Program-made: the position numbers and the translations under genes
Part shown: positions 1 to 32,025 of the stretch, piece after piece
Layout of the letters: every line of letters begins with the position of its first letter
Position numbering within the stretch: the first letter of the stretch is position 1
Notes under the pieces: model-generated
Databases searched by the model: none
What the model was told of the DNA's origin: nothing
The model's input: the letters and a program-made list of their open reading frames with translations, nothing else
Assembly: GCA_904374795.1 (NCBI GenBank)
Contig: CAJFEV010000019.1
Span: 1-32,025 of the forward strand
Direction: 5' to 3'
DNA from: an uncultured Bacilli bacterium
GTDB taxonomy: Bacteria > Bacillota_I > Bacilli_A > RF39 > UBA660
Length of the DNA stretch: 32,025 nt

Positions 1-287
1 GAAATTTCTTCTTGCTCTAAAGTTGTAATCTCTTCATTCATTTTTTTTACTTTTTCTTTAGTAGCTTCTGCTTCTTCTTTCTTTCCTTCACTCATCATAC
101 GTCCAATTTCTTTGGCAAGTTTATTTTTTTCACTTCGAAGTTCATCTGCTTTTTTCCGAGAATCTCGCCATTTTTCATCTAGCTCATAAACTTCATCTAC
201 TAAGGGAAGTTTTTCCTCTTGAAATTTTTTCTTAATGTTTTCTTTGACCAACTCTTTTTGTTCTCTTATTAATTTAATATCAATCAT
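1..287 (-). CDS. serS: Seryl-tRNA synthetase, N-terminal part (runs off the left edge)
   Basis: This is the start of seryl-tRNA synthetase, which charges tRNA-Ser with serine in the cytoplasm. About 95 codons are present. They begin MIDIKLIREQ and continue into a Lys/Glu-rich helical stretch that matches the long antiparallel coiled-coil arm SerRS uses to grip the long variable arm of tRNA-Ser. The catalytic domain lies beyond the window. The ATG at 287 is preceded by a purine-rich AGAGG element about 10 bases upstream. The serine T-box leader directly upstream (329-527), with a UCU serine codon in its specifier loop, independently supports the assignment. Only the N-terminal fragment can be judged. 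Confidence 0.88.
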   Translation of the reverse strand, partial: MIDIKLIREQKELVKENIKKKFQEEKLPLVDEVYELDEKWRDSRKKADELRSEKNKLAKEIGRMMSEGKKEEAEATKEKVKKMNEEITTLEQEEI

Positions 288-328
288 ATTCTTTTTCCTC
301 TTTCTATTTAAGACATCTTTTTAAAAAG

Positions 329-527
329 AAAAAACCACGACTTCTCCATGAAGGAGCGAAATAGTCGCGGTGCCATCCTCTTATTTTTCTTAATTTAGAT
401 AACGGTTTTACCCGTGGATGATTAGTCCCTCTAAAAAGTAGAAACAAATTTACATTCTTACTTCTTTTCATCAACCAGAAGCTTTCTAAAAAGAATTTTA
501 AATTTGTCATGTCTTTTTTTTGATTTC
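329..527 (-). promoter_or_regulatory. T-box riboswitch of serS (serine)
   Basis: Leader RNA that senses uncharged tRNA-Ser and lets transcription continue into serS when serine charging is low. On the minus strand the T-box core GGATGGCACCGCG lies at 366-379. The competing terminator follows at 329-370: CCGCGAC pairs with GTCGTGG, enclosing a CTCC/GGAG hairpin, and a T-run comes after. Stem I is formed by ACAAATTTA pairing with TAAATTTGT. Below it is an internal loop whose 3' side contains UCU followed by A (plus positions 440-442), a serine codon in the specifier position. The open frame that crosses this stretch is RNA structure, not a gene. Confidence 0.9.
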
Positions 528-533
528 TTCTAT

Positions 534-562
534 AGTATATCACAATTTTTTACTTGGGTGAA
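534..562 (-). promoter_or_regulatory. SigA-type promoter of the serS T-box unit
   Basis: On the minus strand, -35 TTCACC (557-562), a 17-base spacer and -10 TATACT (534-539) preceded by TGA, giving an extended -10. It overlaps the 3' end of the upstream 231-residue gene and would start transcription near 527, just ahead of T-box stem I. Confidence 0.65.
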
Positions 563-1245
563 GATTTTTCACTACCCAAACGTCTAACACGGCTATATAT
601 TTCTGTACATTGTTTATGAAATTGATTTTTATGATTTTCTATTGGAAAAACATGAACACCTTTTTTATCTCTTGGAATCGTGTAATCTGGAACCCAAAAG
701 CCATAATAATTATAGATAATATATTTTTTGTCTTTTTTTAAATCTTTACAAAGAACTTTACCTTGAAAACTATAAAATTCTTTAGCTAAACATGCTTCGT
801 TAAACTGATTTATTTCCCGTAATCTTGAAGAAATAATTTTACCATCTTTATAATATTGTTCTTCTTTTTCCCGTTCATAATCTTTATTCATATATTCTTT
901 TTTTACTTTTACCACATTGTTATTTAAAAACAATATGTTCATATTCCAAGAAATTCCATCTAGATCAATTATATTCAATTCACAATGCTTTAAACTTTCA
1001 TTTTCTCTATTGTAAACAAAACGACTATTGATTTCTTGAATGTCTTCTACAAAAGAAATTGTAAACTCCATAACCTGCTGTCTTTTTGAACTATAAAATC
1101 TTTGATTCGCATATATTTCTTCTATTTTTCCTTTTTTTACGTTTTCTAGTAGCATATCTATTTTAATAAAAGAAGGTAACGAGACTAAATTGACAAGAAA
1201 ATTGTCTATTATCAATCTATTTTTTATATATTCAATATTTTTCAT
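550..1245 (-). CDS. Uncharacterised protein, 231 aa
   Basis: I do not recognise a family. The product is a charged, probably cytoplasmic protein with no signal peptide or membrane span. It is rich in Lys, Glu, Asn and Tyr, with short beta-type stretches in the middle (around ELNIIDLDGISWNMNILFL) and an aromatic segment near residue 185 (YNYYGFWVPDY). Its ATG overlaps the stop of the preceding HD-hydrolase gene by four bases (ATGA at 1242-1245), so the two are translationally coupled and probably work together. The 3' end contains the promoter of the serS leader. Reading frame and coupling are clear; the function is unknown. Confidence 0.72.
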   Translation of the reverse strand: MKNIEYIKNRLIIDNFLVNLVSLPSFIKIDMLLENVKKGKIEEIYANQRFYSSKRQQVMEFTISFVEDIQEINSRFVYNRENESLKHCELNIIDLDGISWNMNILFLNNNVVKVKKEYMNKDYEREKEEQYYKDGKIISSRLREINQFNEACLAKEFYSFQGKVLCKDLKKDKKYIIYNYYGFWVPDYTIPRDKKGVHVFPIENHKNQFHKQCTEIYSRVRRLGSEKSSPK

Positions 1246-1688
1246 TTTTCCATCCTTTTTAAAGCCTTACAAATTTTTTCGTAATTTGGCTTATACTTTT
1301 TTTTAACTCGTAAAATATCTTTTATTTGAATATTTTTTATCCGGCTTAAATCCATATTATGCTCCATATCAATTTTTTTGATATAAAGTGCTGCTTCATT
1401 TTTAGTCATAATGATAGAATCAATATAGTTATTATATGATTCGCCTTTTTTTCTCGTTAAAATTTCCACTACTTCTACTATTTCTTTAGAAAAGCCAAGA
1501 TTTAAAAGGTCATTTGCCGTTAAATTTGTATCTTCTAAAATATCATGTAATAATCCCATAATTTTTTCGGTTTCATTTCTTCCACGAGAAGATACATATT
1601 CTAAATGTTTTATATAAGGTTTACCTCCCTTATCCAATTTTCCTTCAAAATATTTTTTTACAAGTTTTTGAGTCTCTTCTATATTCAT
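1242..1688 (-). CDS. Small HD-domain hydrolase, RelA/SpoT hydrolase (alarmone hydrolase) type
   Basis: A 148-residue single-domain HD protein. The metal-binding signature is complete: His28 (KHLEYV), His48-Asp49 in LLHDILEDT with the Glu52-Asp53 pair typical of RelA/SpoT hydrolase domains, and Asp107 with Asn111 in KKIDMEHNMD. In the family this fold removes the 3'-pyrophosphate of (p)ppGpp, as in stand-alone small alarmone hydrolases (MESH1-like). No synthetase or TGS domain is attached. A strong promoter ends six bases before the ATG and no ribosome binding site is visible, so the mRNA is probably leaderless. The gene overlaps the next gene (550-1245) as ATGA. The exact substrate is inferred; a related nucleotide phosphohydrolase role is possible. 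Confidence 0.78.
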   Translation of the reverse strand: MNIEETQKLVKKYFEGKLDKGGKPYIKHLEYVSSRGRNETEKIMGLLHDILEDTNLTANDLLNLGFSKEIVEVVEILTRKKGESYNNYIDSIIMTKNEAALYIKKIDMEHNMDLSRIKNIQIKDILRVKKKYKPNYEKICKALKRMEK

Positions 1689-1694
1689 AAATCT

Positions 1695-1723
1695 ATTATA
1701 TCAAATCATATTTTTTTTGTATA
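1695..1723 (-). promoter_or_regulatory. Promoter of the HD-hydrolase gene, probably giving a leaderless mRNA
   Basis: On the minus strand, -10 TATAAT (1695-1700) is preceded by TGA, with a weak -35 TATACA 17 bases upstream. Only six bases (AGATTT) separate the -10 box from the ATG at 1688, so the transcript should begin at or next to the start codon. There is no Shine-Dalgarno sequence. Confidence 0.6.
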
Positions 1724-1754
1724 GCATCTTTTCTTAATAAAATCCATTCGTTTT

Positions 1755-1787
1755 AAAAAAAAGCCCGTTATTTTAAATAAAGGGTTT
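1755..1787 (-). terminator. Intrinsic terminator of the thrS unit
   Basis: On the minus strand, ACCCTTTATTT pairs with AAATAACGGGC (one mismatch) and eight Ts follow. The stop codon of the 186-residue gene lies inside the hairpin, an arrangement repeated at several other genes in this window. Confidence 0.8.
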
Positions 1788-2328
1788 GTGTATTTTCTTC
1801 TTTTAAAACTAATTCTTTTAAAATCTTCAATCCTTTTTCTTTATCAAATTCGCATCTAGATTCTACATTCCTTGTTGAAGAGTTATATTGACCAATAACA
1901 AGATCAGGAAATGCTTCAATATACATCTTTTTATTTATTAAAAAAGATTCCTGATCATTCGTCAATTTTTCTGGGAGATAAAATAATCCATATTGTTCTT
2001 CAAGATTTACGTCTAGATAGGGAGGCACGTAGTAAATCGCCAAAATATTTGCTTTCACTAATTCTTCATCGCTGGCATAATGTTCACGTTCTTGTGATTC
2101 TTTTTTTGAAAGAAAAAGGGACAAAAGCTTTGATTTTTGATGTAATCCTTGAATTGCTTGTATATGAAATCGTAAATTTACTGTTCTTAAAACTTGTTCA
2201 ACTTCACCATTTGGATAAACATAGGTAATAGCATAATTTCTCAGATCATGTAAATCCGGGTATAATGTATCCGGCGAAACCGTTGAAGGAATTTCCTCCA
2301 ACGTTTTCCCGTGCAAATAATATATCAT
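1768..2328 (-). CDS. Uncharacterised protein, 186 aa, last gene of the thrS unit
   Basis: I do not recognise a family. The protein is soluble, without signal peptide or membrane span. It has an N-terminal region with YPDLHDLRNYAITYVYPNG, a basic middle (HQKSKLLSLFLSKKES) and a hydrophobic AIYYVPPYLDV segment. Its start codon shares a base with the thrS stop (TAATG at 2326-2330), so it is translationally coupled to thrS, and a terminator closes the unit within its own stop region. Its position puts it under the threonine T-box, which suggests a job connected with translation or with threonine supply. That link is inferred from position only. Confidence 0.68.
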   Translation of the reverse strand: MIYYLHGKTLEEIPSTVSPDTLYPDLHDLRNYAITYVYPNGEVEQVLRTVNLRFHIQAIQGLHQKSKLLSLFLSKKESQEREHYASDEELVKANILAIYYVPPYLDVNLEEQYGLFYLPEKLTNDQESFLINKKMYIEAFPDLVIGQYNSSTRNVESRCEFDKEKGLKILKELVLKEENTQTLYLK

Positions 2329-4079
2329 TATTTTTTCTCCACAATTCTATTGTGTAAATATTCTAAAAATTTTTCTTTTGAAACTGTTGTGGTTTCTTCG
2401 CTGCCAAATTCCCGGTAGCTAATTAAATTTTCATCTACTTCTTTTTGACCTAAAATAACTGTTACTGGAATCTTTTTTATGACACTTTCACGCATTTTAT
2501 AGCTTAACTTTTCGTTTCTTGCATCTAAGGTAACTCGGTAACCATTTTCTTGTAAAAGATGTAAAATTTCTTCTGAATATTGGGCATGGTATTCCATATT
2601 AACAGGGATAATATTTACTTGTGTTGGTGCAAGCCATAAAGGATAAATTCCTTTTGTTTCTTCAATTAAGAAAGCAGTAAAGCGGTCAAATGTTCCAAAT
2701 ATTGCGCGGTGAATGACTACTGGTATTTGTTTTTCACCATTTTGATCAATATAGCTTAATTCAAATCTTCTTGGAAGAAGAAAGTCTAATTGGCAGGTAG
2801 ATAATGTTACCTCTGGTCCAACTGCTGGTTTTACTTCAACATCTAATTTTGGTCCATAGAAAGCAGCTTCTCCAATGGCTTCAAAATACGGAATATGCAA
2901 AGAATTTAGTACTTCTCTTAATTTGTTTTCTGCTTGTTTCCACATTTCATCATCATCAAAATATTTTGTCTTATCTTTTGGATCTCGTAGTGATAAACGG
3001 AATTTATAGTTTTTAATTCCAAAGTCTTTATAAACTGCTAGTATTAAATCTACTACTTTTTTAAATTCCTCACCAATTTGTTCTGGTGTTACAAATAAAT
3101 GAGCATCATTTTGACACATGCAACGAACACGTTCTAAGCCTTTAACTGCTCCACTTGCTTCATATCGAAAATCTGTTGCAAATTCGCCAATTCTGATTGG
3201 TAGATCTCGGTATGAATGCAGTTTATTTTTATACACTAACATATGATGTGGGCAGTTCATTGGTCGTAAGACAAATTCTTCATCATCAATTTTCATGGAT
3301 GGAAACATATCTTCCTTATAATGATCCCAATGACCAGATGTTTTATATAAGTTTACCGTTCCAACACAAGGTGTGTATACATGCTGATAGCCCATTTTTT
3401 GCTCTTTTTCATAAATATAATTTTCTAATTGCTTTCTTATAATTGCTCCATTCGGAAGCCATAAAGGCATACCTGCTCCAACAAGTTCATGATTCATAAA
3501 AATTTCTTGTTCTTTCCCAATTTTTCGATGATCTCTTTGTTTCATTTCTTCTAGTTCGTTTAAATACTCTTTTAACTCTTGTTCTGTTGGAAAACAAACA
3601 CCATAAATTCGTTGTAAAACTTTATTTTTTGCATCTCCTTTATAATAAGAGCCACTAAATTTTAATAGCTTAAAATATTTGCATTCTTTAACTGTATCAA
3701 CATGTGGTCCACGGCAAAGATCCGTAAAATCTCCTTGAGTATAATAAGAAATCACTTCCCCTTCAGGCATGTTTTCAATTAAATCTATTTTATACGGATC
3801 ATTTTTAAACATTTCTAATGCTTCTTCTTTGGTTAGCTCATGACGAATAATTCTTTTTCCGTCCTTACTAATTTTTTTCATTTCTCGTTCGATTTTTTCT
3901 AAATCTTCCTCTTTTAAAGTTACATCTCCCAAATCCATGTCATAGTAAAATCCCTCACTTATTACTGGTCCTACCCAAAATTTTGCATTTGGATATAGAT
4001 GACTTACTGCTTGTGCAAGCAAATGCGCACAGCTATGGTTTAAGATACTTAATTTTTCATTTTCTTTAATATTTATCAT
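2328..4079 (-). CDS. thrS: Threonyl-tRNA synthetase lacking the N-terminal TGS domain
   Basis: Charges tRNA-Thr with threonine. The 583-residue protein starts at the editing domain: HSCAHLLAQAV near residue 15 and CRGPHVD near 130 supply the His/Cys editing-site residues. The class II catalytic core follows, with zinc ligands in MNCPHHM and VIHRAIFGTFDRF, and then the anticodon-binding domain (WLAPTQVNIIPV onwards). Typical bacterial ThrRS is about 640 residues because of an N-terminal TGS domain of about 60 residues, which is absent here. The frame is open further upstream (to 4109), but the ATG at 4079 has AAAGGA at good spacing and is preferred. Control is by the T-box at 4655-4891, through the intervening 178-residue gene. 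Confidence 0.95.
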   Translation of the reverse strand: MINIKENEKLSILNHSCAHLLAQAVSHLYPNAKFWVGPVISEGFYYDMDLGDVTLKEEDLEKIEREMKKISKDGKRIIRHELTKEEALEMFKNDPYKIDLIENMPEGEVISYYTQGDFTDLCRGPHVDTVKECKYFKLLKFSGSYYKGDAKNKVLQRIYGVCFPTEQELKEYLNELEEMKQRDHRKIGKEQEIFMNHELVGAGMPLWLPNGAIIRKQLENYIYEKEQKMGYQHVYTPCVGTVNLYKTSGHWDHYKEDMFPSMKIDDEEFVLRPMNCPHHMLVYKNKLHSYRDLPIRIGEFATDFRYEASGAVKGLERVRCMCQNDAHLFVTPEQIGEEFKKVVDLILAVYKDFGIKNYKFRLSLRDPKDKTKYFDDDEMWKQAENKLREVLNSLHIPYFEAIGEAAFYGPKLDVEVKPAVGPEVTLSTCQLDFLLPRRFELSYIDQNGEKQIPVVIHRAIFGTFDRFTAFLIEETKGIYPLWLAPTQVNIIPVNMEYHAQYSEEILHLLQENGYRVTLDARNEKLSYKMRESVIKKIPVTVILGQKEVDENLISYREFGSEETTTVSKEKFLEYLHNRIVEKK

Positions 4080-4098
4080 AATGTTCTTTCCTTTCTGC

Positions 4099-4635
4099 TT
4101 AATATGCATATTTTCGATTATTTACTCTTTTGTAACGAGTAATTTTTACAGTAACCTCAGGTTCTGGATTCTCCCTTTGTTCTTTTAACATTTTTAAAAT
4201 AGCTAATTTTGCTTCTTCTAATTCTTTAAAATTTTTACGATATAAATATTTTTTATATCCTTCACTCATTTCTTCAGAATTTATTTGGATATTCTTTAAA
4301 GTGTCTTCTCTTTTTTTAGCAAGTTCTTCGTCACTTATATGTTCCGTATAATGAAATTTTCTAACAAGAAAATATGGAAGTACTTGATTGTAATCATCTT
4401 TTACTAAAAAAAGCGTTCCATTAAATACTTCTTCTTTTTTTATTTTACTAAACGGAATATGTTTAGGCACTTGAATTTTTTCAGGAAACTGCCCCTTTCT
4501 CAATTCCAATTTTCGCATCATAATTTTATGCGATACTAACACATTTTCTTTTTTGGGGCAATTTAAGCCACAGTATTCCATAAATCGATATATGGAAATG
4601 ATGGTTCCTTGTCCGAAACTTTTCTTTTTTTTCAT
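4099..4635 (-). CDS. Uncharacterised basic protein, 178 aa, first gene after the threonine T-box
   Basis: I do not recognise a family. The protein is strongly basic and soluble. An N-terminal MKKKKSFGQGT stretch is followed by a possible Cys pair (YCGLNCPKK), a central region with HIPFSKIKKEEVFNGTLFLV, a Glu/Lys-rich helical part and a basic tail ending KRVNNRKYAY. That composition would suit RNA or ribosome contact, but no motif proves it. It begins 20 bases after the T-box terminator and its stop lies only 19 bases before the thrS start, so it is transcribed with thrS under threonine control. Read-through by the T-box exposes this gene before the synthetase, which is unusual. Confidence 0.72.
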   Translation of the reverse strand: MKKKKSFGQGTIISIYRFMEYCGLNCPKKENVLVSHKIMMRKLELRKGQFPEKIQVPKHIPFSKIKKEEVFNGTLFLVKDDYNQVLPYFLVRKFHYTEHISDEELAKKREDTLKNIQINSEEMSEGYKKYLYRKNFKELEEAKLAILKMLKEQRENPEPEVTVKITRYKRVNNRKYAY

Positions 4636-4654
4636 ATTTTCCCTTTCTCACACA

Positions 4655-4891
4655 TAAAAAGGATGATACATTAGGAGTGCTTTAAGGCACGGTACCATCC
4701 TTATTTTTCTCTTAATTTTTGGATAACGGCAATACCCGAATCTTATTAGATTTCTACAAAAGGAGTAACAAAAGAACTTTTCACTTAGTTCCACCTAACC
4801 TAAGTTCTCTATGCAAAAGATTTCTTTTATCATGTCTTTTGATCACTGATTTACAAATTAATCTTAGCACTATTTTGAGAATAGTTCAAGA
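4655..4891 (-). promoter_or_regulatory. T-box riboswitch of the thrS unit (threonine)
   Basis: Minus-strand leader with the T-box core AAGGATGGTACCGTGCC (4685-4701). The terminator stem is GGATGGTAC (4692-4700) with GTATCATCC (4661-4669), followed by five Ts. An upper stem-I hairpin has GAAC/GTTC and CTTAG/CTAAG around a GTTAGGTGGAA apical loop. On its 3' side, below a TTCTTTT pairing, a loop GTTACTC holds ACU, a threonine codon (plus 4764-4766), as the likely specifier. It resembles the serS leader 4 kb away in layout. A short plus-strand frame here is RNA structure, not a gene. Confidence 0.87.
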
Positions 4892-4897
4892 TTTTTT

Positions 4898-4926
4898 ATT
4901 TTAATACATAACCAAACGTAAGCCAA
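4898..4926 (-). promoter_or_regulatory. SigA-type promoter of the thrS T-box unit
   Basis: On the minus strand, -35 TTGGCT (4921-4926), a 17-base spacer and -10 TAAAAT (4898-4903). Transcription would start near 4891, at the 5' side of the T-box. Confidence 0.55.
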
Positions 4927-5002
4927 AGAAAAATTTGACATTTTTTATGGAGCGTAATCCTTCTTTTCTTTTCATGCTAATTTGCTTTTGGATATTTTGT
5001 TT

Positions 5003-5030
5003 GTAGAAATTTTCTTTGACATGTTTCTAC
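5003..5030 (-). other. Inverted repeat after the DUF6512-like gene, possible weak terminator
   Basis: GTAGAAA pairs with TTTCTAC across 14 bases, ten bases beyond the stop of the 170-residue gene. No T-run follows, so termination would be weak. Apart from this and the thrS promoter I see nothing in 4927-5038. Confidence 0.35.
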
Positions 5031-5038
5031 TTTATTTA

Positions 5039-5551
5039 CTATTTATGAGCTTTTACTCCATATTTTTTGGTGATAGGATCTTTAAATAAAAAGTTTTTTA
5101 ATGGCAATAATGTGGCAACCATATAAAAGCCAAAAATCACAAATAACAATACAGTACCTATATAATTTAAAACATAAGGCACTGATGGACTTTCCAAAAT
5201 GAAATAGAAGAAAAATTGTCCTAAAAATATAGCAATATAAAAAATCAAAATATCAATAATTAAAACATGTTTCTTAAGCAAATATGAATACATATAAAAT
5301 AATACTGGGATAACCATAATCATTATTAATAGACTTAAAGATTTTGCTAAAAAATAATTTCCATTTGCGCCGTACAAAAAGCCATCAATTAATCCCCAAA
5401 GTAATGTTGGTGTTAATGCGATTTTAATATGTTCCCAAGTACTTTCATTCACCGCGGCAAAAAGCCCAATAAATTTATTATGATTTGTCCAATCATATAA
5501 GAAATGACACATTGTTCCTACTAAAGAAATAATAATAAATGAAATCCACAT
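5039..5551 (-). CDS. DUF6512-like integral membrane protein, 170 aa
   Basis: A small polytopic membrane protein. Hydrophobic segments lie near residues 1-14, 45-60, 68-88, 96-118 and 128-150. The N-terminal motif pattern HFLYDWTNHNKFIGLFAAVN then ESTWEHIKIALTPTL matches what I know of DUF6512 (His, Trp, then a conserved Asn-Glu-Ser-x-Trp-Glu-His block). The function of that family is not known to me. The start ATG has GGAAGG upstream. It follows the Fpg-HD fusion gene by 20 bases and is likely co-transcribed with it. The C-terminus is short and basic. Confidence 0.75.
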   Translation of the reverse strand: MWISFIIISLVGTMCHFLYDWTNHNKFIGLFAAVNESTWEHIKIALTPTLLWGLIDGFLYGANGNYFLAKSLSLLIMIMVIPVLFYMYSYLLKKHVLIIDILIFYIAIFLGQFFFYFILESPSVPYVLNYIGTVLLFVIFGFYMVATLLPLKNFLFKDPITKKYGVKAHK

Positions 5552-5571
5552 ATTTACATACCTTCCTTTCC

Positions 5572-7311
5572 TTACTGTAATAGTCTTTTTCCATTTACTA
5601 AAGGATTTAAAACTCGTTTTTTTATTTCTGAATATTTTAAATCCGGTATACTTGTGATTGTCTCGAATTTTTTTATTACATCTTGCATCTCTTTATCTTT
5701 CGTATTTTTCATAATATACCACAGTTTTTCTTCATCATATTTATATAAATCTTTATATGAAATTTCTTTTTTTTCTATGAAAAGTTTTGTAATATTTGCT
5801 AAAAGATTCATCATATACATATCTTCTTTACTATGACAAAATTCATCGATTTTTTGATTTATTTTTAAAACTTTTTGAGCTATCCTACTTTTAGAAAATC
5901 CCAATTCATCTTTTCCTTCTTCATTTTTAAAAATCGTTAAATCGTCTATTATTTCTACTATATCTTTTTTGGTAATATTCTGTGTCCAAGCAATGCTACT
6001 TGTAATAATTCCATCTAACCGATCCGCACAGATTTTTGGTCGTTTATTATCAACAATAGAATATTTTTTAAAATTCATGATCTTTTCTAACTCCATAGAA
6101 TCTTCTTTCAAAAGATTTACTATTTGTTTATCCTGTTTTAGTATTTGCTCTGTGTATTCTTCTGTACTTTCTTGTGTCATATAATCGCCATTCACATAAT
6201 CAATTACATGAGAAAAACAAGGCGTAGCAATATCGTGAAATAAAGCACTAAGAGTGGCTAATTTATCTTTTGTCATTTTATAGGTTAAAAGGGCTACCGA
6301 AATGCTGTGGTCATAACGACTTATATATTCTTTAAAGTTGAAAATATGTTTTGAAGCATAATCCATTCCACAAAAATAGCCTACTTTTTTTAGACGTTTT
6401 AAAGACGGAACCAAACCATATTTTTTTAAAAATTCTGGCATATCTTGAAGTCCTAATACATCTAAATAAAATTGCTCCAAAGACACTTCATGGGTATCTT
6501 GACACATTCTACAATAATAGGTACCACGACCATTTACAGTTGTTTTTTCTATTTTTGTACCACAGATGTCACAAAATTTTCCGGCTTTATTATGTACCAT
6601 TAAATGTTGTTGAAATCTTCCTGTAACACCTAATGAACTTGTATAACTACGAATTGTTGTCCCACCATCTTTTATGGCTGCGATAATAATTTTTTTGGAA
6701 GAATTTTTTATTCTTTCACATTCCTCGAGTGTAATATCTTTTCCTTTTCTAAAAGGAGAAATTTTTGCATCAAACAAGACCTCATCCGCATAAATGTTTC
6801 CTAAGCCACTAATTATCGTTTGATCTAATAATATAGTTTTTATGGGTATGTTTTTTTTAGAAATTTTTGAAAACAAATATTCTTTAGTTAAATCATTACT
6901 AATCGGTTCAATTCCTTGCTTTTTTATTCCTTCAAAATTATATAACTCTTCTTTTTTTACCAGTTTCATTCTTCCAAATTTTCTTGTATCATGATAGCGC
7001 ATACTCATACCATCTTCAAATAAAATTTCTATATGTTCATGTTTTTCTAAAGGATCATTTTGTTTTTTTAAAAAATACTTTCCTTCCATTCTTAAATGAC
7101 TTAATAAATAATGGGTATCTGTTTCAAATAAAAGCCATTTACCCATTCTTTTAATATCGATAAATTCTTTATGAATCAAATTTTCTTTTATTTCTTTTTC
7201 ATCATTTAACACAATGGGTTTATAATAGATTTTAACATCAAGAATTTTTTTATGAAGAATTCTTTTCTTTAAAGTATTTCTTACGGTTTCTACTTCTGCA
7301 ATTTCGGGCAT
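5572..7311 (-). CDS. mutM: Fusion of formamidopyrimidine-DNA glycosylase (Fpg/MutM) with an HD-domain hydrolase
   Basis: A 579-residue two-domain protein. Residues 1-271 are a complete Fpg, which removes 8-oxoguanine and formamidopyrimidines and nicks abasic sites: Pro2 and Glu3 (MPEIAEVE), catalytic Lys58 in RMGKW, the helix-two-turn-helix near 165-190 (GLGNIYADEVLF) and a four-Cys zinc finger (CDIC...CRMC) with its Arg in GRG. Fpg normally stops there. Here the same frame continues into an HD domain: His335 (RYDHS), His359-Asp360 in LFHDIATPCFSHVIDY, and an Asp in ADRLDG near 452. This resembles the dGTPase/SAMHD1-type COG1078 group. The ATG at 7311 is chosen because Pro2 must become N-terminal; upstream open frame has only a TTG. 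The joint function is unknown. Confidence 0.9.
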   Translation of the reverse strand: MPEIAEVETVRNTLKKRILHKKILDVKIYYKPIVLNDEKEIKENLIHKEFIDIKRMGKWLLFETDTHYLLSHLRMEGKYFLKKQNDPLEKHEHIEILFEDGMSMRYHDTRKFGRMKLVKKEELYNFEGIKKQGIEPISNDLTKEYLFSKISKKNIPIKTILLDQTIISGLGNIYADEVLFDAKISPFRKGKDITLEECERIKNSSKKIIIAAIKDGGTTIRSYTSSLGVTGRFQQHLMVHNKAGKFCDICGTKIEKTTVNGRGTYYCRMCQDTHEVSLEQFYLDVLGLQDMPEFLKKYGLVPSLKRLKKVGYFCGMDYASKHIFNFKEYISRYDHSISVALLTYKMTKDKLATLSALFHDIATPCFSHVIDYVNGDYMTQESTEEYTEQILKQDKQIVNLLKEDSMELEKIMNFKKYSIVDNKRPKICADRLDGIITSSIAWTQNITKKDIVEIIDDLTIFKNEEGKDELGFSKSRIAQKVLKINQKIDEFCHSKEDMYMMNLLANITKLFIEKKEISYKDLYKYDEEKLWYIMKNTKDKEMQDVIKKFETITSIPDLKYSEIKKRVLNPLVNGKRLLQ

Positions 7312-7356
7312 ATTTTCACTTCTTTCAAATCTATTATATAGAATTTTTTTCAAAAT

Positions 7357-7397
7357 AAAAAGAAGAAATTTTCTTCATTAATTCATTTCTTCTTTTT
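7357..7397 (-). terminator. Intrinsic terminator of sigG
   Basis: AAAAAGAAGAAAT (5' arm on the minus strand) pairs perfectly over 13 bases with ATTTCTTCTTTTT. The sigG stop codon (7396-7398) abuts the stem. The arms are A/G- and T/C-rich, and the distal arm supplies the T-run. Confidence 0.75.
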
Positions 7398-8175
7398 ATT
7401 TCATAATTCTTTTTAAACTTTTAATAGCATTTTTTTCTATTCTCGAAACCTGGGCTTGACTTATATTTAATTTTTTAGCAATTTCCATTTGTGTTTTACC
7501 TATAATATATCTTTCAATCAAAATTTTTCTATCTCTTTCCCGTATTTTATTCATTGCTTTTTTTAAAAGTATGCGCATATCCCGTTCTTCATTTTTTTCT
7601 TTTTTATCAGCAAGTTGATCTTGTAAATAAATAGGTTCCCCTCCATCATTATAGACTGGCTCAAAAATACTTACAGGTTCTTTTAAACTATCTAAAGCAT
7701 AGGAAATCTGAAAAATTGAAGTTTTAAAATATTTTGCGATTTCTTCACAGGTCGGTTCATAACCATTTTTTTGGATAAATTTTTCTTTAAATCCTAATAT
7801 TTGATAAGCAAAATCTTTTAGTCCTCTACTTACCCTTACAGAGCTTTGATTGTCGCGGTTATATCTTTTTACTTCGCCAATAATTAAGGGAATTGCATAG
7901 GTAGATAGTTTTAAATTTAATGAAGGATCAAAATTATCAATGGCTTTAATCAAGCCAATTACTCCTACTTGAAATAAATCATCCATATTATTTTTCGTAT
8001 TTTGAAATTTTTGTAAGACGCTTAAAACCAGTTTTAAATTTCCAAGAATTAATTTTTTTTTTGCTAATTCATTTCCTTCGTGGAATTCTTGAAAAAGTTT
8101 TGCTTGTTCTTCATTTGTTAAAACTTTCAATTCACTAGTATTTACCCCCGTTAATTCTACTTTGTATCTTGCCAT
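7396..8175 (-). CDS. sigG: RNA polymerase sigma factor SigG (late forespore)
   Basis: A 259-residue sigma-70 family factor, the same length as Bacillus SigG, which drives late forespore transcription. The N-terminus MARYKVELTGVNTSELKVLTNEE is characteristic of SigG rather than SigF. Region 2 contains NLKLVLSVLQKF, DDLFQVGVIGLIKAIDNFD and LSTYAIPLIIGEVKRY. Region 3 begins RVSRGLKDFAY, and the EPVYNDGGEPIYLQDQ linker is a hallmark. Region 4 ends in an H-T-H with KTQMEIAKKLNISQAQVSRIEK. The start has AAAGGA upstream. Further up, GTATA (8221-8225) and CATAACTA (8195-8202) resemble a forespore-sigma promoter with imperfect spacing, weak evidence of autoregulation. Confidence 0.95.
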   Translation of the reverse strand: MARYKVELTGVNTSELKVLTNEEQAKLFQEFHEGNELAKKKLILGNLKLVLSVLQKFQNTKNNMDDLFQVGVIGLIKAIDNFDPSLNLKLSTYAIPLIIGEVKRYNRDNQSSVRVSRGLKDFAYQILGFKEKFIQKNGYEPTCEEIAKYFKTSIFQISYALDSLKEPVSIFEPVYNDGGEPIYLQDQLADKKEKNEERDMRILLKKAMNKIRERDRKILIERYIIGKTQMEIAKKLNISQAQVSRIEKNAIKSLKRIMK

Positions 8176-8229
8176 ATAAAAAATCCTTTCACATTAGTTA
8201 TGCGAAAAGATTTCGATTTTTATACATTT

Positions 8230-9237
8230 TTATATTTTAGCTAATGCTTCGATTGCTTCTTTTAAAGTACTTACGGATATGAGTTCAATGTCATACCCCT
8301 TCTCTTCTTTTACTTGTTTTGCTTCTTCATAATTTCCTTTTGGAACTAAAAATACTTCAGCTTTCTCATGAACAGCTCCAATCAATTTATATTTTACGCC
8401 GCTTATCTCGCCAACATTGCCGTCAACATCTATTGTGCCTGTACCAATAATTTTTTTGCCCTTGGTAATATCTTCTTCAGTTAGAGCATCATAGATTGCT
8501 AGACTCATCATTAATCCTCCTGATGGACCTGATTCACTTTGTTTCATTTTAATTGAAGCGGTTGGATCCTCTTCATAATTATAGGTTACGGTAATGGCAA
8601 TGCCAATTTTTAAGCCGGATTCACTTTGATATATTTTAGCATAGCACTCTTTTTGCTCGTCACCTCTTAATACTTTAATGCTTAACGTATCTCCTTCTTG
8701 ATGCGAATTGATGATTTCTCTTAACTCATCTGTACTTTTGATTTCTCTTCCATCAATTTGTAATACTTTATCAAAAAGTTCTAAATCCGTATCTGCTTCA
8801 CTTTCAATATATGTAATATTTACGTTTTCACTTTCTACAGTGACGGGCTTTCCTGCTTCTTTGTAAGCTGAGATAATCGCTGAATCAATCGATTGTTGAG
8901 TAGCAATTTGATCCGCTTTAATCGTTTCTTCAAAACTCTGATTATCATAGGTAATCTCACTATCGGGAACAATATCCCAATCGGGAATTATATAAGAAAG
9001 AAGTAAAAATGGAATACTTCCTTTAACCATCGAAACATAAGCCATACCAAGTTCTCCTTCTGAGGTATAGCCACCTTCTACACTAATTCGCTCACTTAAA
9101 TTTACCATTCCTCCAGGGGTGTAAATCTTATAGGGTAATTGTATTTGAAAAATCGCTAGTATTAAAATTAAGACAATAAAAAATTTATAATTTTCTTTTA
9201 TAAAACGTTTGCATGATTCTAAAATTTTTTTAGCCAT
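8230..9237 (-). CDS. ylbL: YlbL-type PDZ/Lon-like membrane protease
   Basis: A 335-residue membrane-anchored serine protease of the Lon-like PDZ family. An N-terminal span (about residues 15-34, FFIVLILILAIFQIQLPYKI) is followed by YTPGGMV, a PDZ domain around 150-205 (FDKVLQIDGREI) and a Lon-type proteolytic domain with the catalytic Ser in ESGPSGGLM and the dyad Lys in GVKYKLIGAV. Active-site residues are present, so it should be functional, acting on the outer face of the membrane. The ATG at 9237 is chosen because GGAGG lies just upstream. It lies 54 bases upstream of sigG on the same strand. In Bacillus, ylbL neighbours ylbJ, as here. Confidence 0.88.
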   Translation of the reverse strand: MAKKILESCKRFIKENYKFFIVLILILAIFQIQLPYKIYTPGGMVNLSERISVEGGYTSEGELGMAYVSMVKGSIPFLLLSYIIPDWDIVPDSEITYDNQSFEETIKADQIATQQSIDSAIISAYKEAGKPVTVESENVNITYIESEADTDLELFDKVLQIDGREIKSTDELREIINSHQEGDTLSIKVLRGDEQKECYAKIYQSESGLKIGIAITVTYNYEEDPTASIKMKQSESGPSGGLMMSLAIYDALTEEDITKGKKIIGTGTIDVDGNVGEISGVKYKLIGAVHEKAEVFLVPKGNYEEAKQVKEEKGYDIELISVSTLKEAIEALAKI

Positions 9238-9322
9238 TTCATCCTCCACTATAACATTATAGCAAATTTTCTATTATTATGAAAAACTCTAAGAAAAAAT
9301 TGACAAATCTTGACAAAAAGTC

Positions 9323-9352
9323 TTGAAAAAAATTTTGCTTTTGTCATATAGT
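9323..9352 (+). promoter_or_regulatory. Promoter of ylbJ, placed to give a leaderless mRNA
   Basis: TTGAAA (9323-9328), an 18-base spacer and TATAGT (9347-9352) end five bases before the ATG at 9358. No Shine-Dalgarno element is present. Two further TTGACA copies (9300-9305, 9310-9315) precede it, giving three near-repeats. CATATAGT also resembles a SigE-type -10 (CATA-A-T), so a sporulation sigma factor is possible. Confidence 0.45.
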
Positions 9353-9357
9353 TTACT

Positions 9358-10242
9358 ATGAAACAAAATAAAGGACCTTTACTTTTTTTTACGATTTTTA
9401 CAATTATTCTTTTTAAAAACAATCAAGCTATCCATGATGCCATTTTATCTTCTTGTGAACTATTTATTACTCGCCTTTTTCCTTCTTTATTTCCTATGAT
9501 GGTTTTAAGTGATTTGTTTATTTATTTTGATCTTCCTTTCCTTTTATGTAAATGGATTGGTCCAATTTTTCAAAAAGTTTTTCATACAAGTCCTTATGGC
9601 GCTTTTGCCTTTTTCATTTCTTCTTTTTCCGGTTCTCCTGCTAATGCATATACCATCAAAAATTTACATGAACAAGGATATTTATCGGTAGATGAAGCAA
9701 GCCATGCTTTGGCTTTTTCCTTTTTTAGCAATCCTTTATTTTTATATACTATGCTTTCTTTAATTTTTCCTAATGATCTGTACACCGTTTTAAAACTTAT
9801 TCTTTTACCTTATTTTATTAATTTGTTTTTAGGTTTTTGTCTAAGAAAAAAGACAACTACCCTACAGGAGATAAAACCGAGCTCACGAGAAGATTTCGGC
9901 AATTTCTTATCTAAAAGTATTAAAAAAGCTATGAATACGCTTCTTTTTATTCTTGGTTCGGTTACCATTTTCTTTATTTTAAATAAAATTCTTAACCCAA
10001 CAAATATTCCACTTTTCTCAGGAATTTTTGAGATTAGTCAGGGACTTAATACTTTAATAACCGCGGAACTTTCTTATAAAATAAAAGAAATTTTGGCTAT
10101 CTTCTTTATTAGCTTTGGAGGTCTTTCCATCCATTTGCAAATTAAAGGAATTTTAAGTGATACCAAAATTTCTTATAAAACTTTCTTTCTTTACCGAATT
10201 TATCAAAGCCTGTTAAGTGTTTTTCTTATCTTCGTAATTTAA
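9358..10242 (+). CDS. ylbJ: YlbJ-like sporulation integral membrane protein
   Basis: A 294-residue polytopic membrane protein with the nucleoside-recognition-like gate motifs of YlbJ: SCELFITRLFPSLFPMMVLS near residue 31, SSFSGSPANAYTIKNLHEQG near 88 and the HALAFSFFSNPLFLYTM block near 116. Bacillus YlbJ (about 400 residues) is needed for spore-cortex formation. This copy is shorter, mainly through reduced connecting loops, but both conserved halves are present. It is transcribed away from ylbL and sigG, and its end overlaps the convergent permease gene tail-to-tail by 17 bases. The start codon lacks a ribosome binding site; the next in-frame Met would cut into the first conserved motif, so I keep this start. 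Confidence 0.8.
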   Translation: MKQNKGPLLFFTIFTIILFKNNQAIHDAILSSCELFITRLFPSLFPMMVLSDLFIYFDLPFLLCKWIGPIFQKVFHTSPYGAFAFFISSFSGSPANAYTIKNLHEQGYLSVDEASHALAFSFFSNPLFLYTMLSLIFPNDLYTVLKLILLPYFINLFLGFCLRKKTTTLQEIKPSSREDFGNFLSKSIKKAMNTLLFILGSVTIFFILNKILNPTNIPLFSGIFEISQGLNTLITAELSYKIKEILAIFFISFGGLSIHLQIKGILSDTKISYKTFFLYRIYQSLLSVFLIFVI

Positions 10243-11800
10243 AAGTTTTTGGAGCAAAGTGATAAACTATAATTAATGAAAGAACAGAATATAGAATGCA
10301 GAATAATGTTAAAAACGCTCCAAAAGATAAGGTTGGTAGATGAAGATCAATCATGAAATAACAAATGAAATATGTTAAAAACTGAACGACACTATACGTA
10401 CTGCTTTTCATTTCTGTTTCAACATTATAAGGTTGTAATAAATAATACATAACTAAATAATGTATAGAAAAGAAAACACTCATTGCAAGTATAGAAATAA
10501 ATAAAACCACATAATTTAAGGGATTATCTGTACCACCTGTGATAAATAGCAGCACTGGTAAAGCAATACCTATTATGCTTGCTGGGATTAAATTTAAAGA
10601 AATCAAAGTTTTTAATCGTTCTTTGAATATTCCTAAAATCACTTTAGGTGTTCTATAGATTCGGTATGTAAGCATACTATGATCACAATTTAAAAACATA
10701 GCGTTTGTAACCGTTTGCCCACGATTTAACAGATACATAATAAAAACAAAATATGGTAAATATGTCATTAACAGATGATTAACTTCTTGATGAATATCTT
10801 TGTTAATTAAAAGGGCAATGACAACAAAAACAAATATCAAAATTAAAACTATCGCTTGTTTTTTGATAGCCAAAGTAAGGATTTTTCGGTGTCTTTTTAC
10901 AAATAAATCATGAAAATACGCAAAACCAGTTTTGGTACTTGTAAACTTCTCATTGTATTCAATATTTTTTAATGAAGATGCTCGAACAATTTCATTTTTA
11001 GAATTATTTATATACATATTGTTGTTAGAAAGAAGTTCTTTATAAACTTTTCGGTAGTATGGAAATTTCCAAATAGAAATCCAAAAGAAAATGCTTATTA
11101 TAAATGTTATCCCTAATAAAATTACAAAAAGGAATTCATTTATGGTTATTTTTAAAAATGGGATTCCATATGCACAAAGAAGGAATACAAGAACTAAAAT
11201 CCCATAACTCTTAGGTGGATTATTTTCATTTATAACTATTTTTTTCTTGATATATTTTCGTAAATTTATACCCGCCATAATTATTTTAGCTGAACATACC
11301 AATAAAGGCATGATTAGACTTATCCAAAGAGGAATGCCTACCAAAAAACTAAAAAGGATAGTAAATGGAAGGAAACCTAAAAATGTTTTTCCCATTGCAT
11401 AAAGATAATTACTTAATGTATATTCCCGGGCATCCATATTCATTAGAACTATCGCATAATATTTATCCTTAGTTGGATTAAACATATATGTATTTAATAT
11501 TGCACCTGCTAAAGTCAAAAAGAAAAACAAATGAAGAAATGTATCTCTAGCATTGGTTTGATACATAGTTAAAAAAGCAAAAATCATTAACCATAAATAA
11601 AGGATTTTTCCTAAGAAGATATTTAAAATTTCTAGTAAAATACTCACAATATTGCCCAAAATTTTTATAGCTTTATTTTTATATAAACTACTTGGCAAGA
11701 TTTTTTTGATAAGAGGTAATTGTTTTAAAGAATAGATAATGCTATTTACGCGGTATGCATTTCTTAAACGAAATGAAAGGCAAAAAGTTTTAAACATCAT
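10226..11800 (-). CDS. ABC transporter permease, 524 aa
   Basis: An integral membrane protein with roughly twelve hydrophobic segments in two groups, separated by a charged cytoplasmic stretch near residues 250-300 (NMYINNSKNEIVRASSLKN, then FVKRHRKILTLAIKK). It starts directly after the stop of the ATPase gene (TAG then ATG), with GAGGA upstream, so the two form one transporter. The architecture resembles ABC-2-type exporters in Bacillota that pair a small ATPase with one large permease. No substrate can be deduced. The last 17 bases overlap the end of ylbJ on the other strand. Confidence 0.8.
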   Translation of the reverse strand: MMFKTFCLSFRLRNAYRVNSIIYSLKQLPLIKKILPSSLYKNKAIKILGNIVSILLEILNIFLGKILYLWLMIFAFLTMYQTNARDTFLHLFFFLTLAGAILNTYMFNPTKDKYYAIVLMNMDAREYTLSNYLYAMGKTFLGFLPFTILFSFLVGIPLWISLIMPLLVCSAKIIMAGINLRKYIKKKIVINENNPPKSYGILVLVFLLCAYGIPFLKITINEFLFVILLGITFIISIFFWISIWKFPYYRKVYKELLSNNNMYINNSKNEIVRASSLKNIEYNEKFTSTKTGFAYFHDLFVKRHRKILTLAIKKQAIVLILIFVFVVIALLINKDIHQEVNHLLMTYLPYFVFIMYLLNRGQTVTNAMFLNCDHSMLTYRIYRTPKVILGIFKERLKTLISLNLIPASIIGIALPVLLFITGGTDNPLNYVVLFISILAMSVFFSIHYLVMYYLLQPYNVETEMKSSTYSVVQFLTYFICYFMIDLHLPTLSFGAFLTLFCILYSVLSLIIVYHFAPKTFKLRR

Positions 11801-12496
11801 CTATTCCTCTTTTAAAGCTTCAATAATCTTTTCTTTTAAAGATTCATCTTTCTTAGTCTTTTTATCTATATGCTCTAAAACACCTTTATTCAATAAAACA
11901 ATTTCATCACATAAATCTAATGCTAATTCCATAATATGTGTAGAAAAAATAATAATGTGATCTTTTTTTATACTTTTAAGCAAATTTTTCATTTCCTCAG
12001 CAACAACAACATCAAAGCTTGTCAAAGGTTCATCTAGTAAAAGCACTTTGGGATTCATAATGATATTTACAAGCATCTGCATTTTATTTTTCATGCCATG
12101 GGAATAATCTTTTAATAATTTATCACGATCCTCTTCATCTATTTTTATTAAATCAAAATACTCATCTATTGTTTTTGAATTTTCTATTCGTTCTTGATTT
12201 ATTTCGATAAAGAATTTCAAAAATTCTCGACCAGTTAAAAATTCTGGAACATTTGGTGTAGACAAAACATAACCGATATCTTGAGCCTCTATTTTTATTT
12301 TTTTCTCGTCTTTTAAATAAAATTCTCCGGAATCTATATCTAAATCTTCATTTAAGCAATTAAAAAGTGTTGTTTTTCCAGCACCATTTCTGCCTAATAA
12401 ACCATAGATTTTTCCAATTTCAAAAGTAAAATTTATGTTTTTTAATACTTCTTTTTTCTCGAAATTTTTCTTTAAATTTTCAATAACTAACTGCAT
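11801..12496 (-). CDS. ABC transporter ATP-binding protein, 231 aa
   Basis: The nucleotide-binding subunit of the transporter formed with the following permease. Walker A is [12 protein letters not shown] near residue 33, the Q-loop region contains [20 protein letters not shown], the signature is the degenerate [10 protein letters not shown], Walker B is [12 protein letters not shown] and the switch His is in IIFSTHIME. The SHGMKNK form is common in ATPases of ABC-2-type exporters and in resistance or membrane-stress transporters. AAAGGAG lies upstream of the ATG, and an extended -10 (TGATATGCT) follows the divergent spacer shared with the collagen-like gene. The substrate is unknown. Confidence 0.92.
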
Positions 12497-12598
12497 ATAA
12501 AAACTCCTTTAACTTTTATTAAGCATATCAAAAAAAGGGAAAAAAGTACAGGCATTTTTGATGTTTCTACATATGCTTATATAGAAAGGAGTATGGTT

Positions 12599-13529
12599 AT
12601 GAATAATAATTGTGATTATCAAAAGGCATATAATTATGTCCAGGATTATCAAAAGAATCATCCAAGCCAAGGATGTTGCTGCGGGACAAGAAGTATTACA
12701 GGACCTACTGGACCTACTGGACCTGCCGGACCAGCAACTATAACTGTAGGTACAACAACTGAGGGTTTACCAGGAAGTACGCCATCCGTTGTTAACGCAG
12801 GAACTAACCAAGCAGCCGTTTTAAATTTTGTGATTCCAGCTGGCGCTACAGGACCGACGGGACCACAAGGAGCAACAGGGCCAACAGGTGCTACGGGACC
12901 TAGTGGCATTGGAACAACTGGTCCAACTGGACCGACGGGTGCAACTGGACCTGCTGGAACTGGTGCAACTGGACCACAAGGACCGACTGGACCTACAGGT
13001 GTTACAGGACCTACTGGACCTACAGGTGCAACCGGACCAACGGGTATAACAGGACCAACGGGCGCAACTGGACCAGCTATTACTTTAGCAATTGGGACAG
13101 TTAGTACTGGCGCTCCTGGAAGTACTGCGGCTGCTTCAATCAATTCTTTAGGTGGAAATGCTTATTCGATTAATCTAACAATTCCTCAAGGACCTACTGG
13201 ACCTCAAGGTACTGCCGGAACTGCTGGTGCAACCGGACCTACTGGAGCTACAGGACCGACGGGTGCTACAGGACCAACGGGAACCGGTGCAACTGGACCG
13301 ACTGGACCTACTGGACCTCAAGGTACTGCTGGAACTGCTGGTGCAACCGGACCTACCGGACCGACTGGACCTCAAGGTACTGCTGGAACTGCTGGTGCAA
13401 CCGGACCTTACCGGACCGACTGGACCTCAAGGTACTGCTGGAACTGCTGGTGCAACTGGACCTACTGGACCTACAGGTGCAACCGGACCTACTGGACCTA
13501 CTGGACCGACTGGACCTACTGGACCATAG
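12599..13529 (+). CDS. Collagen-like Gly-Pro-Thr repeat protein, disrupted by a one-base insertion
   Basis: A surface or spore-type collagen-like protein. A short Cys-rich head (SQGCCCGT) is followed by GPTGPTGP-type triplets that should form triple helices. They are interrupted by two 40-residue non-collagen units of the [15 protein letters not shown]...NFVIPAG type (about residues 42-82 and 160-200). Such proteins occur in the exosporium and on gut Bacilli. At 13408-13409 an extra T breaks the frame: the 54-base unit starting at 13313 recurs at 13367 and then at 13422, that is 54 then 55 bases apart. Removing it gives about 309 residues ending TGP-stop at 13529; without the change the frame reads Trp/Tyr-rich nonsense to 13648. 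The ATG at 12599 has GGAG seven bases upstream. Confidence 0.85.
12699..13525 (+). repeat. Collagen-type 9-base repeats, with a 54-base unit in tandem
   Basis: Variants of GGACCTACTGGA run through the gene. From 13313 a larger 54-base unit (GGACCTCAAGGTACTGCTGG start) occurs nearly identically three times, the third incomplete. Such repeats recombine and slip readily, so allele length may vary. Confidence 0.85.
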
Positions 13530-13560
13530 TTTTTCTGAAATCATTCCTTTATTCTCATGT

Positions 13561-13598
13561 AAAAAAGGCAAGAATTTTTCTTCTTAGCCTTTTTTTTC
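13561..13598. terminator. Bidirectional intrinsic terminator
   Basis: AAAAAAGGC-AAGAA pairs with TTCTT-A-GCCTTTTTTTT. It serves the collagen-like gene on the plus strand and the 92-residue gene on the minus strand, whose stop (13584-13586) lies inside it. Confidence 0.8.
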
Positions 13599-13862
13599 TT
13601 CTTTTAAATCAAATTGCATCGCATCAAATAAGGATTTTGTTACTGTAGAAAGTTCTTTTTCATCAAGAACTGGATAAAGTTTATCTGGTTCTATATTATT
13701 TATTGCAGCTTGTTTGTAAATTTTTACATTTTCAGGATTTATATTTTCTTCTTCATCAATTTCTAAAAGTAAATAATAGATTGTATTATTTTCAATTACC
13801 ATAGATGAAATTATGTATTTTTCCTCATCAATTGTTAAAATATCATATAGTTCATAATTCAT
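13584..13862 (-). CDS. Small acidic protein, 92 aa (DUF1292-like pattern)
   Basis: A small acidic soluble protein beginning [20 protein letters not shown]. Its pattern is a short beta-rich segment on a D-E-E-x-Y-I-I theme, then [23 protein letters not shown], then [19 protein letters not shown]. It loosely resembles DUF1292-type proteins of Bacillota, whose role is unknown to me. The frame is open 11 codons further upstream, but that would overlap the preceding gene. The ATG at 13862 lies two bases after its stop, with GGAGG about 13 bases upstream inside it. It is co-transcribed as the last gene of the secretion-like locus. Confidence 0.65.
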
Positions 13863-13863
13863 A

Positions 13864-16344
13864 TTATCTACTTCTTCCTCCCAACTCTTGATCAACTAAA
13901 TTACTTACTTGATCACCAATGTTTCCCTGCAAATTTATAGAATCAATATCAAAGACACCTGTTGGAATTTTATTTTCTAAATAATCTTCTTCTCCACTTT
14001 TCGCTACTCCTGATACACTTTGCAACACTCCACCAGTTGCTTTAATATTATCAATTTTCTCTTGACTATTTGAGTCCTCTATATTAACTGTTTTTATTGT
14101 ACCATCTGGCATTTGATAATTTTCAGCTACGATTCTATAAGAATCATTTTGATAAGTTGGCTTCAACGGTTCATTTAGGTCTGTATTGGCATATATAACA
14201 GGATTTTCATTTAAAGTAAAATCTGTTCCTAATTTTGGCTCTTCCTCAGCTTTAGATGGTTGTTCATTTTCTTCCATTTTTTCTACATTATCAATAATAA
14301 TTGGCTCTAATTTTTCTAATTCTTTATTTTCATTTTGGTCTAAAATTTCTGTTTCTACTTCTTTTACATTAGTATTTTGCTTTCCTAGTTGATATCCCAT
14401 ACCTGCAACAGCAATTAAAGCACCTACAGATAAAGCAATTTGAACTGCTTTCTTTTTTATCATTAGTTTTATTACATCCAATTTTTTTGGCTTTTTAACT
14501 TCTTTAACTTCAACTGGCTTAGCTAATTTTTCCCAAATAGATAAATAACGATTGGCAACTACTTCCATTATTAATGAATATTTTTTATCAAAGGTAAAGA
14601 CATTTCCTTTTATTTCTTGTGAAACTTTTTCTGTGACTGGTTTAGAACAAATCTCATGAATTTTAAGGGTATAATACTCTAATTTTTTTTCATCGGTTAA
14701 TGTTTTTATATATTCTTCATCGATTGTAACATCTAACTCTTCTTTTGAATTTTCTTGTTTAAATAAAAGCAATTTTGATGCAGCTTTTGTAAAAGGTTCG
14801 GTATATAAAGAGTCAATTTCTACCGTTTGATTATCCATAAAAAATTTTACGGGATTTTTACAATCTTTTAAAAGAATTTGATTAATTAAATCTTTACAAT
14901 AATTCACTTTTTCTTCCTTATTTAAAGATTCATAATATTCATCATCAAAAACAATTTTTCCGATTTTATTTTTTGAATCTTCAAGAGCTTGACTAGACAT
15001 TTCATTTTGTATAAACTCTTTAAAAGAAGATTTTGAAAGTATTCTAAGTTCATTATTTAAACTTACAGTCTCTACTTCAGTAATTGTAGAACAATTTAAA
15101 ATTTTATTTTTTTCATTTTCAAACTCTTTTACTTTTTCTTCGCATTCTGTTCGCACTTTTTCAAACATTTCAATTAATCGCCAAAACAAAGAAACATCCC
15201 TTTGATCTACCAGATATTTTTTCCCATTCCAAACAACATTTGTCGGATTATCTATAAAATTATTTGCAATTTTATTTGCCAAATCATCAATATAATTCAG
15301 TTTTTCATCTATACTTAATTTTTCATAGTAATTTTGATCAATTGCGTATTGATAATAACTTGTTTTTTCATGTTCTAATTTTTTTATATTCTTAATTAAC
15401 TCTTCATAAACTTCTTTATATTCAAAGGGAATTTTTTTACCATTTATAATACAAGGAAGCAAGCTTTTATCCGCAAAAACCTCAATCTGAAGCATTAAAT
15501 TAGCCAAATATTGAATTTTTTGATTCTTAGACATTGTGTCAAATAAAACACCATCAATAGAAATTTTTGGTAAATATTCATCATTTAAGATTTTTTCAAT
15601 TTGCTTTAATTTACTCATCAAAATACCATATTTTCCTCGAAGATGTCTCGGTATTCTTTTAGAAAAACGCTGCCCATGGTAAATATCTTTATATGTTATT
15701 TTGCGTCCTTTAGAATTTTCAATTTCTTTTAACACACTTAAAATTTCTTTGCGTTCTTTCATCCATTGTTCTCTTTCATCTGGAGAAGATAATGGCATCA
15801 GTAAAGAGCTAGTTTCTTGAATGATTTCTTCATCTTTATTTTCGGATTGCCAATCAGCTTCCGATAAATAATTATAATTTTTAAGAGTTTCTTCATCTAT
15901 TTTTTCTAAATTTTCCAACGCGTTTTCATAATCTTGTTGTTCTTCAGCATTTAATATTTCTTGATTTTCATAATATTCAATTTTTTTTGAAAAATTTCTT
16001 CGTTGATAGAATAGATGAATTAATCTTTCTTCACTTTCTCTTAATTCCTCTGGAATGCTTTCAATTTCACTTTTAAGATTTAAAGCTTCTTTTGTAAAAG
16101 CTTGAATTGTATCATAATACAGAACTCTTTCTTTTAAATAGGAATCTAATTCTTGTCTTGTTTTTTCATCATTGCTTTGTAAAACTTTTTTCTCTAAATC
16201 TGTAATTACATTATTTAATTCAGGTAATAAATTTGTAAAATCATTTATATCTTTAATTAATTCTTCACGCTTTTTAATTTTTTCATCGCGTTCATTTAAT
16301 GTAGGCTCTAATTTTAAAATAACTTTTTCGATTTCTTCATTCAT
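13864..16344 (-). CDS. Large coiled-coil protein with four internal repeats and one membrane span, 826 aa
   Basis: I do not recognise a family. Residues 1-190 are Glu/Lys-rich and should form coiled coils. Between about 250 and 615 four copies of a roughly 65-residue unit can be aligned (starting near 256, 333, 465 and 540). The shared core is [IF]D-x-x-Y-x-x-L-x-x-x-x-K-x-x-Y, followed by about 20 residues and a short V-x-x-N-G-K-like beta segment. A basic stretch and a single membrane span follow (near 630-652, VQIALSVGALIAVAGMGYQL). The remaining 170 residues are acidic and probably extracellular. With a large cytoplasmic N-part and an outer C-part it could be the scaffold or bitopic VirB8/VirB10-like element of the machine encoded upstream; this is inference. 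Confidence 0.75.
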   Translation of the reverse strand: MNEEIEKVILKLEPTLNERDEKIKKREELIKDINDFTNLLPELNNVITDLEKKVLQSNDEKTRQELDSYLKERVLYYDTIQAFTKEALNLKSEIESIPEELRESEERLIHLFYQRRNFSKKIEYYENQEILNAEEQQDYENALENLEKIDEETLKNYNYLSEADWQSENKDEEIIQETSSLLMPLSSPDEREQWMKERKEILSVLKEIENSKGRKITYKDIYHGQRFSKRIPRHLRGKYGILMSKLKQIEKILNDEYLPKISIDGVLFDTMSKNQKIQYLANLMLQIEVFADKSLLPCIINGKKIPFEYKEVYEELIKNIKKLEHEKTSYYQYAIDQNYYEKLSIDEKLNYIDDLANKIANNFIDNPTNVVWNGKKYLVDQRDVSLFWRLIEMFEKVRTECEEKVKEFENEKNKILNCSTITEVETVSLNNELRILSKSSFKEFIQNEMSSQALEDSKNKIGKIVFDDEYYESLNKEEKVNYCKDLINQILLKDCKNPVKFFMDNQTVEIDSLYTEPFTKAASKLLLFKQENSKEELDVTIDEEYIKTLTDEKKLEYYTLKIHEICSKPVTEKVSQEIKGNVFTFDKKYSLIMEVVANRYLSIWEKLAKPVEVKEVKKPKKLDVIKLMIKKKAVQIALSVGALIAVAGMGYQLGKQNTNVKEVETEILDQNENKELEKLEPIIIDNVEKMEENEQPSKAEEEPKLGTDFTLNENPVIYANTDLNEPLKPTYQNDSYRIVAENYQMPDGTIKTVNIEDSNSQEKIDNIKATGGVLQSVSGVAKSGEEDYLENKIPTGVFDIDSINLQGNIGDQVSNLVDQELGGRSR

Positions 16345-16359
16345 AATAAACCTTTTATA

Positions 16360-16402
16360 TAATCAATTTTATAAAAATATTAACTCATACTATAATTGAT
16401 TA
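16360..16402 (-). other. Leader inverted repeat ahead of the 826-residue gene
   Basis: TAATCAATT pairs perfectly with AATTGATTA across 25 bases, in the 5' leader between the promoter (16421-16429) and the ATG at 16344. It has no T-run after it, so it is more likely an mRNA-stability or regulatory hairpin than a terminator. Confidence 0.45.
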
Positions 16403-16420
16403 ATCCTTTCTATATTATTA

Positions 16421-16429
16421 AGTATATCA
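16421..16429 (-). promoter_or_regulatory. Extended -10 promoter of the 826-residue gene
   Basis: TGATATACT on the minus strand (TG-n plus TATACT). No good -35 box is seen at 17 bases. It lies after the terminator of the VirB4 gene, so the 826- and 92-residue genes can form their own unit. Confidence 0.5.
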
Positions 16430-16483
16430 TATCTTAGTTCTAAATGAAAATTTAGTAATTTTTTTTTGACATTTTTTAACAAA

Positions 16484-16520
16484 AGGTGGAGGATTTCCTT
16501 TTAATTATAACCCTCCACCT
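16484..16520 (-). terminator. Intrinsic terminator after the VirB4 gene
   Basis: AGGTGGAGG pairs perfectly with CCTCCACCT over nine bases, with a 19-base loop, then TTTTG. The upstream arm lies in the last codons of the gene, which encode a Gly-rich tail. The short T-run may allow some read-through. Confidence 0.7.
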
Positions 16521-18289
16521 GAGCCAAACGAATCTAACTCTTCTTGAGTGACAATGATGTTGATTCGCATTCGTCTATTGCCACAAACGAATAAAGCTTC
16601 TCCTTGATTATAGTATTTAATGCTATCTTTTTCACTTTCATTTAAATCAATAAGTTTAGCTAAATCATCCACCGCTTGTTTTCTTAGTCCCATGACTAGA
16701 TAATAGGAAGCATTATCGAATATTGCTTTTCCATGAACAAGTACGTTAGGTGCTGCGAAGTCTGTTGGTTGCTGTGTAATGATAATGGTTCCTGTATTAT
16801 ATTTTCTACTACGACGTTGAATTTGTGCTAGGAACTCTGCTCCCAGTTCATTTTTTGTTGATAATAATACATGAGCTTCATCGACACACATAACTGTGTT
16901 TACTGTTGGATCCAAACATAATCCCCAAGCATACTTTAAAATGTTAAAGAATAACGCATTTCGAATATTTTCATCTGCTGTCATTAATTCTTTAATATTG
17001 AAAACAATAAAATCGCTTTGAATATTTAAGGTAGTATGTCCTGTAAAATAATATCTAAGTTCTTTTACTAATGGTCGAATTTTTAATTCTAATCTTTCCA
17101 TAACATCTCGCTCATGAGTTCGTTCGGTCATGGATAAAAGTCTTCCTTTTATGGTTGCATATACATCATCAAAAGTAGGATAATCTTCACTAGTAAACTT
17201 AGTGTAATCTGTATCATAATCAATTTTATATCGTTTATACGTATCTTGAACTACTTCACTAAACATTGTAAGAACATCTTCTTCAATATCAGGAGAATAA
17301 TATTTCATAAATGCTTTTAATTGTTGAATAGTTCTAGTTAATACTGTATATCCTAAACCTTGATTAATTTCCTCTTCATCTGCATCGATAACAATTTCAA
17401 GGGGATTTACCATTCCGAATTCTCCACCTTTTCCAAGATCCAAGAAATCTCCTCCCATTGATAAAGCCATTTCTTCTAGTTCACCTTCTGGGTCAATACA
17501 AACAAGTTTGTATTCATTTCTGATATGACTTCTAAGTAATAATTTGGCTGCAGTAGATTTTCCAGATCCTGAAGCGCCAAGGATAATAATGTTGGCATTA
17601 TTACGATTATTCTCTTTTTTTATTTGATATAGAAATTGGTTAAATAAAATAACTCCACCAGAGAAATCTACTCCTAAAAGAGTGCTATTTCCAGGGTCTT
17701 TAATACTATCAAATATAAATGGATACATGGCGGCGATTGTTACAGATGGAATTGGTGCGCCTACACGGTCTTCTATGTCTTGTTTAGGAAAAATAGGAAT
17801 CATGGATTTAATAACTTTTTCTTGTTCAAACATTAAAGAGATTCCTCGCATACCTAATGCATCAAGATAATTTCGAACTTGCATTTTTTTATTTTCCATA
17901 TCATCTTTTGTCTCAGCTGAAATTAGAATATGTAATTGGAAATCAAAAATTCTTGATTGAGTTGCAACTAACATAGATATAAACTGTTCTAGGGATTCGT
18001 AATCTTGACGGATACGTTCTTGAATCGTTTTGTCATGTTCACTTTGATAGCGAGTTTTTAAGTCAGCAATTTCTTTATTGATCATTCTCTGTAAGGTAGA
18101 TAATTCAATTGGAATGTGTTTAGCAACAATTTTAATTCCTGAAAGATTCGTTAAATTAGCAAGATATCCAGGTTGAATGAATTTTGGATAACTTACAATG
18201 GTTAAAATAGTACAGTATCTTCCACTCATCATAAATTCTGTTGGTTTAAATTCAATCCCCTTTGGGGCTATTTGTGCTTTTAAATTCAT
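16505..18289 (-). CDS. virB4: VirB4/PrgJ-type secretion ATPase (main part)
   Basis: The 594-residue energy-providing ATPase of a type IV secretion-like machine, acting at the inner face of the membrane. Walker A is GASGSGKST (residues 238-246), Walker B is VMCVDEAH (Asp470-Glu471), and QRRSRKYNTGTIIITQQP follows, as usual in VirB4/TraE/TrbE ATPases. The normal N-terminal VirB4 domain is incomplete here and appears to be supplied by the upstream 188-residue gene, to which this gene is coupled by TAATG (stop and start share a base at 18289). The neighbours PrgI and the VirB6-like protein support the assignment. The C-terminus is a short Gly-rich tail. Confidence 0.92.
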   Translation of the reverse strand: MNLKAQIAPKGIEFKPTEFMMSGRYCTILTIVSYPKFIQPGYLANLTNLSGIKIVAKHIPIELSTLQRMINKEIADLKTRYQSEHDKTIQERIRQDYESLEQFISMLVATQSRIFDFQLHILISAETKDDMENKKMQVRNYLDALGMRGISLMFEQEKVIKSMIPIFPKQDIEDRVGAPIPSVTIAAMYPFIFDSIKDPGNSTLLGVDFSGGVILFNQFLYQIKKENNRNNANIIILGASGSGKSTAAKLLLRSHIRNEYKLVCIDPEGELEEMALSMGGDFLDLGKGGEFGMVNPLEIVIDADEEEINQGLGYTVLTRTIQQLKAFMKYYSPDIEEDVLTMFSEVVQDTYKRYKIDYDTDYTKFTSEDYPTFDDVYATIKGRLLSMTERTHERDVMERLELKIRPLVKELRYYFTGHTTLNIQSDFIVFNIKELMTADENIRNALFFNILKYAWGLCLDPTVNTVMCVDEAHVLLSTKNELGAEFLAQIQRRSRKYNTGTIIITQQPTDFAAPNVLVHGKAIFDNASYYLVMGLRKQAVDDLAKLIDLNESEKDSIKYYNQGEALFVCGNRRMRINIIVTQEELDSFGSGGGL

Positions 18290-18855
18290 TATGGACTCAC
18301 CATCCCACTAAAAGTTGTCGCTTGACCGCCATTAAAGAAATTATCTAAAATTACTCGTAAGTCATTATTGCTTGTTTGTTGACTATTTAAACCGCAATTA
18401 GCTAAATTACTAATTAATGTATGTAATCTTTTTTGAATGACATCCATTCTTTTTTCTTTAAATAAAATATAATATTCAGTATCTACAACGTTATATTCAG
18501 CGCTCATGAACATGTTGGCTTTATTAATATCTTGAGTAATTAGTTTTCTTGTAACTGGATTTGTTGCTTGGTTGTAAAGAATTTGAAGTTGGGAAAGATA
18601 TACATTTATATCAACGGGACGATCAGCAACGATTAACCAAAATTCAAAATTGATTGCATTATAGAAATTTCTTAATTGGTAAATCACATTATCTCTAGTT
18701 CCAGCATCTAAAATAAAGATATTTCGAGGAGCAACTTTAACTCCTGTTACATATTCTCCGTTTTCTAGCTGAATCATTCCGTTCATAATGTTTTTTAATG
18801 GTACCCAATCTTCACTCCATTTACTAGACAATTCTTGTTTTTTATTTTTCGCCAT
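18289..18855 (-). CDS. VirB4 N-terminal-domain protein (split VirB4 / TraC-like), 188 aa
   Basis: A soluble protein corresponding to the N-terminal region of VirB4/TraC-type proteins: WVPLKNIMNGMIQLENGEYV, then a beta-rich part and INFEFWLIVADRPVDINVYL. The helical middle contains YYILFKEKRMDVIQKRLHTL, like the CagE/VirB4 N-domain that touches the membrane complex. It has no P-loop. It is joined at one end to PrgI by a 14-base overlap and at the other to the ATPase by TAATG. So VirB4 is either split into two co-translated chains here, or this is a small partner common in Gram-positive systems. No sign of a frameshift remnant is seen at the junction. Confidence 0.78.
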   Translation of the reverse strand: MAKNKKQELSSKWSEDWVPLKNIMNGMIQLENGEYVTGVKVAPRNIFILDAGTRDNVIYQLRNFYNAINFEFWLIVADRPVDINVYLSQLQILYNQATNPVTRKLITQDINKANMFMSAEYNVVDTEYYILFKEKRMDVIQKRLHTLISNLANCGLNSQQTSNNDLRVILDNFFNGGQATTFSGMVSP

Positions 18856-19153
18856 CTTTATAACACCAGCCTTTCCAATAATACCTCTTTCTATTCATTA
18901 TAAATGTAACAATATTTGTAATTAATTGCAAGACATTATGATAATTAGGAACGGGAATGACTAAGAATCCTGATATTAAAGCTGGCATCAATATTAATAT
19001 AGCCATATTGAAAGTCATTCCTTGAAATATTAATAACATTATAACTGTAATCGTAACACCAACACCAAAAATAATTAAATCAATTGGTGTGAAAAATCCT
19101 AATATAAGTTTAGACTTTTTGGTATTTGCTGGTATTAAATAATTTTGATCCAT
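18842..19153 (-). CDS. prgI: PrgI-family membrane protein, 103 aa
   Basis: A small membrane protein of the PrgI type found in Gram-positive conjugation systems next to VirB4. It opens MDQNYLIPANTKKSKLILGF, has two close hydrophobic segments (about residues 24-46 and 49-68) and ends in a basic, aromatic tail (RKRYYWKGWCYKDGEK). AAGGGGA precedes the ATG. The gene order VirB6-like, PrgI, VirB4 copies that of prgH-prgI-prgJ in the enterococcal plasmid pCF10. It probably helps assemble the membrane channel. Its end overlaps the next gene by 14 bases. Confidence 0.85.
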   Translation of the reverse strand: MDQNYLIPANTKKSKLILGFFTPIDLIIFGVGVTITVIMLLIFQGMTFNMAILILMPALISGFLVIPVPNYHNVLQLITNIVTFIMNRKRYYWKGWCYKDGEK

Positions 19154-19167
19154 AATCTATCCCCTTT

Positions 19168-21288
19168 CTATTTATTTTTCTTTGCAGCTTCACGTTTTTG
19201 CAATTCTTTATATTCAATACTTTGTTTTAATTCTTTATTTTGATCATTTAGTTCTTTAATTTGAGCTTTTATACCCTTTGTTGGGTTACCATTATTATCT
19301 AAAATAGGATTCCCAACCATATCCATACCTTCAAATATTTGCCGCAATTCAGCCTCGCTAAGTGCAGCATTTGTTGACTTTCTGTAAACATCATTTTCTT
19401 TTAACACAAGATCATTAATGTCAATTCCATTAAGGTTAAAATCCGCTTCAGCAGCGCTTTTATAATTTTCTTTTGCAAACTGTGCTAAATTATATGCAGC
19501 ATAAGCAACTGCCTTACGATTTTTGTGAATTGTATCATATCTACTTTGCTGCATAGTATTCTCTAATTGAGCTATTAATCCATTAATGTTTTGGCCATCT
19601 ACCGTAGTTACACCAGCATCTCTTTTGGCTTTATAATCATTTAATAATGCATCCATATTCTTATATGGAGGAGTTTCAAATAGTTCTTTGTAAGATTCGT
19701 CATAAGTCTTTTTAGCATCGTCTCTAAATTTGATTTTTGAAAGTATACCACCCGTAAATCCACTTCCAGTAGTCCATTTATAAACGTCTTCAGCAGCTTC
19801 TATTACTTTAGCTCTTGCTGCACCAATAAGTCCATTATTTGAAGCAACATAATTTGCTCTTTTTTTACTATTTTCCCAACTAATGTCAGCACCTGTTCCA
19901 GCTGCTTTTACCATATCGCCAAAGTTTTTAGCATCCTTCCCCCCATTCTTGTATGCATTAAACATACCAGAAGTGCTTCCAACAATAGTTGATAATGCTC
20001 CTGTACCAATTCCTGCAATTGTACTACCAGCATTTATAAGTCCTGACTTAATATCTCCTCTTCTAAATGCATTAAAAGTATTATAGCCTTTTCTAGCAAT
20101 ATTTTGTCCTGCAGCAATGACATTTCTAGGTATTCCAGTAACTCCTGCCCCAAGCATAGCTCCACCAGCAAAGAATCCACCAGCTTTAAGTTTCTCACCG
20201 ATACCAAGTTTTATGCTTCCTGAATTTATGCCTAATACATCACTTATCATTTTTGGGGCTTGTTTTGCGAAAGTTAATATTCCCATAATGATTATTACTA
20301 AGGCAAGCATTCCTTGAATCCCGCCACTAAAGAAACTCCCCCACATATCACTTTCGACTAATCCATTTATTAAATATATCGAAATATACATAATAGCAAC
20401 TCTAACAAATATTTCAAAAAATATTGATAAAGTTAATTTTAGCCATTGGTCAAAAGTTCCTTTTTTTCCTGGCATAGCTCTCATTATTACAGGAATTGGC
20501 GCAACAAGTTGACAAAACGCGAGTTTTGCTACACGCACTCCTAAATCCAGCGTAAATGACAGCATAATATAACATAAATAAACCCCAGCTATTGTTGATA
20601 TTACGACTTTATAATCAATATACACTTCTTGTCCTGCATTTTTTCCACTTACGACGTTTGCTCCTTCAACAATAGGTTTAGCTAAACCTGTTAAGGAGCC
20701 ATAATTCCCATCATGAAGTATTTCATATTTTACATCAAACCAAGTTTTTTGACTATCACCTAGTCGTACATTATAGTTGTCTGAATTCAAAAAAGTATTC
20801 AAAACAGTAAATGATATTGCATCTCCATATCGTATCATGCTATTTTCATTATCGTCCGATACATCAATTGTTGGTGTTCCAAAAACTAAAGAACCGATTA
20901 CATTGGATGATAATATATAATTTTGTAATCGATAGGCATACTCGAAAATTGATGGTAATAACCCTAATATTACTAATGAAATAACTAAATTGGATGCTAA
21001 TTTTGATACACTTTTATCTCCTTTTGCTAATTTTTCCGGATCAACTAAAGCGTTTAATAAAGCATATGCTAAATAAAAAAGCATGAATACACCTAATATA
21101 GAATATATTCTATTAGCAAAATTATTATAAAAATTGTTGTCAAAAATTTGAGCCATAGATAATTTCATAAATAATTGATAGCATTGAGCTGCAAACCAGT
21201 AAATAACACTATCAAACCAAAGCATTACTGATTGAAAGAAACTATTTATCCAATCTCCTAGGAAATTCATTGTAAATATTCCATTCAT
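19168..21288 (-). CDS. VirB6/TrbL/PrgH-like polytopic channel protein, 706 aa
   Basis: A large membrane protein forming the probable channel of the system. Several hydrophobic segments lie within residues 1-345 (for example near 50-75, 98-118, 222-250, 285-305 and 318-340). A Gly/Ala-rich region follows (about 355-440, LKAGGFFAGGAMLGAGVTG), then a soluble tail of more than 250 residues ending in a coiled coil (IKELNDQNKELKQSIEY). This layout fits VirB6/TrbL proteins of Gram-positive systems, which often carry long C-terminal tails. The start has a strong ribosome binding site (AAGGGAGGTG). It follows the C39-pilin fusion gene by 13 bases and precedes prgI by 14, so all are one operon. Confidence 0.85.
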   Translation of the reverse strand: MNGIFTMNFLGDWINSFFQSVMLWFDSVIYWFAAQCYQLFMKLSMAQIFDNNFYNNFANRIYSILGVFMLFYLAYALLNALVDPEKLAKGDKSVSKLASNLVISLVILGLLPSIFEYAYRLQNYILSSNVIGSLVFGTPTIDVSDDNENSMIRYGDAISFTVLNTFLNSDNYNVRLGDSQKTWFDVKYEILHDGNYGSLTGLAKPIVEGANVVSGKNAGQEVYIDYKVVISTIAGVYLCYIMLSFTLDLGVRVAKLAFCQLVAPIPVIMRAMPGKKGTFDQWLKLTLSIFFEIFVRVAIMYISIYLINGLVESDMWGSFFSGGIQGMLALVIIIMGILTFAKQAPKMISDVLGINSGSIKLGIGEKLKAGGFFAGGAMLGAGVTGIPRNVIAAGQNIARKGYNTFNAFRRGDIKSGLINAGSTIAGIGTGALSTIVGSTSGMFNAYKNGGKDAKNFGDMVKAAGTGADISWENSKKRANYVASNNGLIGAARAKVIEAAEDVYKWTTGSGFTGGILSKIKFRDDAKKTYDESYKELFETPPYKNMDALLNDYKAKRDAGVTTVDGQNINGLIAQLENTMQQSRYDTIHKNRKAVAYAAYNLAQFAKENYKSAAEADFNLNGIDINDLVLKENDVYRKSTNAALSEAELRQIFEGMDMVGNPILDNNGNPTKGIKAQIKELNDQNKELKQSIEYKELQKREAAKKNK

Positions 21289-21301
21289 TTTTACACCTCC
21301 C

Positions 21302-22369
21302 TTATGTTCCGATGTTACATCTACTTAAATCGTATAAACCGAATAACTCAAACAATATATCTAAAATGAAAGGTAAAAAGAAAATGATTAATCCTACAAT
21401 TAAACGTTTAATTGTTCTTCCATTTGCTTTTTTCATTTCCTCTGCATTAGAAGCAGCAATTGCTTTAATGTAATCAAACGTAGACAGAGCGATTACAATT
21501 ACTGGAGTAGCAATTTTTATTAGGGTAAATAATCCTTGAACAAAGTCGTACAAGTCTGTATAGTTTCCGTCTTCATCAATAAAGATTGTGCTACATCCAT
21601 CATTTTCTTCTCGCTCTACATTTCCAAAAATTTCTCCCCAATCCGAATAACAATCTTCTGTTCTTCCAGAAGCATTTGGATCACATGCATCATCACTACT
21701 TGTTGTTCCATTACCAGTTGTATTTGAGCAATTGTTTAGAATGACTGAATGGAGTCCCATATACTGATTTAAAGGTCTAATCACTTCATGCTCAATATCT
21801 TCTTTTGAATACCATCCACTTGTTCTATATGGTTCATTAACTTTAGCAGTATTTATTACATAATATTGATCACCATTTTTTAAGGCTATGGCTACATAAT
21901 GTCCTGAATTCCCTGAAGAAAATCTGCTAGCACTAGTTACTGAGGCTAATACAGTTTTATTTTGAGCTAATGCTGTATCTATCGCAGCAATATTTCCTTC
22001 AATTTTTTCAACTTTCATATTAAAATTATCAAAAAAAGGTTGGCTTTGAATAATATTTCCATATTGTCTAGCTTGCGCATCATCGGGGTAATTATAACAT
22101 AAATAACCTGATACATTTTGTGGTTTTATATCCACCGCTCCATAACTTGCTAAAATAGATGCAATAGTGAGGGGAAAACATCCTGATGTACACAAATTAT
22201 TCTGTCCGTCGCAAGTATTTCTTGAATTTTTACAATACGGAATATCATCAAAATCTACAGCCGCATAAGTAATAATACTATCTTCAGTCAATTTACATTC
22301 TGCAGCATTTGCTTCTATATTAAAGCAAAAAAACATAATGATTAAAAATATATATATTGTTTTTTTCAT
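21302..22369 (-). CDS. Secreted C39-like cysteine peptidase fused to a VirB2/TrbC-pilin-like membrane module
   Basis: A signal peptide (residues 1-23, ending EANAA) leads into a papain-fold domain of the C39-like type. The likely catalytic Cys64 lies in CTSGCFPLTIASILASYG, the His near 156 in SGHYVAIALKNGDQYYVINT, and the third residue is the Asn near 172. After a Ser/Thr-rich linker, a CSTIFIDEDGNYTD motif precedes two membrane spans (about 277-298 and 321-345) separated by a Lys-rich loop (AEEMKKANGRTIKR). The last part is the shared module of seven neighbouring genes and closest to that of the amidase. Other extracellular Cys residues suggest disulfides. It may trim cell-wall peptides or other exported partners; the substrate is unknown. 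It has its own extended -10 promoter. Confidence 0.82.
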   Translation of the reverse strand: MKKTIYIFLIIMFFCFNIEANAAECKLTEDSIITYAAVDFDDIPYCKNSRNTCDGQNNLCTSGCFPLTIASILASYGAVDIKPQNVSGYLCYNYPDDAQARQYGNIIQSQPFFDNFNMKVEKIEGNIAAIDTALAQNKTVLASVTSASRFSSGNSGHYVAIALKNGDQYYVINTAKVNEPYRTSGWYSKEDIEHEVIRPLNQYMGLHSVILNNCSNTTGNGTTSSDDACDPNASGRTEDCYSDWGEIFGNVEREENDGCSTIFIDEDGNYTDLYDFVQGLFTLIKIATPVIVIALSTFDYIKAIAASNAEEMKKANGRTIKRLIVGLIIFFLPFILDILFELFGLYDLSRCNIGT

Positions 22370-22389
22370 AGTAATTCACACTCTCATTT

Positions 22390-22398
22390 ATTATATCA
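22390..22398 (-). promoter_or_regulatory. Extended -10 promoter of the C39-VirB6-PrgI-VirB4 operon
   Basis: TGATATAAT on the minus strand; no clear -35 box. It lies 20 bases upstream of the C39-fusion start, in the 56-base gap after the amidase gene. Confidence 0.55.
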
Positions 22399-22425
22399 TC
22401 TTTTATATTTGATTACTAGGTAAAA

Positions 22426-23643
22426 TTACTCACCTATTCCACATGTACTTATGTCATAAAGTCCAAACAATTCAAATAGGATTTCTAATAAATATGGTAG
22501 GAAAAATACTAGCAAACCAATTACTATTCGCTTGATAGTTCTTTTATTTGCTTTTTTCATTTCATCTGCATTAGATGCAGTAATTGCCTTAATATAATCA
22601 AAGGTAGACAGAGCAGCAACAATTATTGGAGCCGCTATTTTTATTAAAGTAAATATTTCTTGCATAAATTCATGAAACTGTGTATAGTTTCCAAATTCAT
22701 CTACGAAAATTGTTCCGCATCCTTCACTATTCTCTGTGAAAACATCAATATTTGCAAATACATTAGGATATGGATCTATAGTTCTTCCGCCACTAACATA
22801 CATTGAACCACTTCCATCTTTTTTTGCTCCTGGAGCCTTTTCTGCAATAAAATTGGCTATTGTTTGAGCAACTTCTGATTGATTATTTAAGTAAGATGTG
22901 AATTGCTGTTGATTATCCATAAAAGCAGTTTCTAAATAGTATACAGGAATACTTCGATTTGAATAAAAATTCGTAATTGTACCTAAACTTCCCACACTTG
23001 TTGCACCCGAATCCGTGTCTCTTTTATACTGTCCATATCCTACTCCGATCGCATCAGCAACAGCTTGAGCAAGCTCTAAACCGGAATTTTCTGTAGTATT
23101 ATCCCTTCCAAATACGACACTATAATCTCCGCCGCCTCCGTTAAAATGGACTTCTAATACTAAGGAATAGTTTGCAATTCCTTTTTCATCTACATGATTC
23201 AATAGATTTTTACTATACGTACCTATTGATGCTGTTCTAAAACCGCAACAACTACTTGTATTTGGATTTGTACAATTTCTAGCTTCATTTCTTGTTGCCG
23301 GATCGTTTGACCAATAGGCATCTCCTACAATTTGATTTGCTATTTCATAATTTATTCCTAAATCTTCTAGATATCCTGCAATTCGATTAACTAATTTTCT
23401 TGCTTCAATATTTTCATAGTAGCTTGTTCCATTAATTGTAGTGCTTGCATGATTGCAATCTTTTCCTAAACCATGAGCTGCTATTAATAATACGGTTTTA
23501 CTAGCAGAATCATTTTGAGCAAGCAAATTTAAAGTGTCTGTTGAAATACCAATTCTTTTAGAATCTTTTATTATATTATAGATACAAGCTATACTTAATA
23601 TTGTGCATAATATAATTATAATTTTTTTCATATAACCACACAT
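22426..23643 (-). CDS. N-acetylmuramoyl-L-alanine amidase (Amidase_3) fused to a pilin-like membrane module
   Basis: An exported peptidoglycan hydrolase that cuts the muramic acid to L-Ala bond. After an N-terminal membrane anchor comes an Amidase_3 domain with a full zinc and catalytic set: His57 (LLIAAHGLG), Glu77 (YYENIEAR), His166 (LVLEVHFNGGGG) and Glu238 (PVYYLETAF). The C-terminal part (CGTIFVDEFGNYTQ, then two spans around a DEMKKANKRTIKR loop) is nearly the same as in the neighbouring C39 fusion. Conjugation machines usually carry a separate VirB1-type hydrolase; here it is tethered to the pilin-like module. ATG 23643 has AAGGA five bases upstream; ATG 23631 is an alternative. It has its own promoter and follows a terminator. 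Confidence 0.88.
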   Translation of the reverse strand: MCGYMKKIIIILCTILSIACIYNIIKDSKRIGISTDTLNLLAQNDSASKTVLLIAAHGLGKDCNHASTTINGTSYYENIEARKLVNRIAGYLEDLGINYEIANQIVGDAYWSNDPATRNEARNCTNPNTSSCCGFRTASIGTYSKNLLNHVDEKGIANYSLVLEVHFNGGGGDYSVVFGRDNTTENSGLELAQAVADAIGVGYGQYKRDTDSGATSVGSLGTITNFYSNRSIPVYYLETAFMDNQQQFTSYLNNQSEVAQTIANFIAEKAPGAKKDGSGSMYVSGGRTIDPYPNVFANIDVFTENSEGCGTIFVDEFGNYTQFHEFMQEIFTLIKIAAPIIVAALSTFDYIKAITASNADEMKKANKRTIKRIVIGLLVFFLPYLLEILFELFGLYDISTCGIGE

Positions 23644-23661
23644 TGCTTTCCTTACCAATTT

Positions 23662-23690
23662 ATTATAGCAATTATTTATAAACATTTCAT
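23662..23690 (-). promoter_or_regulatory. Promoter of the amidase-fusion gene
   Basis: On the minus strand, -35 ATGAAA (23685-23690), 17 bases, then TATAAT (23662-23667) preceded by TGC. It begins just after the terminator of the preceding gene. Confidence 0.65.
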
Positions 23691-23692
23691 TA

Positions 23693-23715
23693 AAAAAACT
23701 GGATTTTTCCAGTTT
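23693..23715 (-). terminator. Intrinsic terminator after the 202-residue gene
   Basis: AAACTGGA-AAAA-TCCAGTTT, a perfect eight-base stem followed by Ts, directly after the stop at 23716. Confidence 0.85.
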
Positions 23716-24324
23716 CTATTTACAACTTCCAACATCCCATATGCACTTAAAGCACTCTTCGTAACTTCCTTGATATGTTGTTTCCCAACCATCAACCCAG
23801 CCAAATATCAAATCGATAAACGCTGGTAAAAAGAAAATACATACACCTGCTATGCAACGCATGATTAGGGATTTAAAGGATTTTTTTATTTCATCATCCT
23901 TTGAGCCTACCACAGCTTTAAATAAATCAAGCATTCCAAACCCTATTATGATAATAGGAATCAAAATTTTTGCTAAACGAACAATATGTCCAATAATGGT
24001 AAAAGTATCTTTTAGTCCTTCACAATAGTTTGTAGTGTTGGATGTTACGTTTGTTTCAGTATTTGTGTTTTGATTTGATTCAGAACTTGTATTTACAGCC
24101 ATATAAAAGTCACATGCTTGAGTTCCATTGCTCATATTGCAACAATAAAAGTAATCATACTTACTGTCAGCATTATTTATTTCGTCTGATGCCGCTCTTC
24201 CATACAGAGTTGTTTCATAAGTCCATAATTCTTGATTCTGTAAATCACATACTGCTGCTGCTGAAACATTCTGACAAATCATAAAACTCAACAATATTAT
24301 AGCTGTATACAACGCTTTTTTCAT
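23716..24324 (-). CDS. Exported pilin-like module protein with small Cys-containing ectodomain, 202 aa
   Basis: Signal peptide (1-22, ending VSAA), then a 75-residue extracellular part with a Cys pair (FYCCN) and an Asn/Thr/Ser-rich linker. The shared module follows: Cys101, a first span, GMLDLFKAVVGSKDDEIKKS (loop 142-148), a second span and a C-terminal Cys191-x-x-Cys194 plus Cys201. If the signal peptide puts the N-terminus outside, the charged loop is cytoplasmic and all module Cys residues are outside, as for two-span VirB2/TrbC pilins. The start overlaps the previous stop (TAATG at 24324). Function beyond the scaffold role is unknown. Confidence 0.8.
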   Translation of the reverse strand: MKKALYTAIILLSFMICQNVSAAAVCDLQNQELWTYETTLYGRAASDEINNADSKYDYFYCCNMSNGTQACDFYMAVNTSSESNQNTNTETNVTSNTTNYCEGLKDTFTIIGHIVRLAKILIPIIIIGFGMLDLFKAVVGSKDDEIKKSFKSLIMRCIAGVCIFFLPAFIDLIFGWVDGWETTYQGSYEECFKCIWDVGSCK

Positions 24325-25157
24325 TATTTACACTCCCTTACATTTAGCACACACTTTTGACAAGCATTAAATTCTCCTTCAATGCTAGCCCAAGAATCTA
24401 CTAATGAGAATATAAAACTTACAATCGTTGGAATTAAAAAGATTACTATACCCGCTATAACACGAAAAATTAAAGAACGGAATGATTTTTTTATTTCATC
24501 ATCTTTTGAACCAACCATTGCTCTAAAGAAATCAATCATTCCAAATGCTATAATAATTATTGGAATAATTATTTTAACTATTAGTACAATGTTTCCAATA
24601 AATTTTAGTGGTTCTTTTAATTTACCACAGTATTCTGATGACTCTAAAGTAGTATTTGTATTATGTTCTGAATTTTGATTTTCTTGTGTCGTATTTTGGG
24701 TTTCTTTTTCGCTATTGTAATAATAGATATCTCCTGGCTCTCCTGGACCTTTTGCATTGCCCATTTCAATGCGATTTTTGCTTGTAATTGAAGCTCCCAT
24801 TTCTACTAAACGATCAAATGTGTAAGTACGACAAGAATTTTCCGTTTCACATAATACATAATTTCCGTCAGCATTTTGATAGAAGTACATTCTCGTTTTT
24901 CCATATAAAGTCTCATAATAATCTTCTTGATATTCTTCATCATAAAAATATGAATATCCTTGATAAATAATTTCTTCATCTGACAAATTAAAAGTTACAT
25001 TATCTTGTCCCGGTTGTACAGAAAAGCATTGAAATGGTCCTTCAGCACATAACATATAATTTCCATCATCCATAAGATAATAATATCCAGCAGCATTTGC
25101 TGTTAAAATAGATGTAAAAAATATTATTAGCGAAAATATTATCCATTTTATTTTCAT
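24324..25157 (-). CDS. Exported pilin-like module protein with duplicated ectodomain motif, 277 aa
   Basis: Signal peptide (1-23, ending TANAA). The ectodomain holds two copies of a Y-x(1,2)-DGNY-x-LC-x(6)-C motif, near residues 26-45 (DDGNYMLCAEGPFQC) and 91-113 (ADGNYVLCETENSC), which probably form two small disulfide-closed beta units. A Thr/Asn/Gln-rich linker leads to the shared module starting at Cys177: first span, GMIDFFRAMVGSKDDEIKKS, second span and a Cys-x-x-Cys tail. The gene starts two bases after the stop of the lipoprotein gene and overlaps the next gene by one base, so these three form one unit. No enzyme motif is seen. Confidence 0.8.
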   Translation of the reverse strand: MKIKWIIFSLIIFFTSILTANAAGYYYLMDDGNYMLCAEGPFQCFSVQPGQDNVTFNLSDEEIIYQGYSYFYDEEYQEDYYETLYGKTRMYFYQNADGNYVLCETENSCRTYTFDRLVEMGASITSKNRIEMGNAKGPGEPGDIYYYNSEKETQNTTQENQNSEHNTNTTLESSEYCGKLKEPLKFIGNIVLIVKIIIPIIIIAFGMIDFFRAMVGSKDDEIKKSFRSLIFRVIAGIVIFLIPTIVSFIFSLVDSWASIEGEFNACQKCVLNVRECK

Positions 25158-25159
25158 TA

Positions 25160-26419
25160 TTAATTCGTCCCTTCTATTTTACATGAGTTACTATTGCATG
25201 AATTTACATCACAATCAGGATTTAACAGGCAATCTGTACAGCAACACCATGAATTTTTATAATTTGACCAATCATTTACCCAATTTAGTATAAATTGAAT
25301 GATTCCTGGTAACAAGAAAATTGCAATTCCAGCAATTATTCTTATAACAATTGATTTTACAGATTTTTTTATTTCATCATCTTTTGATCCAGTTACAGCT
25401 TTATATAAATCTACTACTCCAAAAGCTATAATGACAATTGGAACAATAATTTTTAGGAAATTTACAATTGTTCCGATAAATTTCATTGGTTTACGATATG
25501 AAGGACTTGCACATATATAGTCAACATTGGTATCTTCAATATTATAATTTGGTGGAGACTCTTCTTCCTCTTCTAACTCTTCTTCTGATGATGGTGGTGT
25601 CGGATTTTCTTCTCCCTCATCTACATAATTGTATTTATCAGGATGAGTTGTTATATAAAGTACTGTTTGCGTTTCCATACCATATAAAGCTAAATATAAA
25701 TCATTAGAATTTGGAAATGTGACGTCATCTCCATTTATATTAAAAATATCATCATAATCCGAACTATCAATAGCAATGTATTTATTCTGTGCTTGAATAG
25801 AGACAAACATGGATTTGTCAACAATTTCATGTTCGACATTATCTAAATAAAAATAAGATTTTTTTGTTTCTGGATCATATCCAAAAGAGAATTCAAAATT
25901 TCGATTCATTTCATCACTATATTTTTTATAAGTTCTGCTTTTGATTATATCTTTCGTTTCTTCAGCATTTTTATATAAGAAACATAATCCCATTTGTCCA
26001 TCTCCAGCAGCACACGAATCTAATAGTTCTGCAGATGTAGGATTATTTATATTCACACCAATAAATATTTGAGATGGGCATCCGTTTCCGCGATAATTTT
26101 CTAAAAAATCAAGTAATGTTTCTTCATCAATATCTAATGGATAATCTCCAACGGTAATTGTGTGAAGTCCATTATTATCATATAAATTGTTTTTCTGACC
26201 ATTTAATGTAACGTATACTCCTTTAGAATCGGCAGTAAATTGTATTCTATAGTTGCTTGATGGATATGGATCTGTATCCTCATATTGTGTTGAAACAAAA
26301 GTACAATTTAAAGAATCCAGCTCTTCTTTATATTTATCATATACATCATCGTATCCACATCCTGTTAAAAAAAGAATAGTTATTGTACTTAAAATCATTA
26401 ATTTTATTTTAAATTTCAT
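25160..26419 (-). CDS. Lipoprotein with pilin-like membrane module, 419 aa
   Basis: The N-terminus is a lipoprotein signal with lipobox FLTGC (Cys21). The ectodomain of about 280 residues is rich in Asp, Tyr and Asn and probably beta-type (IAIDSSDYDDIFNINGDDV, for example). I do not recognise it. A very acidic linker (EEELEEEEESPP) precedes the shared module from Cys303, with loop GSKDDEIKKS and an unusually Cys-rich tail (WCCCTDC, then more Cys). It is anchored both by lipid and by two spans. It is first in a three-gene unit, with its own extended -10 promoter and GAAGGA upstream of the ATG. It may be a receptor or adhesin; that is a guess. Confidence 0.8.
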   Translation of the reverse strand: MKFKIKLMILSTITILFLTGCGYDDVYDKYKEELDSLNCTFVSTQYEDTDPYPSSNYRIQFTADSKGVYVTLNGQKNNLYDNNGLHTITVGDYPLDIDEETLLDFLENYRGNGCPSQIFIGVNINNPTSAELLDSCAAGDGQMGLCFLYKNAEETKDIIKSRTYKKYSDEMNRNFEFSFGYDPETKKSYFYLDNVEHEIVDKSMFVSIQAQNKYIAIDSSDYDDIFNINGDDVTFPNSNDLYLALYGMETQTVLYITTHPDKYNYVDEGEENPTPPSSEEELEEEEESPPNYNIEDTNVDYICASPSYRKPMKFIGTIVNFLKIIVPIVIIAFGVVDLYKAVTGSKDDEIKKSVKSIVIRIIAGIAIFLLPGIIQFILNWVNDWSNYKNSWCCCTDCLLNPDCDVNSCNSNSCKIEGTN

Positions 26420-26447
26420 ATAAATCCCTACTTTTTCCTTCTTTTTT

Positions 26448-26456
26448 ATTATAACA
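26448..26456 (-). promoter_or_regulatory. Extended -10 promoter of the lipoprotein-277-202 unit
   Basis: TGTTATAAT on the minus strand, about 16 bases beyond the terminator stem at 26473-26495; its -35 region falls within the terminator arm and no good -35 box is seen. Confidence 0.55.
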
Positions 26457-26472
26457 ATATTTAACGTGAAAA

Positions 26473-26495
26473 ACTAGTAATTTTACATTACTAGT
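26473..26495 (-). terminator. Intrinsic terminator after the 390-residue gene
   Basis: ACTAGTAAT pairs perfectly with ATTACTAGT around a five-base loop, followed by TTTTT. The TAG stop codon (26491-26493) is part of the stem. Confidence 0.85.
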
Positions 26496-27663
26496 CATTA
26501 TCGCTCTCTTGAATTATACATTTACTTGAATTATTTGGGTCTGTAAGACAATTAACACAATTTGAAAAGTCACTTGTTTCTCCAGGTGATATGATATCAT
26601 CTGCGATATCAAAAACGAAATTAATTAATGATGGCAATAAAAAGATTAATATCCCTATTACTATATTTCTAATAATATTTTTTACTTGTTTTTTGGCTTC
26701 ATCTTCTTTTCCTGATGTTATTATTTTAAATAATGTTACAAATCCCATAATAATTATAATTGCTGGTACAAGTATTTTAGCTATAAAAATAATTAATCCT
26801 ATAAATTTTAATACCCTTGATACGGTTGGTTCTCCACAAAATCCATTTAAATTAATATCGCAATTTTCTTCGTCTTTACATAATTTATTCGGAGAAAATC
26901 CTTCTTGTTTTTCTGGTTCATGTTCTACTACTTCTCCATTATTTCGATGCAATAAAACTTCTTCTCTTCCCGTTCCGTCTGATGTATATAAATAACATTT
27001 TTCTGCCCCGTCTTCCTCTCTACATAATTCATAAATTTTATCTGGACAAGTAGTGAGATGACTAACTCCCATTCGAATATTAGCATATGCTGGATCACTT
27101 GATTCTATTTTTGCAAGCGAATCTCCAGCATTAAATCGAATAATGAAATCTCCATATTCACAATTGTTATCGTAATTTGGTTCGACGGCTGTGTGTTGGC
27201 AGGTATTTGCATCCACATTTTGAGTAGATTCTTCCTCTATTAAAGAAGCACTATTGGAGTATCCTCCAGATGAAGTAGCAGACACGCCAATTGTAGCCGA
27301 AACTAAATCCATTTCTCCATTTCTTTCCTCATTACTTTGTTTATAGAAAATTTTACTAGGACACGCATAAGGTTTGTCAGGATCGTCAGTTTCAAAATCG
27401 GATATGGTCATGGCTATTGAACCTTTTTTACACTCAATTCCGCTTATTGTGCTTTCGCATGTAAAGGTTGGTTCTCCACAATCAAATCTTACAGTCACTT
27501 TTGCAAAATTTAAATTATATTTATCTTTCAAATCATCTGATAAATGAGTGTTTTCTGCAAGTTTACCAACACTATAAACACACTCTAAAGCTGCTGCATC
27601 CGCTAATTTAATTGTACAAAAAAATACAATAGCAAAAAAAAGAATACGATTAATTTTTTTCAT
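26491..27663 (-). CDS. Exported Cys-rich protein with pilin-like membrane module, 390 aa
   Basis: Signal peptide (about 1-23, ending LADAA), then a Cys-rich ectodomain of about 250 residues with many spaced Cys (CVYSV, RFDCGEPTFTCES, IECKKGS), probably disulfide-linked. It contains a Ser-rich stretch (SATSSGGYSNSASLIEE). I do not recognise the fold. The shared module begins at Cys276 with the most diverged loop of the set (SGKEDEAKKQVKN in place of SKDDEIKKS) and ends in Cys-x-x-Cys plus one more Cys. The ATG at 27663 is preferred to the GTG four codons upstream. Promoter and terminator flank it, so it is a single-gene unit. Confidence 0.8.
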   Translation of the reverse strand: MKKINRILFFAIVFFCTIKLADAAALECVYSVGKLAENTHLSDDLKDKYNLNFAKVTVRFDCGEPTFTCESTISGIECKKGSIAMTISDFETDDPDKPYACPSKIFYKQSNEERNGEMDLVSATIGVSATSSGGYSNSASLIEEESTQNVDANTCQHTAVEPNYDNNCEYGDFIIRFNAGDSLAKIESSDPAYANIRMGVSHLTTCPDKIYELCREEDGAEKCYLYTSDGTGREEVLLHRNNGEVVEHEPEKQEGFSPNKLCKDEENCDINLNGFCGEPTVSRVLKFIGLIIFIAKILVPAIIIIMGFVTLFKIITSGKEDEAKKQVKNIIRNIVIGILIFLLPSLINFVFDIADDIISPGETSDFSNCVNCLTDPNNSSKCIIQESDND

Positions 27664-27692
27664 TATAAATCCCACATTTCTTTTATACGTTC

Positions 27693-27701
27693 ATTATAGC
27701 A
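27693..27701 (-). promoter_or_regulatory. Extended -10 promoter of the 390-residue gene
   Basis: TGCTATAAT on the minus strand, ten bases after the terminator T-run of the preceding gene; no good -35 box. Confidence 0.55.
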
Positions 27702-27710
27702 ACTATTTCA

Positions 27711-27740
27711 AAAAAAAACTAGTAATTCTACTAGTTTTTT
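27711..27740 (-). terminator. Intrinsic terminator after the 129-residue gene
   Basis: AAACTAGTA-GAAT-TACTAGTTT, a perfect nine-base stem with T-runs on both strands. It begins within the stop codon region of the gene ending at 27739 and shares the ACTAGTA core with the terminator at 26473. Confidence 0.88.
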
Positions 27741-28128
27741 ACACTTCTCCCTTCCATACATCGTCGGCTAATGGCGCACATTCATTTCCGTATGGTGATG
27801 ATATACATGCTCGACATATGTTGTAATCATCCATTGCCCCAGAAGATGAGAAGTTAGAAATCATTCCAATAATTACACTTACTAATGTTGGAATAAAGAA
27901 AATCAAGATTCCAGCTATAGCACGGAATGCTAAAGATTTAGTTGCTTTTTTAATCTCATCATCTTTAGCAGCTACAACTGCTTTACCTAAATCCAACATT
28001 CCCCAAACAATTAACAGAATAGGAATTACTATTTTAAATACTAATAATACAATGCCGACAATTTGCCAAATATTTGCTGTATTCATGCAAAATCCAATTT
28101 CTGAACCAGCTTCAATTGTTCCATTCAT
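27739..28128 (-). CDS. Minimal VirB2/TrbC-pilin-like membrane protein, 129 aa
   Basis: The simplest member of the seven-gene family, with almost only the shared module. A short head with Cys14 is followed by a first span (about 22-43), the loop GMLDLGKAVVAAKDDEIKKA (43-62), a second span (about 68-92) and a tail with Cys105, Cys108 and Cys117. Size and two-span layout match VirB2/TrbC pilins, though VirB2 loops are usually shorter. No classic signal peptide is seen. It is first in the locus, behind the strongest promoter, which fits a structural subunit needed in many copies. GAGG lies nine bases upstream of the ATG. Confidence 0.82.
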   Translation of the reverse strand: MNGTIEAGSEIGFCMNTANIWQIVGIVLLVFKIVIPILLIVWGMLDLGKAVVAAKDDEIKKATKSLAFRAIAGILIFFIPTLVSVIIGMISNFSSSGAMDDYNICRACISSPYGNECAPLADDVWKGEV

Positions 28129-28153
28129 AATTTAAAACCTCATTTCTATATCT

Positions 28154-28182
28154 ATTTTATATTTAAACGTTTCACAAGTCAA
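28154..28182 (-). promoter_or_regulatory. SigA-type promoter of the pilin-like array
   Basis: On the minus strand, -35 TTGACT (28177-28182), 17-base spacer, -10 TAAAAT (28154-28159). It is the best consensus promoter in the window and lies directly after pyk, behind which I see no terminator. Confidence 0.75.
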
Positions 28183-28206
28183 GAAAAATGTATATATAAC
28201 GTTAAA

Positions 28207-29619
28207 CTAATCGATTTCTTCAATTTTCATTAAGTTTGTTGTTCTGTTTTCATCATTATTTGGAAATCCGCCAGTTATCACAATGATATCTTTAGGTTCT
28301 AATGCTATAAATTCTTTTGCTTTTTTTACACTTTCATTTAATACAGCATCTGTAGAATTCATAATAGGCATTTGTGTTGGATAAATTCCATAATTTAACA
28401 TTAATCTTCTTCCATCTTTTTCATTTGGAGTTAATGCTAAAATTGGAGATACTGGTCTAAAATTGCTTATCAATCTAGCAGTTCTTCCATGTACAGTTGC
28501 TGTAGTAATTAATTTAGCATTTAAACGATTTGCTGTATCGACTACAGAAACTGCGATAGCATCACGAACATTTTTTACTTTGCGAACTTGTTCTATACAA
28601 TTGTATTCCGCGTATTTTTCTGTAACTTCGCAAATCTTTGCCATTGCTTCTACTGTTTCGATTGGATGAGCTCCTACAGTTGTTTCACCAGATAACATTA
28701 CAGCATCAGTACCGTCTAGTACTGCATTAGCTATATCACTTGTTTCAGCTCTCTTTGGTCTTGTATTTTGCATCATAGTTTCAAGCATTTCCGTTGCTAC
28801 AATACATATTTTGTTTAAACGACGGCAAGTCTTAACCATTTTCTTTTGCTCAATTGGCACGATTTCACTTGGAATTTCAGTTCCTAAATCACCACGAGCT
28901 ACCATGACACCATCACTTACACTTAAAATTTCTTCTAAATTTTGAATTCCTAAAGCACTTTCAATTTTGCAAATTATTTGTAAATCTTCACGGTGATGTT
29001 CTTTTAATATTTCTTTTACTTCTAAGACATCTTCTTTTGTATTTACAAAAGATAATGCTAAAAATTCTCCACCATGCTCACATGCATACTTTATATCTTC
29101 ACGGTCAGCATCACTTACATAAGGAATATCCAACTTTACTCCTGGAACACTCATGCTTTTTCTGTTTCCTAAATGACCACCTGCAATAATTTTACAAGTA
29201 ACACCATCGTTTTCTTTGCTAATTACTTCTAATCTCATTTTTGCGTTTTCTAGCAAAATGGTATCACCTACATGTAAAGAATCTAAAGCTTCAGGATGGT
29301 TAACACTAAAAGATTCTTCTGTTCCTTCTACAGTTTCTTTAACAAGACGAATGTTGTTTCCTTCAATTAGATCAATCCCGTCATTTTTCATTACACCCGT
29401 ACGGAATTCAGGTCCTTTTGTATCCCATAATATAGCTACATTCATGCCGGTTCTTTTTCTTACTTCACGCACTGAATCACAAGCTTTTTGTCTTTCCTCT
29501 AATGTTGCATGAGAAAAATTAATTCTTGCTACATTCATGCCTTTTAAAACCATTTGTTCCATAACGTCTGCTTCATTACTTGCAGGCCCTATACTACATA
29601 CTATTTTTGTCTTTTTCAT
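28207..29619 (-). CDS. pyk: Pyruvate kinase
   Basis: Catalyses the last step of glycolysis, phosphoenolpyruvate plus ADP to pyruvate plus ATP. The 470-residue protein has the usual (beta/alpha)8 barrel with N-terminal KIVCSIGPAS and MNVARINFSH, the B domain, the active-site block SDGVMVARGDLGTEIP and IVATEMLETMMQNTRPKRAETSD-type signature (normally a Pro-Thr-Arg-Ala-Glu core; here Pro-Lys-Arg-Ala-Glu), then DAVMLSGETTVGAHP. It lacks the extra C-terminal PEP-utilising domain found in Bacillus pyruvate kinase. AAAGAGGTG precedes the ATG. No terminator is seen before the pilin-like array promoter, so some read-through is possible. Confidence 0.96.
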   Translation of the reverse strand: MKKTKIVCSIGPASNEADVMEQMVLKGMNVARINFSHATLEERQKACDSVREVRKRTGMNVAILWDTKGPEFRTGVMKNDGIDLIEGNNIRLVKETVEGTEESFSVNHPEALDSLHVGDTILLENAKMRLEVISKENDGVTCKIIAGGHLGNRKSMSVPGVKLDIPYVSDADREDIKYACEHGGEFLALSFVNTKEDVLEVKEILKEHHREDLQIICKIESALGIQNLEEILSVSDGVMVARGDLGTEIPSEIVPIEQKKMVKTCRRLNKICIVATEMLETMMQNTRPKRAETSDIANAVLDGTDAVMLSGETTVGAHPIETVEAMAKICEVTEKYAEYNCIEQVRKVKNVRDAIAVSVVDTANRLNAKLITTATVHGRTARLISNFRPVSPILALTPNEKDGRRLMLNYGIYPTQMPIMNSTDAVLNESVKKAKEFIALEPKDIIVITGGFPNNDENRTTNLMKIEEID

Positions 29620-29650
29620 AAACTACACCTCTTTTTAACGAACACGAACG

Positions 29651-29679
29651 ATTTTACTATATTTTCTTAAAAAAATCAA
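29651..29679 (-). promoter_or_regulatory. Promoter of pyk
   Basis: On the minus strand, -35 TTGATT (29674-29679), 17-base spacer, -10 TAAAAT (29651-29656), in the divergent spacer shared with the aminopeptidase gene. Confidence 0.6.
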
Positions 29680-29723
29680 GTATAACAAACAAAAATTGAG
29701 ACAAACTAAAAAGGGGATGAGAT

Positions 29724-31013
29724 ATGACTAAAGAACTATTTTTAAAAAATTTAAAAGTATTTATTCAACAAGGAACATGTGCTTTTACATGTGTTAACTA
29801 TATAAAAAAAATCTTTTTAGAAAAAAACTTTATAGAAATGACAGAAAATTCTGCTTGGAAAAATCTTCCAAATACTTTTTTTATTACTCGAAACGATAGT
29901 AGTATTATTGCTGTCAAAATTCCTGAAAATTTTGACAATTCTTTTCATATAGTAACTACACATTTAGATACACCTGCTCTTCTTTTAAAACCTAATGGCG
30001 CTTTTTTAAAGGAAAATTATTTGCAATATAATGTCATGCCTTATGGAGGGCTACTAAATTATGGCTGGCTTGATAAACCTTTATCGCTAGCAGGACGCGT
30101 ACTTATTAAAAAAGGAGAAAATTGGCATGTTAAAATTGTGGATTTATATGATACAGTTGCGACTATTCCAAGTGTGGCAATTCATCAAAATGATAAAGCT
30201 AATTCTAATTTAGACTTGAATATGCAACAAGATCTTCAGCCTGTTTTTTCTTTAAGTGAAGATAAAAAAGATTGGACTACATTTCTTCATACTTCTTTAA
30301 AAATTTCAAAAAGCGAAAAAATTGGAGACTATGAACTTTTTTTATATGATAATTCTACTCCTATAACTTTTGGCAAGCATCAAGAGCTTTTACTTTCACC
30401 AAGAATTGATAATCTTACAAGTGTCTATGCTTCTTTAAAAAGCTTTTTAGAGAGCAGACCTTCATCCATCTCTGTTTTTTGCTCGTTTAACAACGAAGAG
30501 ATTGGCAGTTTAACAAAAGAGGGAGCTGATAGTAATTTTCTTTTAGATGTTTTAAAAAGAATTGCTGCGGTTTTACAAATTGATATTGCTGATACACTAG
30601 CAAATTCTTGGGTTGTCAGTTCAGATAATACTCATGCTCTTCATCCTAACCATAGTGAATATGCTGATGAAACAAATAAAGGATTTATGAATAAAGGATT
30701 TGCTATTATTAAAGAGATTAATTCAACTACCGATTCTATTTTTTCTACTTTACTTAAAGATATGTGTCAAAAGAAAAAAATCGCATTTCAAGATGTGACT
30801 GCCAAAAATGATTTAGTAGGCGGATCTACTTTGAGTGGACTAAGTTTACGTCACGTGAGCATTTCTTCAATTGACGTAGGGATTGTACAGCTTGCTATGC
30901 ATTCTTCTACTGAACTTTGCTCTATCAATGATGTTTTTGAATTATATAAAATGATGAAAGAGTTTTATAATTGCCAAATTATTTTAAAAAAAGGAACTTT
31001 TCAATTACGATAA
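29724..31013 (+). CDS. M18-family aminopeptidase, 429 aa
   Basis: A cytoplasmic two-zinc aminopeptidase of the M18 (aspartyl aminopeptidase, PepB/ApeB) family, removing N-terminal residues from peptides. Metal and catalytic residues are complete: His80 with Asp82 in TTHLDTPALLLKP, Asp229 in LSPRIDNLTSVYA, Glu258-Glu259 in NNEEIGS, Asp301 in SSDNTHALHPNH and His393 in LAMHSSTEL. The length is usual. GGGGA precedes the ATG and the gene runs divergently from pyk. A terminator hairpin follows. Substrate preference cannot be told from the sequence. Confidence 0.92.
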   Translation: MTKELFLKNLKVFIQQGTCAFTCVNYIKKIFLEKNFIEMTENSAWKNLPNTFFITRNDSSIIAVKIPENFDNSFHIVTTHLDTPALLLKPNGAFLKENYLQYNVMPYGGLLNYGWLDKPLSLAGRVLIKKGENWHVKIVDLYDTVATIPSVAIHQNDKANSNLDLNMQQDLQPVFSLSEDKKDWTTFLHTSLKISKSEKIGDYELFLYDNSTPITFGKHQELLLSPRIDNLTSVYASLKSFLESRPSSISVFCSFNNEEIGSLTKEGADSNFLLDVLKRIAAVLQIDIADTLANSWVVSSDNTHALHPNHSEYADETNKGFMNKGFAIIKEINSTTDSIFSTLLKDMCQKKKIAFQDVTAKNDLVGGSTLSGLSLRHVSISSIDVGIVQLAMHSSTELCSINDVFELYKMMKEFYNCQIILKKGTFQLR

Positions 31014-31030
31014 GTTTCTTTTTATTGTTT

Positions 31031-31077
31031 AAAAAAAGGCGATTATTTTCCGTTCTAAGAAATAATTTGCCTTTTTA
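31031..31077. terminator. Intrinsic terminator, probably bidirectional
   Basis: AAAAAGGC and ATTATTT pair with AAATAAT and GCCTTTTT around a short loop, with T-runs on either strand. It lies between the convergent aminopeptidase and beta-rich protein genes. Confidence 0.8.
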
Positions 31078-31107
31078 AGAGTTTTCTATTCTTTGTACAT
31101 GTTTTTT

Positions 31108-32025
31108 TTAATTGTATTCTACTACGTATAAACCGTAATTTTTGCTATTAATAACTAAAGTGGTTTCATTTAAAGGGATCATTTCTCCATCAAAAGGAGT
31201 ACTTGTACCAAATCCAGGTGCTTTTACCACATGTTCTCTAATCCATTCGCCATTTTTTAGACGGTAAAAAATATAATACACATTATACACGCGTGATGCT
31301 AATTTCTCACTAGAATAGGTACGAATAACTAATTTATCACTGCCAAAATGTTGAATATCTGTTATCAATCCATATTCTTCCCAAGATGATTCTTCAATAT
31401 CCCCGTTAGATGTAGATATAGTCATAGTGTTACGAGATTCATTTTCTTCTAACTTAACTTCCGTTTCATTTGTTAGGCTGACTAATTCTTTAACATTTAT
31501 TCTATTATAACTATCATTTTTGTTTCTAGCATATTTCTGCCCGACTCGTCCTTCATTATCAAAGGAATAATCAAATGAATAATCCATATATGAGGTACAA
31601 ATTTTACTTCCTTCAACACTCGCTGTTTGATAATTATATTTAATATAGCAATATTGATACGAGGTGGAACTACTATGATCATAATACATACGAACAATAG
31701 ATTCTCCTGTTACATGTGAAAGACCTATTAACCCATCTGTACCATTAGAATTCCTTATTGCGTCAAAAGCAGATGAGCCTATATTTTGGCTTGTCCACAT
31801 ATTATTTCCATTTGTTTTGATGATCATGGTCGCATAATCATTGGAAGAAGTAGTTCTCGTTTTACGATTTCCACCAGCAACAGCTATAGTATGATCATCA
31901 ATCCGTACCGCAGAAATTTCTCCAACTCCATTTCCTTTATATTTTTCAGAAGAACTAGTAAGTTGCTGCTCAGGTCCATAGGAAATAGATGTCCCATTTA
32001 CATTGATAATTCTTCCGCTTACCCA
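31108..32025 (-). CDS. Beta-rich, probably secreted protein, 3' part (runs off the right edge)
   Basis: The frame is open from the right edge to a stop at 31108, about 305 codons. A Met at residue 67 is not the start, since the frame continues upstream without a break (WVSGRIINVNGTSISYGPEQ). The fragment is rich in Ser, Thr, Tyr, Asn and Gly and has regularly spaced blocks such as ISAVRIDDHTIAVAGGN, SHVTGESIVRMYYDHSSS and DIQHFGSDKLVIRTYSSEK, which look like beta-propeller blades. No signal peptide or domain boundary can be seen because the 5' part is missing. Function unknown. Confidence 0.68.
   Translation of the reverse strand, partial: WVSGRIINVNGTSISYGPEQQLTSSSEKYKGNGVGEISAVRIDDHTIAVAGGNRKTRTTSSNDYATMIIKTNGNNMWTSQNIGSSAFDAIRNSNGTDGLIGLSHVTGESIVRMYYDHSSSTSYQYCYIKYNYQTASVEGSKICTSYMDYSFDYSFDNEGRVGQKYARNKNDSYNRINVKELVSLTNETEVKLEENESRNTMTISTSNGDIEESSWEEYGLITDIQHFGSDKLVIRTYSSEKLASRVYNVYYIFYRLKNGEWIREHVVKAPGFGTSTPFDGEMIPLNETTLVINSKNYGLYVVEYN

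Follow-up and report, generated by a model that had tools for sequence, protein, structure and literature searches.

What does a bacterium build from a run of adjacent genes that end in the same membrane module, next to genes resembling a type IV secretion system (T4SS)? This question was raised by a 32,025-nucleotide stretch of DNA (the window), in which seven consecutive minus-strand genes (28128-21302) each encode, at the C-terminus, the same two-helix module of about 100 aa. The original prediction saw here a surface machine displaying several activities on a common base; the shared module and the varied ectodomains were found, and the display itself, on a pilus, is a plausible reading of them. 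All features located below lie on the minus strand.

Seven genes, one module and two module classes

The ORFs of the array encode 129, 394, 419, 277, 202, 419 and 355 aa (p129, p394, p419L, p277, p202, p419A and p355), in the order and at roughly the sizes originally stated; with internal ATGs as start codons, p394 and p419A shorten to 390 and 405 aa. The kinship of the modules was confirmed by pairwise BLASTP (E 2e-50 to 2e-4), by a module profile matching the seven proteins at E 2.5e-46 to 7.9e-33 (self-inclusive), and by the residues invariant in their alignment, namely Cys14, Lys32-Ile33, Pro36, Glu58, Lys60-Lys61, Gly73, Phe77, Pro80 and Cys117. Chance or artefact as the source of the array was ruled out, because orthologous arrays in the same order recur in many species of the genus, in many independent MAGs.

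As originally stated, the parts ahead of the module differed from gene to gene. The bare module p129 (27739..28128), a candidate major pilin, has orthologues order-wide. It is followed by p394 (26491..27675, likely start 27663), with a Cys-rich ectodomain, in whose AlphaFold model the module helices were confident and the ectodomain was beta-rich at low confidence (mean pLDDT 59.5); by p419L (25160..26419), with a lipoprotein-like signal (LTGC) before its ectodomain; by p277 (24324..25157), with two DGNY motifs; and by p202 (23716..24324), with a short ectodomain. The last two genes carry enzyme-like domains, each scoring just below the family cut-off: Amidase_3 in p419A (22426..23685; 26.9 bits, cut-off 27) and Peptidase_C39_2 in p355 (21302..22369; 21.7 bits, cut-off 24), which lies directly upstream of virB6. 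By eye, the expected catalytic residues were present in p419A (His in AAHG, Glu in YENIE, His in EVHFN, Glu in YYLET) and in p355 (Cys in GCFPLT, His in GHYVAI, Asn in INTAK).

A single module type had been proposed. All seven proteins do share the two-span design, but two subfamilies with differing loop and tail were distinguished. The class B modules of the window (p419A and p355) have the loop S-T-F-D-Y-I-K-A...A-(D/E)-E-M-K-K and a short tail without Cys-x-x-Cys; the other five, class A, all have a Cys-x-x-Cys tail. Class A comprises a bare pilin, often with a terminator behind it, together with copies whose ectodomains diverge. Of the 97 class B genes, 73 immediately precede virB6. Among the ectodomain proteins, a recognisable wall hydrolase was found in about 24 of the 73 in class B versus 0 of the 66 in class A (p 2e-8), one weak YkuD match in class A being the exception. 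The predicted swapping of ectodomains is thus real in that they differ, but it is not a free-for-all, because recognisable hydrolases sit on the VirB6-proximal class only.

The comparison of dN/dS proposed in the original prediction gave a sharp contrast between module and ectodomains when the window genome was set against its sister species G034. VirB4 was 99% identical, the modules were 88-93% identical with dN/dS of 0.02-0.07 (rough values, dS being near saturation in many pairs), and the ectodomains of p394, p419L and p202 were only 28-37% identical. The modules are under purifying selection and the ectodomains have been replaced between sister species.

Directly 3' of p129, a hairpin (-7.7 kcal/mol) followed by a T-run resembles an intrinsic terminator (27711..27735). 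It was missed by a generic terminator scan; such structures were located 3' of 49 of 86 bare class A genes versus 13 of 181 other module genes (p 2e-18). Upstream of p129 lies a promoter-like site, TTGACT-N17-TAAAAT (28154..28182, 10/12 match); such sites are not enriched in the region over shuffled sequence.

The secretion core and the nature of the module

The genes downstream of the array were then assigned. The first encodes a VirB6-like polytopic protein with a hypervariable C-terminal half (19168..21288), which matched the ICE family NF045848 (MMCAP2_0566 family, E 3.5e-6). It is followed by a PrgI/TcpE/VirB3-like protein (18842..19153; TcpE E 0.003, PrgI E 0.01), by the TrsD-like N-terminal part of VirB4 in a gene of its own (VirB4N, 18289..18855; 53.5 bits to NF045975), and by the TrsE-like VirB4 ATPase part (VirB4C, 16505..18289; TraG P-loop 44 bits, NF045975 337 bits), which matched the VirB4 structure 4ag5 at E 1.6e-64. 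Along one mycoplasma-ICE VirB4 protein (NF045975), VirB3, VirB4N and VirB4C aligned in order at positions 2-96, 93-276 and 294-891. The predicted VirB4/PrgI/VirB6 neighbourhood is therefore present, but VirB4 is encoded by two genes of 188 and 594 aa, joined by a TAATG overlap. With a VirB4 ATPase accompanied by VirB3- and VirB6-like partners, the locus is a T4SS by the VirB4-based definition. Weak matches (17-36 bits) between the iterated module profile and VirB6 N-termini may reflect distant kinship or mere hairpin likeness. Further downstream, the one-TM protein p826 (13864..16344) matched no Pfam family and occurs in the window species and in the five sampled relatives closest to it; its membership in the locus is uncertain.

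A profile search of the module against VirB2/TrbC (PF04956) had been suggested, and no window module matched that family. The best Pfam match was PF18895 (T4SS_pilin), whose architecture of two hydrophobic helices and a charged loop the module fits, mostly with scores just under the curated cut-off of 26.6 bits: 15.6-23.6 bits for the seven window proteins at whole length, 17 bits for p129, and 27.1 bits, above the cut-off, for p277 in the whole-genome search. PF18895 was the leading family, with matches in 40 of 65 bare modules (E<=0.01, best 1.3e-7) and in 55 of 139 ectodomain proteins. AlphaFold modelled p129 as a helical hairpin, as in pilins (H18-53/H56-89, mean pLDDT 85). Foldseek with this model against the PDB retrieved no T4SS pilin and nothing at E<=0.001 (best E 1.4), a result uninformative for a hairpin; the module profile against PDB sequences gave only spurious ion-channel and rhodopsin matches, and a plasmid search with p129 gave no match. 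As the comparison of the module profile with the plain pilins of four mobile-element relatives was not significant (probability 3%), homology to the Mbov_0395-type pilins is argued from position.

The low PF18895 scores and the failure of Foldseek and profile comparison to find a pilin would also suit a generic two-helix membrane anchor, displaying unrelated surface proteins or wall enzymes and adjacent to the T4SS by accident, as would G066 and L280, where four copies in tandem, distant from virB4, have the module first and the large part behind it. We regard such an anchor as unlikely. No other family was matched nearly as often as PF18895; a bare module of 110-130 aa, which has nothing to display and whose form an anchor would not need, is kept order-wide; class B modules sit just upstream of virB6, where the mobile-element relatives place one plain pilin; and the purifying selection on the module exceeds the need of a simple anchor. 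The absence of the module, moreover, correlates with that of other T4SS genes: module-less genomes also lacked VirB4N (p 1e-7) and T4CP (p 8e-8). The pilin-like base of the original prediction is retained: the modules are pilin-like and lie in a T4SS-like locus, with PF18895 as the best-matching family and Foldseek finding no pilin, and they may polymerise as a pilus.

A chromosomal core locus of one bacterial order

The block belongs to the chromosomal core of a single order of gut Bacilli, presumably RF39. The module was found in 107 of 117 genomes of the order versus 1 of 341 genomes of other orders in the class; VirB4C in 33 of 35 other genomes of the genus; the VirB4N core, encoded separately order-wide, in about 98 of the 117; and T4CP in 108. 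A search of related genomes for runs of at least three adjacent module genes had been proposed; upstream of virB6, such runs occurred in 17 of 22 genus loci, several of them cut by contig ends, and in 10 of the 68 loci from other genera. A literature search for T4SSs in RF39 returned no paper on the subject by titles and abstracts, and term searches in papers on these orders met no mention of a T4SS.

The homology of the core proteins to ICE and plasmid systems raises the possibility of an ordinary integrative conjugative element, common in the order by happenstance. This is very improbable: the locus is single-copy and order-wide with constant gene order, and VirB4C shows 80% mean column identity across the order versus at most about 33% to other VirB4 proteins (relatives, plasmids), while other genomes encode, in addition and separately, an accessory VirB4 about 780-830 aa long. 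None of the genes flanking the sampled core loci was recognised as encoding a relaxase, and a PF03432 search, which relaxases of other families would escape, found none in the window genome and one in only 32 of the 117 genomes.

A system for DNA uptake or release, in place of contact or protein delivery, would have a precedent in H. pylori ComB, a relaxase-less T4SS used in transformation, and ComEC is present in 110 of 117 genomes. Absence of the module did not go with absence of ComEC (p 0.47). Six of seven genomes without module, VirB4N and T4CP retain it, so that competence is independent of the T4SS and a ComB-like reading is weakened; the nearly universal PilB-type and PilT-type ATPases could serve uptake, and the conserved VirD4 argues for export. 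We consider this alternative improbable.

In many other genera, the block is flanked on one side by a Tad-like pilus cluster and on the other by a wall-hydrolase-type gene and VirD4. In the window genome, another contig (C11) carries the Tad-like genes, then a SpoIID/C39-type gene, then VirD4 (184 bits to PF02534), and the middle block is absent there. Because these flanks are intact elsewhere, the block in the window is the middle part of a single system and has been relocated; the machine that had been predicted has its core here, but the rest lies on another contig. The ATPase of the Tad-like cluster scored 92 bits to T2SSE (VirB11 109, TadA 100 bits) and RcpC 26 bits, just below its cut-off; the TadB/C-like and pilin-like genes had no Pfam matches. 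All 42 F2 genes had a module gene within the next two ORFs. Where a genus has the two clusters separated, the bare module remains with the Tad-like genes, and so could be a Tad accessory. The link between Tad and T4SS is not obligatory, since G059 and G126 have the Tad-like cluster without T4SS, and others a T4SS without DUF5411.

Relatives and the proposed machine

Taken together, these results suggested that the locus is probably a domesticated, conjugation-type chromosomal T4SS with customised minor pilins, used in contact with other cells and relocated from its Tad-like/VirD4 flanks. The machine would descend from, or share an ancestor with, the conjugation machines of Bacilli and mycoplasma mobile elements, and would be inherited as a core locus by nearly the whole order. 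Mycoplasma ICEs (NCBIfam Mbov_0395/0396/0397) and pEYLC1.2 of Exiguobacterium (NZ_CP082335) have the same order of pilin, VirB6, VirB3 and VirB4. As here, pEYLC1.2 has a separate VirB4N gene, with RcpC/CpaB, AAA and T2SSE genes nearby; unlike here, this plasmid encodes a single plain pilin of 130 aa as well as a MobP3 relaxase, and in the mycoplasma ICE family model VirB3 and VirB4 are one protein.

The membrane platform would consist of the split VirB4, PrgI/VirB3 and VirB6. p129 may be the major pilin, made separately because, as we propose, transcription partly ends downstream of it. The copies with ectodomains would be minor pilins, with the same hairpin in membrane or filament and the N-terminal part outside. 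Class B copies, beside VirB6, bear a wall hydrolase or another ectodomain and may open the cell wall at the machine, so that a VirB2-like subunit would itself take the part of VirB1; those of class A may carry fast-changing recognition domains. VirD4, the SpoIID/C39-type protein and the Tad-like pilus, with which the block may cooperate, presumably belong to the same system. MPF_FATA systems (pGO1, pCF10 and others) share the TrsC/TrsD/TrsE-like arrangement and the T4CP; they are described without VirB2 pilins (PMC12102498, PMC12857230) and with a separate VirB1-type hydrolase.

The original prediction knew of no described system of this kind. This holds for the ectodomain-fused copies, but pilin arrays of monoderm T4SSs are already known in Patescibacteria (PMC10633639, PMC12102498), the exception in reviews that describe Gram-positive T4SSs without VirB2 pilins (PMC12857230). 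Their T4SS, essential in Southlakia epibionticum (PMC10633639), is like the present one chromosomal, in reduced genomes, of a monoderm-type core (PrgI, TrsD, VirB4, VirB6) and mostly relaxase-less, and it comes with arrays of 2-11 divergent VirB2-like pilins, partly found with PF18895, and with T4P (PMC12102498). The order thus shares a Patescibacteria-type feature, a pilin-like array beside a TrsD/VirB4/PrgI/VirB6 core. Patescibacteria are, however, another phylum, with pilins described without ectodomain fusions and mostly without VirB1 (PMC12102498, PMC10633639); most of their T4CP genes lie away from virB4, and the T4CP of S. epibionticum is non-essential (PMC10633639). Here, T4CP is conserved, class B carries wall hydrolases, and a Tad-like cluster lies in the locus of many genera. 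The Kil/Tad pilus of Myxococcus (PMC12075869) resembles the proposed machine in its several interchangeable minor-pilin tips of variable domain, tied to a second secretion apparatus and used on cell contact; it pairs Tad minor pilins with a needleless T3SS, whereas T4SS-type hairpin modules and a T4SS core are encoded here.

It has long been asked whether Gram-positive T4SSs have roles other than the transfer of DNA (PMC12857230). It is a tentative thought that nearly a whole gut order with reduced genomes lives by neighbour contact through a composite of Tad-like pilus and T4SS, with minor pilins as exchangeable heads: enzymes that cut the wall, sited at the base or directed at the neighbour, and fast-changing recognition domains setting the target range. 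This order is a second lineage with a conserved relaxase-less T4SS and pilin-like arrays, in true Bacilli common in animal guts, and its pilin-like subunits fused to wall hydrolases and hypervariable ectodomains are an anatomical novelty. The plasmid and ICE relatives allow the change from conjugation to another use to be traced, and the system is a candidate explanation for a possible need of partners in these auxotrophic, uncultured bacteria.

Seven pilin-like module proteins of two classes

Seven consecutive minus-strand genes (28128-21302; 129, 394, 419, 277, 202, 419 and 355 aa, named by length) were found to end in the same two-helix module. One of them, p129, was a bare module without ectodomain (the part preceding the module), and six of the seven proteins combined an N-terminal hydrophobic, signal-peptide-like segment with the C-terminal module. 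The seven matched one another in BLASTP with E values of 2e-50 to 2e-4, and the alignment of their modules held eleven invariant columns. PF18895 (T4SS_pilin) was matched by all seven modules and was the top match in five, ranking below each ectodomain's own family in p419A (Amidase_3) and p355 (C39-like). Throughout the order (probably RF39) it was the leading family, matched at E ≤ 0.01 by 40 of 65 modules without ectodomain and by 55 of 139 ectodomain-bearing proteins, usually with scores below the curated cut-off. A Cys preceded the first helix in 264 of 268 modules and followed the second in 262, perhaps as a disulfide clamp. Judged by their position, their anatomy and profile scores that were modest, the modules are probably pilins; structure searches were uninformative. 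In a related genome (G066, L280 3255-8936), four tandem genes carried the module first and then a 300-450 aa part, far from virB4.

In the tree of 268 modules, p129, p394, p419L (lipoprotein-like), p277 and p202 belonged to class A, and p355 and p419A to class B, with a support of 0.845 for the wider split. Class B genes were located directly upstream of virB6 in 73 of 97 cases. Wall-hydrolase Pfam matches were detected in about 24 of 73 class B proteins (NlpC/P60 8, C39 7, Amidase_3 6, VgrG3-like 2, M15_4 1; Amidase_5 3, possibly overlapping), compared to none of 66 in class A, one weak YkuD aside (p 2e-8). The 140 ectodomains formed 63 BLAST groups, including 48 singletons, and most were without any match. 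Of the proteins bearing the p394 ectodomain family, 22 were class A and 3 class B, which suggested ectodomain exchange across module classes.

The VirB core and the relocated block

VirB6, PrgI/VirB3 and VirB4, the last as two genes, were located 3' of the module genes. PrgI (positions 2-96, weak, 13.9 bits), the 188-aa VirB4N (93-276, 53.5 bits) and the 594-aa VirB4C (294-891, 337 bits) aligned in succession along NF045975, the 894-position VirB4 model of mycoplasma ICEs, so one ICE chain corresponds to three genes here. VirB6 matched NF045848, a family from the same ICEs, and the ATPase part of VirB4 matched the VirB4 structure 4ag5 (E 1.6e-64). TrsD is a relative of the VirB4 N-terminal part (PMC12102498), and the 188-aa gene is the counterpart of TrsD in these terms. 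The split was order-wide; in 73 of 91 loci the two genes overlapped, either by 4 bases or by 1. The two N-terminal spans of VirB6 (L098, L105, L113 and other loci) weakly matched the iterated module profile (17-36 bits), and kinship of this hairpin with the pilin module is possible. Downstream of virB4, an 826-aa protein whose single TM span lies late in the sequence (13864-16344) had no family and occurred only in the closest species. Elsewhere in the window, a collagen-like Gly-x-y protein (12593-13648) had a repeat leaving frame near its end, perhaps through misassembly of the repeat.

In many other genera, the cluster started with Tad-like genes (DUF5411, RcpC/CpaB-like, T2SSE ATPase, two platform-like proteins, small pilin-like proteins and F2), continued with the bare module, ectodomain modules, VirB6, PrgI, VirB4N and VirB4C, and ended with F0, a lipoprotein-like protein and VirD4. 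The Tad-like names were partly weak matches (T2SSE 92 bits, with NCBIfam VirB11 109 and TadA 100 bits; RcpC 26 bits); F0 was of SpoIID/CHAP- or C39-type, SpoIID being read by eye and Pfam matching at the C39 end only. A module gene was present within two ORFs after all 42 F2 genes in the first set of loci. On contig C11 of the window genome, both flanks alone were found, F2 directly followed by F0 and VirD4, and the flanks were likewise joined without the middle in G013. Since C11 holds exactly the flanks, the window block is the moved middle of one cluster, relocated in this genus beside pyruvate kinase. C11 (L160 3328-19900) carried two RcpC-like genes, T2SSE ATPase, DUF5411 and a 1127-aa secreted-type protein, then the SpoIID/C39-type protein and VirD4.

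Occurrence in the order, mobile relatives and probable domestication

Of 35 further genomes in the genus, 33 carried VirB4C, in most cases with 90-99% identity. Among 117 order genomes (67 genera), the module was detected in 107 (1-16 copies each), VirB4N in 100 (two by ICE-type matches only) and VirD4 in 108; in a class sample of 395 genomes, the module occurred in 50 of the 54 belonging to the order and in 1 of the 341 outside it, with the caveat that MAGs are incomplete. The named VirB4 relatives included Candidatus Coprovivens, a member of RF39 (PMC8035907). Members of this order are uncultivated and combine many auxotrophies with a reduced genome (PMC6784871), and most have a peptidoglycan wall (PMC10868615). 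A sigma-G-like sigma factor (7396-8175) and a YlbJ-like protein (9358-10242), both recognized by eye, would fit a spore-forming bacterium.

Genomes without the module also lacked VirB4N (p 1e-7), VirD4 (p 8e-8) and, weakly, DUF5411 (p 2e-4), p values inflated by shared ancestry and incomplete assemblies; joint absence with ComEC showed no association (p 0.47). PF03432 relaxases were found in 32 of 117 order genomes, for example in G014, where the same contig also carried a separate VirD4 and a larger VirB4, and none was found in the window genome. The Exiguobacterium plasmid pEYLC1.2 shares the core, with VirD4, VirB6, VirB3, VirB4N and VirB4, carries a MobP3 relaxase and one plain pilin, and also has RcpC, AAA and T2SSE genes. 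In three Bacilli loci outside the order (L273, L275, L277), the gene immediately upstream of VirB6 encoded a lone short membrane protein. These out-of-order relatives look like mobile elements; given their single pilin or membrane protein, the array and ectodomains look like innovations inside the order.

Proposed assembly and divergence of the parts

A terminator-like hairpin followed the bare class A pilin gene in 49 of 86 cases versus 13 of 181 other modules (p 2e-18), as expected if this pilin is the major subunit and is made in excess. p129 would build the filament or inner pilus and the other module proteins would be minor subunits, with class B seated at the base next to VirB6 and class A providing the contact heads. 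A precedent for minor-pilin tips that are interchangeable and tied to another secretion machine is the Kil pilus (PMC12075869). Southlakia, whose pilin array is essential, sets a precedent for pilins in the relaxase-less T4SS of a monoderm (PMC10633639).

Compared to the sister species (G034, VirB4C 99% identical), the modules were 88-93% identical (dN/dS 0.02-0.07), whereas the ectodomains of p394, p419L and p202 were 28-37% identical; those of p277, p419A and p355 reached 77-88% and were strongly diverged or replaced in other species. From about residue 350 on, the C-terminal half of VirB6 (gene at 19168-21288) was about 20% identical to G034 and 40-74% to the more distant G013, a pattern suggestive of domain exchange. 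Replacement of this kind would be expected of components facing variable partners.
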